Shown piece by piece: positions 1-64,000 of a stretch of 64,000 bases of DNA; position 1 is the stretch's first letter; the number at the start of each line of letters is the position of its first letter. The stretch comes from an uncultured Chlorobiaceae bacterium (GTDB lineage Bacteria; Bacteroidota; Chlorobiia; Chlorobiales; Chlorobiaceae): contig CAITSZ010000047.1 of the NCBI GenBank assembly GCA_903895195.1, positions 1 to 64,000 on the forward strand, read 5' to 3'. Position numbers and translations under genes: made by a program. Below the pieces are notes generated by a model. It made no database searches, was not told the DNA's origin, and saw nothing but the letters and a program-made list of their open reading frames with translations.

Positions 1-175
1 CGCCTCCCCCAACGGACGATGGCTGATTAATTAACTTGTGCTAATCAGGCAGCCATTGCATACGAATAATCGTCTGCATGTATAGTTGCATAGACTTCTT
101 TAACGAGTCCATCCATGCTGAAACTCGGAGTGCAACTCCATCTCACACCTGCCCTGTCGAAAGCCTGTCATCCCC
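1..175 (-). ncRNA. ssrA: tmRNA (transfer-messenger RNA), 5' part, 3' end beyond the window
   Basis: Rescues stalled ribosomes by adding a degradation tag to the unfinished protein. On the minus strand the RNA starts at about 175 with GGGGATGACAGGCTTTCGAC, the conserved 5' half of the tRNA-like domain (acceptor strand and D-arm analogue). About 100 nt in, a resume codon GCA opens the tag frame A-D-D-Y-S-Y-A-M-A-A followed by TGA (77 down to 45). An AA-ending tag of this form is what I know for Chlorobium tmRNA. tmRNAs are usually 350-400 nt, so the pseudoknots and the CCA-bearing 3' half lie left of base 1. Same direction as yqgE but separated from it by a hairpin. Open frames across this stretch are not genes. 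Confidence 0.93.
45..77 (-). other. tmRNA proteolysis-tag reading frame (ADDYSYAMAA, stop TGA)
   Basis: Ten codons plus stop read on the minus strand, starting with the resume codon GCA at 77-75 and ending with TGA at 47-45. The encoded tag ends in Ala-Met-Ala-Ala, the hydrophobic-AA type of tail recognised by ClpXP-like proteases. Confidence 0.92.
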
Positions 176-247
176 ATATGTATCAAAGAACTGTACTGTC
201 GGAACAGCGTTGTTATATATGCTATTTAAACCTATAGAACAAGAAGA

Positions 248-275
248 ATTGTCTGTGGACAGCTCCAGAGACAAT
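248..275 (-). terminator. hairpin after yqgE, before ssrA
   Basis: Twelve-base arms (248-259 and 264-275) with one mismatch and a 4-nt loop begin 5 nt past the yqgE stop. On the minus strand the hairpin is followed by a T-rich run (TCTTCTTGTTCT), fitting intrinsic termination of the bcp-yqgE transcript ahead of ssrA. Confidence 0.7.
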
Positions 276-279
276 CGGG

Positions 280-843
280 TCAGTTCAGACCCGGAAGTTC
301 AGGGGCGTTGGCGACAAGCTGGTATTCACCGCCTTTTGAGCGCACCGAACGACTCCACATCCTTTCATAGGCATCACTGAAGATCACGTCTTTAGATGCT
401 TCGGCCGTATACCATGCTCCCTCTTCAAACTCTGCTTCAAGCTGCCCGGCAGTCCACCCAGCATACCCGAGGAAAAAGCGGATTTCACCTGGCATCATGA
501 CACCTGTATTCAGTAAAAAACTGAGCTGATTTTTATCACCACCCCAGAAAAGGCCAGGCAGAATTTCAAGTGAGTCTTCTATAAGATCGCCTCTCAGATG
601 GAGAAAATGCACCGTATCCACCTGAACAGGTCCTCCCATGTGAAGAGGTTCTTCGACCTCCTCAAAACCGGCTATGGCTTCACAAACCTTGAATTCCATC
701 GGGCGATTGAGAATAAAACCCAGAGAGCCCTTTTCGTTATGCTCACACATTACCAAGACGGTGCGTTTAAAATTCGATTCCAGCATATTGGCTGAGGCAA
801 TCAGGAGTTTGCCAGCTTTAAGCTTGTCAAATTCGTTTACCAT
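280..843 (-). CDS. YqgE/AlgH family protein (UPF0301)
   Basis: A 187-residue soluble protein of the YqgE/AlgH (UPF0301/DUF179) family, whose biochemical role is not settled. The typical family features are visible: an N-terminal G-K-L-L-I-A-S segment, the stretch GSLGFILNRP near residues 40-48, GGPV near 70, and the FLGYAGWTAGQLEAE motif about two thirds in. Length is normal for the family. It lies 6 nt downstream of bcp on the same strand, so the two are probably one transcript, ended by the hairpin at 248-275. Confidence 0.9.
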   Translation of the reverse strand: MVNEFDKLKAGKLLIASANMLESNFKRTVLVMCEHNEKGSLGFILNRPMEFKVCEAIAGFEEVEEPLHMGGPVQVDTVHFLHLRGDLIEDSLEILPGLFWGGDKNQLSFLLNTGVMMPGEIRFFLGYAGWTAGQLEAEFEEGAWYTAEASKDVIFSDAYERMWSRSVRSKGGEYQLVANAPELPGLN

Positions 844-849
844 GTTCTT

Positions 850-1329
850 TTATGATGTTTTTTGCTGCAGATAGTCGAGCAACTCTTCTGCGTGTCCGAC
901 CGGATTAACTTTTGGCCAGACTTTTTCAATTACTCCTTGCTCATTTATCAAATATGTAACCCTGCTGGTTCCCATATACTCACGTCCCATAAACTTTTTC
1001 TGACCCCATACTCCGTAAGCTTCAACAATTTTCTTGTCTGGATCGGCAACAAGACGGAAGGGCAGAGTAAACTTTTCGGCAAACTTTTTATGCTTGGTCT
1101 CGTTATCGACACTTACGCCAAGAATATCCACCCCAAGTTTACTAAAGTTAGGGAAATTATCCCTAAAAGCACAAGCTTCCTTAGTACATCCCGGAGTATC
1201 GTCTTTCGGATAAAAATAGAGGACTACCTTACGGCCACGGTACTCCTGGAGAGAAACCGCTTTTCCATCCTGATCCTGAGCAGCTATCGGGGGGGCTGTG
1301 ACGCCTTCTTTAAGTATTGCTATTGACAT
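850..1329 (-). CDS. bcp: thiol peroxidase Bcp (peroxiredoxin Q)
   Basis: Thioredoxin-fold peroxidase that reduces hydrogen peroxide and organic hydroperoxides at the expense of thioredoxin, cytoplasmic. The 159-residue product carries the PrxQ active site DTPGCTKEACAFRD; the peroxidatic Cys (about 48) is followed five residues later by the resolving Cys (about 53), the alpha-type Bcp arrangement. The GVSVDNETKHKKFAEKF and VTYLINEQG segments are also typical. First gene of a two-gene minus-strand unit with yqgE and divergent from the NUDIX gene, with about 80 bp of shared promoter space. A stress role in an anaerobic phototroph is plausible but inferred. Confidence 0.95.
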   Translation of the reverse strand: MSIAILKEGVTAPPIAAQDQDGKAVSLQEYRGRKVVLYFYPKDDTPGCTKEACAFRDNFPNFSKLGVDILGVSVDNETKHKKFAEKFTLPFRLVADPDKKIVEAYGVWGQKKFMGREYMGTSRVTYLINEQGVIEKVWPKVNPVGHAEELLDYLQQKTS

Positions 1330-1408
1330 GAATGAAACTTATTCTAATTATATAAACTTACTTCAATTATAAATCAATTGCTTCGGCAAAAAGTTTCGTA
1401 AGGATACC

Positions 1409-1945
1409 ATGAAATCTTATTCATTTTGTCCGATTTGCGCTGAAAAACTTGACACGGCTATGATTGATGGACGTGAACGGATGTTTTGCCCTTCATGCCG
1501 TTTTGTGCATTACGTCAATCCTCTTCCTGTTGCAGTTGCTTATACAGTCAATCGTAAAGATGAGCTTCTTGTGATCCGGAGGGCTCATGAACCGGCATTC
1601 AATGAGTGGGCACTTCCTGGAGGGTTTCTGGAAACAGGAGAAGAGCCTCACGAAGGATGTTTACGGGAGCTGATGGAGGAGACTTCTCTGAGTGGTAAAG
1701 TTGAGAGCCTTATAGGCGTTTATCATCGTGATGTTGAGCTCTATGGATCGCTGCTTGTGGTGGCTTATCGGGTTATGGTTGATAATGACGATATAACAAT
1801 AAACCATGAGTTGTTTGATGCCGGCTTTTATCCCCGACATCTTATCCCGGAGGTACGAATACCGCTGCACCTCCAGATTATACTCGATGCCAACAAAACT
1901 CAGAGACCGACTTTCCAGCAGGCGACCTCATGGCCGGCTTCGTAG
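1409..1945 (+). CDS. NUDIX hydrolase with N-terminal zinc ribbon
   Basis: Hydrolyses a nucleoside-diphosphate-linked substrate; which one cannot be told. A zinc ribbon (Cys 7, 10, 27, 30) precedes a NUDIX domain whose box G-x5-E-x7-REL-x-EE is intact at about residues 72-92. The zinc ribbon plus NUDIX layout resembles NudC-type NADH pyrophosphatases, but at 178 residues it is shorter and lacks the NudC N-terminal domain, so the symbol is withheld. The 3' end overlaps the convergent ATPase gene by 46 bp, which puts the last 15 or so codons opposite that gene's C-terminal codons. Confidence 0.88.
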   Translation: MKSYSFCPICAEKLDTAMIDGRERMFCPSCRFVHYVNPLPVAVAYTVNRKDELLVIRRAHEPAFNEWALPGGFLETGEEPHEGCLRELMEETSLSGKVESLIGVYHRDVELYGSLLVVAYRVMVDNDDITINHELFDAGFYPRHLIPEVRIPLHLQIILDANKTQRPTFQQATSWPAS

Positions 1946-2868
1946 GAAACCAGGTCGGGCTGAACCTGCCGGCAGTGATCGTCAGCAATCGGGCATCTTC
2001 CTGCAAAGCGACACCCTTCGGGCAGGTTAATTGCGCTCGGCACATTGCCTTCGATGACATGGAGCCTCTTTTTTTCGGCTCCTAAATGAGGAATGGATTT
2101 TAAGAGCCCCTGGGTATAGGGATGGAGAGGGTTATTGAAAAGCTGCCGTACCAAACCTTTTTCGACCACTCTTGAGGCATACATGACAATGACCTCTTCG
2201 CAAAGCTCAGCTACAACGCCAAAATCATGGGTGATAAGCATGACACTCATGCCTGTATCAGACTGAAGCTTGCTGATAAGATCGAGTATCTGTGCCTGAA
2301 CGGTGACATCGAGGGCTGTCGTTGGTTCGTCGGCAATGAGAAGGGCTGGGTTGCAGGATAGCGCCATGGCAATCATGACACGCTGGCGCATACCTCCTGA
2401 CAGCTCATGGGGATAAGAGGAGTATCGCTGGACAGGGTTTGGGATTCCAACCAGGTTCAAGAGTTCGATTGAGCGCTCTTTTGCTTCAGCCTGATTTACA
2501 TCACGATGAATGAGAATCTGTTCCGAGATCTGACTGCCGCAGGTAAATACCGGATTGAGCGAACTCATTGGCTCCTGGAAAATCATAGCAATGTCGTCAC
2601 CTCGTAAATTGCGCATTTTTTCTTCAGAAATTTTTAAGAGGTCCTCCCCTTTCCACAGTATCTCCCCACCAGCAAAATAACCGGGCGGCATTGGCACCAG
2701 ACGCATGATAGAGAGCGCTGTCACTGATTTTCCGCACCCGGACTCCCCTACCACTCCCAGCGTACGGTTACGACCGAGAGAAAAACTTACGCCGTCAACT
2801 GCTTTTGCAACGCCATTGTCGGTTGAGTAGTAAGTCTTGAGATTTTTCAGTTCAAGAATTTTTTCCAT
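1900..2868 (-). CDS. oligopeptide/dipeptide ABC transporter ATP-binding protein (OppD/DppD type)
   Basis: Cytoplasmic ATPase that powers peptide (or nickel) uptake through an Opp/Dpp-type ABC importer. Walker A GESGCGKS is at 41-48, the signature LSGGMRQR at about 156-163, and Walker [13 protein letters not shown] from about 176. The C-terminal oligo_HPY extension has the HPYT motif and the C-x5-C-x6-C cluster usual in this subfamily. 322 residues is full length. No permease, binding protein or partner ATPase (OppF) is nearby, so its complex must be encoded elsewhere. Divergent from mfd and overlapping the NUDIX gene at its 3' end. Confidence 0.92.
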
Positions 2869-2957
2869 ATATAACAGTCTTCCAAAGCCGTGAAGGGTTC
2901 AGAGGGTTGAGAGGCATTGAGGAAATCAAGCATGAAAATATAGTTTGTAAGCTTCAT

Positions 2958-5900
2958 ATGAAAACGTTATCAGATTCAGATCTGCAAAGCACGACCGTCA
3001 TTAAAAAAAATTCAAGCTTTCTCATAGAGACCGTAAAGCAATCAACTCCCTACAGTCTGCTTACACAATCGTTAGTTGACAGATCTCAAAAAAATAACAA
3101 TGCTTTTGTTCCGATTGATATCTCCGGATTGCAGGGCTCTCTGGTTTCCGTTCTTGCTGCTGCACTTTTTGCAGATATGCACTCATCACTGATGGTGGTT
3201 TGCGGTCAAAACAGCTTCGAATTGTATGACAATGATCTGGATGCACTGCTTCCCAAAGAGATAATCTGCAATACATCAGATGAACTTTCACTCTCCATCG
3301 GGGCTTTCTCGAAAGGGAAGAAATCGCTCATACTCTCTTTTTTTGACGACCTCGACGTTGCCCTCTGCAAACCTGTGGATGCTGAAAGCCGGATTTTCAG
3401 ACTGAAAACTGACGAGAACGCGGGGTATGAAACCCTGAAAAAATTTCTTGTCGCTAACGGTTTTGAGCAGAGAGAGTTTGTTGAGAACGAGGGCGAGTTC
3501 TCTGTCAGAGGCTCTATTATTGATGCCTTCCCCTTTGGAGGAAGGGAGCCGTTTAGAGTGGAATTTTTTGGCGATACCGTTACATCGCTCCGCATTTTTG
3601 ACATCAACAGTCAGCTTTCAGGAAAAACGGTGACAACGGCCGATATTTCAGCCAGTTTTTTAGATGAAGCAACCAGCAGCAGTGGCACTGAAACAACAAT
3701 TCTTGACTATTTGGACCAGCGAACAGTTATAGTCATCGATGATACCACTGAATTTGCTTCAAGGGAGAACCATGAGGCCTTAACCGAGGCAATGTCAAGG
3801 TTTCGATGTATTAGAATCACGCACGCTTCGCCCTCAGCAATTGACTTCAAGTCCACGGCGCAAAAAAAACTTAACGCAAATTTCCGAATTCTGGCCACCC
3901 TGCTCCAAAAGGAAATTGCCTCTGATAAAAAACCTCTCTTTGCAACCAGCTCCCGACGTGAAATAGAGGGGTTGACCGATTTTCTGGCTGAGGAGATGAT
4001 GAATTCAGGAAGCGAGGCCGCTCTTGATGCGAGCTGGGTTCCGATTAACCTGCATACGGGATTTATTTTCGGCAATCTTGATCTCTATACCGAGTCGGAC
4101 ATATTCGGGAAACTGCACTCACATAAAGCTCACCGTAAGAGAAAAATAAGGGGAATTTCGCTCAAGGATCTCCAGAAGCTTAAAGTGGGTGATTATGTCG
4201 TCCATGAGGATTACGGCATCGGCATTTTCAAATCCCTTGAAACCATAACGGTTGGAAATTCAGAGCAGGAGTCTGTCCTTATTGAGTATTCAGGCGGGGA
4301 TCAGCTGTTTGTTAATGTGCAGAGTATCAACCTGCTGTCGAAATATACCGCTTCGGAAAGCTCCCTTCCAACACTGTCAAGACTTGGCAGCTCGAAATGG
4401 GCGGCAAAAAAAGAGAAGGTTCGCTCTAAGCTCCGTGATATTGCCATAAACCTGATAAAGGTTTATGCGCAACGGAAAATGCAACCCGGATTTGCCTTTG
4501 AGCCGGATTCTATTTTTATGCGGGAATTTGAGTCCTCTTTTATTTTTGATGAAACTCCTGATCAGCTTAAGGCAATAGAGGCAGTTAAAAAGGATATGCA
4601 GGAGCCGCATCCGATGGACCGCTTAATCTGTGGGGATGCAGGTTTTGGAAAAACCGAGATTGCCATGCGATCGGCATTCAAGGCAGTTGAATCCAAAAAG
4701 CAGGTTGCGGTACTGACGCCGACAACTATCCTGGCTCATCAGCATGCTGAATCGTTTACCAGAAGGTTTGAGAATTTTCCGATTTCAATTGCTGTACTCA
4801 GCCGCTTTGTGCCGCGCAAGGAGCAACTGGTCATACTCAAAAAAATAGAACTGGGACTGGTTGATATTGTTATCGGCACGCATCGGCTGGTGTCGAAGGA
4901 TGTTCACTTTAAAGATCTTGGTCTGCTTGTTATTGATGAAGAGCAGCACTTCGGGGTTGAGGTGAAAGAGAAACTGCGCGAACAGTTCCCCGGGGTTGAT
5001 ACCTTGACCATGTCTGCAACACCGATCCCGAGAACCTTGCAGTTCTCAATGCTTGGCGCACGGGATCTTTCGATTGTCTCTACTCCGCCTAAAAACCGGC
5101 AGCCGGTGGACACTATCATTACCGATTACGACGAGTCGCTTATTCAATCATCGATTGTCAGAGAGATCAAACGGGAGGGGCAGGTTTTTTTTCTGCATAA
5201 CCGGATTGCGTCCCTGGAGGATGTTCTGAACAAACTCAGGGAACTGGTGCCTTCTGCAAGGATTGTTTACGCTCACGGGCAGCTGCCAGCCAGGGAGCTT
5301 GAAAAAATAATGATGGATTTCATGCAGAAAGAGGTTGACGTGCTTATTTCAACCACGATTATCGGTTCAGGCCTTGATATTTCGAATGCGAATACCATTA
5401 TCATCAACCGCGCTGATATGTTCGGACTTTCTGATCTTTACCAGTTACGCGGAAGAGTTGGGCGAAGCGATCGGAAAGCATACTGCTACCTGGTAACCCC
5501 GCCTCTGCATACCCTGAAAAGGGATGCTGTTCAGCGTCTTGCGGTGATTGAAAGCTTTACTGAACTCGGGTCAGGATTTAACATCGCCTTGCGTGATCTG
5601 GATATTCGCGGTGCCGGAAATCTGCTTGGCGCTGAGCAATCGGGGTATATCCATGAACTCGGGTTTGATCTCTATCAGAAAATGCTTGCAGAGACTGTGG
5701 CTGAACTGAAATCAAATGAATTCAGTCACATGTTTTCAGGTGATGACAGACCGGCAGCCAGACAATCAAAAGCGTGTGATCTTCTTTTTTTCTTTGATGC
5801 CCTCATTCCTGATTATTTTGTGAATGCGACTCATGAGCGTTTTGCGTTTTATGACAAAATCTCAAAAGCGCCTTCAGCTGAGAGCCTCGATGCCCTGGCG

Positions 5901-6272
5901 GTCGAACTCAAGGACCGGTTCGGGTCGCTTCCTGAAGAGGTGTCGAACCTTCTTCTTTTGACAAAATTTAAAATCGTCGGTTCCTCTCTTGGACTTGAAA
6001 AAATTGATATTCAAAAGTTCAATTTGACCCTTTATCTCCCTGACCAGCACGATGAGAATCTTGGCAACAGGGATTTTTTCCAGTACCTGTTTGTATCGGT
6101 TCAGGAACCATGGATGCAGAAGTACAACCCTGGATTCAAGATGGATAAAAAAATAAAACTGGTGCTGACTCATCCTGCCGGTATGGATACTTCACCGGAG
6201 GCCTTGATAGAGGAGTATTCGGAGCTGTTGAAGAAACTGGATAAGATGGCGAAAGAGAGTGCTGAGTGCTAA
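2958..6272 (+). CDS. mfd: transcription-repair coupling factor
   Basis: DNA translocase that removes RNA polymerase stalled at lesions and recruits UvrA. Visible in order: a UvrB-homology module ([29 protein letters not shown] region), a CarD-like RNA-polymerase-interaction domain ([16 protein letters not shown], about residue 410), a RecG-like helicase with Walker [10 protein letters not shown] (about 557) and DEEQHFG Walker B, motif [11 protein letters not shown], motif [11 protein letters not shown], and a C-terminal TRCF domain. The chosen ATG gives 1104 residues; an upstream in-frame TTG at 2907 would add 17 residues and lies closer to the divergent ATPase gene. Neither start has a strong ribosome-binding site. 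Confidence 0.97.
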
Positions 6273-6345
6273 GGGAAGATAGTTGGCAGTTGGCAGTTGG
6301 GAAAGAAAGTGGTGAGGGTCGAGTGCTGGGACGCGAGGGAAGAGG
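6256..6345. repeat. dispersed intergenic repeat (GCTGAGTGCT / AGTTGGC type)
   Basis: Begins inside the last codons of mfd (GTGCTGAGTGCTAAGGG) and continues as AGATAGTTGGCAGTTGGCAGTTGGG, two and a half AGTTGGC units, then purine-rich sequence. The same strings recur at about 9.2, 13.2, 28.5 and 63.6 kb. The mfd stop codon lies within the repeat. Confidence 0.7.
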
Positions 6346-6461
6346 GGGGATTTATTTATTGGGGTTTGAAATATTTTAGGTTGGGATCGCAACTTTTGTA
6401 ACGGTTCTTTTGTTCGTTATAAGCGGACAAAATTAGTCCTATAAACTAAACTGTTACAATC

Positions 6462-7061
6462 ATGAAAATCTCTATAAATAATCACACATACGAAGTACAG
6501 AAGGGTGAGAGGCTACTGGATATTGCTCGCAGTAATCATGAGCATATCGGCTACTTCTGCGGTGGCAACAGCATCTGTCAGACATGCTATGTCAAGGTTC
6601 TTGAGGGTAGCGAGTGCCTGTCGGCTCTTAGTGATGAGGAGAAAGCGATCCTTTCAGAGCCATTGATTGATGAAGGCACAAGAATGGCCTGCCTTACCAC
6701 TGTTGAAAAAGAGGGTGAAATAAGAGTGGTTTCCTTAGTTGAAGAGATAAAAAGGAGCTTTGAAACCAATCCATTGCAATTGACCGAGTATGCAGCAAAA
6801 ATGGGGTGGGAGTCGCTGGTTAAGCTCCCTGATACAATGCGTCTGCAGGCTGAAAGAGAGTTTGATCTGTGGCTGCTCATTTCAGATGTCATCAGCGGAA
6901 TCGGAAATGCTTTGCAGTTACTGGCCAATGCTTTTGTTCCGGGATGTACGGTGGATGGAAAAACGATTGCTGGAGTATGCACACCTTTTCAACTTTCAGC
7001 ATTCTGCAACGGCAATGATGAGAAGAGTACCCATGCAGAGAGTGAAGGTATTGCAGCATAG
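6462..7061 (+). CDS. chlorosome envelope protein, CsmI/CsmJ/CsmX family ([2Fe-2S]), copy 1
   Basis: Chlorosome envelope Fe-S proteins sit in the monolayer around the antenna and are thought to control redox-dependent quenching of excitation transfer. The N-terminal domain (about 1-95) is an adrenodoxin-type ferredoxin with Cys 33, 39 and 42 (C-x5-C-x2-C) and the fourth Cys at 77. The C-terminal half (about 100-199) has alternating amphipathic and hydrophobic stretches, as in CsmI/J/X, probably for membrane attachment. At 199 residues it is somewhat shorter than the known members (about 220-245) and the end is Cys-containing and polar. A second copy follows 142 bp downstream. Which Csm it is orthologous to cannot be fixed here; proximity to crtH suggests CsmX. 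Confidence 0.85.
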   Translation: MKISINNHTYEVQKGERLLDIARSNHEHIGYFCGGNSICQTCYVKVLEGSECLSALSDEEKAILSEPLIDEGTRMACLTTVEKEGEIRVVSLVEEIKRSFETNPLQLTEYAAKMGWESLVKLPDTMRLQAEREFDLWLLISDVISGIGNALQLLANAFVPGCTVDGKTIAGVCTPFQLSAFCNGNDEKSTHAESEGIAA

Positions 7062-7083
7062 GTTTAAAAGTAGAGAGGCTGAG

Positions 7084-7113
7084 CCTTGTTCTTCCGGAAA
7101 AGGAAGAACAAGG
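7084..7113 (+). terminator. strong hairpin between the two chlorosome genes
   Basis: Perfect 12-bp stem (CCTTGTTCTTCC / GGAAGAACAAGG) with a GGAAAA loop, 22 nt after the stop of the first gene. The following TTTGACT is a weak T-run, so it may be a partial terminator or an mRNA 3'-end stabiliser that uncouples the two copies. Confidence 0.6.
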
Positions 7114-7203
7114 TTTGACTGAGTGATGGGTGACAAATTTTTCATATCTTGGGGAAAGAGCTTTAGAGCCATGTTTAATTATCTCAGCTAAGAGCATGAA
7201 CGA

Positions 7204-7884
7204 ATGATAATATCCATTAATGATAAACCTTGCGAAGGGCATGTTGGTGACTTGCTTCTGAAGGTTGCTCAACTCAATAAAAGTCATATCGGCTGTGTCT
7301 GTGGCGGAAACGCTATTTGCCAGAGTTGCTTTGTTTATGTTAAAGAAGGGAGTGAGTGTCTGTCACCTCCAGGGTTAGAAGAGAGAGCATTTATTTCTGA
7401 CAAGCTTTTTGAGGAGGGTGGACGACTTGCCTGCAGGAGTGTTATAGTCAAGGAGGGCACTATAAAGGTGATGTCGAGGGCTGAATACCTGAGACGTCTT
7501 GTTTTAGGCTTGAAGCTGCCGGAAGTTATCACCTATGCTCAGACTATAGGGTATAATGTGACCAATAAACTTCCGGATGGAGCAGCCAACCTTTTCACCC
7601 GTGTTAAAGAGGGCACTGTAAGCCCCGGGGATTCCTTGAGAAAAATCGGAAGCGGACTGGCTTATGGATCGCTTCTGGCGAGTACTGCTTTTATGGAGAC
7701 ATTTCCCTTTATGCAATATCCTGTATCCATCATCACCGGGGGAGTGAATGGACTATTTAAGAACGCAGCAGATGTTGCGAGCAAGTTTACGGGAGGATGC
7801 CTGCAATTGCCGGGAACGGATACAACATGCTGCGGTACTAATAAAACTCCGGTTACCCAACCGGTCAAGATATCTATAAAGTAG
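7204..7884 (+). CDS. chlorosome envelope protein, CsmI/CsmJ/CsmX family ([2Fe-2S]), copy 2
   Basis: Second chlorosome-envelope ferredoxin-like protein, 226 residues, within the usual family length. The [2Fe-2S] ligands are again Cys 33, 39, 42 and 77, at the same positions as in copy 1, and the start motif M-x-I-S-I-N-(D/N) is shared, so the pair arose by duplication. The C-terminal half (about 130-226) has Gly/Ala-rich hydrophobic segments suited to the chlorosome monolayer. It ends TQPVKISIK after a short Cys-containing loop (CLQLPGTDTTCC) absent from copy 1. Expected to act as a redox switch in energy transfer; this comes from studies of the family, not from this sequence. Likely CsmX or CsmJ-like. 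Confidence 0.88.
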   Translation: MIISINDKPCEGHVGDLLLKVAQLNKSHIGCVCGGNAICQSCFVYVKEGSECLSPPGLEERAFISDKLFEEGGRLACRSVIVKEGTIKVMSRAEYLRRLVLGLKLPEVITYAQTIGYNVTNKLPDGAANLFTRVKEGTVSPGDSLRKIGSGLAYGSLLASTAFMETFPFMQYPVSIITGGVNGLFKNAADVASKFTGGCLQLPGTDTTCCGTNKTPVTQPVKISIK

Positions 7885-7934
7885 TTTTTCCCTTTTTTGG
7901 TGAATAGGGTAAAAACAGCAACCATGAGCTCCTG

Positions 7935-9155
7935 ATGGGGTATTCTTCGGATAGTGAAAACATCGAGTTTGAGCTTGGCGCAAAAACCCTTGAACGCTGG
8001 TTGATCAGGCCTGAGAAAACTATGAACGTTGTTCTCGGGATACCCAGAGAACGTGCTCAGGATGAGAGAAGGGTCGCAATTTCACCTCCAGGAGTTCAAA
8101 TACTTGTTGAGAATGGAATCAAAGTCAACATTGAGCGGTCTGCAGGGAATTTCTGCAACTTTACAGACAGCGATTATGCGGAAGCAGGGGCTGTAATTGC
8201 TGAAACTCCCGAAGAGTTGTTTGAGCAGTCCAACGTCATCGTAAAGGTATCGCCCCCTCAACCTGAAGAAATTCCGCTTTTTATGCCCGGGCAACTGCTC
8301 ATTTCAGCCCTGCACCTCGGTACCGTTACCCCGCAACTGATACAGGCCCTCTTGGAAAAAAATATCACCGCACTTGGATTTGAGTTTATTGAAACAAGGG
8401 ATGGTGAACTGCCGATAGTAAGAACACTGAGTGAGATAGCGGGTTCGCTTGCCATTCAGACAGCAGCTAAATACCTCGAGACAGGCTATGGCGGGAGCGG
8501 AATACTGCTTGGTGGAATTGCAGGCGTTCCGCCTGCACACGTCACCATTATCGGCGCAGGAACTGTTGGACTGTTTGCTGCACAGGACGCGCTCGGACTT
8601 GGCGCTCAGGTCACGGTCATCGATAAGGAGATTAACCGTTTGAGACGATTTGAAGCGTTTTTCAACCGTCACCTTGTCACAGCAATTGCCAACGACCATT
8701 ACATTGCTGAACTTGCGAAGATGTCGGATGTCATCATCGGCGCCTTAAGCCCGAGACAGAAAATATCGAAGCCGCTGGTGAGTGAGCTGGTTGTTAAATC
8801 GATGAAACCGGGTTCGGTTATTATTGACGTCTCTATTGATCAGGGGGCATGCTTTGCCACGAGCAGGCACACATCTCATACCAATCCTATTTATGTAAAG
8901 CATGGGGTTACCCATTACTGTGTCCCTAACATTCCGTCCGCAGTAGCTAAGACAGCCTCGTTTGCTCTTACCAATACCCTGCTCCCCTTTTTGCTGAAAC
9001 TCACCTCACACGAGACCATTTCGGATATACTCTGGAAAAACCACAGTCTGAGAAAAGGAACCTATATTTTCAAGAGTTACGTTACGAAGAAGATTCTGGC
9101 TGAGCTGACTGATCTTCCGTTCAGGGAGATCGATATGCTGCTTGCTGCAAGCTGA
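7935..9155 (+). CDS. ald: alanine dehydrogenase
   Basis: NAD-dependent interconversion of alanine and pyruvate plus ammonia. The protein has the AlaDH/PNT N-terminal domain (GIPRERAQDERRVAISPPGVQILVENG), the catalytic-region H-L-G near residue 110, and a Rossmann domain with VTIIGAGTVGLFAAQDALGLGAQVTVID (about 205-232). The region VIIDVSIDQGACFATS and YCVPNIPSAVAKTASFALTN fit AlaDH rather than transhydrogenase alpha subunit. The canonical start would be the Met at 8022 (MNVVLGIP); the upstream ATG adds a 29-residue charged extension that looks coding, and I could not decide between them. Follows the chlorosome gene by 50 bp on the same strand. Confidence 0.9.
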   Translation: MGYSSDSENIEFELGAKTLERWLIRPEKTMNVVLGIPRERAQDERRVAISPPGVQILVENGIKVNIERSAGNFCNFTDSDYAEAGAVIAETPEELFEQSNVIVKVSPPQPEEIPLFMPGQLLISALHLGTVTPQLIQALLEKNITALGFEFIETRDGELPIVRTLSEIAGSLAIQTAAKYLETGYGGSGILLGGIAGVPPAHVTIIGAGTVGLFAAQDALGLGAQVTVIDKEINRLRRFEAFFNRHLVTAIANDHYIAELAKMSDVIIGALSPRQKISKPLVSELVVKSMKPGSVIIDVSIDQGACFATSRHTSHTNPIYVKHGVTHYCVPNIPSAVAKTASFALTNTLLPFLLKLTSHETISDILWKNHSLRKGTYIFKSYVTKKILAELTDLPFREIDMLLAAS

Positions 9156-9159
9156 GGGA

Positions 9160-9275
9160 AGTGAAAAGTACTGAGTGATGAGTGAAGGAAGAAAGGGAGT
9201 TGGCAGTGGGCTTTGGCTGGGGAATAGGGCTTATAGGTCTTATAGGAGTTATAGTACTTATAAGCTTTTATGGGG
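9160..9275. repeat. dispersed repeat strings between ald and crtH
   Basis: Two repeat types side by side. First a purine-rich stretch with AGTACTGAGTGATGAGTGAAGG and GAGTTGGCAGTGGGC, related to the AGTTGGC/TGCTGAG family. Then CTTATAGGTCTTATAGGAG followed by TTATAGTACTTATAAGC, a run of degenerate CTTATAGG units. The gap separates convergent genes; no clear terminator. Confidence 0.6.
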
Positions 9276-9278
9276 GGG

Positions 9279-10793
9279 TTAGATCAGCTCGTCGAGCGGT
9301 TTGCCGAATTGCCTTGCGATATAGGAGGCGCATGAGACTCCTGAATAGGTGACTGCGATAACTCCTTGACCAGGGAAGGTACTGTCGCCGGTGGCATAGA
9401 GGTTTTTAATACTGGTGCTGTTCTGGGGTTTTTGAAGAATGTTCTGCCCAGGCTTCAAGAGCGGCCCGTAGGAGCCTTTGAAGCGGTTGAGGTAGCGCTG
9501 GTGAGTCAATGGCGTTGCAAGCACCTTGAGCTCGATGGCTTTTGACAGTCCCGGAAGAATACGTTCTGTCCGGGATATCACATTTGCGGCCAAAGCATCT
9601 TTTGCGTTTTGGTATTCACCATTCTCTCTGTTGTATTGCTGCCACTCATCGGCCTCAGCGGTAACAAAAGCATGGACAATATGTTTGCCGGGAGGAGCAA
9701 GAGATGGGTCGAGAATCGTTGGAGCTGAAAAATAAATGGTACCTCCGGGCTGATTGTAGTTCTCCCATGTATCGACAAGAATATGGTGAACATAGAACTC
9801 TTTTGGAATGACTGAGGCATCAACTCCGAGATAGAGCTGGAACCAGCTCGGGGCTCTTAAAAATGTGCTTTCGTCAACCTTGTAGCGCGAATCGGTGATC
9901 AGGCGATTGAAGGTATCCCATACGGTGGCATTGGTAATGACGGCTTTGGCATAATGCTCGGTGCCATCAGCAAGCCTGACGCCTCGAGCTTCGCCATTTT
10001 CAACAATTATAGAGGTTACCTCGGACTGGTAGCGGATTTGACCCCCGGACTTTTCAATACCTTCGCATAATGCTTTGGGAATAGCACCGGAACCTCCGAC
10101 CGGATAGTTGATGCCACCGGAATGCCGATCAGCAAGACAGATGCCGGCATTGACCAGCGGGGTTGCAACCGCATCCTGCACCGCCCAGGAATAGGCTTCT
10201 ATATCAATAAATTTCAGAAGTTCCTCATCGCTGATATACCGCCGGGCTGTTTTACCCATTGAACGAAAACTCTTTATGGCAAGAGCAAAGGTTTTGGCGG
10301 GAAAATTAACGCCTACGGACGCAAGATGGAAGATATCCTCAAGCGAACCGGCAGGAAGTGAACTGAGAATATCGAGAACGTCCTCGAGTTCGTTATAAAA
10401 CTTTTCAATTCCATCACGTTCATGTGGAAAACGTGCTCCGAGAGCATCGAGAAATGCTTTGCGGTCATAAAAAGCAGGGATTGAAAAACCCTCAGGCAGA
10501 TGATAATGAATCTGTACAGGGTCGTGAATCGTCGGCACCTGAATCCCGAGTTTTCTGAATATCCTTGTATGAAGGTTGAGTGTACCGCTTTTGCTGTTTT
10601 CACCAAAGCCGTAAAAGACTGATGCTCCAGCATCAAAAGTGTAACCTCCCCGCTGAAAAGAAGAACAGCTGCCTCCCGGATAACGGTTTTTCTCAAAAAC
10701 GAGCGTTGAAATACCTCGTTCCTGAAGCAACGCTGCGGCAGTCAGGCCACCAATGCCTGAGCCGATTACAATGATGTCGGCCGCTTCATTCAT
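9279..10793 (-). CDS. crtH: carotenoid cis-trans isomerase CrtH (CrtISO family)
   Basis: Flavoprotein that isomerises poly-cis carotenes (prolycopene) to all-trans lycopene in the plant/cyanobacterial-type carotenoid route used by green sulfur bacteria. The N-terminus carries the FAD-binding motif IIVIGSGIGGLTAAALLQERG (about residues 7-27). FDAGASVFYGFG and GGINYPVGGSGAIPKALCEG, plus the C-terminal NLYATGDSTFPGQGVIAVTYSGVSCA, match CrtISO proteins closely; 504 residues is the normal length. CrtD-type desaturases are the closest alternative, but the central GGINYPVGGSGAIP segment favours CrtH. Monocistronic, minus strand, with a long upstream region shared with the Nif11-like gene. Confidence 0.88.
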   Translation of the reverse strand: MNEAADIIVIGSGIGGLTAAALLQERGISTLVFEKNRYPGGSCSSFQRGGYTFDAGASVFYGFGENSKSGTLNLHTRIFRKLGIQVPTIHDPVQIHYHLPEGFSIPAFYDRKAFLDALGARFPHERDGIEKFYNELEDVLDILSSLPAGSLEDIFHLASVGVNFPAKTFALAIKSFRSMGKTARRYISDEELLKFIDIEAYSWAVQDAVATPLVNAGICLADRHSGGINYPVGGSGAIPKALCEGIEKSGGQIRYQSEVTSIIVENGEARGVRLADGTEHYAKAVITNATVWDTFNRLITDSRYKVDESTFLRAPSWFQLYLGVDASVIPKEFYVHHILVDTWENYNQPGGTIYFSAPTILDPSLAPPGKHIVHAFVTAEADEWQQYNRENGEYQNAKDALAANVISRTERILPGLSKAIELKVLATPLTHQRYLNRFKGSYGPLLKPGQNILQKPQNSTSIKNLYATGDSTFPGQGVIAVTYSGVSCASYIARQFGKPLDELI

Positions 10794-11035
10794 AGAAATT
10801 GTACATCCTGATTGTTGAGTAATGTTCTTAACTGCCTTGAAATATATAGTTTTAAGTTAATTAGTAAAATGCGCGAATCAACTGGAAAGTAATCGGCCCC
10901 ATCATCAGCATTTTTCCGCCAGTTTGCATCCTTTATAAAAAGGACAGCTCAAATATATTATATATATTACAGCGGATGTAATTTTCCTGATCTGATTAAC
11001 TAAGATTCTTATTCCAACAGACATAAGGAGAGAAA

Positions 11036-11227
11036 ATGTCACTGGAACAGGCATATGCATTCCTCGACAGGATGAAAAATGATGACCTTTTTAATGACGC
11101 CGTCATTAGAATGCAGGATGTTGAGACAAAGATGGCTTTTATCAAACGGCAGGGATATACTTTTACCACTGGCGAGCTTGAAGAGGCCTCGAACTCAATG
11201 AACGTAGACCATCAAACTACCGACTAA
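11036..11227 (+). CDS. Nif11-like leader-domain small protein
   Basis: 63-residue protein with a good ribosome-binding site (AAGGAGAGAAA before ATG). The pattern SLEQAYAFLDRMKNDDLFNDAV...FIKRQGYTFTTGELEEA matches the Nif11 domain: an N-terminal helix with ALxFLxxxxxDxxLxxxL spacing and the GY-x-FTxxEL motif. In other bacteria this domain is a RiPP leader or occurs alone in nif regions. Here there is no Cys/Ser/Thr-rich core after the domain and no modification enzyme or peptidase nearby, so a free-standing role is more likely than a peptide precursor. The 240 bp upstream is AT-rich (ATATATTATATATATT) and probably holds its promoter. Confidence 0.75.
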   Translation: MSLEQAYAFLDRMKNDDLFNDAVIRMQDVETKMAFIKRQGYTFTTGELEEASNSMNVDHQTTD

Positions 11228-11341
11228 CGGACTCCACAACCCGCCTTTTGCTGCATCTTTATTTATTACCGCAAGATTTCTGATACCTTGTCGTCACATG
11301 GATGTAATCGACAACTCACATAATATCAAAACATCCACTCG

Positions 11342-11845
11342 ATGAGTATTTCATTGAAATCCTGGGCCACTCCGCTTGCTACTGCAACATTTGTAATTCT
11401 TGCCGTCACCGGCACGCTGATGTTTTTCAAGGTTGAGGCGGGTTTTATCAAACCAGTTCATGAATGGCTGAGCTGGGCTATGAGCGCAGGGGTAATCCTG
11501 CATATTATTGCAAACTGGAAATCTTTTACCGGCTACTTTGCACGAAAACCTGCGCTGGCCATTATTGGCACAGGCCTTGTTGTTACCCTGTTCGCTATTT
11601 TTGCCCCTGCAGGGAAAAATCCAAATCCTCGCAAAAATATGATGAAGGCGCTGGAAACAGCTAAACTTGAAGCGGTTGCTGCCGTTGTTGACCAAAGCAC
11701 TACAACAATTATTGAGAAACTTGGCAGCAAGGGTATTACGGTCAACAAACCATCGTTGAGTATTCGTGAGATAGCCTCGAGCAACAACAAGGAAGAGATG
11801 GAAGTGCTTGCCTTGATCTTTGACCAGCCTTCGAAAGGTCACTGA
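11342..11845 (+). CDS. DUF4405-type membrane protein
   Basis: 167 residues with three predicted N-terminal membrane helices (about 9-29, 40-58, 70-90), followed by a soluble, mostly helical tail. The pattern GFIKPVHEWLSWAMSAGVILHIIANWKSF, with His residues in and around helix 2, is the DUF4405 signature; this fold resembles cytochrome b561-type heme-binding bundles, so a heme or redox role is possible but unproven. The tail (about 95-167) repeats the segment ITVNKPSLSIREIASSNNKE, reminiscent of short DUF4405 partner sequences. Transcribed alone or with the Nif11-like gene 114 bp upstream. No function is assigned. Confidence 0.7.
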   Translation: MSISLKSWATPLATATFVILAVTGTLMFFKVEAGFIKPVHEWLSWAMSAGVILHIIANWKSFTGYFARKPALAIIGTGLVVTLFAIFAPAGKNPNPRKNMMKALETAKLEAVAAVVDQSTTTIIEKLGSKGITVNKPSLSIREIASSNNKEEMEVLALIFDQPSKGH

Positions 11846-12040
11846 TATAAAACAAGATTCTATCCTGGCTGAAGATGCTTTTTCTTCACTTTTTGCATTT
11901 TTGAATGTAAGGGCCAAAAGGGTGAGGTGAGTAAACTATGAGCAACGGTCAGAAGAATAAAGCGAGGGCTTTAAATTTATTAATTACCTATTTTTGATGG
12001 GGTAAAGTGTTTTCGTCACATGATAAATCGTTTATAAATA

Positions 12041-13111
12041 ATGAAAAATCAGATCTGGTTGACCGCTGGAATTGCAGGTATGCTTCTCGGTAGTCCTTTT
12101 GCAATTGCTCAGGCAAAAACCGATGTGTATTTCAGTACAGAAAGCAGACCATCCTTTGTTATTGATTCTCCTCCGAGATTGATTTACATGAAAACACAAG
12201 GGTTTTCAGTATCTGTAGGAAGTCGATATGATATGATATTTTATGGGAACCGCTACTATCTTTTCAATGACGGCCGCTGGTACAGCTCTCTTCGTTACCG
12301 TGGACCCTGGACTCTTATGAATAGTAACCACTTACCATTAAAGCTGAGAAGGTATAGCTGGAATGAGATAAGCAGATATCGGGATATTGAGTATCGCCGG
12401 TTGGAGAGCTATGATAAGGACTATCAGCGTAACGACGACAACAAGAGCCGATATATGGATGAGAGGAGCGATGAGAGAGGCCGCAGAAGGTATGAGGAGC
12501 AGCCAAATACTCATACTGAATTTATACCAAATCATCGGGAGCAGTCAACCCAGAGCTTTGAAATCAGGTCGCACCAGGACCGACAGAATGAAGCGCCGGA
12601 CAATAAGCCTAATCGTGGTGAGCAAAGCAGAGGTCAGGATAACAAGCCGAGTCATGACCAGCTTAACAACCCTGCTGAAAACAGGCCAAATCAGGGTCAA
12701 CCAAACAAGCCTTCTGACAGCAGGCCGAACCAGAGTCAGCCAAACAAACCTGCTGACAACAGACCGAGTCAGGGACAACCAAGCAAGCCTTCTGACAGCA
12801 GGCCGAACCAGAGTCAGCCAAACAAACCTGCTGACAACAGACCGAGTCAGGGACAACCAAACAAGCCTGCGGACAACAGGCCAGGTCAGGGACAGTTAAA
12901 CAACCCTGCTGACAGCAGACCGAACCAGGGTCAGCAAAACAAACCTGCGGACAACAGGCCAGGTCAGGGACAACCAAACAAGCCCGCGGACAGCAAACCG
13001 GCTCAGGGAATGCAAAGCAAACCAGCCGACAACAAGCCTCAGGGACAAGGAAAGGCTTCTGACAGCAAGAAACAAGATGGGGCTCAAAAAAGGGATGAGA
13101 AAAATAAATAA
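12041..13111 (+). CDS. exported protein with Pro/Asn/Gln-rich 13-residue tandem repeats
   Basis: 356 residues with a Sec signal peptide (about 1-25, AIAQAKT cleavage region). The N-terminal 110 residues form a compact Tyr/Arg-rich domain with YDMIFYGNRYYLFNDGRWYSS and GPWTLM, the aromatic YxxxDGRWYxS pattern of small exported proteins in Chlorobi/Bacteroidetes. A charged Arg/Asp/Glu linker (about 120-208) leads into ten 13-residue units (about 209-338) of consensus NKPADNRPSQGQP, then a Lys-rich tail. The tail is hydrophilic and disordered, suggesting a cell-surface or periplasmic spacer. No ribosome-binding site is obvious. A hairpin terminator follows. Function unknown. Confidence 0.75.
   Translation: MKNQIWLTAGIAGMLLGSPFAIAQAKTDVYFSTESRPSFVIDSPPRLIYMKTQGFSVSVGSRYDMIFYGNRYYLFNDGRWYSSLRYRGPWTLMNSNHLPLKLRRYSWNEISRYRDIEYRRLESYDKDYQRNDDNKSRYMDERSDERGRRRYEEQPNTHTEFIPNHREQSTQSFEIRSHQDRQNEAPDNKPNRGEQSRGQDNKPSHDQLNNPAENRPNQGQPNKPSDSRPNQSQPNKPADNRPSQGQPSKPSDSRPNQSQPNKPADNRPSQGQPNKPADNRPGQGQLNNPADSRPNQGQQNKPADNRPGQGQPNKPADSKPAQGMQSKPADNKPQGQGKASDSKKQDGAQKRDEKNK
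12665..13054 (+). repeat. ten-copy 39-bp coding tandem repeat, with a 78-bp higher-order unit
   Basis: Units start every 39 bp from 12665. Units 2+3 and 4+5 are almost identical 78-bp pairs, differing at the first codon (AAC versus AGC), which shows recent expansion by two-unit steps. Units 6-10 are progressively diverged. Because 39 is a multiple of 3 the whole array stays open in several frames on both strands. Confidence 0.9.
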
Positions 13112-13153
13112 AAGTTCCTATATGAACTGAAAAGCTTTTAAAAAAGCATTGCC

Positions 13154-13190
13154 AAAGGCCAGGCATCGCCAGACTCCTGGCCTTTTCGGT
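13154..13190 (+). terminator. intrinsic terminator after the repeat protein
   Basis: Perfect 10-bp stem AAAGGCCAGG (13154-13163) / CCTGGCCTTT (13176-13185), 12-nt loop, then TTCGGTTTTCT. Confidence 0.75.
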
Positions 13191-13194
13191 TTTC

Positions 13195-13315
13195 TCAGTG
13201 CTGAGTGCTGAGGGCCGAGGGAGGATAGTTGGCAGTTCGCGGTTGAGAGTTGAGAAGAGAGATTTCGCCACTGCGTCGAAATGACAGAGAGGTGAGAGAG
13301 GATGAAGAGGTGGTG
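13195..13315. repeat. dispersed intergenic repeat mosaic
   Basis: In order: CTCAGTGCTGAGTGCTGAGGG, AGTTGGCAGTTCGCGGTTG, and GATTTCGCCACTGCGTCGAAATGACAGAG. The last resembles the unit at 63.84 kb (TCACTACGTTTCAGGATGACA). The rest of the gap to the sigma-factor gene shows nothing else I can name. Confidence 0.6.
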
Positions 13316-13445
13316 GATCGATTACACTCTATTGATGGAAATACTTATATTTACGAGATGGTGAGTATTTTAGGCTTTACTTATTTTATGATTTCAGACT
13401 CCTGCAAGCAAAACAATGTTAGTTGAACCCGGAAGACTTTAGCTC

Positions 13446-14075
13446 ATGGATAATCCTGATCCAACCCGTAAGGTAACACCCAAGACAAAAAAAGAATCTT
13501 TGTCCAAGGAGGAGCGTCAAAAGCAACTCGAGTTTCAAAAGGAAGCGGTTGTTCATTTGAATTCGCTTTATAATTACGCGCTTCATTTAACCATGAATCC
13601 GAGTGATGCCGAAGATCTGGTACAAGAAACCTATCTCAAGGCGTATAGATTTTTTAATTCTTTTGAGAGGGGAACAAACTGTAAAGCATGGCTGTTTAAA
13701 ATCCTGAAAAACAATTATATCAACCGGTTTCGAAAAAACTCTAAAGAGCCGGGTAAGGTTGATTATGATCTGATTAAGGATTTTTATCATTCTATAAAAG
13801 ATGTTCAGAATGATACCAGTGAAGCGGAAAGCGATTATTTCCATTCATTGCTGCATGAAGAGGTGCATCAGGCTCTTCACTCTTTGCCTGAAGAGTTCAG
13901 GGAAGTGATACAGCTGTGTGATATTGACGGGTTTACTTATGAAGAAATTGCAAATATGGTTGAAAGCCCCATCGGTACCGTAAGATCAAGGTTATACAGA
14001 GGTAGAAAACTGCTTCGGGAACAGCTTGAGGGGTATGCGAAAAAATATGGGTTCAATACCGATAAAGATCAATAA
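13446..14075 (+). CDS. ECF-subfamily RNA polymerase sigma factor
   Basis: 209 residues. After a charged N-terminal 35 residues comes region 2 ([57 protein letters not shown], about 40-98), an acidic linker, and region 4 ([49 protein letters not shown], about 143-192) with the [25 protein letters not shown]. Regions 1.1 and 3 are absent, as in ECF factors. It is 27 bp upstream of a small zinc-finger protein that is the likely anti-sigma factor, so activity is probably controlled post-translationally. Target promoters are not apparent. Confidence 0.92.
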
Positions 14076-14102
14076 AATCAATACGCTCAAAATTTTTAAA
14101 CT

Positions 14103-14339
14103 ATGAACTGCCAAAAAGCCCAGGTACTTATGAGTGCGGCTGTGGATTGTGAGCTAACAGTAAAGGAGGAAGAGGGCTTTCTATTGCACCTCTCAGAGTG
14201 CAAAGAGTGCAAAGATGAGTTTGAAGATGCAAAAAAAACCAAAATGATCATCAAGGAGAAGATTGTTCAGTTCAAGGCTCCTCAAAGCCTGTTTAACTCT
14301 ATTATGGAACTGACCAGTGCGAGCAGTGTAGAGCGCTAA
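14103..14339 (+). CDS. zinc-finger anti-sigma factor (ZAS/zf-HC2 type)
   Basis: 78-residue soluble protein with the ZAS signature: MNCQKAQVLMSAAVDCEL near the start and H-L-S-E-C-K-E-C (H-x3-C-x2-C) at about 29-36, followed by a helical tail. Such proteins sequester a cognate ECF sigma factor, often in a thiol- or zinc-dependent way. It directly follows the sigma gene, the classical arrangement. It lacks a membrane anchor, so it would sense a cytoplasmic signal (redox or zinc loss) rather than an envelope one; that last point is inferred. Confidence 0.85.
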   Translation: MNCQKAQVLMSAAVDCELTVKEEEGFLLHLSECKECKDEFEDAKKTKMIIKEKIVQFKAPQSLFNSIMELTSASSVER

Positions 14340-14419
14340 GGAACCTCCTTCCTCCAATAGCCAGAGCGTTATTGATATGAGACTCTCATAAAATCCGTTT
14401 ATGGTTTGATTAGTATAAT

Positions 14420-14449
14420 TTAATGGCTATATAATCACATAGCCATTAA
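14420..14449. promoter_or_regulatory. inverted repeat upstream of the ArsR gene (candidate operator)
   Basis: Perfect 11-bp arms TTAATGGCTAT (14420-14430) and ATAGCCATTAA (14439-14449) separated by 8 bp, about 60 bp ahead of the regulator's ATG. Dimeric ArsR proteins bind such dyads and often autoregulate. It could also be a hairpin ending the sigma/anti-sigma transcript, but no T-run follows on the plus strand. Confidence 0.5.
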
Positions 14450-14510
14450 GGATACGTTTTAGCCGTCAAGTGGATATTATAATTATTACCACTTCCCGAA
14501 AAAGGTTGTC

Positions 14511-14900
14511 ATGAACAAGACTGTTACCATAACTGAAGAAGAAGTTAAAAAGTGGAATCTCAACATGCCTGACGAAATGCTTGAAGCGGTATCGAGCCGG
14601 TTCAAGTTGCTCAGTGAGCCTATGAGACTTAAAATATTGCGGGTTCTGTGTGAACGGGAGCATACTGTTCAGGAGATTGTCATAAAGGTTAATGCCACTC
14701 AGGCAAACATTTCAAAACATCTTGCACTGATGCATGAGAACGGGGTTGTCAACCGACGCAAAGAGGGCTTGAAATGCTATTATCGTATCGCTGATGACAG
14801 TATTGTCTATTCATGCTATTTGACCTCAAAGAGTGTTGTTGAAAATCTGCAGGACCGACTCAGGTGGGTACAAAAAGTGAACTCCAAGCTGTCTAACTGA
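14511..14900 (+). CDS. ArsR-family transcriptional regulator
   Basis: 129 residues with a winged helix-turn-helix: [61 protein letters not shown] (about 33-93). The alpha-3 metal site ELCVCDL of ArsR/SmtB arsenic or cadmium sensors is absent, so it does not belong to that metal-sensing group. Three Cys (about 47, 89, 102) are present; Cys47 lies where thiol-sensing BigR/SqrR proteins have their first reactive Cys, but the second is not at the equivalent spacing. Single gene with a dyad 60 bp upstream. Ligand unknown. Confidence 0.85.
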
Positions 14901-15135
14901 ACATAGAGCTCGCTGCGATCAGGCATGGAAACCTTCATGAATCGCAATAGCTGAGCATTACTCCTCCCCTCGTATTTCTTCTTGCCCCCATAGTCAGTGT
15001 TGTGAATCAGGAAACCATGACAATATTGACACTGTATGACAGAATGTCGTTTTAATAAAATTCAGTGTGACATTTTTACCACTCCACCCCCTCATATCTG
15101 GCTAAAAGAGAACAAAAGCCGCTCCCTTTATGCTT

Positions 15136-15151
15136 TGGCACGCTTGTTGCT
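15136..15151 (+). promoter_or_regulatory. sigma-54 (RpoN) -24/-12 promoter ahead of hsp20
   Basis: TGGCACGCTTGTTGCT matches the RpoN consensus TGGCACG-N4-TTGCW at every conserved position, with GG (15137-15138) and GC (15149-15150) exactly 10 bp apart centre to centre. It predicts a start near 15161 and a leader of about 60 nt before the hsp20 ATG. A loose dyad (CAGTGT at 14995, ACACTG at 15029) lies about 100 bp upstream where an activator could bind. Open frames crossing this site are not credible genes. Confidence 0.8.
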
Positions 15152-15223
15152 ATTTATTGGTAGTAAGTCGTTAATCGCTTACAGTCAATCAAATAACACT
15201 ACAAGATTAAAAAGGAGAAGAAC

Positions 15224-15622
15224 ATGCTCGTAAAATTATCCAAAGATCCAATGAGGCTGTTTGATGATATCCGTTCAAGCGCCAAAACATCTTCAATGCC
15301 GGCTTTTAATGTTGATATATCGGAAGATGAAACGGGGTTTCATATAGATGCCGAGTTGCCTGGTATAGCTAAAGATGAGATCGCGCTCAATATTGAGGAT
15401 GATGTGCTGACGATAAAAGCAGAGAGAAAGCAGTCCAGTGAAGAGAACAAAAAAGGGTACCTGCGTATTGAGAGAACCTATGGCTGCCTCTTGAGAAAAT
15501 TCAATCTTGGCGATACTATTGATCAGGAGAACATTAACGCAGGGCTTGACAATGGAATACTTCATGTAACCTTGCCAAAAGCTCAGATTATAAAAAAAGC
15601 AAAGGAAATTTCGATCAATTAA
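15224..15622 (+). CDS. small heat-shock protein, Hsp20/alpha-crystallin family
   Basis: ATP-independent holdase that binds unfolding proteins and hands them to DnaK. 132 residues: short N-terminus, alpha-crystallin domain about 25-120 ([41 protein letters not shown]...[14 protein letters not shown]) with the A-x-L-x-n-GxL-type GILHVTLPK motif, and a C-terminal I-x-I (ISI) anchor at the very end. Strong ribosome-binding site AAGGAGAAGAAC. Preceded by a sigma-54 promoter and followed, after a hairpin, by dnaK, an arrangement that puts the holdase and its refolding chaperone in one locus. Confidence 0.93.
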
Positions 15623-15633
15623 CATGATGCAAT

Positions 15634-15671
15634 CCGGACTCCCAGTCATACGATGAGAGTCCGGTTCTTTA
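15634..15671 (+). terminator. hairpin between hsp20 and dnaK (partial terminator)
   Basis: Perfect 8-bp arms CCGGACTC (15634-15641) / GAGTCCGG (15657-15664), 15-nt loop, then TTCTTTA. It probably lowers read-through into dnaK or protects the hsp20 message. It is not a CIRCE element (arms and 9-bp spacer do not match). Confidence 0.55.
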
Positions 15672-15684
15672 CATATCACTTTAA

Positions 15685-17625
<1,941 letters not shown>

Positions 17626-17650
17626 TCTGATAAGGCGGTAATATGCTCGT

Positions 17651-17690
17651 TAACAAAGGGATTCATTATGAATCCCTTTGTTATTTAACC
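17651..17690 (+). terminator. intrinsic terminator after dnaK
   Basis: Near-continuous palindrome: 16-nt arms TAACAAAGGGATTCAT (17651-17666) and its complement (17668-17683) around a single T; the tip will open into a small loop. TTTAACCTTGTTTTG follows. Confidence 0.8.
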
Positions 17691-17767
17691 TTGTTTTGCT
17701 AATTTATCATAAAATACAGGTAGAACACCGGAGTGTGTTATTTTTGCAAAATTTAACCGTGCAAACA

Positions 17768-18202
17768 ATGCAACCTCAGCTCAGCCGTCCTAACACCGGC
17801 ACAAATCAGGTCAGAGTCAGTACATCAGGGCCATGGTCAGGCAATGCGGTTCACAAAGCAGAAAAATACTTTATAACCTCCGCGAAAAGAGATAATAGAG
17901 ACAACCTTCAAATCGAGATCGGCCCGGCCTCCGGACGTAGAAAGCTATCGCCTACAAAGGAGATCATCAATAAGGTCATAAGCGGTGAGATCGAGCTTTT
18001 TGTGTTGACTACTCAGCCGGATATCGGTATTGACCTGCAGAAAAAAGTTATTGACAATGAGAACCGTTATGTCATAGACTTTGACAACCGCGGAGTAAAA
18101 TGGACCATGAGGGATATTCCTATCTTTTATGATTCTCTGAAGCAGAAACTTTGTGTGGAAATTGATCGCCGTACCTATACCCTTAATGAGTTTTTCAAGT
18201 AG
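17768..18202 (+). CDS. pscD: photosystem P840 reaction-centre subunit PscD
   Basis: Small extrinsic subunit of the homodimeric type I reaction centre of green sulfur bacteria, on the cytoplasmic side near the Fe-S protein PscB; thought to help ferredoxin docking and complex stability. 144 residues, start [11 protein letters not shown] chosen because it matches the known PscD N-terminus; a longer upstream reading would begin inside the dnaK terminator. Conserved segments I recognise: [60 protein letters not shown] and YTLNEFFK at the C-terminus. Found only in Chlorobi as far as I know, so it fixes the taxonomy. Own terminator downstream. Confidence 0.92.
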
Positions 18203-18242
18203 GCACGACCTCTTTTTATGAAATAACCCTGTTTCTCACAGA

Positions 18243-18282
18243 AATGCAAAAAGCCCCGGAGCAATCCAGGGCTTTTTGCATT
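18243..18282. terminator. bidirectional terminator between pscD and cpoB
   Basis: Fourteen-bp stem AATGCAAAAAGCCC (18243-18256) / GGGCTTTTTGCATT (18269-18282) with a 12-nt loop. A5 on one side and T5 on the other let it end pscD rightward and the tol-pal operon leftward. Confidence 0.85.
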
Positions 18283-18316
18283 ATACCTTATTTTTTTTCA
18301 GCCGGGGGGCAGGGAA

Positions 18317-19081
18317 CTATTGGATTTTCTTGCGCGCCAGAACAGCTTCGGGTGCTTTTGGATACATATTGACAAGCGTCTTGAACCTTGCTTTCGCGTT
18401 TGCTGTATCGCTTATCTTTTCAAAAGAAATTGCCTGCTTGAACAGCGCTGCCGGACGCTTGCTGCTTTTGACATATTTAGCTATAACAACCTGATATTCA
18501 AGAATAGCTTTTTCATACCATTTTTCGCTAAAATAGCTGTCAGCAAGGTGAAACTGTGCCTGATCGGCAAGAGCAGATGCTGGGTATTTCTTCAACAGCG
18601 CAGTAAAACTTTCCCTGGAAGGGGCAAAACTATTTTTAGCAAGCCTTTCCAACCCTTCTTTGAGCAATAGAGCATCTTCAGTAACAACGGCAGGTTTTGC
18701 ACTCTCAGCGGATTCTTCTGACTTCGGTGCGACTAATGAGGATTGCTCCTTTTTTTCAATGCCGAGATACTGCTCGATTTTCTGCAGTCTGGATTCAAGA
18801 TCGTCAACCTTGTGGACCAGAAGAGAGTCTTCCATTCCAAGACGTGCAAAAGTCTGACGGTTCTTATGGGCCGCCTCTTCGATACTGCCCTCCAGGCGGG
18901 AAATGTCATCATGAACCTTCTGAACATCTGAATAGGAACCCGCAGACTGCGTTTTAATCGTTTCAGATTCTGTTTTAAGTTTTTTCAGATCATCAGCTAC
19001 GACAACAAGATCCTGTTTTGATGCGCAGGCAGATAGAAAAAGAACCGGCAAGAAAAGAAACGGTGTAATCTTTTTATTCAT
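18317..19081 (-). CDS. cpoB: Tol-Pal system protein CpoB/YbgF (lipoprotein form)
   Basis: Periplasmic protein that links Tol-Pal energy to peptidoglycan synthesis during division. The start MNKKITPFLFLPVLFLSACAS was chosen because it gives a lipoprotein signal peptide with lipobox LSAC; an upstream in-frame Met adds 19 hydrophilic residues and would bury it. After the Cys come a coiled-coil segment (about 20-115, heptads such as VDDLESRLQKIEQYLG) and three TPR-like repeats (about 135-250, ALADQAQFHLADSYFSEKWYEKAILEYQVVIAKY). E. coli CpoB is soluble, so lipidation here is a difference. Last gene of the tolQ-tolR-tolA-pal-cpoB unit. Confidence 0.87.
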   Translation of the reverse strand: MNKKITPFLFLPVLFLSACASKQDLVVVADDLKKLKTESETIKTQSAGSYSDVQKVHDDISRLEGSIEEAAHKNRQTFARLGMEDSLLVHKVDDLESRLQKIEQYLGIEKKEQSSLVAPKSEESAESAKPAVVTEDALLLKEGLERLAKNSFAPSRESFTALLKKYPASALADQAQFHLADSYFSEKWYEKAILEYQVVIAKYVKSSKRPAALFKQAISFEKISDTANAKARFKTLVNMYPKAPEAVLARKKIQ

Positions 19082-19164
19082 TGAGCATAATGGAGTATGT
19101 ATTCTTAAGCCGTTGCTGTCTTTATACCATTTCTTCAATCACCGGGTTCCGCAACATGAAACTG

Positions 19165-19686
19165 TTATTTGACAACAAAGTGTGCACGACGGTTTTTTGC
19201 CCAGGCTTCTTCATTTTTGCCGGTATCAAACGGACGCTCAGAACCAAAACTGACCGATTCGAGGCGGGATGAGGCGACGCCAAGCTTGACTATATATTCT
19301 TTTGCACTTGCAGCTCTTCGCTCTCCAAGGGCCAGGTTGTACTCGGATGTTCCTCGTGAGTCACAGTGGCCTTCAATCACTACAGTCTTTGCCGCATTGG
19401 ATGTCAACCATGCTGAATTCTGCTTCAATTGATCCTGGGCATTCGAGCTGAGAACAGAACTGTCAAACTCAAAAAACAGGTCTCCAAGAGGTCCCGTCTG
19501 CCATTTATCGAACCCATATCCGGTACGAGCAGTCGGCAATGATGGGGATGATGGCGATTCGGAAGCAACTGCTGACGGAGAAGATACCTTTTCGGCAACT
19601 TCAGTTGATTTTACTGCACTTTTAGATGAGCATCCCGCAGTCAACACCATGGCAATGACAAGCATGCCCTTAATTTCTTTTTTCAT
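19165..19686 (-). CDS. pal: peptidoglycan-associated lipoprotein Pal
   Basis: Outer-membrane lipoprotein that binds diaminopimelate of peptidoglycan through an OmpA-like domain. Start set at the Met with AAGGAG nine bases upstream, giving [21 protein letters not shown] with lipobox LTAGC. A Ser/Pro-rich linker (about 20-55) precedes the OmpA domain (about 65-173): [52 protein letters not shown] and SFGSERPF. The C-terminus NRRAHFVVK contains the conserved NRRAxF. Between tolA and cpoB in the operon; the tolB gene that usually lies immediately upstream is absent. Confidence 0.95.
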
Positions 19687-19878
19687 CAATTCAGCTCCTT
19701 TTATCATTTAATAAAACAGGGAATACGGTATTGCGCTCTACCCATTACGGGGTTTTGAGTTATATCTGCAGTAAATATATTGTTTTCACCTCAATTTTCC
19801 CATGTAGAATATGCAAATTAATTGCCTATAGAAGGCTATGATACATGAGGTTACTGCACTCCTGAACGTAAAAAATGG

Positions 19879-20832
19879 TTACTTTTCAATTCCTTCAGGG
19901 GTAAACACAAATCCAATCCAGATATCACCTTTACCTTCCTCTTTTGGAATAAGTGGAAGTGGGGATGATTTTTCAAGGGCTTTTTTTACCGAATTGTTGA
20001 GATATTCGCTTGGAGCTTTTTTATCAAAAACGATCTTGTTAATTGTTCCGTTAGCAAGAATATTAATACGGACATAGACCTCCATTCCGTAACTGTTTTT
20101 AAGCAGCAACTTTGAAAACTCCCAGTTCTGCATAATAATCGAAGCGATTTCCGCCTGGTATGACGCTGTCGGCCCTCCTCCTCCATACCCTTTTCCAGCA
20201 CCGCTCCGGCCGCCAGATCCACTGCCTTTTTCACTTCCGGTACCTGTTGATGCAGGGTTGCCTTCGGACTTCACTTTCTGCTGAAGGCGGGAAAGTGCAT
20301 TGTTCAAACTACCGGCTGAGGGCTGAGGGGGGGAGGCTGCTTTCTTGTCGACATTCTGCTTGAGACGCTCAAGCGCTTTGGCGATATCAGCTGGTTTTTC
20401 AACAGCTTTCGGCTTTACTTTTTCAGGCAAAGGTTTGACTGCAACTTTCTTCGGAGGAACCGGAGCCGGTTCAGGAACTTTTTCCTTAACCTTAACGGGT
20501 TTTGTTTCTTTCTTTGGAGTTACGGCTGCAACTTCGGGGATGGCGGCCTTTACAGTAACACTGTTTTTGCTTTCGGCAGGATGCGGTGGGGCCTCGGATG
20601 AGGGAGCTGGAGCGGCCTCTTTACCACCCTTTTCAGAAACTTCATACGATCCACCTGAACCGGGAAGCGAGACAATACTGACAGTTACAATTTTAGGCTT
20701 AACAATCCGGTTAGCATCCAGGATCTGGAGATAGATTGCCAGAAAAATCACAAGGGCATGAGTGAGTGCTGCCGCAACAAGCCAAAGTGAAAAATTCTTT
20801 TCAGCATAACCAGGCTTCTGACCTTTTTCCAT
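19879..20832 (-). CDS. tolA: TolA/TonB-like energy-transducing protein
   Basis: Inner-membrane-anchored protein bridging TolQR to the outer membrane. One N-terminal helix (about 17-37, LWLVAAALTHALVIFLAIYLQ), a Pro/Lys/Glu/Ala-rich periplasmic spacer with short helical segments (about 60-205), a Gly-rich hinge, and a C-terminal TolA/TonB fold (about 225-317; YQAEIASIIMQNWEFSK...VYVRINILANGTINKIVFDKKAPSEYLNNSVKKALEKSSPLPLIP). The spacer is short for TolA. Start: ATG at 20832 preferred over the GTG three codons upstream. Its position after tolQ-tolR favours TolA, but a TonB function cannot be excluded. Confidence 0.85.
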   Translation of the reverse strand: MEKGQKPGYAEKNFSLWLVAAALTHALVIFLAIYLQILDANRIVKPKIVTVSIVSLPGSGGSYEVSEKGGKEAAPAPSSEAPPHPAESKNSVTVKAAIPEVAAVTPKKETKPVKVKEKVPEPAPVPPKKVAVKPLPEKVKPKAVEKPADIAKALERLKQNVDKKAASPPQPSAGSLNNALSRLQQKVKSEGNPASTGTGSEKGSGSGGRSGAGKGYGGGGPTASYQAEIASIIMQNWEFSKLLLKNSYGMEVYVRINILANGTINKIVFDKKAPSEYLNNSVKKALEKSSPLPLIPKEEGKGDIWIGFVFTPEGIEK

Positions 20833-20841
20833 ACTCCCCAC

Positions 20842-21264
20842 TTATTTTTCACCTGCCTTAGCTGCCGGCGCCGGTTCAGTCACCATGCCAATATGCTCAA
20901 TCCCGGCATCCTTGATCTGGGACATAACATCCATTACCAGCCCGTAAGGAAGAGATTTATCGGCTTTAAGATAGACATCACCGGTACGCTTCACATCCAG
21001 TATGGTCGGTAACTTCTGGCGTACCTCAGAGGCATTCAATTGGTATTGATTAATAAACACACGACGAGAAGCGTCTATGCTGATGACAAGGGCTTTTTCA
21101 TCGATGTCCATCTGCTGATGGGTCGTCTGGGGGGTATCAACTTTCACGCCATTTGTCATCATGGGAGCTGTTACCATAAAAATAATCAGCAACACAAGCA
21201 TGACATCAACGAAGGGTGTCACATTGATGTCGCTCATCAACCTGCCTTTACCTGAAGTTATCAT
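20842..21264 (-). CDS. tolR: TolR/ExbD biopolymer transport protein
   Basis: 140 residues. A single N-terminal helix (about 17-38) has the proton-path Asp20 in the hallmark SDINVTPFVDVMLVLLIIFMVTAPMM, followed by a periplasmic domain (about 45-135) ending AGIEHIGMVTEP. With TolQ it forms the proton-driven motor. 14 bp after tolQ; the next gene starts within 10 bp of its stop, so translation is likely coupled. Confidence 0.94.
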   Translation of the reverse strand: MITSGKGRLMSDINVTPFVDVMLVLLIIFMVTAPMMTNGVKVDTPQTTHQQMDIDEKALVISIDASRRVFINQYQLNASEVRQKLPTILDVKRTGDVYLKADKSLPYGLVMDVMSQIKDAGIEHIGMVTEPAPAAKAGEK

Positions 21265-21278
21265 ATTCTGCAGGGCAC

Positions 21279-21938
21279 CTATGGTTCGTTAATGAATGCG
21301 GCAACAAATTCCGGAGAGAACTCCTCAAGATCGCGCTCAATAATGCTGATCTGATGGGTAAAATAGTTGTAGGCCATAACTGCGGGAATAGCCGCAGCAA
21401 GACCTGCCGCGGTAGCGATCAAAGCCTCTGAGATACCCGGGGCTACGGCGGCAAGGGAGGCTGACTGGGCCTTGCCAATGTTGTGAAATGAGGTCATGAT
21501 TCCCCATACGGTTCCAAAAAGACCAATGAACGGAGCGGTATTGCCTACTGTTGCAAGAAACGGAACCAGTGAGGACAAGCGCTTGCTTTCGGCATTGGCT
21601 TCACGTTTAACTGCACGGGCAATGCGAGCTTTGAGCTGGCGAATATCGACCTTATCGCCAAGAGCATGGTACTCGACATACCCGGAACGGAAAACCCTCG
21701 GAAGAGAGCCTTTGCGGTATTTTTCACTTTCGACAAATGCCTTGTCAACATTGTAGATTTCGAAGAAATAGTCCAGGAAAGCTCTGGATTCACTCAAAGA
21801 TTTCCTGACATAGGTAAATTTGTATGCCATGATAGCCCATGATACAATAGAGAACGAGAGCAGGATAGAAAGCACAAACAGGACAACAGGTCCGGCATCA
21901 GAAAGCAAGCCAAAAATTCCGAGTTTAGAATCAACCAT
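21279..21938 (-). CDS. tolQ: TolQ/ExbB proton channel protein
   Basis: 219 residues with the MotA/TolQ/ExbB domain: helix 1 at about 17-38, a cytoplasmic helical stretch to about 125, then two helices (about 129-151 and 175-200) with TVGNTAPFIGLFGTVWGIMTSFHNIG and ISEALIATAAGLAAAIPAVMAYNYF. These motifs are diagnostic. It opens the tol-pal operon; a kinase-like membrane gene (21960-23543) ends 22 bp upstream on the same strand and may be cotranscribed. Confidence 0.94.
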   Translation of the reverse strand: MVDSKLGIFGLLSDAGPVVLFVLSILLSFSIVSWAIMAYKFTYVRKSLSESRAFLDYFFEIYNVDKAFVESEKYRKGSLPRVFRSGYVEYHALGDKVDIRQLKARIARAVKREANAESKRLSSLVPFLATVGNTAPFIGLFGTVWGIMTSFHNIGKAQSASLAAVAPGISEALIATAAGLAAAIPAVMAYNYFTHQISIIERDLEEFSPEFVAAFINEP

Positions 21939-21959
21939 ATCGATAGAAACAATTAAAGT

Positions 21960-23543
21960 TCAATGAAACAAATGCACATTCTCAATCACCATATACGCCA
22001 AGGCGGAACCGGAAAGTGCACAAAGGGTATTGACGAGGTCGTTGTTAACCAAGGGGGTACCTTTTATAAGCCGGTTTTCAACAAGTGAGCCATCCTCTGC
22101 AAGGCTATGGGTCCTTTCGGTTACTTTTTCGCGAATGGGGTCGAAATACTGTGCCTGAACGGTGGCTCCGAAAAAGCTGTCAACCATACTGGCCAGAAGT
22201 CCTGAAAAGCCTATGAGAAGAAACGATTGGAGTATTCCAAAATCGGAGAGCCATTTGACATTGACAAGCATGGCGCTTGCACAGATAAATAGCGAACCAA
22301 GAAATGCACCTGAAGTACCCGGCACGGAAACACCTCCAGATGTTCCGACTGGCACCTCCTTGAATGTGGTAACCAGCCAGGCTTTTGGATTTGGCCACAT
22401 GGTACCGATCTCTGTTGCCCAGGTATCAGCCTGCACCGCAGCAAGCGTTCCAAGGTAGGCAAAAAACACAGCCGGGTTATTTGTGAGCGAAAAAATAACC
22501 ATTAAAACCCATGCTATACCGCCATTGGCATAAACCTGACCGGCATCGCGCTGAGAGCCTTTTTCAAAAACAAGATCAAATTTCGCTTTACGTTTTTTAC
22601 CAAGCTTTGATAAAACAGATGACAAGAGATAAAAGGTAAGAAGCGGTACCGTCCAGGCCATCCCTCCAATACCAAAAATAGTTGTGCCGAGCAAAAATGT
22701 CGCAGTTGCGCCACTGTTATTGAGGAACTTGACTTTAATGGAGAAAACGGCAAGAAGAAAAGCAAAAAGTCCACCGATAAGAAAATTCTCAAGAAGAATG
22801 GTGTGGTTCACTTCAAGAACATAGAGGGCGTAGGCGATCGACAGGGGAATGAAAAAATTGTCGAGACCATGCGATAAAAGAGCCTCTACTGCAGTTGAGA
22901 CAACCGCAAGAAGAAGTGCAAGAGCTAAAAGCATCAATAATGACTTTCCGGCCAATCCTCCTGTAAAATCTTTACTGAATACCATGAGAGTGGCACTAAG
23001 CAGAATAAAACTGCTGAAAAACATTGTCAACGACCCCTCAACAGTTTTAGGGTTTTTTGTCAGATGCTCAATATGTTTTTTGCCGACCGAACTCCCCACA
23101 AGAGCGGCAAGGGAGTCACTGACGCCCATAACGAGCATGGAGGTCTGCAGTATCCACTTATGGGACTCCCAGAGAAAAAGAATCTGAAGCAGAAAAATAA
23201 GAGGAAACAAAAGTGATCCATAACTTTTAACTGCCGGCGACTGAACATTATTGTCTTCGGGAAGAGCAAGCAGAGAGCCAAACCATTTGAATCGGATATT
23301 AAGCCCGTTGAAGAGCAAAAAAACAAGTGCTGCAAGCGCCGGGTAAAAGCTGGAGTGGAAATAGGATGGCACAAAGAAAATGACGACACCCATGCAGAAA
23401 TGAGTAATTTTTCTGACTACAAGACTGCTGATACTGAATTTTCTTGTGAGAAGTTCAGCAAGAAGAACAAACAGCAGAACAAGGCATAATGTCAAAAAAA
23501 AGGCTGGTAAATCCTGAGGCAATGGAGCTTGGATGTTCAGCAT
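21960..23543 (-). CDS. phytol kinase (VTE5-like) fused to DUF92 phytyl-phosphate kinase (VTE6-like)
   Basis: 527-residue polytopic membrane protein joining two families that are separate proteins in plants and cyanobacteria. Residues about 1-240 are a dolichol/phytol-kinase-type domain (VVRKITHFCMGVVIFF; VMGVSDSLAALVGSSVGKKHI; KTVEGSLTMFFSSF). Residues about 250-525 are DUF92 (FLLGTTIFGIGGMAWTVPLLTFYLLSS; KGSQRDAGQVYANGG; VQADTWATEIG; PVGTSGGVSVPGT). Together they would convert phytol to phytyl diphosphate in two steps, for esterifying bacteriochlorophyll or making quinones. Enzymatic roles come from plant VTE5/VTE6; substrate here could be farnesol or phytol. Directly upstream of tolQ. Confidence 0.8.
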   Translation of the reverse strand: MLNIQAPLPQDLPAFFLTLCLVLLFVLLAELLTRKFSISSLVVRKITHFCMGVVIFFVPSYFHSSFYPALAALVFLLFNGLNIRFKWFGSLLALPEDNNVQSPAVKSYGSLLFPLIFLLQILFLWESHKWILQTSMLVMGVSDSLAALVGSSVGKKHIEHLTKNPKTVEGSLTMFFSSFILLSATLMVFSKDFTGGLAGKSLLMLLALALLLAVVSTAVEALLSHGLDNFFIPLSIAYALYVLEVNHTILLENFLIGGLFAFLLAVFSIKVKFLNNSGATATFLLGTTIFGIGGMAWTVPLLTFYLLSSVLSKLGKKRKAKFDLVFEKGSQRDAGQVYANGGIAWVLMVIFSLTNNPAVFFAYLGTLAAVQADTWATEIGTMWPNPKAWLVTTFKEVPVGTSGGVSVPGTSGAFLGSLFICASAMLVNVKWLSDFGILQSFLLIGFSGLLASMVDSFFGATVQAQYFDPIREKVTERTHSLAEDGSLVENRLIKGTPLVNNDLVNTLCALSGSALAYMVIENVHLFH

Positions 23544-23645
23544 GGCTGTGATTCTTTTTTGATTGTTTTAGCACTAAAATATAGGCACTTAACTGAGCAA
23601 TGAATTTCTTTGAAAAATATAACTGTAACTCAACATAATAAACAG

Positions 23646-23665
23646 TAAAATCCCATGGGATTTTA
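23646..23665. promoter_or_regulatory. 20-bp perfect palindrome upstream of the phytol-kinase fusion gene
   Basis: TAAAATCCCATGGGATTTTA reads the same on both strands. It lies about 105 bp before the minus-strand gene and 380 bp before ilvD. A zero-spacer palindrome fits a dimeric repressor site better than a terminator, although TTAACTTTTTT follows on the plus strand. Confidence 0.45.
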
Positions 23666-24042
23666 ACTTTTTTAACGTTTGCTTTAATAAAACATTAAAT
23701 GTAATTTATTAGGAAATTTCAGTTTATTACCGATAGAAACTTGTTCGCTTCAATGTCTGCATTCATTTTATATACCTGCAGTGCAGGCCGTGCTTCTGAA
23801 GAACCTGCGCTGACTATGACAGCCGGTTGCGGCAGTAATGATAAGCATTTGCTTGATACCCTCCATTCCATGATCGGGTTTTTTGTCACTGTGGTGATTT
23901 CATCACTGAGCATTGCTGTGCTCTGAACCCAAAGCCGATCCCAAGTCCATTTTTTTCTCTTTCAGACTTTTCATCAGTGTGGCTTCGGGAACAACGGTCT
24001 CGGAGGTTTCTTATAATTGTCAAAAAAATTAATTGAACTGCA
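23666..24042. other. intergenic leader region before ilvD, no supported gene
   Basis: Short open frames exist on both strands but none has a ribosome-binding site or a family match. No T-box, leader peptide rich in Ile/Leu/Val codons or other known riboswitch was seen. The last 120 bp (T-rich run, then CTCGGAGGTTTCTTATAAT) probably carries the ilv promoter. Confidence 0.4.
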
Positions 24043-25740
24043 ATGCGATCTGATACTATCAAAACCGGCTTCGAGAAAGCGCCTCACCGCAGTCTTCTGA
24101 AAGCCACAGGGTCAATTGTCTCAAACGATGACTTCAGAAAACCGTTTATAGGTATATGCAACTCTTATAATGAACTTATTCCAGGTCATGCCCATCTTCA
24201 GGAGCTTGGAAAAATTGCAAAAGAGGAGGTTCGCAAAGCCGGGGGTGTACCCTTTGAGTTCAATACGATTGGAGTTTGCGATGGCATTGCCATGGGACAT
24301 ATCGGCATGCGCTACTCTCTTGCAAGCCGTGAACTTATTGCTGACAGTGTTGAAACCGTTGCTGAAGCTCACCAGCTCGATGGACTTGTCTGTATACCTA
24401 ACTGTGACAAGATCACGCCTGGAATGATGATGGCTGCTCTTCGAATAAACATTCCTGTTATTTTCGTTTCGGGAGGGCCGATGAAGGCCGGGCATACCCC
24501 TTCAGGAAAAACCATTGACCTGATTTCGGTATTTGAGGCAGTAGGCCAGTACAGTAAGGGAAAAATCAGCGACAGTGAACTGGAGTCGATAGAAGACAAT
24601 GCCTGCCCAGGCTGCGGCTCGTGTTCCGGAATGTTTACAGCCAACTCGATGAACTGCCTGAGTGAAGCCCTTGGTTTTGCTCTGCCGGGCAACGGGACAA
24701 TACTTGCAATTGACCCTCGACGTAATGAACTGGTAGAGGAAGCTTCACGCCGGATCATTGATCTGGTAAAAAAGAATATCAGACCGAGAGATATCTTTAC
24801 CCGCAAAGCACTGCTGAATGCTTTTGCTCTTGACTTTGCAATGGGAGGAAGCACTAACACCATTTTGCATACACTGGCCCTTGCAAATGAAGCGGAAGTG
24901 GATTTTGATTTCTCTGAACTCAATGCCCTTTCTGCCAAAACACCGTATATATGCAAGGTGAGCCCGGCAACAATGGCCGTCCATATAGAGGATGTCGACC
25001 GGGCCGGAGGAGTATCGGCGATCCTTCATGAACTCAGCAGGATTGAGGGGCTTCTTGACCTCTCTACCTTGACGGTAACCGGGAAAACACTTGGTGAGAA
25101 TATTGCAGATGCTGAGGTCATGGACCGATCTGTCATAAGAAGCGTTGAAGACCCCTACTCATTTTCGGGTGGTCTGGCTGTTCTGTACGGGAATATTGCC
25201 CCGCTTGGCGCTGTTGTCAAAACCGGAGCGGTCGCTGCTGGAATGATGAAACATACCGGCCCTGCAAAGGTCTATGACTGCCAGGATGATGCCATCAAAG
25301 GCATTATGGAGGATGATGTCAAAGCCGGTGATGTGGTGGTCATTCGCTATGAGGGGCCAAAAGGCGGTCCCGGAATGCCTGAAATGCTCTCCCCTACCAG
25401 CGCCATTATGGGTCGAGGTCTTGGAGAATCAGTTGCGCTTATTACTGATGGACGGTTTTCGGGAGGCTCGAGAGGTGCCTGCATTGGACATATTTCACCT
25501 GAAGCGGCAGAAAATGGTCCGATTGCCGCACTTGAAAATGGCGATATAATAACTGTTGATATTCCAAACAGGAGCATCTCTGTCGATTTGACCGATGAGA
25601 TTATTGCTGAACGGCTCGGGTTGCTCAAGCCGTTTGTGCCCAAAATAAAAAAAGGCTATCTGGCCAGATATGCGCAACTGGTCACATCAGCCAATACCGG
25701 GGCAATACTGAAAAGCACTGTTACCTGTGAACCTAAATAA
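24043..25740 (+). CDS. ilvD: dihydroxy-acid dehydratase
   Basis: Fe-S dehydratase for the third common step of valine, leucine and isoleucine synthesis. Cluster ligands are in [11 protein letters not shown] (about Cys122) and [19 protein letters not shown] (about 188-205). [15 protein letters not shown] and [31 protein letters not shown] are diagnostic; 565 residues is full length. The absence of a third Cys-containing variation suggests the standard oxygen-sensitive cluster, acceptable in an anaerobe. First gene of the ilv-leu-cimA operon; its stop overlaps the GTG that could start ilvB. Confidence 0.97.
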
Positions 25741-27469
25741 ACACGCTATGCATTCTTCAGGCCAAACTCTCAATGGCTCAGAAATTTTTTTCGAATGTCT
25801 ACGACGAGAAAACGTTGAATATATTTTCGGGTATCCGGGCGGATCGCTCTTAAAAGTATATGAGACTCTTTACGATATAAAGGATATCAAGCACATTCTT
25901 GTCCGTCATGAACAGGGTGCAACTCATATGGCTGAGGGATACGCACGCGCGACAGGAAAACCCGGAGTTGTGCTTGTCACTTCGGGGCCCGGTGCGACAA
26001 ATACCGTTACCGGCATTGCGAATGCCTATATGGACTCATCACCGATGGTGGTCTTTACCGGACAGGTTCCAAGCTCACTGATCGGCAATGATGCCTTTCA
26101 GGAAGCAGATATTGTCGGTATCACCAGACCAATCACAAAACACAATTTTCTTGTCAAGGATGTCAAAGAGCTTGCCTTAACAATCCGCAAGGCATTTTTT
26201 CTTGCTTCAAACGGCAGACCAGGACCTGTTCTGATTGATATGCCGAAAGATATTCTGAATGCATCATGCACATTCCATTGGCCTGAAACAGTAGAAATCC
26301 GGGGATTCAAACCAACAATCACATGCCACATCAACCAGGTCGAGAAAGCTGCGCATAAAATTGCCAAAGCAAAACGTCCTCTTCTTTACATTGGCGGCGG
26401 AGTCATCAGTGCTGAAGCATCAGAAGAGCTTCGGACTTTTGCGATACAACAGAATATACCGGTCACCATGACCCTGCAGGGACTTGGAGCTTTTCCCGGT
26501 AACCATCCACTCAGCATGGGCATGCTTGGCATGCATGGCACATACTGGTCCAATCAGGCGGTAAATGCCTGTGATGTGCTTATTGCTGTTGGTGCGCGAT
26601 TTGATGACAGGGTCACGGGAAAAATTGAGACGTTTGCTCCAAATGCTTTCATAATTCACAATGACATTGATCCTACCAATGTCGATAAAAACATCAAAGT
26701 GGACTTGCCGATTGTCGGCGATGCCAAAGACTTTCTGGCCAAGCTCCTTGAAGAGACACCGGAAACGGTCGAAAATCGGGACAGCTGGCTTGCAGATATC
26801 CAATCATGGCGTGAACTGTGCCCGTTGACGTACAACAAGGAAGATGGGGCTCTGAGAACCGAATATGTTATTGATGAGGTGTCGAAACAAACGGAGGGAA
26901 ATGCTGTCGTAGTAACCGATGTCGGCCAGCACCAGATGTGGACATCGCAATATTATACGTTCCGCAATCCACGCTCAATCATCACCAGCGGAGGACTCGG
27001 CACCATGGGGTTCGGCCTTCCTGCGGCTATCGGGGCTGCTTTCGGCATCAGCGATCGTCCGGTTATCCTGTTCAGTGGAGATGGAGGGATTATGATGAAT
27101 ATTCAGGAAATTGTCACTGCTGTTCACTATAAAACACCGATAAAAATATTCCTTATCAACAACAGCTTTCTCGGTATGGTCCGGCAATGGCAGGAGCTGT
27201 TCCATAAAGAAAAATACTCATTTACTGATCTTGGAGAGAGCAACCCTGACTTTGTCAAGGTTGCAGAAGCGTTCAGATGCAAGGCTATCCTGGCAGACAC
27301 ACCGGAATCTGCAAAAGCTGCTATCAAAGAGGCGCTTGCCTATAATGAAGGGCCGGTCTTTGTTGATTTCAGGGTTATGAAAAAGGATATGGTTTTTCCT
27401 ATGGTCCCGGCAGGTGGCTCAATAAGTGACATGCTTCTGGCAAGGTTGAACCCTAAAACAATGGTGTGA
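25727..27469 (+). CDS. ilvB: acetolactate synthase large (catalytic) subunit
   Basis: ThDP/FAD enzyme joining pyruvate with pyruvate or 2-oxobutyrate. 580 residues: N-terminal ThDP pyrimidine domain with [17 protein letters not shown] and the catalytic Glu in [22 protein letters not shown], central domain with [18 protein letters not shown], and C-terminal ThDP motif [29 protein letters not shown]. Two starts are possible: GTG at 25727 inside ilvD, or ATG at 25748 just after it. The regulatory subunit ilvN is not adjacent but lies about 1.1 kb downstream, past a DUF805 gene. Confidence 0.96.
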
Positions 27470-27540
27470 TGCTGACTGTACGACAGATCAACGTTGCATT
27501 ATGTGTTTTCCGTATTTTACAGGTTCGGTTGAACAAATCG

Positions 27541-27573
27541 AATCCTCTATAACGGAATATTTTATAGAGGATT
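27541..27573 (+). terminator. hairpin after ilvB
   Basis: Perfect 12-bp stem AATCCTCTATAA (27541-27552) / TTATAGAGGATT (27562-27573), 9-nt loop, about 70 nt past the ilvB stop. No T-run follows, so it may be an attenuating or stabilising structure. Confidence 0.5.
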
Positions 27574-27681
27574 TGCCGGACATTGATTATTGCTTTTGTA
27601 TTACGTACTACAAATGCCAAGTAAATAATTACAGATAGAGATTTGTTATTAAAGCCAGAGAGCTGAAAATAAAATACTACA

Positions 27682-28431
27682 ATGTTTAAATCCGTTTTTT
27701 CATTTGAAGGAAGAATTAACAGGCGGGAATACTTATTAAGTTTTCTCATATTTTCGGCAGGGGTCTCAATAATGCATCCTATAGTTATCAGTATTCTTTC
27801 TGGTTATATGAATACAGAGACTTATGCTCCGGTTGCACACTTGATATCCTTGATTGCATGTGCTCCATTTGCTTTCTTTTATTTTGCTCAGGGCGCAAAA
27901 AGGTGTCATGATATAAGCACAAGTATGTGGTGGCAATTATTGCCCTTTTTTGGCCTTTTATTATTGCTGAAAAAAGGCGATTTGACTCGAAATGAATATG
28001 GGTCTAATCCTAACAAATCAGGCAGTAATAGAAATCGTGACACGAGGGATAATGGCGATGATCATTACCTAAGTTCAAAGCAATTAGAAAACCCCTTTAT
28101 TGAAACAAGGAACTTACTGAGAAAATCTAAACTTGACGGGCTTATAAGCGAAGAGGAGTATAAAGAAAAGAACACCTTATTAGATATAAATGAACGAGAG
28201 TATAATGAGAAAAAAGATTTGCTTATCAGAAAAGAAGAGGTTGATAAAATTGCGAAACCAATATTAGATAACCTGGATAGGCTGGTAATAGACGGAATAT
28301 TCACTCAAGCTGAATATGAGGAAAAGAAACAAGAGCTTTACGATAGACTTTTACATGAATCTCATCATTCCAGGCGCATCAAAATTGCCAACAGTTATAC
28401 GAAAAGAATTTTTCATCCTTTTAAAAGGTAA
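27682..28431 (+). CDS. DUF805 membrane protein with two SHOCT-like tail modules
   Basis: 249 residues. A DUF805 domain (about 1-115) has the opening FSFEGRINRREYL, three or four membrane helices and the motif AKRCHDISTSMWWQLLPFFGLLLLLKKGD...NEYG. The tail is charged and helical and holds two SHOCT-like units, LLRKSKLDGLISEEEYKEKNTLL (about 147-169) and LDRLVIDGIFTQAEYEEKKQELYDRLL (about 208-234), short oligomerisation modules often at the end of bacterial proteins. It sits between ilvB and ilvN, is AT-richer than its neighbours, and has nothing to do with amino-acid synthesis. Probably an insertion into the operon. Function unknown. Confidence 0.8.
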   Translation: MFKSVFSFEGRINRREYLLSFLIFSAGVSIMHPIVISILSGYMNTETYAPVAHLISLIACAPFAFFYFAQGAKRCHDISTSMWWQLLPFFGLLLLLKKGDLTRNEYGSNPNKSGSNRNRDTRDNGDDHYLSSKQLENPFIETRNLLRKSKLDGLISEEEYKEKNTLLDINEREYNEKKDLLIRKEEVDKIAKPILDNLDRLVIDGIFTQAEYEEKKQELYDRLLHESHHSRRIKIANSYTKRIFHPFKR

Positions 28432-28439
28432 AAAATTCT

Positions 28440-28550
28440 GAAAAAAAGAAGAATAGGAGGGAGGGCGGTCGGCGGTGCTGATTGCTGAGGGAAGATAAGA
28501 AGAGAGTTGGCAGTCGGAAAAGAATTAGATTAGACGGACTTATAAGGATA
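28440..28550. repeat. dispersed intergenic repeat strings before ilvN
   Basis: GGCGGTCGGCGGTGCTGATTGCTGAGGG, then AGAGTTGGCAGTCGG, then GACGGACTTATAAGG. These match the repeat families at 6.3, 9.2, 13.2 and 63.6 kb and mark the 3' boundary of the interrupted operon segment. Confidence 0.6.
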
Positions 28551-28566
28551 TAATTTTCACTATTCC

Positions 28567-29043
28567 ATGAAACACATCATATCAGTACTGGTTGAAAATA
28601 AGTTTGGAACCCTCAACAGGGTTGCTACGATGTTCAGCGCACGGGGATTCAATCTGGCAAGCATTTCCATTGGTGAAACAGAGGACCCGGAGATTTCGCG
28701 CATGACCATTGTGACGTTTGCTGATGATCAGATCATCAGTCAGGTCATCAAGCAGTTGAACAGGCTTATTGATACCATTAAAGTTACCGATCTGACCAAA
28801 CAGCCTCATGTTGAGCGGGAACTGCTTTTGATGACTATGAAACTCACCAAAACACAACAGCATGAGATTTTCGAACTTATCAATGTTTTTAAAGGAAAAG
28901 TCGTGGATATAAAACAAAAATCCATTACTATTGAGGTCATCGGTTCGCCGGATAAGATCAACACGACTATTGATATCTTCAAGCCCTACGGAATAAAGGA
29001 GTTAGCCCGTTCTGGAGCTGTTGCAATACACCGTGGAGAGTGA
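28567..29043 (+). CDS. ilvN: acetolactate synthase small (regulatory) subunit
   Basis: Valine-responsive regulatory subunit. An N-terminal ACT domain (about 1-77; MKHIISVLVENKFGTLNRVATMFSARGFNLASISIGETEDPEISRMTIVT) is followed by the ALS_ss_C domain (RELLLMTMKL...ELINVFKGKVVDIKQKSITIEVIGSPDKINTTIDIFKPYGIKELARSGAVAIHRG). 158 residues is the usual length. Usually ilvB and ilvN abut; here they are split. Followed by ilvC after 39 bp. Confidence 0.96.
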   Translation: MKHIISVLVENKFGTLNRVATMFSARGFNLASISIGETEDPEISRMTIVTFADDQIISQVIKQLNRLIDTIKVTDLTKQPHVERELLLMTMKLTKTQQHEIFELINVFKGKVVDIKQKSITIEVIGSPDKINTTIDIFKPYGIKELARSGAVAIHRGE

Positions 29044-29082
29044 CACTATTTTACTGTATTATCAATCAAAACCATTTTTCTG

Positions 29083-30075
29083 ATGAATGTTTATTACGAT
29101 AAGGATGCCGATCTTGGATATCTCCAGGGGAAAAATATTGCGGTACTCGGTTACGGCAGCCAGGGCCATGCCCATGCCCTTAACCTGAAGGATAGCGGCC
29201 TTAATGTTCGAGTTGGCCTTCGCTCGGACAGTTCATCTTCAGCAAAAGCAAGAGAAGCCGGACTGCAGGTCGATACCGTAGCCGAAGCGGTAAAGTGGGC
29301 TGACATCGTTATGGTGCTTCTTCCTGACCAGACTCAGAAGTCAATTTATGATTCTGAAATTGCTCCGAACCTTGTAGCAGGCAATACCCTTGCTTTTGCT
29401 CATGGCTTCAATATCCATTACCAGCAAATCATTCCGGCCGAATCGATCAACGTTATCATGATCGCACCTAAAAGCCCGGGTCACCTTGTACGCCGTACCT
29501 TTACACAGGGCAATGGTGTCCCCTGCCTTATCGCCGTCCATCAGGATGCAACGGGAGAGGCAAAACATCAGGCTCTTGCATGGGCTAAAGCTCTTGGCGG
29601 CACTAAGGCCGGAGTTATTGAGACCTCCATCAAAAATGAAACTGAAACTGATCTGTTCGGCGAACAGGCGGTACTTTGCGGTGGTTCAGCCGAACTTATC
29701 AAGGCTGGTTTTGAGACCCTTGTTGAGGCCGGTTACCCTGAAGAGCTTGCCTACTTCGAATGTATGCATGAGTTGAAACTGATTGTCGACCTTTATTATG
29801 AAGGAGGCTTGTCGAGAATGAACTATTCAGTGAGCGATACAGCTGAGTACGGTGGCATGACCCGCGGACCGCGCCTTATTACTCCTGCAGTGAAGGCCGA
29901 GATGAAAAAGATTCTCGAAGAGGTTCAGGATGGCCGCTTTGCGAAGGAGTTCATTGATGAGTGCAATGGCGGTTACAAACTCCTTAACAAGCTCAGAGAG
30001 GAAAACCGTAACCATTCAATTGAAACGGTAGGGGCAAAGCTTCGCAATATGATGAGCTGGCTGATCAAAAAATAA
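29083..30075 (+). CDS. ilvC: ketol-acid reductoisomerase (class I)
   Basis: Converts acetolactate or acetohydroxybutyrate to the dihydroxy acid using NADPH. Rossmann motif [36 protein letters not shown] (about 20-54); the Arg/Ser-rich loop after strand 2 fits NADPH preference. [13 protein letters not shown] and the C-terminal knotted domain with the metal-binding acidic residues ([31 protein letters not shown]) are intact. 330 residues is the short, class I form. Between ilvN and leuB in the operon. Confidence 0.97.
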
Positions 30076-30091
30076 CCTACCTGAAAGAGCA

Positions 30092-31150
30092 ATGTATAAG
30101 ATAGTATCAATACCGGGTGATGGTATCGGCCCGGAAGTAGTTGCAGGAGCTGTTGCAGTACTAAAGCAGCTCTCAAAGAAACATGGCTTTGAAATAGAGA
30201 TTGAGGAGCATCCTTTCGGGGGTGCTTCTTATGACCTCAGCGGTGAGATGCTCACCGAGGCTACACTTGAGGCCTGCAAAAAGTGTGATGCGGTTCTGCT
30301 TGGTGCTGTTGGCGGCCCTAAATGGGAAAAGCTGCCGCATGAACACAAACCGGAAGCTGCACTGCTTAAAATCCGCAAAGAGCTTGGACTGTTTGCGAAC
30401 CTCAGGCCTGCAAAAGTGTACGATGCGCTGCTTGGAGCATCTTCGTTAAAACCTGACGTTGTTCAGGGTACAGATTTCCTTGTTTTCCGTGAACTGACCG
30501 GTGGTATCTATTTTGGCCAGCCACGTGGTTTTGATGAAAACAAGGGATGGAACACCATGGTCTATGAACGCTACGAGGTTGAGCGTATTGCGCGCCTGGC
30601 GTTTGAAGCCGCCCGGAAACGGGACAAGAAAGTGATTTCTATCGACAAGGCAAATGTCTTGGAGGTTTCACAGTTCTGGAGAAATGTGGTCCACGAGGTG
30701 CACAAGGATTATCAGGATATTGAGCTTAGCGATATGTATGTGGATAATGCCGCAATGCAGATTGTCAGGAATCCGAAGCAGTTTGATGTGATTGTTACCA
30801 GCAACCTTTTCGGCGATATTTTAAGCGATATCGCTGGTATGATAACCGGAAGCCTGGGCATGCTGCCATCTGCAAGCATTGGTAATGACCATGCTTTGTA
30901 TGAGCCTATACACGGCAGTGCTCCTGATATTGCAGGTCAAAATAAGGCAAACCCTATTGCCACAATCGCTTCTGTAGCGATGATGTTTGACTATAGTTTC
31001 TCTTTGCCGGAGATTGCCCTGGAGATTTATCAGGCTATCGAGGCTACACTTGCAACAGGCTTGCGTACAGCAGACATTGCGAATCCAGGAGAGAGTAGTG
31101 TTTCAACAACAGTTATGACAGAGGCAATTGTCAGGCATCTGGGCGCTTGA
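30092..31150 (+). CDS. leuB: 3-isopropylmalate dehydrogenase
   Basis: NAD-dependent oxidative decarboxylation in leucine synthesis; the same enzyme can act on citramalate-derived methylmalate in the isoleucine route. Start motif IVSIPGDGIGPEVVAGAVAVL, active-site segment FRELTGGIYFGQPRG (about 130-145), SIDKANVLEVSQFWR, and the metal-binding NLFGDILSDIAGMITGSLGMLPSA are present; HGSAPDIAGQNKANPIATI marks the NAD-type C-terminal region. 352 residues, 16 bp after ilvC. Confidence 0.97.
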   Translation: MYKIVSIPGDGIGPEVVAGAVAVLKQLSKKHGFEIEIEEHPFGGASYDLSGEMLTEATLEACKKCDAVLLGAVGGPKWEKLPHEHKPEAALLKIRKELGLFANLRPAKVYDALLGASSLKPDVVQGTDFLVFRELTGGIYFGQPRGFDENKGWNTMVYERYEVERIARLAFEAARKRDKKVISIDKANVLEVSQFWRNVVHEVHKDYQDIELSDMYVDNAAMQIVRNPKQFDVIVTSNLFGDILSDIAGMITGSLGMLPSASIGNDHALYEPIHGSAPDIAGQNKANPIATIASVAMMFDYSFSLPEIALEIYQAIEATLATGLRTADIANPGESSVSTTVMTEAIVRHLGA

Positions 31151-31174
31151 ATAACATAAAGGCGGGCAGATAAT

Positions 31175-32743
31175 GTGAAAGAAAAAATCCTCGTATTTGA
31201 TACAACGTTGCGCGACGGGGAGCAATCCCCCGGCGCAGCTCTGAATGTTCAGGAAAAGGTAGAGATCGCCCGGCAGCTTGAAAAGCTGGGGGTTGATGTG
31301 ATCGAAGCAGGCTTCCCCGCCTCTTCTCCTCTTCAGTTTGAAGCTGTTCAACGGATAGGCTCGGAGTCTTCTTCTATTGTGGCGGCGCTGGCCAGAGCGG
31401 TAGAGAACGACATCACTGCAGCATGGAAAGCCCTTCAGCTGGCCCGCAAGCCTCGCATTCACACCTTTATCGGCACTTCCGACATCCATATTGCCGGAAA
31501 ATTCGGCAGTGACCGTTATGGAGCAAGCCTTAAGGAGAAGCGCCGTACCATTTTGAAGATGGCTGTTGATGCGGTTGCCTTTGCCAAGACATTCACCTCT
31601 GATATTGAGTTTTCCGCTGAAGATGCCGGCCGTACCGATCAAGGTTACCTTGCCGAGATTGTGGAAGCTGTTATCGCAGCCGGAGCCACGACAGTCAATA
31701 TCCCTGATACTACAGGGTATACCTGGCCCTCCGAGTTCGGTAAAAAAATTGCTGATCTTCTCGCTTGCGTCAAAAATATCAAGAGCGCAGTCATCAGTGT
31801 GCATTGCCATAACGACCTCGGCCTTGCCGTAGCAAACACGCTCAGCGCCCTTGAGCATGGTGCCCGGCAGGTAGAGTGTTCCATGAACGGCATTGGAGAG
31901 CGTGCCGGCAATGCCTCGCTTGAAGAGATTGTCATGGCGCTCAAAGTCCGCAGTGACCTGCATAACTTTTATACCGGCATCGTTACTGAAGAGTTGTTCA
32001 ATACAAGCCGGATGGTTTCGACGTTTACCGGTATTATCATACAGCCTAACAAGGCAATTGTCGGCGACAACGCTTTTTCACACGAATCAGGGATTCATCA
32101 GGACGGAATGCTGAAAAACCGTCAGACCTATGAAGTGATGACACCGGAGTCCGTTGGTGTGCCGCAAACGAACATTGTCCTTGGCCGCCATTCAGGAAAG
32201 CACGGTCTGCAATCACGACTTCATGCGTTAGGCTACGACTTGCAGGACCTGGAACTTGAAGCGATCTATAAGCGATTTGTTGATATTGCCGATAAAAAGA
32301 AAGAGGTCTACGACGATGACTTGAGGGTACTCATGGGGGATGAACGAAACAAACCCCGGAATGCTTATGAGCTTGACTATCTGCATATCAACAGTGGCAC
32401 TGCCTCGATTCCAACTGCAACAGTAAGGATACGGCACGAGGCCAATGTCTTTGAAGAGTCAGCGACAGGCGATGGTCCTGTGGATGCTTGTTTCAGGGCT
32501 ATTGAAAGGGCACTTCGGCTGGAGTCAATGGTCACCTCGTATTCTGTACGTTCAACCACTGCAGGCCGGCAGGCTTTAGGAGAAGCTCTTGTCCGCATCA
32601 GAGACCGCAACATCTCTTTTAACGGAAAAGGGGTTTCCACTGATATTATAGAAGCAAGCGCAAAGGCATATCTGCAGGCTTTAGGCCTTCGCCTCCACCA
32701 TTTTGAAAACAACAACACTGAAACCATAGACAGCGGGGTTTAA
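31175..32743 (+). CDS. leuA: 2-isopropylmalate synthase
   Basis: First committed step of leucine synthesis (acetyl-CoA plus 2-oxoisovalerate). GTG start. The TIM barrel carries TTLRDGEQSPGAAL (10-23), the metal-binding HCHNDLGLAVANTL (about 208-221) and the GAxQVE...NGIGERAGN region; the C-terminal LeuA dimer/allosteric domain (about 385-520) indicates leucine feedback control. It is of the 520-residue, class most bacteria use. It shares barrel motifs with cimA further down, but HESGIHQDGMLKNRQTYEVM is the LeuA version of the linker motif. Confidence 0.96.
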   Translation: MKEKILVFDTTLRDGEQSPGAALNVQEKVEIARQLEKLGVDVIEAGFPASSPLQFEAVQRIGSESSSIVAALARAVENDITAAWKALQLARKPRIHTFIGTSDIHIAGKFGSDRYGASLKEKRRTILKMAVDAVAFAKTFTSDIEFSAEDAGRTDQGYLAEIVEAVIAAGATTVNIPDTTGYTWPSEFGKKIADLLACVKNIKSAVISVHCHNDLGLAVANTLSALEHGARQVECSMNGIGERAGNASLEEIVMALKVRSDLHNFYTGIVTEELFNTSRMVSTFTGIIIQPNKAIVGDNAFSHESGIHQDGMLKNRQTYEVMTPESVGVPQTNIVLGRHSGKHGLQSRLHALGYDLQDLELEAIYKRFVDIADKKKEVYDDDLRVLMGDERNKPRNAYELDYLHINSGTASIPTATVRIRHEANVFEESATGDGPVDACFRAIERALRLESMVTSYSVRSTTAGRQALGEALVRIRDRNISFNGKGVSTDIIEASAKAYLQALGLRLHHFENNNTETIDSGV

Positions 32744-32748
32744 AACCA

Positions 32749-34044
32749 ATGGCACAAACAATAACCCAAAAAATCCTTTCAAAGGCAGCTCACAGAAAAT
32801 TCGTCGACGTGGGAGAAAGCGTCTGGCTGAATGTTGATATTCTGCTTACCCATGATGTATGCGGCCCGCCAACCTTTGATATTTTCAAGGAAGAGTTCGG
32901 CTCTAACGCAAAAGTATGGGACCCCAGGAAAATTGTCGTTCTTCCTGACCATTATATTTTTACGGCTAACGAACATGCGCACCGCAACATTGATCTTTTG
33001 AGACAGTTTGCAAAAGAGCAGGGCCTCGAGCACTACTATGATGTCGGTGGTGACCGATATAAAGGTGTGTGTCATGTAGCGCTTGCAGAAGAGGGGTTCA
33101 ACCTGCCGGGAACGGTACTCTTTGGCACTGACTCGCACACCTGTACATCAGGAGCATTCGGTATGTTTGGAACCGGAATAGGCAATACTGATGCCGCATT
33201 CATTTTAGGCACAGGGAAACTCTGGGAAAAAGTCCCCGAATCCATGAAGTTCACCTTTGATGGAGTCATGCCCGAGTACCTTACCGCCAAAGACCTTATT
33301 CTTCATATTCTCGGAGATATCACTACCGATGGTGCTACTTACCGCGCCATGGAGTTTGACGGTGAAGCAATTTTTTCGCTTCCAATGGAAGAGAGAATGA
33401 CGCTGACAAACATGGCCATAGAAGCCGGCGGCATGAACGGCATTATTGCAGCTGATGCAGTGACCGAGCAGTACGTAAAAGCAAGAAGCAAGAAGCCATA
33501 CGAACTGTTCACGAGTGACCCGGATGCAAAATACCACAGCAAATACCGGTATGACGTCACTAAACTTGAACCCGTCGTTGCCCAGCCTCACAGCCCTGAT
33601 AACCGGGCTACGGTAAGAAGCGTACAGGGAACGAAAATCACCAAGTCCTATATCGGTTCGTGCACCGGTGGCAAGCTGACTGATTTTGTGATGGCAGCAA
33701 AGATACTAAAAGGCCAGAAAGTGTCGGTTACCACAAATATTGTACCGGCAACAGTTAAAGTTGCCCTTGACCTCGAGCATGAGCGCTATGATGGTCAGAC
33801 CCTGAAGCAGATCTTTGAAGATGCAGGATGCAGCATTGCGCTGCCTTCATGTGCAGCATGCCTTGGCGGACCTGCTGATACTGTTGGACGTTCGGTTGAT
33901 AATGATGTTGTTGTGTCTACAACCAACCGTAACTTCCCCGGCCGGATGGGCAGCAAACACGCAGGGGTTTACCTTGCATCGCCGCTCACAGCTGCTGCAT
34001 CGGCAATTACTGGAAAACTCACCGATCCGAGAGATTTTCTCTGA
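32749..34044 (+). CDS. leuC: isopropylmalate isomerase large subunit
   Basis: Aconitase-family large subunit, isomerising 2- to 3-isopropylmalate and, with LeuD, citramalate to methylmalate. The [4Fe-4S] ligands are Cys 305 (GSCTGG), 368 and 371 (SCAACLGG). GTDSHTCTSGAFGMFGTGIGNTDAA and RNFPGRMGSKHAGVYLASPLTAAASAI are classic. At 431 residues it belongs to the shorter (archaeal/plant-like) LeuC group, not the 465-residue enteric type. Five bp after leuA, so strongly coupled. Confidence 0.96.
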   Translation: MAQTITQKILSKAAHRKFVDVGESVWLNVDILLTHDVCGPPTFDIFKEEFGSNAKVWDPRKIVVLPDHYIFTANEHAHRNIDLLRQFAKEQGLEHYYDVGGDRYKGVCHVALAEEGFNLPGTVLFGTDSHTCTSGAFGMFGTGIGNTDAAFILGTGKLWEKVPESMKFTFDGVMPEYLTAKDLILHILGDITTDGATYRAMEFDGEAIFSLPMEERMTLTNMAIEAGGMNGIIAADAVTEQYVKARSKKPYELFTSDPDAKYHSKYRYDVTKLEPVVAQPHSPDNRATVRSVQGTKITKSYIGSCTGGKLTDFVMAAKILKGQKVSVTTNIVPATVKVALDLEHERYDGQTLKQIFEDAGCSIALPSCAACLGGPADTVGRSVDNDVVVSTTNRNFPGRMGSKHAGVYLASPLTAAASAITGKLTDPRDFL

Positions 34045-34087
34045 CCGGGCAAAAACGGACTAACGTAGCGGGCTAATACCAAAAAAC

Positions 34088-34654
34088 ATGGAAAAAATCA
34101 TTCAGGGAAAAGCCTATGTTTTAGGCAAGAATATCGATACCGACCAGATCATTCCGGCCGAGCATCTGGTTTACAGCCTCTCAAATCCTGAAGAGGTAAA
34201 ATTGTACGGAAAGTATGCCCTTTCGGGCGTGCCTCCAGAACAGGGCGGACTTCCCGAGGGCAATATTGCGTTCATCGACGAGGGTCGTTTTGATTCAGAG
34301 TATACCATAATCATTGCGGGCCAAAACTTTGGCTGCGGCTCGTCGAGAGAGCATGCTCCTTTCGCTCTTAAGGTTGCGGGAATTAAAGCCATTATCGCAG
34401 AGTCTTATGCAAGAATTTTTTACCGCAACTCTGTTGATGGCGGTTTTGTTATACCCTATGAAACCTCAGAGCACCTCAATCAGATTATAAATACCGGTGA
34501 TGAGCTGAGAATCGATGTTGCATTGAACACCATTGAAAACCTAACTCGCAAGGTCACCTACACCCTCAATCCCCTTGGTGATGTATTCAGCATCGTAGAG
34601 GCTGGCGGTATTTTCGCTTATGCAAGGCAGGAAAATTTAATGGCCCAGAGCTGA
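34088..34654 (+). CDS. leuD: isopropylmalate isomerase small subunit
   Basis: Swivel-domain small subunit partnering LeuC. GKAYVLGKNIDTDQIIPAEHL near the start and GQNFGCGSSREHAPFALKVAGIKAIIAESYARIFYRNSVDGG (about 80-122) are diagnostic. 188 residues, between the archaeal (about 165) and enteric (about 200) lengths, with an insertion of about 25 residues (SGVPPEQGGLPEGNIAFIDEGRFDSE region) as in plant-like members. The cimA gene follows after 3 bp. Confidence 0.95.
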   Translation: MEKIIQGKAYVLGKNIDTDQIIPAEHLVYSLSNPEEVKLYGKYALSGVPPEQGGLPEGNIAFIDEGRFDSEYTIIIAGQNFGCGSSREHAPFALKVAGIKAIIAESYARIFYRNSVDGGFVIPYETSEHLNQIINTGDELRIDVALNTIENLTRKVTYTLNPLGDVFSIVEAGGIFAYARQENLMAQS

Positions 34655-34657
34655 TTT

Positions 34658-36262
34658 ATGACTGTTACCACAATGCTAATCGAGCTCTACGATACCACTC
34701 TTCGTGATGGCACTCAAGGCGAGCATATCAACCTTTCAGTGCAGGACAAACTGCTTATTGCTGAAAAGCTCGATGAGTTCGGCATGGACTATATCGAAGG
34801 CGGATGGCCGAGCAGCAACCCAAAGGACGAAGAGTTTTTCCTCAAGGCCCGGCAGCTTAACCTGAAGCATGCCAAACTCTGTTCATTCGGTTCGACAGCC
34901 CGCACGGCAACTACGGTAGAGACCGACCCTAACCTGCTCGGCCTGCTTCAGTCTGAAACCCCCGTTATCACCATCTTCGGCAAAACCTGGAAAGCTCATT
35001 CAGCAAAAAGTCTCGGCATTTCTGACGATGAAAATGCGGAACTGATTTACCGCTCGGTCGCCTTTCTTAAAGCGCAGGGACGGGAAGTTTTTTTTGATGC
35101 TGAACATTTTTTTGACGGATTCAAAGACGACCCTGAGTTTTCACTGAAGATGCTGCTTTCAGCGGTCCAAGGCGGAGCTTCAAGAATTGTGCTCTGCGAC
35201 ACTAATGGAGGATCACTGCCTCATGAAGTTACCGAAGCTGTAACAAAGGTTCTTGCGGTTACAGGAGTACCTGTAGGGGTCCACAGCCACAATGACAGCG
35301 ATCTCGGTGTCGCCAACTCCATCACAGCCATCCTCGCAGGTGCAACCCACATACAGGGCACTATCAACGGCATAGGTGAACGATGCGGCAATGCCAACCT
35401 CATCAGCATTATTCCAAATGTCATGCTGAAACTTGAGCGTTCGTTCTCCAACGTGAAGCATCTCAATCAGCTCACTTCCCTTTCGAAGTTTGTCTATGAG
35501 ATACTGAATATGCCTTCGAATACCAAAGCTCCTTTTGTCGGAAAATCAGCTTTTGCCCACAAAGGCGGTATTCATGTAAGCGCCGTTATGAAAGAGAGTT
35601 CCCTTTACGAGCATATCGATCCGGCACTTGTCGGAAACCGCCAACGTGTTCTCGTTTCTGAGCTTGCTGGGCAAAGCAACATACGCTACAAGGCTCACGA
35701 GCTCGGCATCAGCATCCCGGACAAAAGTGAGCTTTTTAAGAATATTGTGCATCATATTAAAGAACTGGAACATGAAGGCTATCAGTTTGACGGCGCAGAA
35801 GCATCTTTTGAGCTGATTCTGCACAGGGAGCTTGGTAATTTCAAACCGTTCTTTGAGGTCCTTGAAACGAAGGTTCATATTGAGTCGAGCAAAAATGCCA
35901 AGAATGTAGATCAGGCAGTGCTCAAAGTCAAGGTTGGGGACGAGATTGAGCATATTGCCGCCGATGGTGATGGGCCTGTCAATGCGCTTGACAAAGCTCT
36001 TCGCAAGGCGCTGATCCATTTTTATCCTGAAATCAAGAGTATCAAGCTGGTTGATTACAAAGTCCGGGTTCTTGAAGAAAAACGGGGTACCAGTGCCAAA
36101 GTGCGGGTGTTGATAGAATCAAGTAACGGGCGCTATACCTGGGGGACTGTGGGGGTATCGACCAATATTATCGAAGCAAGCCTGCATGCCTTAGAGGACA
36201 GTATGAATTATCACCTGTTCACCATGAAAGCCTCTGTGCCAAGAGTTGAAACCCCCCATTAG
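34658..36262 (+). CDS. cimA: (R)-citramalate synthase
   Basis: Condenses acetyl-CoA and pyruvate to citramalate, entry to the threonine-independent isoleucine pathway; LeuBCD then produce 2-oxobutyrate. ELYDTTLRDGTQGEHINLSVQDKLLIAEKLDEFGMDYIEGGWPSSNPKDEEFF (about 8-60) is the CimA form of the barrel start; HSHNDSDLGVANSITAILAGATHIQGTINGIGERCGNANL and AHKGGIHVSAVMKESSLYEHIDPALVGNRQRVLVSELAGQSN are likewise typical. A C-terminal LeuA allosteric domain (about 395-520) suggests isoleucine feedback. Last gene of the operon; its stop is only 6 bp from the convergent glgX stop, with no room for a separate terminator. Confidence 0.95.
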   Translation: MTVTTMLIELYDTTLRDGTQGEHINLSVQDKLLIAEKLDEFGMDYIEGGWPSSNPKDEEFFLKARQLNLKHAKLCSFGSTARTATTVETDPNLLGLLQSETPVITIFGKTWKAHSAKSLGISDDENAELIYRSVAFLKAQGREVFFDAEHFFDGFKDDPEFSLKMLLSAVQGGASRIVLCDTNGGSLPHEVTEAVTKVLAVTGVPVGVHSHNDSDLGVANSITAILAGATHIQGTINGIGERCGNANLISIIPNVMLKLERSFSNVKHLNQLTSLSKFVYEILNMPSNTKAPFVGKSAFAHKGGIHVSAVMKESSLYEHIDPALVGNRQRVLVSELAGQSNIRYKAHELGISIPDKSELFKNIVHHIKELEHEGYQFDGAEASFELILHRELGNFKPFFEVLETKVHIESSKNAKNVDQAVLKVKVGDEIEHIAADGDGPVNALDKALRKALIHFYPEIKSIKLVDYKVRVLEEKRGTSAKVRVLIESSNGRYTWGTVGVSTNIIEASLHALEDSMNYHLFTMKASVPRVETPH

Positions 36263-36268
36263 AAACAG

Positions 36269-38389
36269 CTAAGACTTTTGCCGATAGGCGATAAGTGCGA
36301 TACTGGAATACGGCCCTATAAGAAAAGAGTGTGTTGGTTCCAGTAGCGGACCTTCATCGTCATTATTGATATCTGATGGAGCATCACACCCTGTATTGAC
36401 AGCAACACGCCAATAAAAGGGCTCCGGAAGAGATGGAAGCTGGAGTATATTTGCTGTGGATGAGCTGTTCCATGCGTAATAAATAACATCTTCACCAGAA
36501 GAAGTTGTCGATGCCAAAACGACTGCAACGAGGCGGGATTCCGCCGACCAGTCAGGTGACCATGGCTGGCTTCCATGCCAGGATATTTCAGGGAATCCGA
36601 GTGCACCAGCCCTATCACTGCGCGGATGCCTTGATGATCGAAGAGCTGGGTGCCGGAGACGAAGAGAGATGGCTAAGCGCGTAAAACGGAACAGCTCGGA
36701 CTCACTCTCCAGTAATGACCAGTCCAGCCAGTTTAAATGGTTGTCGTGGCAGTATACATTGTTGTTACCCCATTGTGTGCGACCCATTTCATCCCCCATC
36801 AGAAGCATAGGTGTACCTCGGGCGACCATTAACATGAGTAGAGCATTCTTTATCTGGCGCAAACGGAGTGAGCATATTTCCTTGTCAGTTGTTTCGCCTT
36901 CGATACCACAATTCCAGCTTCTATTGTCGTCACTTCCGTCACGATTATCCTCACCATTCGTATCGTTGTGCTTGTGGTTGTAGCTGACCAAATCGCGCAG
37001 AGTAAATCCGTCATGACAGGTAATAAAATTGATCGATGCAAGTGGGCCACGCCCCCCTGCTTCATAAAGGTCAGGAGAACCAGCAATACGGGTAGCAAGA
37101 AGCGAGGCATGATCAGGCATGCCTCGAAGAAAATCGCGGGTGTCGTCACGGAATTTCCCGTTCCATTCGGAAAACCGACCATAGTTAGGAAACTTTCCGA
37201 GGAGATAAAGGCCGCCCGCATCCCAAGCCTCAGCAATAAGTTTGCATTTTTTCAGAATAGGATCAAGGGCCACAGATTCGAGCAAAGGGGGATTATTCAT
37301 GATCATTCCAGATGGATCGCGCCCTAGAATAGCTGCTGCGTCGAACCGGAAACCATCAATATGGTACTCTGATACCCAAAACCGTAAACATTCGAGTACC
37401 ATGTCGCGCACCACGGGATTGTTACAGTTGAGGGAGTTGCCGCAGCCGCTGAAGTTGTGATAGTATCCTTCCGGGGTAAGGAGGTAATAGATCTGGTTAT
37501 CGAGCCCCCTGAAAGAGATGGTCGGCCCTCGGTGATCGCCTTCACATGTATGGTTGAAGACTACATCAAGGATGACCTCAATGCCTGCCTGGTGCAGCGC
37601 ACGAACCATGCTCTTGAATTCATCAGCCTGCATACCCAAACTACCAGTGGCAGCAAACCCGGCCTTCGGTGCGAAAAATCCGACTGTACTGTATCCCCAA
37701 TAGTTCATGTTTGTCCCACCGGTATATGAGTTTGGGACCGAAAGCTCAAATTCGTCAAATTCAAAAACCGGTAGAAGTTCAACACAGTTGACGCCGAGAC
37801 CAATCAGATAGGGTATTTTTTCAACGACTCCGGCATAGGTGCCTGGATGAGCTATTGCGGAAGTTTGATGCCGGGTAAATCCTCGTACATGCATCTCATA
37901 GACGATTAGATCCTCCGAAGGAATTTCCAGTGAACTATCGCCGCGCCAGTCAAAGTCTTCAGGGATCACAAAACCACGATATGGGAACTCATCATCCCAG
38001 TCTGGGGGTATACCCCAAACGTCACGGCCGGAAATCGAACGGACATAGGGATCAAGTAAAACTTTTGACGCATCAAAGCGGTGGCCGATGGCAGGATCCC
38101 AAGGGCCATCCATGCGGTATCCGTATTCGAAACTTTCGGGGTCAAGGTCAAAAATGACTACACTCCAGACATCTCCGATACGGAACGAATCGGGAAGCAG
38201 AAGTTCAGCTATAATCTTGCGGCTCTGCCTGTCGAAGAGTACCAGAGTGCAGGAGGTGGCTGCACTGGAATAAATTGAAAAGTTTACGCCTCCTGGTACA
38301 AGTGATGTTCCATAAGGTCTTACTCGACCGGGGCGAACTTTCCAGCCGGATATTTCAGCGGTTGGATAAAGATCAATACGAGTGCTCAT
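36269..38389 (-). CDS. glgX: glycogen debranching enzyme (GlgX-type isoamylase)
   Basis: Hydrolyses alpha-1,6 branches of phosphorylase-trimmed glycogen. 706 residues: N-terminal CBM48 (about 18-115), then a GH13 barrel with region I DVVFNHT (about 275), region II GFRFDAAAILG (nucleophile Asp, about 347-350), region III AEAWD (general acid Glu, about 386) and region IV ITCHDGF (about 457), and a C-terminal beta domain. MGDEMGRTQWGNNNVYC is typical of GlgX/TreX. Its ATG overlaps the stop of a STAS gene (ATGA), so it is translated with a signalling operon rather than with other glg genes, which is unusual. Confidence 0.95.
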   Translation of the reverse strand: MSTRIDLYPTAEISGWKVRPGRVRPYGTSLVPGGVNFSIYSSAATSCTLVLFDRQSRKIIAELLLPDSFRIGDVWSVVIFDLDPESFEYGYRMDGPWDPAIGHRFDASKVLLDPYVRSISGRDVWGIPPDWDDEFPYRGFVIPEDFDWRGDSSLEIPSEDLIVYEMHVRGFTRHQTSAIAHPGTYAGVVEKIPYLIGLGVNCVELLPVFEFDEFELSVPNSYTGGTNMNYWGYSTVGFFAPKAGFAATGSLGMQADEFKSMVRALHQAGIEVILDVVFNHTCEGDHRGPTISFRGLDNQIYYLLTPEGYYHNFSGCGNSLNCNNPVVRDMVLECLRFWVSEYHIDGFRFDAAAILGRDPSGMIMNNPPLLESVALDPILKKCKLIAEAWDAGGLYLLGKFPNYGRFSEWNGKFRDDTRDFLRGMPDHASLLATRIAGSPDLYEAGGRGPLASINFITCHDGFTLRDLVSYNHKHNDTNGEDNRDGSDDNRSWNCGIEGETTDKEICSLRLRQIKNALLMLMVARGTPMLLMGDEMGRTQWGNNNVYCHDNHLNWLDWSLLESESELFRFTRLAISLRLRHPALRSSRHPRSDRAGALGFPEISWHGSQPWSPDWSAESRLVAVVLASTTSSGEDVIYYAWNSSSTANILQLPSLPEPFYWRVAVNTGCDAPSDINNDDEGPLLEPTHSFLIGPYSSIALIAYRQKS

Positions 38390-38733
38390 AAGAGTATGGG
38401 TTTGGAAACTTGGGCAAGAGCATCATCAACGCTATTGTGTATAGCAAACTGTTCCAAAAAACCAGTGACTGACATGACATCTTTAACTGATTCAGGAATT
38501 GCGACAAGAACAATTTTTTTTCCGTTCACTTTTGCTTCGCGGTAGAGTATGAGAAGCATCCTCAGACCGGCACTTGTAAGAATTCCTATGCCGGAGCAAT
38601 CAAGCACAAGCATATCAGTCGAACATAAAACTGCCATCAGTTTTTCCTGAAGATCTCCTGCTGCAGAATGGGTTATGTCGCCGGTAATGACAGCAATAGC
38701 AGCGCTGTGGTGTTGAGAAACGGTAATTTGCAT
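38386..38733 (-). CDS. STAS-domain anti-sigma factor antagonist
   Basis: 115-residue SpoIIAA/RsbV-like protein. In partner switching the unphosphorylated form binds an RsbW-type kinase and frees its target. Fold motifs: ITVSQHHSAAIAVITGDI, LVLDCSGIGILTSAGLRMLLILYREAK with the phospho-acceptor Ser in TSAG (about 55), and ALAQVSK at the end. Start chosen at the ATG with GGAG eight bases upstream; an earlier in-frame start reaches into the previous gene. Between the NTF2-like gene and glgX, and paired with the phosphatase/kinase gene. Confidence 0.88.
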   Translation of the reverse strand: MQITVSQHHSAAIAVITGDITHSAAGDLQEKLMAVLCSTDMLVLDCSGIGILTSAGLRMLLILYREAKVNGKKIVLVAIPESVKDVMSVTGFLEQFAIHNSVDDALAQVSKPILL

Positions 38734-38734
38734 A

Positions 38735-39259
38735 TTAGGACTCCACATTATAGACTGGGGCTGTTTTTTCAAAAGTTTTTACTATTTTTTTGCGAATGAG
38801 AATGCGACCATCGGCGGGCATTCTTACAAGTTCCAGATACTGGCGCGAAACGGATGCCTCGTAGTGGCTAGTGGCTTCTCCAGGATTCCACCTGCGCCGT
38901 TCCCACCTGACCACCAGTTCAACTATGGCGAGCTGCCCAGAGAGCTTGATATCCCATGACTCAACTTTATGTGTTTCGTCAAAGTATTTGGAAAGGACGT
39001 TTGCATACCATTTACTGAATGCTTCTTTGCCTGTGAATGGTTGCGAAGTATCTGGATAGCGCATCTCTACATCGTCGGTGAGAAGTGCCAGCTGATCTGC
39101 TAATGGCTTATGGTCATTTGTGCCTTGATACCAGCTGAGAATCACATTTTTAACCATCGCTTCCGTCAGTGAAGGCTGGTTGGCTCCTGAGGATGACGCA
39201 GGAAATACGGTGATCAAAAAGATCAATACGAGATAAAAAATGGCTTTTTTGTTCATCAT
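38735..39259 (-). CDS. exported NTF2/SnoaL-like protein
   Basis: 174 residues with a Sec signal peptide (about 1-25, PASSSGA). The mature part has the cone-shaped NTF2/SnoaL pattern: VKNVILSWYQGTNDHKPLADQLALLTDDVEMRYPDTSQPFTGKEAFSKWYANVLSKYFDETHKVESWDIKLSGQLAIVELVVRWERR. Such domains bind small hydrophobic ligands or act as enzymes; nothing identifies a substrate here. Its ATG overlaps the phosphatase gene's TGA by one base (TGATG), so it is translationally coupled to the sensor and may be a periplasmic partner of that sensor's outer domain. Confidence 0.75.
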   Translation of the reverse strand: MMNKKAIFYLVLIFLITVFPASSSGANQPSLTEAMVKNVILSWYQGTNDHKPLADQLALLTDDVEMRYPDTSQPFTGKEAFSKWYANVLSKYFDETHKVESWDIKLSGQLAIVELVVRWERRRWNPGEATSHYEASVSRQYLELVRMPADGRILIRKKIVKTFEKTAPVYNVES

Positions 39260-41670
39260 CAGGAATCCCTCATTGAATTATTTTTTTGGCGAAGATTCGT
39301 GCTGTTTCTGGAACGGACAAGTGTAAGTATGTTGGTGTCCGATGAACGGAACATGCGGATTTCATCGGTATATTGCCTGATGAGAAACCAGCCCATTCCG
39401 CCGATCGGTCGTTCCTCAAGGGGGAGATTGGTATTAACAGGAGCAAGTGCGGCTGGATCAAAAAGTGGTCCGGAATCTTCAATACGGACCACAAAATCAT
39501 CACCGGACCATGAAGTGAATACCCGGTAGAAAAGCGTAGGGTCCTCATGAAGCGAGTATGAAATAACATTGGTAACAGCTTCACAGACTGCCAGTGAAAT
39601 TTCACTGACTGCTTTTGACTCCATCCCTCCTTCCAAGGCAGATTGCTCAATCAACTCGACAACATTTTCTATTGTTGAGTATGACGCAGGGAGTCGCAGT
39701 TCATGAGCATACTCTCCTGCCCTGATGAGCGTCAGTGTGATATCGTCAAATTGATCTTCCTCGCCCTGCCAGCTCATAACCTGCCTCACGAGTTCCTCTG
39801 CCGATTGCTGCAGTGAGCGTTTCTGGCTTTGCTGAAGAAAGGAGGATAGCCGGTCAAGGCCAAACTGTTCGCCCGAAGAGTCCATCGCTTCACTTATTCC
39901 ATCAGTATAGATCGCCAGCAGATCCCCTTGGCTGAAGGGTACATGCCAGGCTGTAAAATGCTTTCCAGGCAAAACGCCAATTGCAGGTCCGCTCTTCTCT
40001 ACAAGCCACTCGACTGTTCCATCCGCCCGGACCAATACCGGCGGGTTGTGACCGCCATTAACACAGATAAGTCTTTGGCCCAACGGATCCAACACTGCAA
40101 GAAAGAAGGTTACAAACATCATCTGAGGATTCGATTCCGCAAGCAACGAGTTTAGCCGGGTAACCGCCTGGTGCGGCTCCATGACAGCGGCAATACTGCG
40201 AAAAAGCAGGCTCACCCGCATCATAAACATCGCCGCCGAAACCCCTTTACCGGAAACATCCCCAATCGTAAATACCGTACAGCCTCCCGGTAGAACGAAG
40301 TGGTCGAAAAAATCACCTCCTACTTCCAAGGCAGGAATTGAGAGGCTGAAGTGGCTGCCGCCCATTAGCTTCATGGGCTCTGGAAGAACGGAGTTCTGGA
40401 TGTTACGGGCAAGTTCCAATTCTGTTTTCAAACGTTGCTGACTGCGAGCCATCTCCTCCTTTCGCAAGAGGGAGAGCTGCAGTTCAGATACCATACCGTT
40501 GAAGGCATCAATAACATCAGCAGTTTCATCATGTGTTAATGATGACGTCGATATGGCAGTGAGATTTCCAGACCGCACATTGCCAACCCCTTTACGAAGA
40601 ACATCAAGATTGCGGGTTGCCAGTCCGGCACTCCATCGAAATAGCAATCCCATTCCTCCTATACAGATAACGCCAAAAAGGAATACTCCCCCGGCAAGCC
40701 ACCATGCGTCGCTGATGAGATCATGAACAGGGAAGACATAGAGAAAAATCAGGGGAATTCCGGATATCTTTCTTGAAAGGAAAATACTTTCCTCTCCATT
40801 ATTCGGATTTATTGCAATGAATGACGCGGATGGAACTGATGGATTCCGAAGTTCCAAAAATGAGACCATTGCACGAGGATTCGCATGAATGAATTCCTGT
40901 AGACGTCCATCGGACTTCTTATACGCTGAGTTCCCCTGGATTCCTGTCAGAAGGCGGCATTGGGGATCTAGAATGAAGAGCTGAAACTCTGTCTTGATAT
41001 CGAGCCCTGACATTGTTTTCAGCATAGATTCGAGAGTGATGTCGATAGCCAACACTCCGTCAACAACAAGTGAACCAGACTCTTCTCGGTTGATCGGTAC
41101 TGAACAGGTGATTTCCGGAACATTTCCTTCATAGGATGAACGATAGGGAAGACTCCAGAACCCGTCGATGAATTCAATGTTTCCCTTGCGAGGGGGAATA
41201 TACCATTGAGTGCCCAGCGAAGCCGGATCATTAGGGTCATATGAAAGTTGGCCTCTGTTGAAACTGCCCTCTTTAGCCCCCTTCCGATAAAGTAAAAGGG
41301 TCCTCACTCCTTTCGGGCCTAAATGGTTGTCGGGTTCGAATGCAACAATTACTGCATGGGCATAAGGAAGGCTATTAAGCGTTTTTTCCATGGCAATATA
41401 CCATGAATCCATTCCCGAAGGACTCCACTGCTGCAGCAGATCCGTGATAGTGTGTACCTGCTGTTTAATGGAACGCAAGTCCCATTTAAGCTTGTTTACC
41501 TGGATATCCAGACGGTTATCAAGATCATCTAAACGACCATGAAGCATAAGCTCACGACCCTGCCAGATTGTCACCGGTGCTGTGAACAAAAAGATAATGC
41601 AGGAGCAAAACACCGCGATAATAGTGAAGCGCTCTTTGAGTCGTTTTGGGAGAAGACGATTGAGGTTCAT
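39259..41670 (-). CDS. membrane sensor serine phosphatase (RsbU/SpoIIE-type PP2C) fused to an RsbW-like kinase domain
   Basis: About 803 residues. N-terminal helix (about 15-37), periplasmic Cache-like sensor domain (about 40-315), second helix (about 322-344), HAMP linker (about 345-398), short coiled coil, PP2C phosphatase (about 415-645; NSVLPEP, EVGGDFFDHFVLPGG, IGDVSGKGVSAAMFMMRVS, NGGHNPPVL, YTDGISEAMDSSGEQFG, DDITLTLI), and a C-terminal HATPase_c_2/RsbW-like domain (about 660-785) with N-box CEAVTNVISYSLHED and GGMGWFLIRQYTDEIR. Phosphatase and kinase on one chain would switch the neighbouring STAS proteins both ways. ATG at 41670 preferred to GTG two codons upstream. Confidence 0.92.
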   Translation of the reverse strand: MNLNRLLPKRLKERFTIIAVFCSCIIFLFTAPVTIWQGRELMLHGRLDDLDNRLDIQVNKLKWDLRSIKQQVHTITDLLQQWSPSGMDSWYIAMEKTLNSLPYAHAVIVAFEPDNHLGPKGVRTLLLYRKGAKEGSFNRGQLSYDPNDPASLGTQWYIPPRKGNIEFIDGFWSLPYRSSYEGNVPEITCSVPINREESGSLVVDGVLAIDITLESMLKTMSGLDIKTEFQLFILDPQCRLLTGIQGNSAYKKSDGRLQEFIHANPRAMVSFLELRNPSVPSASFIAINPNNGEESIFLSRKISGIPLIFLYVFPVHDLISDAWWLAGGVFLFGVICIGGMGLLFRWSAGLATRNLDVLRKGVGNVRSGNLTAISTSSLTHDETADVIDAFNGMVSELQLSLLRKEEMARSQQRLKTELELARNIQNSVLPEPMKLMGGSHFSLSIPALEVGGDFFDHFVLPGGCTVFTIGDVSGKGVSAAMFMMRVSLLFRSIAAVMEPHQAVTRLNSLLAESNPQMMFVTFFLAVLDPLGQRLICVNGGHNPPVLVRADGTVEWLVEKSGPAIGVLPGKHFTAWHVPFSQGDLLAIYTDGISEAMDSSGEQFGLDRLSSFLQQSQKRSLQQSAEELVRQVMSWQGEEDQFDDITLTLIRAGEYAHELRLPASYSTIENVVELIEQSALEGGMESKAVSEISLAVCEAVTNVISYSLHEDPTLFYRVFTSWSGDDFVVRIEDSGPLFDPAALAPVNTNLPLEERPIGGMGWFLIRQYTDEIRMFRSSDTNILTLVRSRNSTNLRQKNNSMRDS

Positions 41671-41689
41671 GATCACGCCAGTTTCAGGA

Positions 41690-42616
41690 TTACCATCCGT
41701 AGCGTGTCAACCCTTTTTCGAGTACCTCTATGAGTTTCTGTCCGCAAAGTGCCGAATCGCCTGTGGTTCGGGCGGTGATGATCGGATAATCGACAATCAC
41801 TGAATATTTTTTTCCGACATTTCCTATGAACTGCCCATCAGGTCCAACGGCATCTTTGAGAATAAATTCAAGCTGGTATGGGGCGCCCTGAAAGCCATGA
41901 TCAATCTTTATATAGCCATGGCCATCGTTATAATCGAAGGCAAGAGGGTGACCGGTAACCCGTTTACCATAAACAATGCTTTTCTCTGTAATCTCGTCAC
42001 GCGTGAATGCCAACACAGCAACGCCGTAGCACTCGCCCGCTACAGGTTTTCCGGCTTTAATGAATATTTTTACAAGTTCCTGGAGCCGCTTGTTGTTGGC
42101 CATATCGAGAATGGGCCCACTGCCACCTACCAATAAAAGGGCATCATATTTCTGTACATCGATGGCCACCTTGTCTAGAGCGTCATTGTAGGCAAAAAGT
42201 TCGTTGAGGTATACGGGGGAACTTAGATAGGGCTTTGAGGGAAGCCATTTTGTCAGGTTGACTGGATGGTTCAGCTTGTCAGATGCTTCAATCGCCCTGA
42301 CTTTTGCAGCCATCACGGGAGTGGTAACCGTGCGGGCAAGAGGAGGATCGATAAAGAGAGGATCCATACTTGGTGGCAGTGCAAGCGGCTTTGTACCCTT
42401 GGGTGTTGCAAAATCAACGGTGTAGCCTGCAGCCTCAAGCGATTCGAGCGGGCCGATAAGCTCTTCACCCCAGTAGCCGAATTCTGAAAGCACAAATAGA
42501 ACACGTTTGTTCAGTTTGGGTTTTTTGGTCTGCACCTCACTTGCCATAGCCATGGCAGGTAGAGTAATGAAGAGCAATAGTAATAACACAGCTCGGTTTG
42601 GTATGTTCATTTTCAT
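41690..42616 (-). CDS. exported DJ-1/PfpI family protein (Hsp31-like)
   Basis: 308 residues with a Sec signal peptide (about 1-25, AMAMASE). A class I glutamine-amidotransferase-like/DJ-1 domain follows: KRVLFVLSEFGYWGEELIGPLESLEAAGYTVDFATPKG near the start, and the nucleophile elbow AGECYGVAVLAF with the reactive Cys (about 196). Hsp31/YhbO-type members act as deglycases, glyoxalases or chaperones; the exported location is uncommon. Thirteen bp upstream of the phosphatase sensor gene on the same strand. A periplasmic carbonyl- or redox-related role is possible but inferred. Confidence 0.82.
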   Translation of the reverse strand: MKMNIPNRAVLLLLLFITLPAMAMASEVQTKKPKLNKRVLFVLSEFGYWGEELIGPLESLEAAGYTVDFATPKGTKPLALPPSMDPLFIDPPLARTVTTPVMAAKVRAIEASDKLNHPVNLTKWLPSKPYLSSPVYLNELFAYNDALDKVAIDVQKYDALLLVGGSGPILDMANNKRLQELVKIFIKAGKPVAGECYGVAVLAFTRDEITEKSIVYGKRVTGHPLAFDYNDGHGYIKIDHGFQGAPYQLEFILKDAVGPDGQFIGNVGKKYSVIVDYPIITARTTGDSALCGQKLIEVLEKGLTRYGW

Positions 42617-42729
42617 GGGGGATTCTTCGATTAGTTGTGTTTATGTTATTATTTAAAAGGGGTAATGTTGGTAAAAATCAACGTTTCGTCCGGTGATCTT
42701 TAGAGAGAAGCTGGCGTTTTGGGCAATCC

Positions 42730-43068
42730 TCAATCTAAAGAGAGCTTGAGGGCTTCCTCTGTAGAAGATGCCAGCTTGAAGTATGGGAGAAATCCGGTTA
42801 CTTCCAGAGTGTCGAGCATCGTCGGGGTAAGAGTGCAGAGCACGAGACTTCCCTCAAGCTTCTGTATTTGCCGGACGACGAGAAGCAACATCCTGAGACC
42901 GCTGCTTGCAAGATAGGTAACCTTGCCAAAATCGAGAATCAGGTATTTCTTCCCCTCCTGGATCATCTTGATAATACGGGCTTCAACTACGGGCGTTGTC
43001 GAAGCATCAAGCTTGCCTACCAGATCTACGATAGTTGATTCGCCATGATATTTTTCTTGAATTTCCAT
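42730..43068 (-). CDS. STAS-domain anti-sigma factor antagonist (second copy)
   Basis: 112 residues, RsbV/SpoIIAA fold: MEIQEKYHGESTIVDLVGKLDASTTPVVEARI, YLILDFGKVTYLASSGLRMLLLVVRQIQK with the acceptor Ser in the ASSG motif (about 57), and GFLPYFKLASSTEEALKLS. It and the STAS gene at 38.4 kb are clearly related in the LRMLL region but otherwise diverged, so they may bind different partners. Upstream end of the signalling run, 113 bp before the DJ-1 gene, with a 140-bp gap to the ankyrin gene. Confidence 0.9.
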   Translation of the reverse strand: MEIQEKYHGESTIVDLVGKLDASTTPVVEARIIKMIQEGKKYLILDFGKVTYLASSGLRMLLLVVRQIQKLEGSLVLCTLTPTMLDTLEVTGFLPYFKLASSTEEALKLSLD

Positions 43069-43208
43069 AAGCTCTGTTTATTGCATGACGCGAGGCCAAT
43101 CCTGGACGAAGTGACCGGTCTGATTCTGTTAATTATTACCTGTTCTGTAAATTTAACAAAGTTAGTTGTATAACCTATATCCATGATTGCCGATATGACA
43201 ATGAGTTG

Positions 43209-44915
43209 CTACCATGAGGAAGAGGCGAGCTCAAGTATATTGCCATAAGGATCGGCACAAAAGGCAATTTGTACACCCCTCTGCATTGAACGATCAAGTA
43301 TCCGTCCGCCACGCAGGACAATACGACCAGCGAGTGTATCGACATCTCCAACGATGAGACAGGCGTGCAAAAAGCCTGAACGGGGCGATTGTGTCGCTGG
43401 AAGAGTTGGAGATACTTCAAAAAGCTCGAGGACCTGCAACATTGGAGCTCCGGAAGCTCGAAGACGAACGATTCGAAGTTTGGTAATACTGCCTCCAAAA
43501 AGAGCGGTAGCTCTTTGCCACTTGCCTGCATCATCTGGACCATGAGTCACCGGCTTGCTTAATGGAGCAAAGCCGAAGACATCTCCATACCATTTCATAG
43601 CTGCTTCCAGGTCCTTTACACCGATAGCTACATGGTTGAATTGAAGGGGTGTGGCTGCAGAATCAAGCGCATTAAGAATTGCTTTGCGACGGTCAAGGTT
43701 TGAAATTTTTTCTCCATACTGGTACTGTGTGAGTCCGGAAAAGTCTTCAATATTTGATTGTGCTCCTGAGGCGACTTCCCAGCGAATCTGTTCGATATAT
43801 CGATGGAACCGTTCTTCATTGGCAGTGCTGGCACGAAGCACCGCATCGTGGAGAGCGGTGAGGCCGTTCACCACAGGCCGCTGGTTGAGTGCTCCGGCTA
43901 ATTCGGCGGAGGTGAGCCGAGAGCCCATGCGTTTAAGGATATCAAGATGGCCAAAGACGGACGCACGAATGATGGCATTGGCTCCCATAGGGTGAACCTC
44001 GTAGATCAGAGGATTGGCTCCACGATCAAGCAGCAGGCTGGCAATGCGCAGCCTGAGCGAAGCAGCAGCTTCAGGATATGGATTCATATTGTTCCCTGTA
44101 ACAGTGACGACAAGAGGAGGCTGCCGGAGGAAACCGCCACGACGGTTGACATCAACGCCTTCCATGCTCAGGGCAATAGTAGACGAGAGGGCTTCGATCT
44201 TTTTTGGATCACTGGCTACCTGCTTTAGACCTTCTTCGATGAGAGCAACAAGTGTATCGGATTTCTTTTGGGCTTGCTCCTCTTTCGATGGTACGGGTAC
44301 CCGGATACGCTCGAGCAATGCGGTATAATAGGCATTTTTGGCTGATTCATTAACCTCACCGGGAGATAGAGCTTGAAGGAGAGATTGATTGTCGAACTGC
44401 TTTGCAAAATCAGCAGCTGTAATGCCGCGCAGGGTAGTAGCTGCAGGATTAGCACCCTTTGCAATTGCAAATGCAGCAAGATCACTATGCCCGTAAAAGG
44501 CTGCCTGAAGAAGAAGGGTATGACCATTGAGCAGCCATACTGCATCAAGATCTTTCGGCCTTGCTGCCAGTATGAGTGATGCGGTTTCGACGCTTCCGGA
44601 GTGTCCGGCCATGTGTATCGGCAGGGCGCCTGAAGGCGCAAATGGCACAGAAGGATCCGCTTTGCGAATTGAGTTATTCAACAGCAAATCAACTGTCTTG
44701 GCCTGCCCTCGCACAGCAGCCTTGAGCAGCGGTGTCCATCCTTCAGAATCGGCCATATCGGGGTTACCTCCTTTGGCGATCCAATCTCGAAGAAGCTTCA
44801 GGTCTCCCCTTCCAGCAGCGTCCACAGCAACGGAAACAGAAGATCCTGCAAAAGCAATGTCAGTTCCAATATCTGGAAGAAGTATAAGGATCAAAATTAT
44901 CCAGAGCTTTTTCAT
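43209..44915 (-). CDS. exported ankyrin-repeat protein fused to a VOC/glyoxalase domain
   Basis: 568 residues. Sec signal peptide (about 1-24, DIAFAG), ankyrin repeats (about 25-190 and 240-400; GRGDLKLLRDWIAKGGNPDMADSEGWTPLLKAAVRGQAKTVDLLL), and a C-terminal vicinal-oxygen-chelate domain (about 428-568). The VOC domain keeps all four glyoxalase-type metal ligands by pattern: His in FNHVAIGVKD, Glu in LELFEV, His in FLHACLIVGDV and Glu in GNILELASS. A periplasmic protein with a repeat scaffold and a complete glyoxalase-like site is an unusual combination. Could be a lactoylglutathione-lyase-like or dioxygenase-like enzyme; substrate unknown. Confidence 0.8.
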   Translation of the reverse strand: MKKLWIILILILLPDIGTDIAFAGSSVSVAVDAAGRGDLKLLRDWIAKGGNPDMADSEGWTPLLKAAVRGQAKTVDLLLNNSIRKADPSVPFAPSGALPIHMAGHSGSVETASLILAARPKDLDAVWLLNGHTLLLQAAFYGHSDLAAFAIAKGANPAATTLRGITAADFAKQFDNQSLLQALSPGEVNESAKNAYYTALLERIRVPVPSKEEQAQKKSDTLVALIEEGLKQVASDPKKIEALSSTIALSMEGVDVNRRGGFLRQPPLVVTVTGNNMNPYPEAAASLRLRIASLLLDRGANPLIYEVHPMGANAIIRASVFGHLDILKRMGSRLTSAELAGALNQRPVVNGLTALHDAVLRASTANEERFHRYIEQIRWEVASGAQSNIEDFSGLTQYQYGEKISNLDRRKAILNALDSAATPLQFNHVAIGVKDLEAAMKWYGDVFGFAPLSKPVTHGPDDAGKWQRATALFGGSITKLRIVRLRASGAPMLQVLELFEVSPTLPATQSPRSGFLHACLIVGDVDTLAGRIVLRGGRILDRSMQRGVQIAFCADPYGNILELASSSW

Positions 44916-45584
44916 AAGGAAACCTCGATTAATTGATTTTTGACGCCACTAAAAGCGGGCCGAACGCCATAGGCCATGAGTTCAGTTTTTCTTGATCTGG
45001 TAACAACTGTTCTTTGTCACGATTTGGAGGTTAAATGCACCGTTTTGCTTACAACTGGTCGCACTTTTCCCATGATTGCATAGATTTTTTGACACTTCAA
45101 GCAAAAAATACTCGTCAAACATGCCTAATAGGTTGATGTTTTTCATGATGAAGAGCTTAATGAGTCTCATTCCATTAAGATACGAATTTTAATTCTTATT
45201 TTTATAACGCTAAATCGTTCTATATTATAGACTTATATCGCCTTAGAATAAATAGAGATGCCCTGATATCGCTCTCTTTCTTTTTGGTTTTTGTTGCATC
45301 ATGATGGCAATTACCCGTTACCCATTATAGCATAAAAATTAACCGACTATTCGAGGGCTTTTTTTATTGCGAATCGCACCACTCAGGCTTGTATCGTTTT
45401 AGGCTGATCAGTATAAACCGGGATGATAATAGATATATCTGGTTTATATTATAATAGAATGATATTTTAAGTCGTTTTTTATTGCGATTTTGGAGTCATT
45501 TTATACAGAGAGGAACTATCCGCTTTTTCCGAATTAGATGGATCAGTCTAAACAATGTTAGAGCGCCACAACCAAGGAGACAAC
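44916..45584. other. long AT-rich intergenic region
   Basis: Separates the minus-strand ankyrin-VOC gene from the plus-strand NTF2-like gene. It holds a 13-bp direct repeat TTTTTTATTGCGA at 45360-45372 and 45475-45487, TATA-rich stretches suitable for divergent promoters (around 45215 and 45445), and no convincing gene. A short open frame on the minus strand (44982-45170) has no ribosome-binding site or recognisable domain. Confidence 0.5.
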
Positions 45585-46235
45585 ATGCGTTTAATAAAAG
45601 CTATCGGCACAACACTTATTCATCGAATCTTCTGCTTACTTGCATGCGGTGTGTTCCTTCATGCAGGTTTGAATACCGCATCTGCGACCGCTGCTGTAAA
45701 CCAGGCCACTGACAACTCCATGCAGGCCGGGCACACCAAATTCAACGCCGCAGACCGTTTCGCGATCACGAACGTGATCATGGCTATGACCAATGGGTTG
45801 GATGAGAAGAACCTGAAGCAGATGATCTCCAATCTCACTCCGGAATTCTCGGTCGAATACCGCTTGCCGGGGTTGAACCCCGTCAAGATCGAGGGACGCG
45901 ACAATTTTGGCAAAATGATGGCTAAGCGGTTCGAAAACCTCAACGCCGACGGGATCGAACGCCGACACATCATCTCGCCACTCTACTTCATAGAGCAATC
46001 GCCGAACTCCGCCAGAATCCTTATCCAAATCATCACCTGCAGCGCGACCTACCGGGCGAATTGGTTTCCAATGTCTTCGGCGAAGGTCGAATTTCAGCTT
46101 GTAAAACACGACGATCTCTGGCTTTGCTCCCGCCAACTGGAAACGTTGGACGGCCCGCTGGACTTGCCGCTCAGCAAAGTCATCCCCCTGCCTGCGGGAA
46201 TGGTCACAGAACCTGTCGGAGCCAAGCAAAAGTGA
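45585..46235 (+). CDS. exported SnoaL/NTF2-like protein, atypical base composition
   Basis: 216 residues; start chosen for the AAGGAGACAAC ribosome-binding site just before ATG. Signal peptide about 1-35 (long, Leu-rich: IFCLLACGVFLHAGLNTASAT). The mature part is SnoaL-like: DRFAITNVIMAMTNGLDEKNLKQMISNLTPEFSVEYRLPGLNPVKIEGRDNFGKMMAKRFENL...RRHIISPLYFIEQ. Codons are strongly G/C-ending (for example the stretch after 46100), unlike all neighbours, and the gene is the only plus-strand one in this 16-kb minus-strand block. Both suggest recent acquisition. Ligand or substrate unknown. Confidence 0.8.
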   Translation: MRLIKAIGTTLIHRIFCLLACGVFLHAGLNTASATAAVNQATDNSMQAGHTKFNAADRFAITNVIMAMTNGLDEKNLKQMISNLTPEFSVEYRLPGLNPVKIEGRDNFGKMMAKRFENLNADGIERRHIISPLYFIEQSPNSARILIQIITCSATYRANWFPMSSAKVEFQLVKHDDLWLCSRQLETLDGPLDLPLSKVIPLPAGMVTEPVGAKQK

Positions 46236-46338
46236 ACTGGGACGAAAGCGGTGAGCTGGCAGTGTTTTGAACTGTTAAATCGCGGAGATAGCTTTCTTGG
46301 TGGATGTCGCGGGGAACCGAACCGGGTGTAGCCATAAT

Positions 46339-47946
46339 TTATTTGTGATGGACGAGAACTACAGAATATTCGCCGGATTGGGTATCTGCCGAGAACCTGT
46401 ATATGCCGTTCCTTGGGCAGTTAAACGAGAGTGGTGGAGGATTGCCATGCAATGCAAGGCGACGGTATCCGTCATAAGGATAATCTACCAACGACCATGA
46501 CCATCCTGCGTGATTTGCTGTATATTTGTAGTGATAGACAACCCCTCCGGTCAGCATAATATCTCTGGTGAAAAGATGCCCATTTGAGGTGCCCATGTCA
46601 TGCATGGGGTCAATCGGGTTCCAGCCTTCTTTTCCATCTTTGGCGAAAGCTTCGAAATTACCTGCAATTTGCAATGACTCAATTCGGGTAATCGGTGTAA
46701 CCGGGGGATCAATGGCAAAGGATCCTTTGGTGGGATCAAGAGTCACCATATACTCACCATCCTTCTCCACCCGGAAAAGGATGTTCGATTCCTGCGGGGC
46801 TGAATGCCATGTTTTACCCCAGAGGCCGCCAAAACCGATGCTGTCGAGTGCCCAGTCGGCATTGATTGAGAAGTTCATTGTATAGACTCCCGTGCCGATA
46901 CTGCCTCCGGTATTTTTCAGATTCAGAGACTTTTGCCATACTCCATTTTTCCCTTTTATCATTTGATGGCCAGGTGCTGAAGGGTTCCATGGATCATTCA
47001 CCACATCGCCGTTAACCTGATATTCAGGATTATGGTAGAAATCTACCGTTGGTGAAATGCTGAAGCGATAGCTTTCAGGCCAGACGGTGAAGGTATAGCG
47101 GGCATCAGCAGAAACTCGAAAAACAATGGCGGTCTCCAGGATATTACCGACCCTACTGTCGTAGCCGTTGCCGCCTGCAAGACGTCCGGGTTTGTCGAGA
47201 ATTGCACTGTATCCCCAGTCTGCGTTGTGATTGGCTGAAAAGAGGCACTGGTATACTCCGTTGTTTTCATGCCCGCCTTTTGCGGAAAGAAGCAGCGAAA
47301 TCGTCCAAGAGCCATCCCGGTTATTGGTAAATTCATGGGAAGGAACCCACTCATCCCACTTTTCGGCAGGTCTTGTCAATCGACCATCAAAACATTCAGT
47401 ATTCCCCTCCTTGTCGTGTACAAAGCCGTTGAGCTGAAAAGATTGAATTTGCAAGAGTTCATCGACATGTGGTGTGACCAGGTAGGTAGAGGCATTCGGG
47501 TTAAACGTAATAACATAAGTGCCATCGAGGGGCACTTTAAATATAACATTGCCTCCAAATACTGATCCTGGGCCGCTCACAAGCTTTCCGGGTTCGAGTC
47601 CCCGTTTGAAAACTGAACGGAGATCTTTTCCTGTAAGAAATCGCATGGAATAGATGCCGTCATGGTTTCGGCCGCCTGTGGCGCTTAGCAAGAGAGTTTT
47701 TTTGAAGTTTCCGTTGCTCTCGTACTCCATGTCATTAAGGGGGTCAAACGGATTCCACATAGAGCGTCCATCCATCAGAGTCCCGACAAGCTGTGCTGTT
47801 AAAGGAGTCGGTTTTGCAAACAAGTAGGAGCGAGCTGCGGGCACCAAAAGTGATGTCAGGAACAGAAGTAGAGTGATGATCTTTTTCAGTGCCTTTGTCA
47901 ATAGCCACTTTCCTGTCATGAGTAGCTTGAAATCAGTTTCAGTCAT
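46339..47946 (-). CDS. exported protein of four X25-like glycan-binding modules
   Basis: 535 residues. Signal peptide near residues 10-45 (a Met at codon 10 may be the true start). Four repeats of about 110-135 residues follow (about 50-155, 160-300, 305-425, 430-535). Each has W-N-P-x-D-P-x-x-x-M (or a variant), then N-G-x-F/W-x-K/R-x-L-x-L-x-x-x-G-G, then Y-x-x-x-F-x-x-N-x-x-W-x-x-S/D and a closing Y-x-F/V-x-x-D-x-x-x-x-x-Y-x-V strand. This is the pattern of the pullulanase X25/SusE-type starch-binding modules. No catalytic domain. Last of three minus-strand genes with 8-bp spacing to the HEAT carrier. Confidence 0.7.
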   Translation of the reverse strand: MTETDFKLLMTGKWLLTKALKKIITLLLFLTSLLVPAARSYLFAKPTPLTAQLVGTLMDGRSMWNPFDPLNDMEYESNGNFKKTLLLSATGGRNHDGIYSMRFLTGKDLRSVFKRGLEPGKLVSGPGSVFGGNVIFKVPLDGTYVITFNPNASTYLVTPHVDELLQIQSFQLNGFVHDKEGNTECFDGRLTRPAEKWDEWVPSHEFTNNRDGSWTISLLLSAKGGHENNGVYQCLFSANHNADWGYSAILDKPGRLAGGNGYDSRVGNILETAIVFRVSADARYTFTVWPESYRFSISPTVDFYHNPEYQVNGDVVNDPWNPSAPGHQMIKGKNGVWQKSLNLKNTGGSIGTGVYTMNFSINADWALDSIGFGGLWGKTWHSAPQESNILFRVEKDGEYMVTLDPTKGSFAIDPPVTPITRIESLQIAGNFEAFAKDGKEGWNPIDPMHDMGTSNGHLFTRDIMLTGGVVYHYKYTANHAGWSWSLVDYPYDGYRRLALHGNPPPLSFNCPRNGIYRFSADTQSGEYSVVLVHHK

Positions 47947-47954
47947 TACGGCAT

Positions 47955-50243
47955 CTATGAGAATTTTCCAGCCTGAGTTATTGTTTCAGATACTGAGATA
48001 CGACTGTTCATAACATCATATACGCCACCAAGAAGAAAGGCAACGCGGGTTTTCTCTTCTGATGAGAGTTTTGCTACGCCAAACAGAATCTCGTCAACGG
48101 CCTCTTCCCCCAGATCAGGAAGTAATGGTATTAAGTCGCTCTGAAAAAGTCTGGCGTTTTCTTCTTCAGCCATTGTCTCGCATACCACGTCGATAGCCTT
48201 CTGCCTGAGTTCGGGATCGGCTCCAAAACGAATGAGAGCTGCACCTGCCAAAATACGGGCGATCGAATTCGGTGAATTGAGTATTCGAGCCGGTGCAGAT
48301 GGCTCAGGGCAATCTCCGACAAGATGACAGACGGCCAGAGCTGCCTGGTGGGCATCGGGATCGTCACCTTCGAGAAGCTCTGAGAGTACGCGGCGAACCT
48401 TTAATTTCATTTCAGGTTCGTCCCATAGTGCCTGAACTGCCGCAGCCCTTACCATTGCGGATTCATCCTGAAGCATCGGCTCAAGTAACGCTCTTTTTTC
48501 TGCGCTGAGAATTCCGATAGCCTCTACTACTCGTGCGCGAACAGGAACCGTGCCGTTTTCAAGCCATTTCTTTGCCATCTCCTGCCACTGCCCGGCCGGC
48601 TGTTTTAGAAGAACAAGCTTGAGAGCATCGGCGCGAATGGCCGGTTCAGGATCGGATTCAACCAGGCGATGGAGAATATCGTAAGCCTCAGAGGGCAGGG
48701 GGCGCTTTTTCAAGAGGTGTGTCATGGAGCGTAAAGATTCTGCACGAACATGGACAACCGGGTCATGCAGCAACAGGTAGAGGGCCTGCAGTGAGCTATT
48801 GCCGGCGATACTGGCCCTCACACGGGCCAGGGCGGCACGTCTCTGAGGGTCCTTCATTTTTGCGACCTCTTCGAGCATCACTTCAGCTCTTGCGTTTGCA
48901 GGCTCTACAAGGCAATCAATAGCATCCATGACTGTCCGTTGCTCTGCGCTTTTCAGGTTATCGGCAATCATATCCATGTAATGCTTTTGGGAATTGACAA
49001 CCACAATAATCCAAAGGGTGGAAAGAGCGATTCCGGAGAGCGTCACAGGATCCAGCCAGCCGGATTTGTTTACTGTATCGAAGGTATGATGGAGAAAGAT
49101 AATGAGCAAGCCTCCAATAACGCCACCAAGCGGGTTGATGACCCCATCGATGAAGCCACGAATACGTGCACGAAGTGAGCCTGGAATTGCATTGAGAGCC
49201 AGTTGATAAGAATTACCCTGAATAGTCATACCGACCAAGTCCCATGTACAGCGCATAAAAAGTCCAGACCAGAAAAGGAAATATGACCCAATGAGGGCAA
49301 ATCCTGCGAGGATGGATACTGGAAGAGCACAAAGCCCTCGTGAAACACCAATACGACGGATGAGATAGCTGCTGAAAAAGAGCTGTACGAGAAGTCCGGC
49401 TGCATTTATAATCATCCCGTAAATACCATAAAAGCCAGCCAGTTTTGCTTCGGAAGGAAAGGTGATGTTCATGATGCGCGAGAACTGATAATCAGCGAGA
49501 GAACCCACAACCCAGAACATGACCGCAATGAATCCAAGAGTGACTGCCATTTTGGAACGAAAAAAGAACTCCCAGCCTTCAAGAAGTCGTGAACCAGCCG
49601 GTTGAGCATTGGAGACTCCTGACTTTCTGCCTCGCAGCTCGCCTCCAAAACGTTTGCGCATCCACCATGTGAGTGGAATCAATGCCAATATGGCAGCGGC
49701 CCATATAAGGACAAGGTTGGCCGTTCCGAGGGAGCTTGCAAGGTAGTGAATTGAAGCTCCTCCAACGATTCCGCCTATAGTCCCTGCTGTTCCAACGATG
49801 GGGTAAAGTCTTCTGCCCTGGGAAGGACGGAACAGATCATTGATAATAGTCCAGACTTGTGTTCCAAGTGTAGAGTTACCTATGCCTTGCGCAAAAAAGA
49901 CCACGGTAAAAAAAAGAACGAGCTGAACTGAAAACCCTTTTTCTCCTTCATGATTTGCTGTAACCAGGGTTCTGGCCAGCAAAAGCATAAGCCCGGTTAC
50001 AAGTGCGAAAATCATCAGGAGGCGGTCTCTACGCACCACATCGGCAAACATCAGATATACTGATGATCCGAGTACACCCAAAAGACTGATACCAATGTAT
50101 GTATATGGAAGGTATTCGATTCCCATTCGTTTGACCAGCATCGAATGAACTGCACTCCAGCCGATTGCATAGCCAATGGCAAGAAGTGCGACCATTGACC
50201 AGGTAATGACCACCTTCGAAATTTCGTCCTTCTGTATCACCAT
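47955..50243 (-). CDS. MFS/ATP-ADP-translocase-like carrier with C-terminal HEAT repeats
   Basis: 762 residues. Residues about 1-425 form about 12 membrane helices (ITWSMVALLAIGYAIGWSAVHSMLVKRMGIEYLPYTYIGISLLGVLGSSVYLMFADVVRRDRLL...), resembling the nucleotide-translocase branch of the MFS superfamily. Residues about 430-745 are soluble HEAT repeats (RAALARVRASIAGNSSLQALYLLLHDPVVHVRAESLRSMTHLL; VRAAAVQALWDEPEMK). Such carrier-HEAT fusions are known as uncharacterised proteins; substrate unknown. Cotranscribed with an exported AGE-like protein (upstream, 59 bp) and an exported glycan-binding protein (downstream, 8 bp), which points to an envelope-linked substrate. Confidence 0.78.
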   Translation of the reverse strand: MVIQKDEISKVVITWSMVALLAIGYAIGWSAVHSMLVKRMGIEYLPYTYIGISLLGVLGSSVYLMFADVVRRDRLLMIFALVTGLMLLLARTLVTANHEGEKGFSVQLVLFFTVVFFAQGIGNSTLGTQVWTIINDLFRPSQGRRLYPIVGTAGTIGGIVGGASIHYLASSLGTANLVLIWAAAILALIPLTWWMRKRFGGELRGRKSGVSNAQPAGSRLLEGWEFFFRSKMAVTLGFIAVMFWVVGSLADYQFSRIMNITFPSEAKLAGFYGIYGMIINAAGLLVQLFFSSYLIRRIGVSRGLCALPVSILAGFALIGSYFLFWSGLFMRCTWDLVGMTIQGNSYQLALNAIPGSLRARIRGFIDGVINPLGGVIGGLLIIFLHHTFDTVNKSGWLDPVTLSGIALSTLWIIVVVNSQKHYMDMIADNLKSAEQRTVMDAIDCLVEPANARAEVMLEEVAKMKDPQRRAALARVRASIAGNSSLQALYLLLHDPVVHVRAESLRSMTHLLKKRPLPSEAYDILHRLVESDPEPAIRADALKLVLLKQPAGQWQEMAKKWLENGTVPVRARVVEAIGILSAEKRALLEPMLQDESAMVRAAAVQALWDEPEMKLKVRRVLSELLEGDDPDAHQAALAVCHLVGDCPEPSAPARILNSPNSIARILAGAALIRFGADPELRQKAIDVVCETMAEEENARLFQSDLIPLLPDLGEEAVDEILFGVAKLSSEEKTRVAFLLGGVYDVMNSRISVSETITQAGKFS

Positions 50244-50302
50244 AAAAAATAATTCTTGAAACCTTTTTTCATTTTAAGACTTTCGCGCTTCCCTCGGCGA
50301 GG

Positions 50303-52192
50303 TTATATCGGAGATAAAATCACTGTCAGTGGTTCCTGCACAGTCCATTTTGGCAATTTCACCGTGAAAGCTTTTGCGTTGAAATTTTTGTATTCACGGC
50401 CTCCAAGTGTCACAGAGGTGATCTTTACTGTACCAGGTGGAAATGAGATGGGCTGTACGTAAAAATTGGTTCCGCCAGCTTCTACTCCGGGATTGAAATG
50501 CAGGATAACCGGCCTTTTGTGTACAAGAAGATTGGTATAGAAATGGGCAAAATAGGTCAGTTCCATGTTATGATAGCCACTTTTGGAGTGACTTCCCTTG
50601 TCTGCCCTGTCACCAAGAAGATAGGGAGTTCCATCAGACTGGCTGTCAAAAAAAACATCACCATCATCATGATCAGGAAAGGCAAGATTGTAAAAACCAG
50701 CACCTGCGCGGGCCGATTCAAGGTATTTCGGTTCATGGGTTGCGGCGAACAGGATATAATAGCCCAGAATTCCCTGCTCCTGCTGCCACCAGGCCTTTCT
50801 GTCGTGCCAGGCCAATTCATAACGGCCGGTGACTGGATCGGGCATGCGCTCTATAACATCGTACCATCCACCTCGACGGGTATCCTGACCATGGATGAGC
50901 ATCTCGTCTGCGCAATGTTTTGCGACTTGAAGAAAACTGGCGTTACCGGTAAGGTGATAGAGGCGGGTCAAGCACCAGGTAATCTTCAGGTTGTGACCAA
51001 CAACACCGCGATTCTGCTGCCAGGCGTAACCGTGGTCCGGCTGCCATTCGGCAGTGAACCGCTCGTTGACGAACGGACTTTTCGAATCGGGAAAGTGAGC
51101 GACAATGAGATTTGCAAGCTCAGTAAGTCGCAGAAGGTGTTTGCTGTCATGTGTCCCAAGGTAGAGGTTTTCTAGGTAGGCTGGCAAATGGTCACCTACT
51201 GAATTCCAGTTTTTCTTTAGTGCATTTGATCCGGCATCAGACGAAGAAAAAGTTCCCGGATGAATATGTGAGAAATATCCACGCTGCAATGGGTCTTGAT
51301 GGGAACCATCCCAGTAGTGATCATCCATAAAACGAATAGTCTTCTCAATATCGGCGAGTATAACGGGATCGCCGGTTATACGATAGTACTGGGTGAGTCC
51401 AGCCAAACTGTAGATCTGCTCATAGAGCGGAATTGTCCCGGCATCTTCAGCAAAAAGAGATGCTAATACAGGCCGCCCGTCACGCACCGCATGAAGCCAG
51501 TAAACATGCTTGCCATCAGGTGTTTCAATTCGCATTTTCTGGCGCTGGTAGCGGACAAGCTCTGTTACTGCCTTTAGTACGCGCGGATTACCGTTAAGAA
51601 TATAGGTGGAACTCAACCCGTAGATCAAACGCGACAGGGTATCGGTCTCCTGCAAATTTATCGATTCAGATCGTTTTGTTCCGGCCTTGGTGATATTTGT
51701 TCGATAACCGGAAGGATCTCCAACCTCGCCTTGCCCGAATTGAGCCCTTATCCAAAACTCAGCAAGCTCCATGGCTTGCGATGACCACCAATCTGCATCT
51801 TCGAAAACAAGTTCAGTGCTACCGGTATTGAAAAATGTAACCTCTTTGGCTACGAGTTCAGGTCTATCGGAATAAACAATACCTGAAGCAGCAATGCGCA
51901 CTCCCGGCGTAAAAGCATCAATCCCTTTAGGATCAATTCGCCTCACACGCTCGTCAAGACCTCGCAAAGTATGAAGATAGGCGTTCGATGCAATCCGTAG
52001 CCGTTGCAAGGAACCATCAGTGAGTTTGAGCTCCACTAATCCGTTTCCCCGATCCACAGTATTGACAATACCCTGGACCCGGTCGAATCGAACGGTTGGA
52101 ACTGTTTTTTCACTCTCGGCCGCCACGGCCGCAGCTGAAGAAAGGAGGATAATAAAAACTATTCTACAGCAGAATTTAAAGATTGCAGTCAT
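50303..52192 (-). CDS. exported AGE-like (alpha/alpha)6-barrel protein
   Basis: 629 residues. Signal peptide about 1-25 (AAVAAES), an OB-like N-terminal domain (about 32-120; VQGIVNTVDRGNGLVELKLTDGSLQRLRI), then a helical barrel (about 130-560) of the N-acylglucosamine 2-epimerase/cellobiose 2-epimerase superfamily type: YEQIYSLAGLTQYYRITGDPVILADIEKTIRFMDDHYWD, HNLKITWCLTRLYHLTGNASFLQVAKHCADEMLIHGQD, GGWYDVIERM, AWWQQEQGILGYYILFAATHEPKYLE. A beta-rich tail closes the protein. Catalytic residues cannot be fixed by eye. Export and the neighbouring glycan-binding protein suggest action on an external sugar. Confidence 0.7.
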   Translation of the reverse strand: MTAIFKFCCRIVFIILLSSAAAVAAESEKTVPTVRFDRVQGIVNTVDRGNGLVELKLTDGSLQRLRIASNAYLHTLRGLDERVRRIDPKGIDAFTPGVRIAASGIVYSDRPELVAKEVTFFNTGSTELVFEDADWWSSQAMELAEFWIRAQFGQGEVGDPSGYRTNITKAGTKRSESINLQETDTLSRLIYGLSSTYILNGNPRVLKAVTELVRYQRQKMRIETPDGKHVYWLHAVRDGRPVLASLFAEDAGTIPLYEQIYSLAGLTQYYRITGDPVILADIEKTIRFMDDHYWDGSHQDPLQRGYFSHIHPGTFSSSDAGSNALKKNWNSVGDHLPAYLENLYLGTHDSKHLLRLTELANLIVAHFPDSKSPFVNERFTAEWQPDHGYAWQQNRGVVGHNLKITWCLTRLYHLTGNASFLQVAKHCADEMLIHGQDTRRGGWYDVIERMPDPVTGRYELAWHDRKAWWQQEQGILGYYILFAATHEPKYLESARAGAGFYNLAFPDHDDGDVFFDSQSDGTPYLLGDRADKGSHSKSGYHNMELTYFAHFYTNLLVHKRPVILHFNPGVEAGGTNFYVQPISFPPGTVKITSVTLGGREYKNFNAKAFTVKLPKWTVQEPLTVILSPI

Positions 52193-52557
52193 AAAAAGTC
52201 CCCTGCGGTTGCAATGTATGGATGAAGCTTAACGACTCAAGCCCTCCCCAGTGCAAGCAGAAAAAGAAACCTTTCCCTGAAAATGGCAACATTATCAAGG
52301 TACTGACCATCATGCCTTGGGGGAGGCTTAAGAAGATACAAAGATTTTTTTCTTTGTTGTAAACTTAAGAAGGATAAGTTGGCCGATCAGGAAAATCAAG
52401 ACCTTTCATCTTCTTCCATATCATTGCCAGTCGGGCTATACGATAACCACTCATATGAGAAAACATTTCATCTTCTGCTTCCTTTTCTGTATTTTTATTT
52501 CGCTTTTAATACAACTATAACGCTCTCCAAAGTCACAAATTCATAACTATTTTATAC
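52193..52557. other. intergenic region between the carbohydrate cluster and radC
   Basis: Divergent promoter space. An imperfect dyad AAGCCCTCCCC (from 52240) and GGGGGAGGCTT (about 52320) and a small A/T hairpin (ACAAAGATTTTTTTCTTTGT, from 52336) are visible; no gene. Confidence 0.5.
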
Positions 52558-53226
52558 ATGAAAATCCATGATCTTGATCCTGAAAACAGACCCCTAGAGA
52601 GGTTTCTTCGTGCAGGAGCAGCATCGCTCAGCCCTGCTGAGTTACTTGCACTTATTTTGCGTTCCGGATCAAGAGACCTTAATATTGTTGACACCTGTGC
52701 TGAAATTATCAGGGAGTTCAGTCTTGAAAAATTGGCCGACACAGCTCAGACTGATCTTCAGAAGATCAGAGGCATCGGGAAGGTGAAGGCTATGCAGATC
52801 ATTGCTGTTTTCGAACTGAACAAGAGACTGCATTATGCGCGGAATTTCAATAAAAAAATAAAGGCCGCTAGAGATGTAGTTGAATACATGGAAGGCAGAA
52901 TACCGGATGAAACGAAGGAGCACCTTTTTGTGCTGCACCTGAACACAAAAAACCAGATTATGAAAGCAGAACTGGTTTCTGTCGGCACACTCAATGCTGC
53001 ACTTATCCACCCAAGGGAGGTTTTCAAGTCGGCAATAAGGGAAAGTGCTCACGCAATCATCCTGGTCCATAATCACCCTTCGGGTGACGTTGAGCCAAGC
53101 AATGCAGATAAACAAGTAACTGCCTTGCTTAAAGAGGCAAGCGCAATCATTCAGATCGACCTCCTGGACCATATCATTATAGCCAGATCGGAATGGTTCA
53201 GTTTTCGGGAACGCTCTTTTATTTAA
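52558..53226 (+). CDS. radC: DNA repair protein RadC (JAB/MPN domain)
   Basis: 222 residues. N-terminal UPF0758 helix-hairpin-helix part ([41 protein letters not shown]...[19 protein letters not shown]) and C-terminal MPN+ domain with JAMM zinc motif [14 protein letters not shown] (about 178-191), preceded by [12 protein letters not shown]. The name is historic; the family's real role is unsettled. Single gene, no clear ribosome-binding site. Convergent with the cold-shock gene, 24 bp between stops. Confidence 0.94.
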
Positions 53227-53250
53227 TGCAGGCAGTCGAGCCCCGACGGG

Positions 53251-53508
53251 TTAGCCAAATGAATCCTGAGAAAAAGAAGCTGGTGCTGAAGAGTCATTTG
53301 CAGAGACTTCCCGGACATTTTTAGCCTGCAGTCCTTTCTGGGTTGTATCAAGCTCGAAATTAACTTCTGCATCCTGATTCAGTACTTTGAAACTTTGATC
53401 AGACTGAATAGCAGAATAATGGACAAAAATGTCCTCGCCTCCTTCTGGATTCAAAAGAAAACCATACCCTTTTTTACCATCAAACCATTTAACTTTGCTT
53501 ATTGCCAT
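53251..53508 (-). CDS. cold-shock protein (CspA family)
   Basis: 85-residue single-stranded nucleic-acid chaperone. CSD fold with RNP1 KKGYGFLLNPEGG and RNP2 DIFVHYSAIQ; N-terminal KVKWFDGKK is canonical. A 17-residue Ser/Asn-rich tail (ANDSSAPASFSQDSFG) extends beyond the usual 67-70 residues. A long 5' leader of up to 200 nt is available upstream, as in cold-shock genes, but no specific structure was assigned. Confidence 0.93.
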   Translation of the reverse strand: MAISKVKWFDGKKGYGFLLNPEGGEDIFVHYSAIQSDQSFKVLNQDAEVNFELDTTQKGLQAKNVREVSANDSSAPASFSQDSFG

Positions 53509-53723
53509 GATAAATATTAAGATTTATCATTTATAAAGAGAGACAACTGCACTATAGGGGAGGTGGGTTGAATCGGATCAATTTCAGTTGAAATATATAT
53601 ATAAATCCTGAATTATTTCACCACAATAAGCAAAAATACTATTGCATTACTTTTTTGACCCGCTACGACGGACTGAAATCTGCTTTTCTATACCGGGCTA
53701 TATATTAATTTTATTTACACACA

Positions 53724-54455
53724 ATGAGACAGATCATCATCATTACCGGCGCCGGAAAAGGAATCGGAAAGAGCATTGCACTTGATTTTGCGAAAGCCGC
53801 AGTCAACAATAACAATTTTCAACCTTTACTGATCCTCGCCTCCAGAACATTATCTGATCTTGAATCTGTTGATGCCGAATGCCGCTCTTATGGAGCAAAA
53901 ACGGATATTATTCAAACAGATATAGCAGATATGAATGAGGTTGATCGGCTCGTGACTACGACGATGGAGCGTTACGGCACCATTGACTGCCTGGTTAATA
54001 ATGCCGGTGTGGGGCGATTCAAGGATTTGGGAGAAATGACAGAGGAAGATTTTGATTATACCATGACTACAAACCTGAAAGGAACTTTTTTTCTGACGCA
54101 AAAGGTTTTTGCCGTGATGGAAAAGAAGAGGTCGGGTCATATTTTTTTTATTACCTCGATCGCAGCGGAAACGGCATTCAAAAGTTCTTCGCTCTACTCG
54201 ATGTCGAAGTTCGGCCAGAAAGGATTGGTGGAGACAATACGCCTTTATGCAAAAACCTGCAATGTCAAGATCACGAATGTAATGCCCGGAGCTGTCTATA
54301 CGCCGATGTGGGGAGAAGTCACCGATATGACAAAAAACTTGATGATGATGCCTGAGGATATATCAGTTCCTATAGTAAATGCATATCTGAGCACGCAGCG
54401 GGCATCCATTGAAGAGCTTGTCATACGGCCGGTTTGCGGTGATATCAGTGAGTGA
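53724..54455 (+). CDS. short-chain dehydrogenase/reductase (sepiapterin reductase-like)
   Basis: 243 residues, classical SDR: TGAGKGIGKSIALDFA (cofactor glycines, about 7-22), NNAGVGRF (about 92-99), catalytic Ser in ITSIAAET and Y-S-M-S-K (about 156-160). ASRTLSDLESVDAECRSYGAKTDIIQTDIAD points to NADP use. The length and the C-terminal VTDMTKNLMMMPEDIS resemble sepiapterin-reductase-like SDRs, possibly in pterin metabolism, but substrate is not assignable. Upstream is a 215-bp gap; yqeY follows after 90 bp. Confidence 0.9.
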   Translation: MRQIIIITGAGKGIGKSIALDFAKAAVNNNNFQPLLILASRTLSDLESVDAECRSYGAKTDIIQTDIADMNEVDRLVTTTMERYGTIDCLVNNAGVGRFKDLGEMTEEDFDYTMTTNLKGTFFLTQKVFAVMEKKRSGHIFFITSIAAETAFKSSSLYSMSKFGQKGLVETIRLYAKTCNVKITNVMPGAVYTPMWGEVTDMTKNLMMMPEDISVPIVNAYLSTQRASIEELVIRPVCGDISE

Positions 54456-54545
54456 ACAATGCAAAAGCTCTTGTGGGAAAGCCGCATTTTTTCCTGTATT
54501 TTCAGGTACTCCTTTTTAAACAATAAATCTGAACCATAATCGACC

Positions 54546-55004
54546 ATGAGTCTGAAAGAAAAAATAGACCAGGATCTCAAAAGTTCCATGAAGAGCGGCG
54601 ATAAAGACCGACTTAATGCAATTCGCTCTATCCGGGCCGCTTTGCTTGAAAAAGAGGTATCGATTCGAGTTGGAGGGGTAGGCACTCTTAATGACGAACA
54701 GGAGATTGAGGTACTGGTCAGTATTGCGAAAAAACGTCGCGATGCCATTGAACAGTTCACAGCAGGAAACCGTCCTGACCTTGCGGCAACAGAGCTTTCG
54801 GAGCTTAAGGTTATAGAAGAGTATCTTCCTGAACCGGTATCCGATGATGAAGTTATTGCCATTGTGAAGGATGTTGTTACCAGAACAGGCGCCACATCCA
54901 TGAAAGATATAGGGAAAGTGATGGGCGAAGCGATGAAAGCGCTCAAGGGTAAAGCTGACGGGACCAAGGTTCAGCAGATTGTCAAGTCACTGCTTTCAGC
55001 ATAA
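54546..55004 (+). CDS. GatB/YqeY domain protein
   Basis: 152-residue YqeY family protein, homologous to the C-terminal tRNA-interacting tail of GatB but free-standing: [118 protein letters not shown]. Normal length. Next to serS, a frequent kind of tRNA-related context. Its exact role is unknown. Confidence 0.92.
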
Positions 55005-55024
55005 CCTCATCCTTTTTTACCATT

Positions 55025-56320
55025 ATGCTTGATATCAACGTTATCCGTCAGAATCCGGAAGAGGTAGTCGACATGCTACGCAGGCGTCAACTCAGTTCGG
55101 AAGAGCCAAAACTTGCCGAACTTCTTGCCCTTGACAAAAAGCGCAAGGAGCTGGTGCAGCACTCTGATGAGCAGAAAGCACTCAGAAACAAGGTATCCAA
55201 AGAGATTGCGGAGATTAAAAAAAGCGGTCAGGGATCAGGAGATGACCTGATTATTGAGATGAAGAGAGTTTCTGAAGATATCGCAGGAATGGACACGCTG
55301 CTCAGCGGTACTGAAGAAGAGATTGAGACTATTCTTCTCGGTCTTCCCAATAAACTTCACCATTCGGTACCTACCGGACGCTCTGCAGAGGATAATCTGG
55401 TGTTTAAAGAGCCGGTGAACTTTGAGTACGATCTTAACTTCGCGATTAAAAACCACCTTGAGCTGGGCAAATCCCTTGGAATACTTGATTTTGAGCGTGG
55501 GGCAAAGGTAGCTGGAGCCGGATTTCCCGCTTATATCGGAAAGGGGGCTCGCCTTGAACGCGCACTGATCAATTTCATGCTCGACCTGCATACAGAGAAA
55601 CATGGATATACCGAAGTGTTCCCGCCCTTTTTTGTCAATCAGGAATCGCTGAGGGGAACCGGACAGTGGCCGAAATTTGCCGATCAGGTATACCATATGC
55701 AGGAGGACAACCTTTACGCCATTCCGACAGCTGAAGTGCCGATAACGAATCTGCACAGAGGGGAAATGCTGGATCAGAAAGCTCTGCCGATATCATATGC
55801 GGCCTATTCAGCGTGTTTCAGACGCGAAGCGGGCAGTTATGGCAAGGATACCAGGGGGTTCCTGAGAGTGCATCAGTTCAACAAAGTAGAAATGGTAAAG
55901 TTTACCAGGCCGGAAGAGTCATACAATACTCTTGAACAAATCCGTGAGAACGCTGAGGCAATACTCATCGCCCTGAAGATCCCTTACCGGGTGCTTTTGC
56001 TCTGCAGCGGAGATATCAGTGCAAACGCTACGAAATGTTATGATATCGAAGTCTGGTCGCCAGCAGAAAATAAATACCTTGAAGCATCAAGCTGTTCGAA
56101 CTTTGAGGATTACCAGGCAAGGCGCGCCAACATACGTTTCAAACCTGACAGCAAGTCGAAACCGGAGTTCGTGCATACCCTTAACGGTTCCGGCCTGGCA
56201 ACTTCCCGGCTGATGGTATCGCTGCTTGAGCATTACCAGACCCCGGAAGGAAACATCAGGGTGCCTGAGGTGTTAAGGCACTATACGAGGTTTAACGAGA
56301 TTACTCAGGCTGCCGGGTAA
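55025..56320 (+). CDS. serS: seryl-tRNA synthetase
   Basis: Charges tRNA-Ser. 431 residues: N-terminal antiparallel coiled-coil arm (about 25-105) for the tRNA variable loop, then the class II core with motif 1 in [29 protein letters not shown], motif 2 [29 protein letters not shown] and motif 3 [18 protein letters not shown]. Starts 20 bp after yqeY, so the two form a unit. Its last 16 bp overlap the 3' end of metX on the other strand. Confidence 0.97.
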
Positions 56321-57384
56321 GCCTGCAACGGCATTCCATCAAGAAATTCGCGGACCATACGGCTGACCTTTTCTACATCGATAAGAAAAGCGTCGTGCCC
56401 GTATGGCTCGTCGAGGTAGAGTATCCTTGATTTAGGAATAAACCTAGCAAGCTCTTCCTGCTCCTCTTTGGGATAGAGAATATCGGAGTTGATCGAGAGG
56501 ATTTCTACAGGAATCTGCAGGGAACAAAGCACATCCTCATAGTCTCCCCTGCCCCGGCTCAGATCGTGCAGATCCATAGCCTTAGTAAGCGTAATATAGG
56601 TATTGGCATCAAAGCGTTCGACCAGCTTTTTCCCCTGATGATGCAAATAGCTTTCGACCTTGAACGTACCTTTTGCACCCTGAACTTCACGACCGAACCT
56701 TGACTGGAAGTTCTCGAAACTGCGATAAGTGCACATAGCCATCATCCTTGCAGCTGCAAGCCCTCTTGCAGGAATATGACTCTCATCATACCATCCATTA
56801 TTCCAGTCACGATCAGCATAAATAGCCTGCCGTTGCGCTTCGCTCTGACCAATACACCACGGGGAATGCCGGCCTGATGCACCCATAGGCATCAGAGCCT
56901 GAACAACATCAGGGTAGAGAAATCCCCACTCAAGAACCTGCATACCCCCAAGAGATGCGCCCACAGCAAGTTTGACCCGATCAATACCGAGAGCGGCAAG
57001 CAAACGGCGCTGAACATGAACCATATCCCTGATGGTAATCAATGGGAAATCAGGCCCGTAGTGAGTGCCGGTAAGAGGATTGAGAGAGAGAGGCCCGGTG
57101 GTGCCGTAACAACTGCCAAGAACATTGCTGCAGATAATGAAGTCTGTGGTTTCATCGAAAGCGCCTCCAGGGGAAAACATTCCTTCCCACCATGCATCCG
57201 CATCGGCAGAGCCTGTCAATGCCTGACAGATCAGTATGACATTGTCTTTTTCAGCATTAAGCGTTCCCCATGTCCTGTAAGCCACTTGCACTGAAGGGAG
57301 AAGAGTTCCAAGTTCAGTGGTATAGGATTCAGTTGAATCGAAATAAATAGTTTTATTGGAAATGATTTCTGTATATGCTCTCAT
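56305..57384 (-). CDS. metX: homoserine O-acetyltransferase (MetX)
   Basis: Acetylates homoserine with acetyl-CoA for methionine synthesis. Alpha/beta-hydrolase fold with nucleophile Ser in [13 protein letters not shown], Asp in [11 protein letters not shown] and His in [30 protein letters not shown] and [17 protein letters not shown] are typical. Start set at the ATG with AAAGG nearby; a GTG seven codons earlier is possible. 359 residues. Controlled by the SAM-I riboswitch immediately upstream, so expression should fall when S-adenosylmethionine is plentiful. Confidence 0.94.
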
Positions 57385-57514
57385 GCGCCTTTGCTCATTG
57401 TGCACAATGGTTGAAAAAGAGAGCTATCGCTTTCCGAAAAAAAGGAGATAAACCCCTAAAAAAGGTTTAAAACGGAAAATGTCTGAAGAAAGGTATGAAC
57501 CTGCGGAAAGGCAT

Positions 57515-57630
57515 GCATACCATCATCATTCCCGGTTATTACTCCGGGATGGAATTGGCACCGCTCATCGTGCAATGACGGTTGCCAAGGCTTCTCTGGG
57601 CCAGTCCCTCCACCTTTCTGGATGATAGCT
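57515..57630 (-). promoter_or_regulatory. SAM-I (S-box) riboswitch upstream of metX
   Basis: Minus strand, 5' to 3': P1 AGCTATCATC, then AGAAAGGTGGAGGGACTGGC (K-turn and P2), CAGAGAAGCCTTGGCAACC (conserved P2/P3 core), a P3 hairpin, GGTGCCAATTCC, the P4 stem CCCGG/CCGGG and the closing GATGAT of P1. These conserved blocks are in the right order and spacing. About 110 bases follow before metX, with AAACC/GGTTT and TTTCCG/CGGAAA arms and T7 that can form the expression platform. AGCTATC in P1 can also pair with GATAGCT near 57425, suggesting switching. Confidence 0.93.
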
Positions 57631-57707
57631 TAAAAACTTGAAAAGAACATTTAGTTCAGTTAATCTACGACAGGGAATAGTATTTTACAAACAGCCTGAA
57701 GAGGGCA

Positions 57708-59096
57708 ATGCACTTAAATGTTTATTTATCATTTCCCATGATCACAGCACGAGAACTGGCTCTGAACGTCTTGCAGGCACTTGAAACCGACAACAAAAGA
57801 TCAGATCAGCTTCTGCACCGGATGCTGCAGCACACGACCCTTAACAGGATCGACCGTGCACTGGCGACCGGGCTGGTGAACGGAGTACTACGATACCGCA
57901 GTCAACTTGACTTCGTTATCTCACACTTCTACCACCACAAGCTTGAAAAAGCTGCCCCGGTAATGAGAAACATTTTTCGCCTCGGAGCTTATCAGATTCT
58001 TTTTTTTGACAAGGTACCGGACTGGGCAGCAGTCAACGAATGTGTAAAACTTGCACGAAAGTACAAGGGCGAAAGGATGTCGAAGCTGGTTAACGGTGTT
58101 TTACGAAAGATCACACCTGAAAGTGTCTCCCTTGACGAGTGGCTGAAGAAAAAAAGTCCTGAAGAGCAGCTGGCCATCAAATATTCGCATCCATTGTGGC
58201 TGGTTGAACGCTGGCTTGGCACTTACGGAAGAGAGAAGACCGAAGCAGCACTCATCTATAATAACCAGTTCCCTCTGTTCGGGTTCCGGATCAACCGCCT
58301 TAGAACATCCCATAAGGAGTTTTTTTCCGACCTTCTGCTTGAGACAGCAGCGCATGAAGAGTGCGGCATTGAAAATTTTTTTCTTTCAAAGGATTTCAAC
58401 AGCTTTGAGCCTGCAGTAACTGAAGGACTCTGCAGCGTTCAGAACCCCACTCAGGCACTTGCCTGCCTTTTGCTTAACCCCTTCCCAGAAAGCACTGTGT
58501 TAGACCTCTGTGCAGCACCAGGAGGAAAATCCACCTTTATGGCAGAACTGATGCAGAACCAGGGAGAGATTACCTCTGTGGACATCTATGAGCAGAAGCT
58601 GTTGAAGACAGAGAGCCATTCACAAACCCTGGGCATAAACATCATCTCCACTGCAGTCGCTGATGCCAGGAACTTCACGCCTGAAAAACGACCTGACAGC
58701 ATTCTTCTTGATGTACCCTGTACGGGAACCGGAGTTTTAGGAAGGCGTGCTGAACTGAGATGGAAACTCACCCCTGCAACCTTGAAGGAGCTGCTGACGC
58801 TTCAGGCGGAACTGCTTGACCATGCCGCCGGACTTCTTGAGGAAGGGGGTATTCTGGTCTATGCCACCTGCTCAATAGAGCCTGAAGAGAATACTCTGCA
58901 GATTGAGGCTTTTCTCATCAGGCATCCTGATTTTGAAGCTGATTCAGAAAATGAGAGCGTCCCTGAACTATTCAGACAGGGCCAAGAGGGTAAGGGCGCC
59001 ATACTGACCCTGCCAGGCACGCATCGTGGTTTTGATGGAGGATTCTGTCAACGACTGCGTAAAACCAGACCCTCGTCAGATGGACGCGCTGCATAG
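57708..59096 (+). CDS. rsmB: 16S rRNA m5C967 methyltransferase RsmB (Sun/Fmu)
   Basis: 462 residues. N-terminal NusB-like RNA-binding domain (about 11-140; ARELALNVLQALETDNKRSDQLLHRMLQHTTLNRIDRALATGLVNGVLRYRSQLDFVIS) and a C-terminal SAM methyltransferase with VLDLCAAPGGKSTFMAELM, the PC motif DVPCTGTGVLGRRAELRWK and the second catalytic Cys in YATCSIEPEEN. The ATG at 57708 has GAGG upstream; a Met 10 codons on begins the conserved part. Divergent from metX across the riboswitch region; its 3' end overlaps the start of xerD by 17 bp. Confidence 0.93.
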   Translation: MHLNVYLSFPMITARELALNVLQALETDNKRSDQLLHRMLQHTTLNRIDRALATGLVNGVLRYRSQLDFVISHFYHHKLEKAAPVMRNIFRLGAYQILFFDKVPDWAAVNECVKLARKYKGERMSKLVNGVLRKITPESVSLDEWLKKKSPEEQLAIKYSHPLWLVERWLGTYGREKTEAALIYNNQFPLFGFRINRLRTSHKEFFSDLLLETAAHEECGIENFFLSKDFNSFEPAVTEGLCSVQNPTQALACLLLNPFPESTVLDLCAAPGGKSTFMAELMQNQGEITSVDIYEQKLLKTESHSQTLGINIISTAVADARNFTPEKRPDSILLDVPCTGTGVLGRRAELRWKLTPATLKELLTLQAELLDHAAGLLEEGGILVYATCSIEPEENTLQIEAFLIRHPDFEADSENESVPELFRQGQEGKGAILTLPGTHRGFDGGFCQRLRKTRPSSDGRAA

Positions 59097-59994
59097 CCAG
59101 TTCAGGAGCGCTCTTGAGAATTTTCTGAATTATATGCTGATTGAGCGCAACTTTTCGCAAAACACAAGGGCGTCCTACAGCAACGACCTGAAGCGCTACC
59201 TCCTCTTCATGCAGGAGAGCGCCGGCAAGATGAATGACATAACAGCCCATCATATCGAGCTGTTCCTCAATGCTCTTTTTGAGACCGGGCTGGAAGCAAG
59301 TTCGATGGCAAGAAACATATCAGCCATTCGCTCATTTCACAAATTTCTGGTTATCGAACGCTCTCTTGATACCAACCCGGCGGAAACCCTCCATCTGCCG
59401 AAGCAGGCCAGATACCTCCCTACCGTTTTGACTGTTGAGGAAACAATGCATCTGCTCGAAGCGCCACTAAGCACAACTCCGCAAAGTAAGTTTGCCACAA
59501 GAGACAAGGCATTGCTTGAACTGCTCTATGCGACCGGCGTCAGGGTAAGTGAACTCGTCAACCTACAGCAGCAGAGTCTTTATCTGGAAGCTGGGTTTGT
59601 GAGAATTTTTGGAAAGGGATCGAAAGAGAGGCTTGTGCCGGTCGGCGACTCCGCCGTAAAGTGGATAAACGAATACCGGACAGGGCTTCGCCTGTCGCTT
59701 GTAAAGGGATACTCGGACGATTATATCTTTCTTAATTCGAGGGGGAAAAAGCTGTCAAGGATGGCCATATACTCAATGGTGCAGCACTATGCACAGCTTG
59801 CAGGAATTGAAAAGAATATCAGCCCGCATACATTCCGCCATACTTTTGCCACTCATCTGCTTGAAGGCGGGGCCGACCTGCGCGCCGTGCAGGAAATGCT
59901 TGGTCACAGCTCGATTGTCACTACACAGATTTACACGCATATCGACCGGTCCTTCATCAAGGAGGTGCATAAAACCTTTCATCCCAGGGGATGA
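59080..59994 (+). CDS. xerD: tyrosine recombinase XerD-type
   Basis: Acts at the chromosome dimer-resolution site dif with a XerC partner. 304 residues from the Met at 59080. N-terminal SAM-like DNA-binding domain (FLNYMLIERNFSQNTRASYSNDLKRYLLFM, about 10-95). Catalytic residues: Arg in ATGVRVSELVNL, Lys in the GKGSKER hairpin, His-x-x-Arg in SPHTFRHTFATHLLEGGADLRAVQEMLGHSSIVTTQIYTHI, final Tyr in IYTH. Upstream in-frame starts (GTG 59026, ATG 59035) would extend further into rsmB. XerC and XerD cannot be told apart with certainty. Confidence 0.88.
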   Translation: MDALHSQFRSALENFLNYMLIERNFSQNTRASYSNDLKRYLLFMQESAGKMNDITAHHIELFLNALFETGLEASSMARNISAIRSFHKFLVIERSLDTNPAETLHLPKQARYLPTVLTVEETMHLLEAPLSTTPQSKFATRDKALLELLYATGVRVSELVNLQQQSLYLEAGFVRIFGKGSKERLVPVGDSAVKWINEYRTGLRLSLVKGYSDDYIFLNSRGKKLSRMAIYSMVQHYAQLAGIEKNISPHTFRHTFATHLLEGGADLRAVQEMLGHSSIVTTQIYTHIDRSFIKEVHKTFHPRG

Positions 59995-60018
59995 GAGAGT
60001 ACCCCCATGCACCGTGTT

Positions 60019-60498
60019 TCAGTATCCTTGTTTCTCAAGAATAAGCCTTTTCTTGTCGTGACTCTCCATCTCTATTCTGAAGGCCGCAAGATTCATATTC
60101 ACATCCATGAAGAAAAAGAGCAGCGAAGTGCTTAAACAGAGCATACTGCCGATAAATACTGCCGATAAAACCATTGGCAGGTCAATATTGACCAGAGCGC
60201 TGAGAAAGAGCATGATGATCAGCAATGAAGCGCCAAAACAGGTCATACAGGCCAGAAGAATAGCAACACGGATATACCGTGCCCGTTTCCAGAGAATAGC
60301 AACTTCCTTGTTTATCCGCAGAACATACGACTCGGAATTTGACTCCAGATCATCAAGCAGAGATCTTGAGCGGTCAATAACACGACCAAGGCGGTTGGTC
60401 ATAGTTAGAAGAAGAAGACCAAGGCCGGAAATAAGAATCATCGGCCCGATGGCGGTCTGAAGAATAGGGACAAGCTCCCTGAATGAAGTAACTGACAT
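60019..60498 (-). CDS. DUF2721 membrane protein
   Basis: 159 residues with helices at about 15-33, 76-97 and 109-130. The N-terminal PILQTAIGPMILISGLGLLLLTMTNRLGRVIDRSRSLLDDL and the C-terminal DVNMNLAAFRIEMES match DUF2721. Function unknown; distribution is mostly in Bacteroidetes/Chlorobi and Proteobacteria. Convergent with xerD, 24 bp apart. Confidence 0.88.
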   Translation of the reverse strand: MSVTSFRELVPILQTAIGPMILISGLGLLLLTMTNRLGRVIDRSRSLLDDLESNSESYVLRINKEVAILWKRARYIRVAILLACMTCFGASLLIIMLFLSALVNIDLPMVLSAVFIGSMLCLSTSLLFFFMDVNMNLAAFRIEMESHDKKRLILEKQGY

Positions 60499-60650
60499 AG
60501 TATCCTTGTTATTAACATAATAAAACGGTCATCATCATATGTAACGCACTGTTAAAATAGTAATTCAGCAAAGAGACGCAACCCAAAAGCGAAGGTTTTG
60601 CAAAAGAGTGACAATCGGGTGAATCCCGGAGGAAAAGGAAAAAATTATGT

Positions 60651-62039
60651 TCAAAAAGTTATAACATCTCCAGGTGCTGGAATGACTGCCTTCAAATGCA
60701 GGCGTTCCTCAATTGAATCACGGAATATTTTTTTAACCGGCTTATCGCCATGAACAACAAATATTTCAGGCTTACTCATAAATCCTCCCGTCCAGCGAAG
60801 CAGGTCATTCTGATCACCATGTGCAGATAACCCTCCGATAGTATGAAGAGCTGCTTTTACCTTATAGCTCTTGCCATGAAGAACGATTTCCCTGTTGCCA
60901 TCAACAAGAGAACGGCCAAGAGTTCCTTCTGCCTGAAAACCGGTCATAATCAAAGAACATTCAGGACGCTCAATGTTATGCTTAAGATGGTGCAAAATCC
61001 TGCCACCATTGCACATCCCGCTCCCGGCGATAATAATCGCACCGCTTTTTATCGCATTAATCGCTTTTGACTGCTCAGGCTTTGGGGTAAAGTGAAGGTT
61101 TTTCAAGTGGGGCATCATGCTTTTGTCGTTTCGGAACGCAACAGCTTCCTCATCATACAATTCAGGATAGTCCCAATAAATAGTGCTGGCTTCAATAGCC
61201 ATGGGACTATCAAGAAAAACCTGCCACTGGTCAAGCCCCCACTCTTTGTAATACTGCCCAAAAAGGTAGAGCAGCTCCTGGCTTCTTCCTATAGCAAAAG
61301 AAGGAATAAGAATGTTACCGTTTCGGCTACCGGCCGATCGGATAATTTCACCTATTTCAGCAAGAGTCAGTTCAAGATTCCGATGCAATCGGTCTCCATA
61401 GGTACTCTCAAGAATGACCGCATCTGCTTCCTCAACAGTTTCGGGGTCTTTCAGGATAGGACCGCCATACTGCCCGAGATCACCGCTGAAAACCAGTTTC
61501 TTCGCTATATCGCCTTCTGTCATCCATACCTCAACAAGAGCAGATCCAAGAATGTGGCCTGCGTCCCGGAATCGGATGAAAATGCCTGGAATTATTTGAT
61601 GTTTTTTGCCATACGGCAAACCCGTCATAGTGTTAAGCGTCCGCAATGCATCATCACGGGTATAGAGCGGCTCTGCGTGTTTATCAGCTTTCGTGGAAGG
61701 ATGTTTCTGGCGATACTCGGCATCGCGTTCTCCAAGAGAGGCAGAATCAAGGAGCAGTACCTTGCAGAGATCAATGGTTGCCGGTGTTGCAAAAACTTCG
61801 CCTTTGAACCCATGCTTTAGCAGTAATGGCAGGCGTCCTGAGTGGTCTATGTGGCCATGGGTAAGCACAACGGCATTGATGGACGGCGGATCAAAAGGAA
61901 AAGGCAGACGATTGAGTGCTTCATCTTCCGGAGAGCCCTGTATAAGACCGCAGTCGATTAAAACGGTATAGCCGTTAAGACGCAGGATATGTGATGAACC
62001 GGTTACCCTTTCCGTTGCACCGTAGAATTGCAGCTCCAT
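60651..62039 (-). CDS. MBL-fold metallo-hydrolase with beta-CASP domain (RNA-processing type)
   Basis: 462 residues from the Met that begins MELQFYGATERVTGSSHILRLNG. Metallo-beta-lactamase motif THGHIDHSGRLP (about 60-71), further metal ligands in GDLGQYGGPIL and the HTIGGLSAHGDQNDLLRW/HGDKP segments, and a beta-CASP insert (about 200-365) with SGMCNGGRILHHLKHNI. Resembles CPSF73/YSH1-like bacterial exonucleases, rather than RNase J, which has a longer C-terminal domain. An RNA substrate is expected from the family. Confidence 0.9.
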   Translation of the reverse strand: MELQFYGATERVTGSSHILRLNGYTVLIDCGLIQGSPEDEALNRLPFPFDPPSINAVVLTHGHIDHSGRLPLLLKHGFKGEVFATPATIDLCKVLLLDSASLGERDAEYRQKHPSTKADKHAEPLYTRDDALRTLNTMTGLPYGKKHQIIPGIFIRFRDAGHILGSALVEVWMTEGDIAKKLVFSGDLGQYGGPILKDPETVEEADAVILESTYGDRLHRNLELTLAEIGEIIRSAGSRNGNILIPSFAIGRSQELLYLFGQYYKEWGLDQWQVFLDSPMAIEASTIYWDYPELYDEEAVAFRNDKSMMPHLKNLHFTPKPEQSKAINAIKSGAIIIAGSGMCNGGRILHHLKHNIERPECSLIMTGFQAEGTLGRSLVDGNREIVLHGKSYKVKAALHTIGGLSAHGDQNDLLRWTGGFMSKPEIFVVHGDKPVKKIFRDSIEERLHLKAVIPAPGDVITF

Positions 62040-62244
62040 TATGATTCTCCCTGATATCAATAAGTTTGATCACACTTGAATGTCGAATCCCTGTGAGTTT
62101 TAAAACAGTCCACTACGTTTAATATACAATAAAGCTTAAGCGTATGTCAATTACTCCTTTTATGGTATCTTTACAAGAAAAACAGAGAGCATGAACTCCA
62201 TGATATCATCTTTTACTCCTTGAACAGAACTCCCCTCAACACTC

Positions 62245-62898
62245 ATGCTTGATTCAGTAATTGCTTGTGTGCAATCCGCGGACCCAATGGCAATATATTT
62301 ACTTCTCTTCGTCATTGCGTTTCTGAAAAACTTTTTCCCTATAGTGCCTTTTGATGCTCCTATTGCGTTAACCGGATATCTGCTTGCATACAAAAAACTT
62401 AACATCGTACTGGCTATTCTATGGCCTTCACTTGGTTCAACGTTGGGGTTTATGGTTATCTACCTCATCAGCAGAAAGTTTGGAATGAAACTATATTCGA
62501 GAGACATCTCCGCGACTCCTCCTCGATGGGGTGAAAAAATTCACAGGTTTTTTCCACCCGCAGAGATTGAATTTATACGCAAACGATTTGCCGCTCATGG
62601 ATATTTAGCTGTTCTTCTCAACCGCTTTCTTATAGGCTCCAGGTCATTCATTTCTCCGGTTTCCGGCTTAATGCATCTGAATGCTTTTGCAGTGCTCCTT
62701 GCGGCAGGAATAAGTGCCTCTGTCTGGAATACATTACTGGTCTACGGCGGCTATCTGCTCGGGAAACATTGGGAGAATATCGGAGAATTTGTTGTTATTT
62801 ACAGTATTCCGGTAACTGTAGTTTTTGTTGTTATCATTACTTTTGCCGTGATAAAATATCGAAAGGAGAGAAAGGGTCCAGAGCAGGCAAATCAATAA
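62245..62898 (+). CDS. DedA-family (VTT domain) membrane protein
   Basis: 217 residues, about five hydrophobic segments. The VTT/DedA core is visible: FPIVPFDAPIALTGYLLAYKKLN near the start, GSTLGFMVIYLISRKFG, FFPPAEIEFIRKRFAAHGYLAVLLNRFLIGSRSFISPVSGLMHLNAFAVLLAAGISASVWNTLLVYGGYLLG. Homologues are lipid-carrier flippases or membrane-homeostasis proteins. In place of the usual PGEG motif there is PFDAP. Single gene, with a small ParB-like gene 49 bp downstream. Confidence 0.82.
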   Translation: MLDSVIACVQSADPMAIYLLLFVIAFLKNFFPIVPFDAPIALTGYLLAYKKLNIVLAILWPSLGSTLGFMVIYLISRKFGMKLYSRDISATPPRWGEKIHRFFPPAEIEFIRKRFAAHGYLAVLLNRFLIGSRSFISPVSGLMHLNAFAVLLAAGISASVWNTLLVYGGYLLGKHWENIGEFVVIYSIPVTVVFVVIITFAVIKYRKERKGPEQANQ

Positions 62899-62947
62899 AA
62901 CGTAGGCAAACAACTTTAAGCCAATCATAAGACAAGGAGAAGACGCG

Positions 62948-63322
62948 ATGGCAAAGAAAAAAGTTGAAATCAAATGGCTGAGTGAGCCCGAAGATCATGA
63001 CTATCCTGCGGCTAAGTCCTTCTTGAGCATTCTGTTCGAAGAATCATTTGCAAAGAAGATTGTGAAGGAGTTGAAAAAAGCACCGATGTCCGAGTTCAAG
63101 GCAAAAGACATTTTCAGGGCTTCCGCGCTCTCTCTTCTTGGCGTCAGCAATTCTCATATTGATAAAGACCGGCAAAAAATTGAATCCGGACAAGCTATTG
63201 CTCCGCTTCTGTTAGTAAGGGATACCTATAATGGAAAGGTCTTCATTGCCGATGGATATCATCGGTTATGCGCAATCTATTCCTATGATGAAGATGCTGT
63301 TATTCCCTGTAAAATCATTTAG
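62948..63322 (+). CDS. small ParB/sulfiredoxin-fold-like protein
   Basis: 124 residues with a clear AAGGAGAAGACGCG ribosome-binding site. The C-terminal segment IAPLLLVRDTYNGKVFIADGYHRLCAIYSYDEDAVIPCKI resembles the ParB/Srx-fold motif (DG-x-HRL). An N-terminal helical part (WLSEPEDHDYPAAKSFLSILFEESFAKKIVKELKKAPMSEFKAKDIFRASALSLLGVSNSHIDKD) carries a conserved E-D-H-D-Y-P-A pattern. No HTH and no partition system nearby, so plasmid partitioning is unlikely. Function unknown. Confidence 0.7.
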   Translation: MAKKKVEIKWLSEPEDHDYPAAKSFLSILFEESFAKKIVKELKKAPMSEFKAKDIFRASALSLLGVSNSHIDKDRQKIESGQAIAPLLLVRDTYNGKVFIADGYHRLCAIYSYDEDAVIPCKII

Positions 63323-63425
63323 CAACGAGGTTATCAAGCTTTGGCTGGAAGCAAAATAAAATTTAATAACAACGCATTCTTAGAATTCAATTACTTGACG
63401 ATATAAAACCTTAAGGAGTTCTGCT

Positions 63426-63626
63426 ATGTTTGGTCAAATGGACATAATACTGATAGGTGGCGCCGTTCTTTTACTTTTTGGGCCCAAAAAATTACCTGAA
63501 CTTATGAGAGGAATGGGAAAAGGGTTGAGGGAGTTTAAAAAAGCCCAAAGTGAACATGAAGGTGACATAAAAAATGCCGGCGAGTTGCCAGAGAAAAAAA
63601 CCACGCAAAACAAACAAGAGGGTTAG
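63426..63626 (+). CDS. tatA: Sec-independent protein translocase subunit TatA/TatE
   Basis: 66 residues, one N-terminal helix (about 5-20) and an amphipathic helix with the [23 protein letters not shown] signature (about 18-40), then a short charged tail. AAGGAGTTCTGCT precedes the ATG. The Phe-Gly at the hinge is the TatA hallmark. tatC is not in the window. It ends 8 bp before an AGTTGGC repeat tract. Confidence 0.9.
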
Positions 63627-63634
63627 GGGGGAAT

Positions 63635-63718
63635 AGTTGGCAGTTGGCAGTTGGCAGTTGGCAGTTGGCAGTTGGCAGTTGGCAGTCGGCAGTTGGCAGT
63701 CGGCAGTTGGCAGTTGGT
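63635..63718. repeat. 12-copy AGTTGGC 7-bp tandem repeat
   Basis: Twelve heptamers. The first seven are perfect AGTTGGC, then AGTCGGC and AGTTGGC alternate and the last is AGTTGGT. This is the longest run of a string that appears in short form at about 6.28, 9.20, 13.23 and 28.51 kb. Confidence 0.95.
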
Positions 63719-63779
63719 GGGGGAAAAGAGGGAGGGATGGCCGGAATCATGAGGGACTTGAAGTACTACAATGGACGTA

Positions 63780-63880
63780 TTGTGCATCGCAATATTGACA
63801 AGGAATTGCTGATTGCAAGGAAGAAGGGGGAAAGAATAGATCCCTCACTACGTTTCAGGATGACAAATCTATCCTTTTCC
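63780..63880. repeat. dispersed repeat unit (TCACTACGTTTCAGGATGACA type)
   Basis: GGAATTGCTGATTGCAAGG and, from 63840, CCCTCACTACGTTTCAGGATGACAAATC. The second resembles GCCACTGCGTCGAAATGACAGAG at about 13268. The tract from 63627 to 63903 holds no convincing gene. Confidence 0.5.
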
Positions 63881-63903
63881 TTCGAATACCCGGTTAGCAT
63901 CTA

Positions 63904-64000
63904 TTATTTGGCCGGTTTACCCGCCGTGTCGGCTGATTTTGGTCGACCTCTTTTTTTTGTGCGTGGTTCTTTTGCATCAGAAACTTCGGGCGAATCCGGC
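63904..64000 (-). CDS. C-terminal end of an unidentified Lys/Pro-rich protein (5' end beyond window)
   Basis: On the minus strand 31 codons read in from the right edge to a TAA at 63906-63904. The tail is hydrophilic and basic, with an AT-hook-like core KKRGRPKS and Ala/Pro/Lys around it, typical of the disordered end of a DNA-binding or large core enzyme. Too short to identify the protein. Codon phase is fixed by the stop; a competing plus-strand frame is rejected. Confidence 0.55.
   Translation of the reverse strand, partial: PDSPEVSDAKEPRTKKRGRPKSADTAGKPAK

Follow-up and report, generated by a model that had tools for sequence, protein, structure and literature searches.

An operon of an uncultured Chlorobiaceae bacterium probably encodes a partner-switching system with an old STAS-GlgX core, shared with the cyanobacterial icfG cluster, in which an envelope signal would set the phosphorylation of STAS proteins and, through it, alpha-glucan debranching. 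It lies at positions 36269-43068 of the window (the whole stretch of 64,000 nucleotides analyzed here).

Organization and conservation of the operon

All six ORFs listed in the preliminary description were present on the minus strand, in the order STAS1, DJ-1, sensor, NTF2, STAS2 and glgX, and their domains were confirmed with Pfam and NCBIfam profiles. The first gene encodes an anti-sigma-antagonist-like protein, STAS1 (42730..43068, 112 aa; STAS, 4.9e-19; TIGR00377, 1.1e-21). It is followed by genes for an exported DJ-1/ThiJ-like protein with an N-terminal Sec signal peptide (41690..42616, 308 aa; ThiJ_like, 2.9e-15), a membrane sensor recognized by Pfam domains and a fold match (39259..41670, 803 aa from the ATG at 41670), an exported NTF2/SnoaL-like protein with a signal peptide (38735..39259, 174 aa; SnoaL_2, 3.8e-6), STAS2 (38386..38733, 115 aa, its ATG at 38733 placed from the sequence; STAS, 9.4e-16; TIGR00377, 3.1e-17) directly upstream of glgX, and the isoamylase-type glycogen debranching enzyme GlgX itself (36269..38389, 706 aa), which scored above the TIGR02100 equivalog cut-off (678.1 vs 640.9 bits). 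The near-zero spacing previously described for all six genes holds from the DJ-1 gene onward (19 nt between DJ-1 and sensor), but STAS1 and DJ-1 are 113 nt apart. Similarly, overlaps had been said to link the last four genes; they were found between sensor and NTF2 (TGATG) and between STAS2 and glgX (ATGA), whereas NTF2 and STAS2 are separated by 1 nt. Promoter- and terminator-like sites occurred at chance frequency.

A comparison of gene order across Chlorobi had been suggested. The order is kept in other Chlorobiaceae genomes, whose STAS1 proteins are 67-75% identical, and the operon is therefore not a chance arrangement, but its distribution is patchy (5 of 86 genomes). In these relatives, the conserved block is larger than the six genes and also takes in two minus-strand genes for an exported protein with ankyrin repeats and a glyoxalase domain (43209..44915, 568 aa; Ank_2, 6.2e-17; Glyoxalase, 6.5e-11) and an exported four-module protein (46339..47946, 535 aa). 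The former gene adjoins the operon in two relatives (L063 and L064) and lies 3 kb beyond glgX in another (L065). The four-module protein has a SusE/SusF/X25-like predicted fold of the alpha-glucan-binding type. It had no sequence-family match, and a profile search against PDB sequences returned nothing meaningful; its best fold matches (model pLDDT 61) were starch-binding proteins, namely SusF (7.1e-8) and Sca5 X25-2 (1.4e-7) by Foldseek, and X25-2, a pullulanase and the N/F domain of amylase Amy703 by VIA (Z 10.6, 10.2 and 10.0, respectively). The SusE/F-like gene was found in exactly the same 5 of the 86 genomes as the fused sensor, and this co-occurrence with the operon is new.

The fused sensor, its STAS partners and the exported proteins

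The sensor appears to consist of a transmembrane segment, a dCache domain, a second transmembrane segment, a HAMP domain, a SpoIIE-type PP2C phosphatase (residues about 450-650) and an RsbW-like HATPase_c_2 kinase (about 660-790). The HMM scan that had been recommended for this protein recovered SpoIIE (6.4e-50) and HATPase_c_2 (2.3e-17) together with an MCP-like PDC domain (8.7e-8), whereas HAMP and dCache_1 scored below the Pfam cut-offs. The dCache assignment is supported by a fold search with the predicted model (pLDDT 64.7), in which the best matches were the RsbU-RsbW part of Rv1364c and dCache chemoreceptor domains. The loss of catalytic residues, which had been named as evidence that would speak against the switch, was looked for by alignment, and all residues checked were intact. 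The metal-binding aspartates of the PP2C domain (D453, D471, D590, D642 and D643) are invariant among orthologs, and the residues checked in the kinase, including its N-box Glu/Asn and G-boxes (E697, N701, D732, G758 and G760, aligned with RsbW 6m36), are invariant in five orthologs. A degenerate, dead switch was rejected on these grounds, and the dCache-PP2C-kinase protein is active-looking. The predicted phospho-acceptors of STAS1 (Ser55 in LASSGLR) and STAS2 (Ser54 in LTSAGLR) both align with SpoIIAA Ser58, and the Ser-[SA]-G motif is conserved from locus to locus. At the level of sequence, the features expected of Rsb/Spo partner switching are present: the acceptor serine in both STAS proteins, the N-box Glu/Asn and G-boxes of a GHKL kinase, and the PP2C/SpoIIE aspartates.

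The same three domain families and catalytic residues occur in RsbU/RsbV/RsbW and SpoIIE/SpoIIAA/SpoIIAB of Bacillus, where they are separate proteins and the sigma factor is known. The earlier contrasts with this model (a fused phosphatase and kinase, two STAS proteins and no adjacent sigma factor) are correct, but none of them is a novelty, since such fusions are known and the rest is the icfG arrangement. Rv1364c (PDB 3ke6), HsbR and CrsR of Pseudomonas/Shewanella and SypE of Vibrio likewise carry PP2C and RsbW-like kinase domains on one polypeptide that acts on STAS proteins, and Pseudomonadota fusions are followed by STAS genes in two loci (L168 and L169); we therefore rejected the fusion as new in itself. 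The input described for HsbR and CrsR is a receiver domain, whereas the Chlorobiaceae sensor has a membrane dCache domain, and none of the four proteins has been described with glgX. A scan of the genome collection with the sensor alone as query found no relative. Another PP2C-STAS-kinase locus of the same genome (contig C34) was rejected as a recent parent of the operon: similarity is not close (28-36%), the locus has no glgX, and PP2C and kinase trees, both with long branches, place its proteins in a separate, well supported group.

The DJ-1/ThiJ-like protein has a nucleophile, Cys196 (GECYG), that aligns with the DJ-1 cysteine. Its orthologs outside Chlorobiaceae operons begin at the domain and have no signal peptide, and the NTF2 orthologs in Actinobacteria and Bacteroidota also lack one. 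The predicted signal peptides are limited to Chlorobiaceae operons, appear to have been gained there and are reported here for the first time. The previous suggestion of an extracytoplasmic signal fits both the predicted dCache fold and these lineage-limited signal peptides.

A STAS-GlgX core in at least six phyla

The operon's GlgX (catalytic D350/E387/D460 in alignment with isoamylase structures) was 55-62% identical to cyanobacterial and actinobacterial GlgX and 43-45% identical to ordinary Chlorobium GlgX. Most Chlorobium genomes have no GlgX of this strength, and the operon is thus dispensable. In the GlgX tree, 37 STAS-linked sequences, including those of Chlorobiaceae, formed one side of a branch with 100% support, apart from ordinary Chlorobium GlgX. 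Among the GlgX proteins compared, an N-terminal RIDxxPT motif (RIDLYPT, residues 4-10) was confined to this clade. An apparent N-terminal insertion in the clade was rejected as an artifact of local alignment, which had cut back the ordinary sequences; with their true N-termini, the motif remained as the difference.

If glgX adjacency had not been conserved in relatives, the link to glycogen would have been undermined; the opposite was found. In this clade, glgX is immediately preceded by a STAS gene (STAS match ending at most 400 nt upstream, median 24) in 50 of 51 loci from six phyla, compared with 0 of 32 ordinary glgX loci. One GlgX of the clade (L095) carries the N-terminal motif with no STAS gene nearby, and the motif may therefore serve something other than STAS. 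Among the 43 loci with long flanks, PP2C was found in 36, a kinase in at least 26 (a lower bound from BLAST), AGE epimerase in 36, PfpI in 34, DJ-1 in 24 and SnoaL/NTF2 in 9, and the most constant feature of the cluster was the STAS gene directly upstream of glgX. In Streptomyces noursei, the cluster runs on into genes for a GlgC-like nucleotidyltransferase, glgE and glgB. The adjacency counts and these cluster genes strengthen the link between switch and glycogen that the preliminary description had drawn by inference, although gene adjacency indicates functional association and not the direction of control. The STAS-GlgX core is thus old and conserved in at least six phyla. Its link to glycogen is partly known already; what is new is the cross-phylum core as such, together with the clade-limited motif.

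The wider cluster repeatedly includes genes for DJ-1, SnoaL, TPP enzyme, GMC oxidoreductase and PfpI, and another Chlorobium (L165) has SnoaL-DJ-1-TPP-PfpI-glgX-AGE and no STAS gene. These observations would suit a switch over some other pathway of stress response or detoxification (DJ-1, NTF2, glyoxalase), with glgX riding along, but such an explanation is highly doubtful, as the STAS gene accompanies glgX far more often than DJ-1 or SnoaL/NTF2 does.

Relationship to the icfG cluster and possible output of the switch

The icfG cluster of Synechocystis has been known since the 1990s. In strain PCC 6803, it spans slr1852-slr1861 (Shi et al., 1999, as cited in PMC8670252). Its members include the STAS proteins Slr1856 and Slr1859, the isoamylase Slr1857, the PP2C phosphatase IcfG and a kinase, Slr1861, which phosphorylates both STAS proteins; IcfG dephosphorylates Slr1856. 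Mutants were impaired in growth on glucose or at low carbon, which tied the cluster to carbon metabolism (PMC12329169, PMC8670252). We read the domains of the cluster from a cyanobacterial locus of exactly the same order (L160), in which the sensor is of the dCache-HAMP-SpoIIE type and the kinase has a gene of its own. In both arrangements, glgX is of the same clade and is immediately preceded by a STAS gene; both also have a second STAS protein, an RsbW-like kinase, a membrane dCache-HAMP-SpoIIE phosphatase and a DJ-1/PfpI-family gene, with no sigma gene in the cluster. On the other hand, in the Chlorobiaceae operon the kinase is fused to the sensor, the second STAS gene lies upstream of DJ-1 instead of downstream of glgX, DJ-1 and NTF2 carry signal peptides, and the genes for AGE epimerase and the 200-aa PfpI protein, expected just upstream of STAS-glgX, are absent. 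In addition, the kinase grouped with Chlorobium, Bacteroidota and Methylobacter kinases and not with those of icfG clusters (a 99/95 split in a tree with long branches). Since the kinase does not appear to be orthologous, we consider the operon a variant on the icfG core and not an icfG operon, and its fused regulator with a kinase of different affinity is new.

With regard to origin, if cyanobacteria or Actinobacteria had simply passed on an entire icfG operon by horizontal transfer, the greater identity of GlgX to those groups and the patchy distribution would be explained. However, such a transfer seems improbable, because Chlorobiaceae GlgX is not nested within the clade of another phylum and the kinase groups elsewhere. 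The operon looks like a chimera: the affinities of GlgX, STAS2, DJ-1 and NTF2 are with the cross-phylum cluster, and those of the kinase are not. A single simple transfer does not fit these trees, but a core that was either transferred or inherited and had its regulator replaced does.

Slr1861 is reported to be an anti-sigma factor of SigC (PMC12329169), so the output of the Chlorobiaceae operon may be transcriptional: the kinase domain, or STAS1/STAS2, would control a partner in transcription, such as a sigma factor, whose gene lies elsewhere, and glgX would be only one co-transcribed member of the response. HsbR and CrsR, with both enzymes on one chain, bind RpoS, and partner genes need not be adjacent. 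Nevertheless, we regard this as a rather unlikely alternative. The genome encodes only four Sigma70_r2 proteins (three of about 200 aa, as in ECF factors, and a fourth of 325 aa). The operon itself has no sigma gene, and the nearest one (13446-14075) lies at a distance of 22 kb. Moreover, the kinase groups apart from icfG kinases, and in three loci (L089, L096 and L166) the STAS-glgX pair occurs with no kinase or PP2C gene found within the stretch covered.

Under the preferred reading of control over alpha-glucan debranching, binding of a ligand to the dCache domain in the periplasm would shift the balance between kinase and PP2C, which would set the phosphorylation of STAS1 and STAS2, with the kinase domain competing for the STAS proteins. 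Either the phosphorylated or the unphosphorylated form of STAS2 would then control alpha-glucan use; the simplest route would be an effect on GlgX itself or on the amount of GlgX that the operon supplies. In the envelope, the exported DJ-1, NTF2 and SusE/F-like proteins may act on or retain a compound, related to carbohydrates, that is part of the same response. A more specific proposal, which we put forward only tentatively, is that STAS2 is a phosphorylation-controlled partner of GlgX itself, docking on its N-terminal RIDxxPT tail. GlgX of Streptomyces venezuelae is directly targeted by c-di-GMP (PMC9530166), a case in which a GlgX debranching enzyme is itself the target of a signal; that enzyme is of the ordinary type by score (PDB 7u39, 520 bits to the operon's GlgX) and responds to small-molecule allostery rather than to a STAS protein.

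If STAS2 does dock on GlgX, a metabolic enzyme and not a sigma factor would be the direct output of a partner switch in at least six phyla, driven in Chlorobiaceae by an envelope sensor with exported DJ-1, NTF2 and SusE/F-like proteins. The targets of Slr1856 and Slr1859 were given as unknown (PMC12329169), and the near-invariant STAS-GlgX pair with its clade motif turns this question into a direct binding test. In the Chlorobiaceae variant, the sensor is a single protein whose input can be tested. Partner switching would then extend from gene regulation to the direct control of carbon stores in phototrophs, Streptomyces and other bacteria.

Organization and catalytic residues of the operon

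The six minus-strand genes (36269-43068) reported in the preliminary description are real and occur in the order described: STAS1 (42730-43068), a DJ-1/ThiJ-like gene (41690-42616), the gene for an 803-aa sensor (39259-41670), an NTF2/SnoaL-like gene (38735-39259), STAS2 (38386-38733) and glgX (36269-38389). Successive intergenic distances are 113, 19, -1, 1 and -4 nt; thus close packing is limited to the five genes from DJ-1 to glgX, and the near-zero spacing claimed for the whole operon does not hold between STAS1 and DJ-1. The DJ-1/ThiJ-like and NTF2/SnoaL-like proteins both carry a signal peptide, that of the former being MKMNIPNRAVLLLLLFITLPAMAMA. A Pfam/NCBIfam scan of the operon proteins matched a PDC/dCache sensor domain and two STAS domains, and GlgX scored above its equivalog cut-off. 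Among the sensor domains expected earlier, SpoIIE (6.4e-50) and HATPase_c_2 (2.3e-17) were recovered, and HAMP (0.009) and dCache_1 fell below the Pfam cut-offs. The predicted sensor structure (pLDDT 64.7, from five sequences) best matched the RsbU-RsbW pair of Rv1364c (E 2e-18), with several dCache chemoreceptor domains also among the best matches. For GlgX, plant isoamylase 1 (658 bits) was the closest solved structure, ahead of bacterial GlgX/TreX (520-530 bits).

Catalytic residues of the PP2C and kinase domains, whose loss had been named as an argument against a working switch, are all kept on alignment and invariant in five sensor orthologs (metal ligands D453, D471, D590 and D642/D643; N-box and G-boxes E697, N701, D732, G758 and G760). 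The acceptor serines Ser55 of STAS1 and Ser54 of STAS2 align with SpoIIAA Ser58, and conservation extends to D350/E387/D460 of GlgX and to Cys196, the DJ-1 nucleophile. Judged by sequence, the operon proteins look active.

The STAS-glgX pair across phyla

Outside the Chlorobiaceae operons, the nearest glgX genes were found in Actinobacteria, Cyanobacteria, Planctomycetes, Chloroflexi and Methylobacter (54-62% identity); identity to other Chlorobium GlgX proteins was 43-45%. The glgX adjacency, whose absence from relatives the preliminary description had named as a refutation, is conserved: a STAS gene ends directly upstream in 50 of the 51 loci with enough upstream sequence (median distance 24 nt between aligned ends). 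For ordinary glgX the count was 0 of 32 loci, several of which share a genome with a STAS-linked locus. A maximum-likelihood tree set all 37 STAS-linked-type GlgX proteins, Chlorobiaceae included, apart from the remaining sequences by a branch with full support. This type has an N-terminal DxxPT (54/54), extended to [RKH][VILM]DxxPT in 51/54, and the extended motif was present in 0/32 ordinary GlgX proteins. Downstream of the pair there is usually another STAS gene along with genes for a kinase and a PP2C, and genes for AGE epimerase, PfpI, DJ-1, TPP enzyme, SnoaL and GMC oxidoreductase are frequent upstream; in Streptomyces noursei, GlgC-like nucleotidyltransferase, GlgE and GlgB genes come after. 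Three loci (L089, L096 and L166) have the pair with no detectable kinase or PP2C in the available sequence. The constant part of the cluster is the STAS-glgX pair, not the switch enzymes, and the evidence for a link to glycogen is stronger than could be known when it was first suggested. A Chlorobium locus from the same genus as the window (L165) has the same metabolic genes around a different GlgX, with the switch absent (SnoaL, DJ-1, TPP enzyme, PfpI, ordinary glgX and AGE epimerase); no STAS match was found in this cluster.

The arrangement is that of the Synechocystis icfG cluster, which comprises slr1855 (epimerase), slr1856 (STAS), slr1857 (isoamylase), slr1859 (STAS), slr1860 (IcfG phosphatase) and slr1861 (kinase) (PMC12329169; PMC8670252), and the principle is therefore partly known. 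Both STAS proteins are substrates of the kinase Slr1861, Slr1856 is dephosphorylated by IcfG, and cluster mutants are impaired in growth on glucose and low carbon (PMC12329169). In one cyanobacterial genome with the icfG order the phosphatase is dCache-HAMP-SpoIIE, like the Chlorobiaceae sensor. Our literature search, which covered mainly open-access papers, found no report of the cluster beyond cyanobacteria and no reported GlgX-STAS interaction.

The Chlorobiaceae version and its envelope neighbours

Phosphatase-kinase fusions are already known (Rv1364c, HsbR, CrsR and SypE). Two Pseudomonadota fusions (L168 and L169) combine PAS or dCache input with PP2C and kinase and have one or two STAS genes downstream, with no glgX in the available locus sequence. 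The kinase half of the Chlorobiaceae sensor grouped with Chlorobium, Bacteroidota and Methylobacter kinases (support 99/95, long branches), apart from icfG-cluster kinases, and so the operon seems to join a STAS-GlgX core of icfG type to a different regulator; the tree, also with long branches, gave no clear placement for the PP2C half.

The fused sensor occurs in 5 of 86 Chlorobiaceae genomes, spread over two genera, with identical operon order in the orthologous loci read out. Three fully read loci (L063, L064 and L065) also share genes for an exported ankyrin-repeat and glyoxalase-domain protein (43209-44915, minus strand) and an exported four-module 535-aa protein without sequence family (46339-47946, minus strand). 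The latter is confined to exactly the five fused-sensor genomes, a coincidence of 1 in 34.8 million assuming independence, which is overstated because the genomes are related. Its low-confidence model (pLDDT 61) resembles the starch-binding domains of pullulanase and amylase as well as SusF, SusE with maltoheptaose and the Sca5 X25 module, with few other matches; this SusE/SusF/X25-like predicted fold hints at an alpha-glucan located in the cell envelope. Synteny reaches past the operon, since an MFS-like transporter with HEAT repeats (47961-49835, minus strand) has a 70% identical, likewise adjacent counterpart in L063. A second exported NTF2/SnoaL-like gene (45555-46235, plus strand), between the SusE/F-like and ankyrin genes, had no counterpart at that position in the orthologous loci. 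DJ-1 and NTF2 orthologs elsewhere, including those of L165, start near the domain without a signal peptide, and signal peptides on both occur only in fused-sensor operons. In combination with a dCache sensor and a SusE/F-like neighbour, these signal peptides suggest that the pathway may have shifted in part to the periplasm in the fused-sensor lineage.

Two further loci were observed. A second partner-switch locus on contig C34 of the same genome (about 97-104.5 kb; L037:7032-14551), similar in order in other Chlorobium (L039), encodes an NMT1-like binding protein, a dCache-HAMP-PP2C sensor, amino-acid ABC transporter parts, an ABC ATPase, a STAS protein and an RsbW-like kinase. The ATPase C-terminus (residues 253-359) has a weak, below-cut-off HATPase_c_2 match (E 0.004); an ABC ATPase that bears an RsbW-like domain and is encoded beside a STAS gene would be unusual. 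In the window, an ECF-size sigma factor gene (13446-14075, plus strand) lies directly downstream of a gene for an exported protein of low complexity, rich in PNQGQPNKPADNR-like repeats (together 12041-14075, plus strand).

Proposed output of the switch

The earlier operon observation is sound as a whole, and we consider it probable that the operon is a partner switch governing alpha-glucan use. Starting from the observed components, residues, gene overlap and conservation, we propose that a putative envelope ligand on the dCache domain would tip the PP2C/kinase balance and thereby set STAS1 and STAS2 phosphorylation; STAS2 would then control alpha-glucan debranching, in a presumed direction and through a presumed target. 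Direct binding of STAS2 to GlgX, a stronger claim, is one that we consider possible but less probable. The chief alternative is that the output is transcriptional, for which the recently demonstrated action of Slr1861 on SigC provides a case (PMC12329169); however, the operon lacks any sigma gene and the sigma set of the genome is small. The sigma targets of the two icfG STAS proteins are given as unknown (PMC12329169), and the proposed control of alpha-glucan use by the Chlorobiaceae operon would give the icfG system a testable candidate for its missing output.
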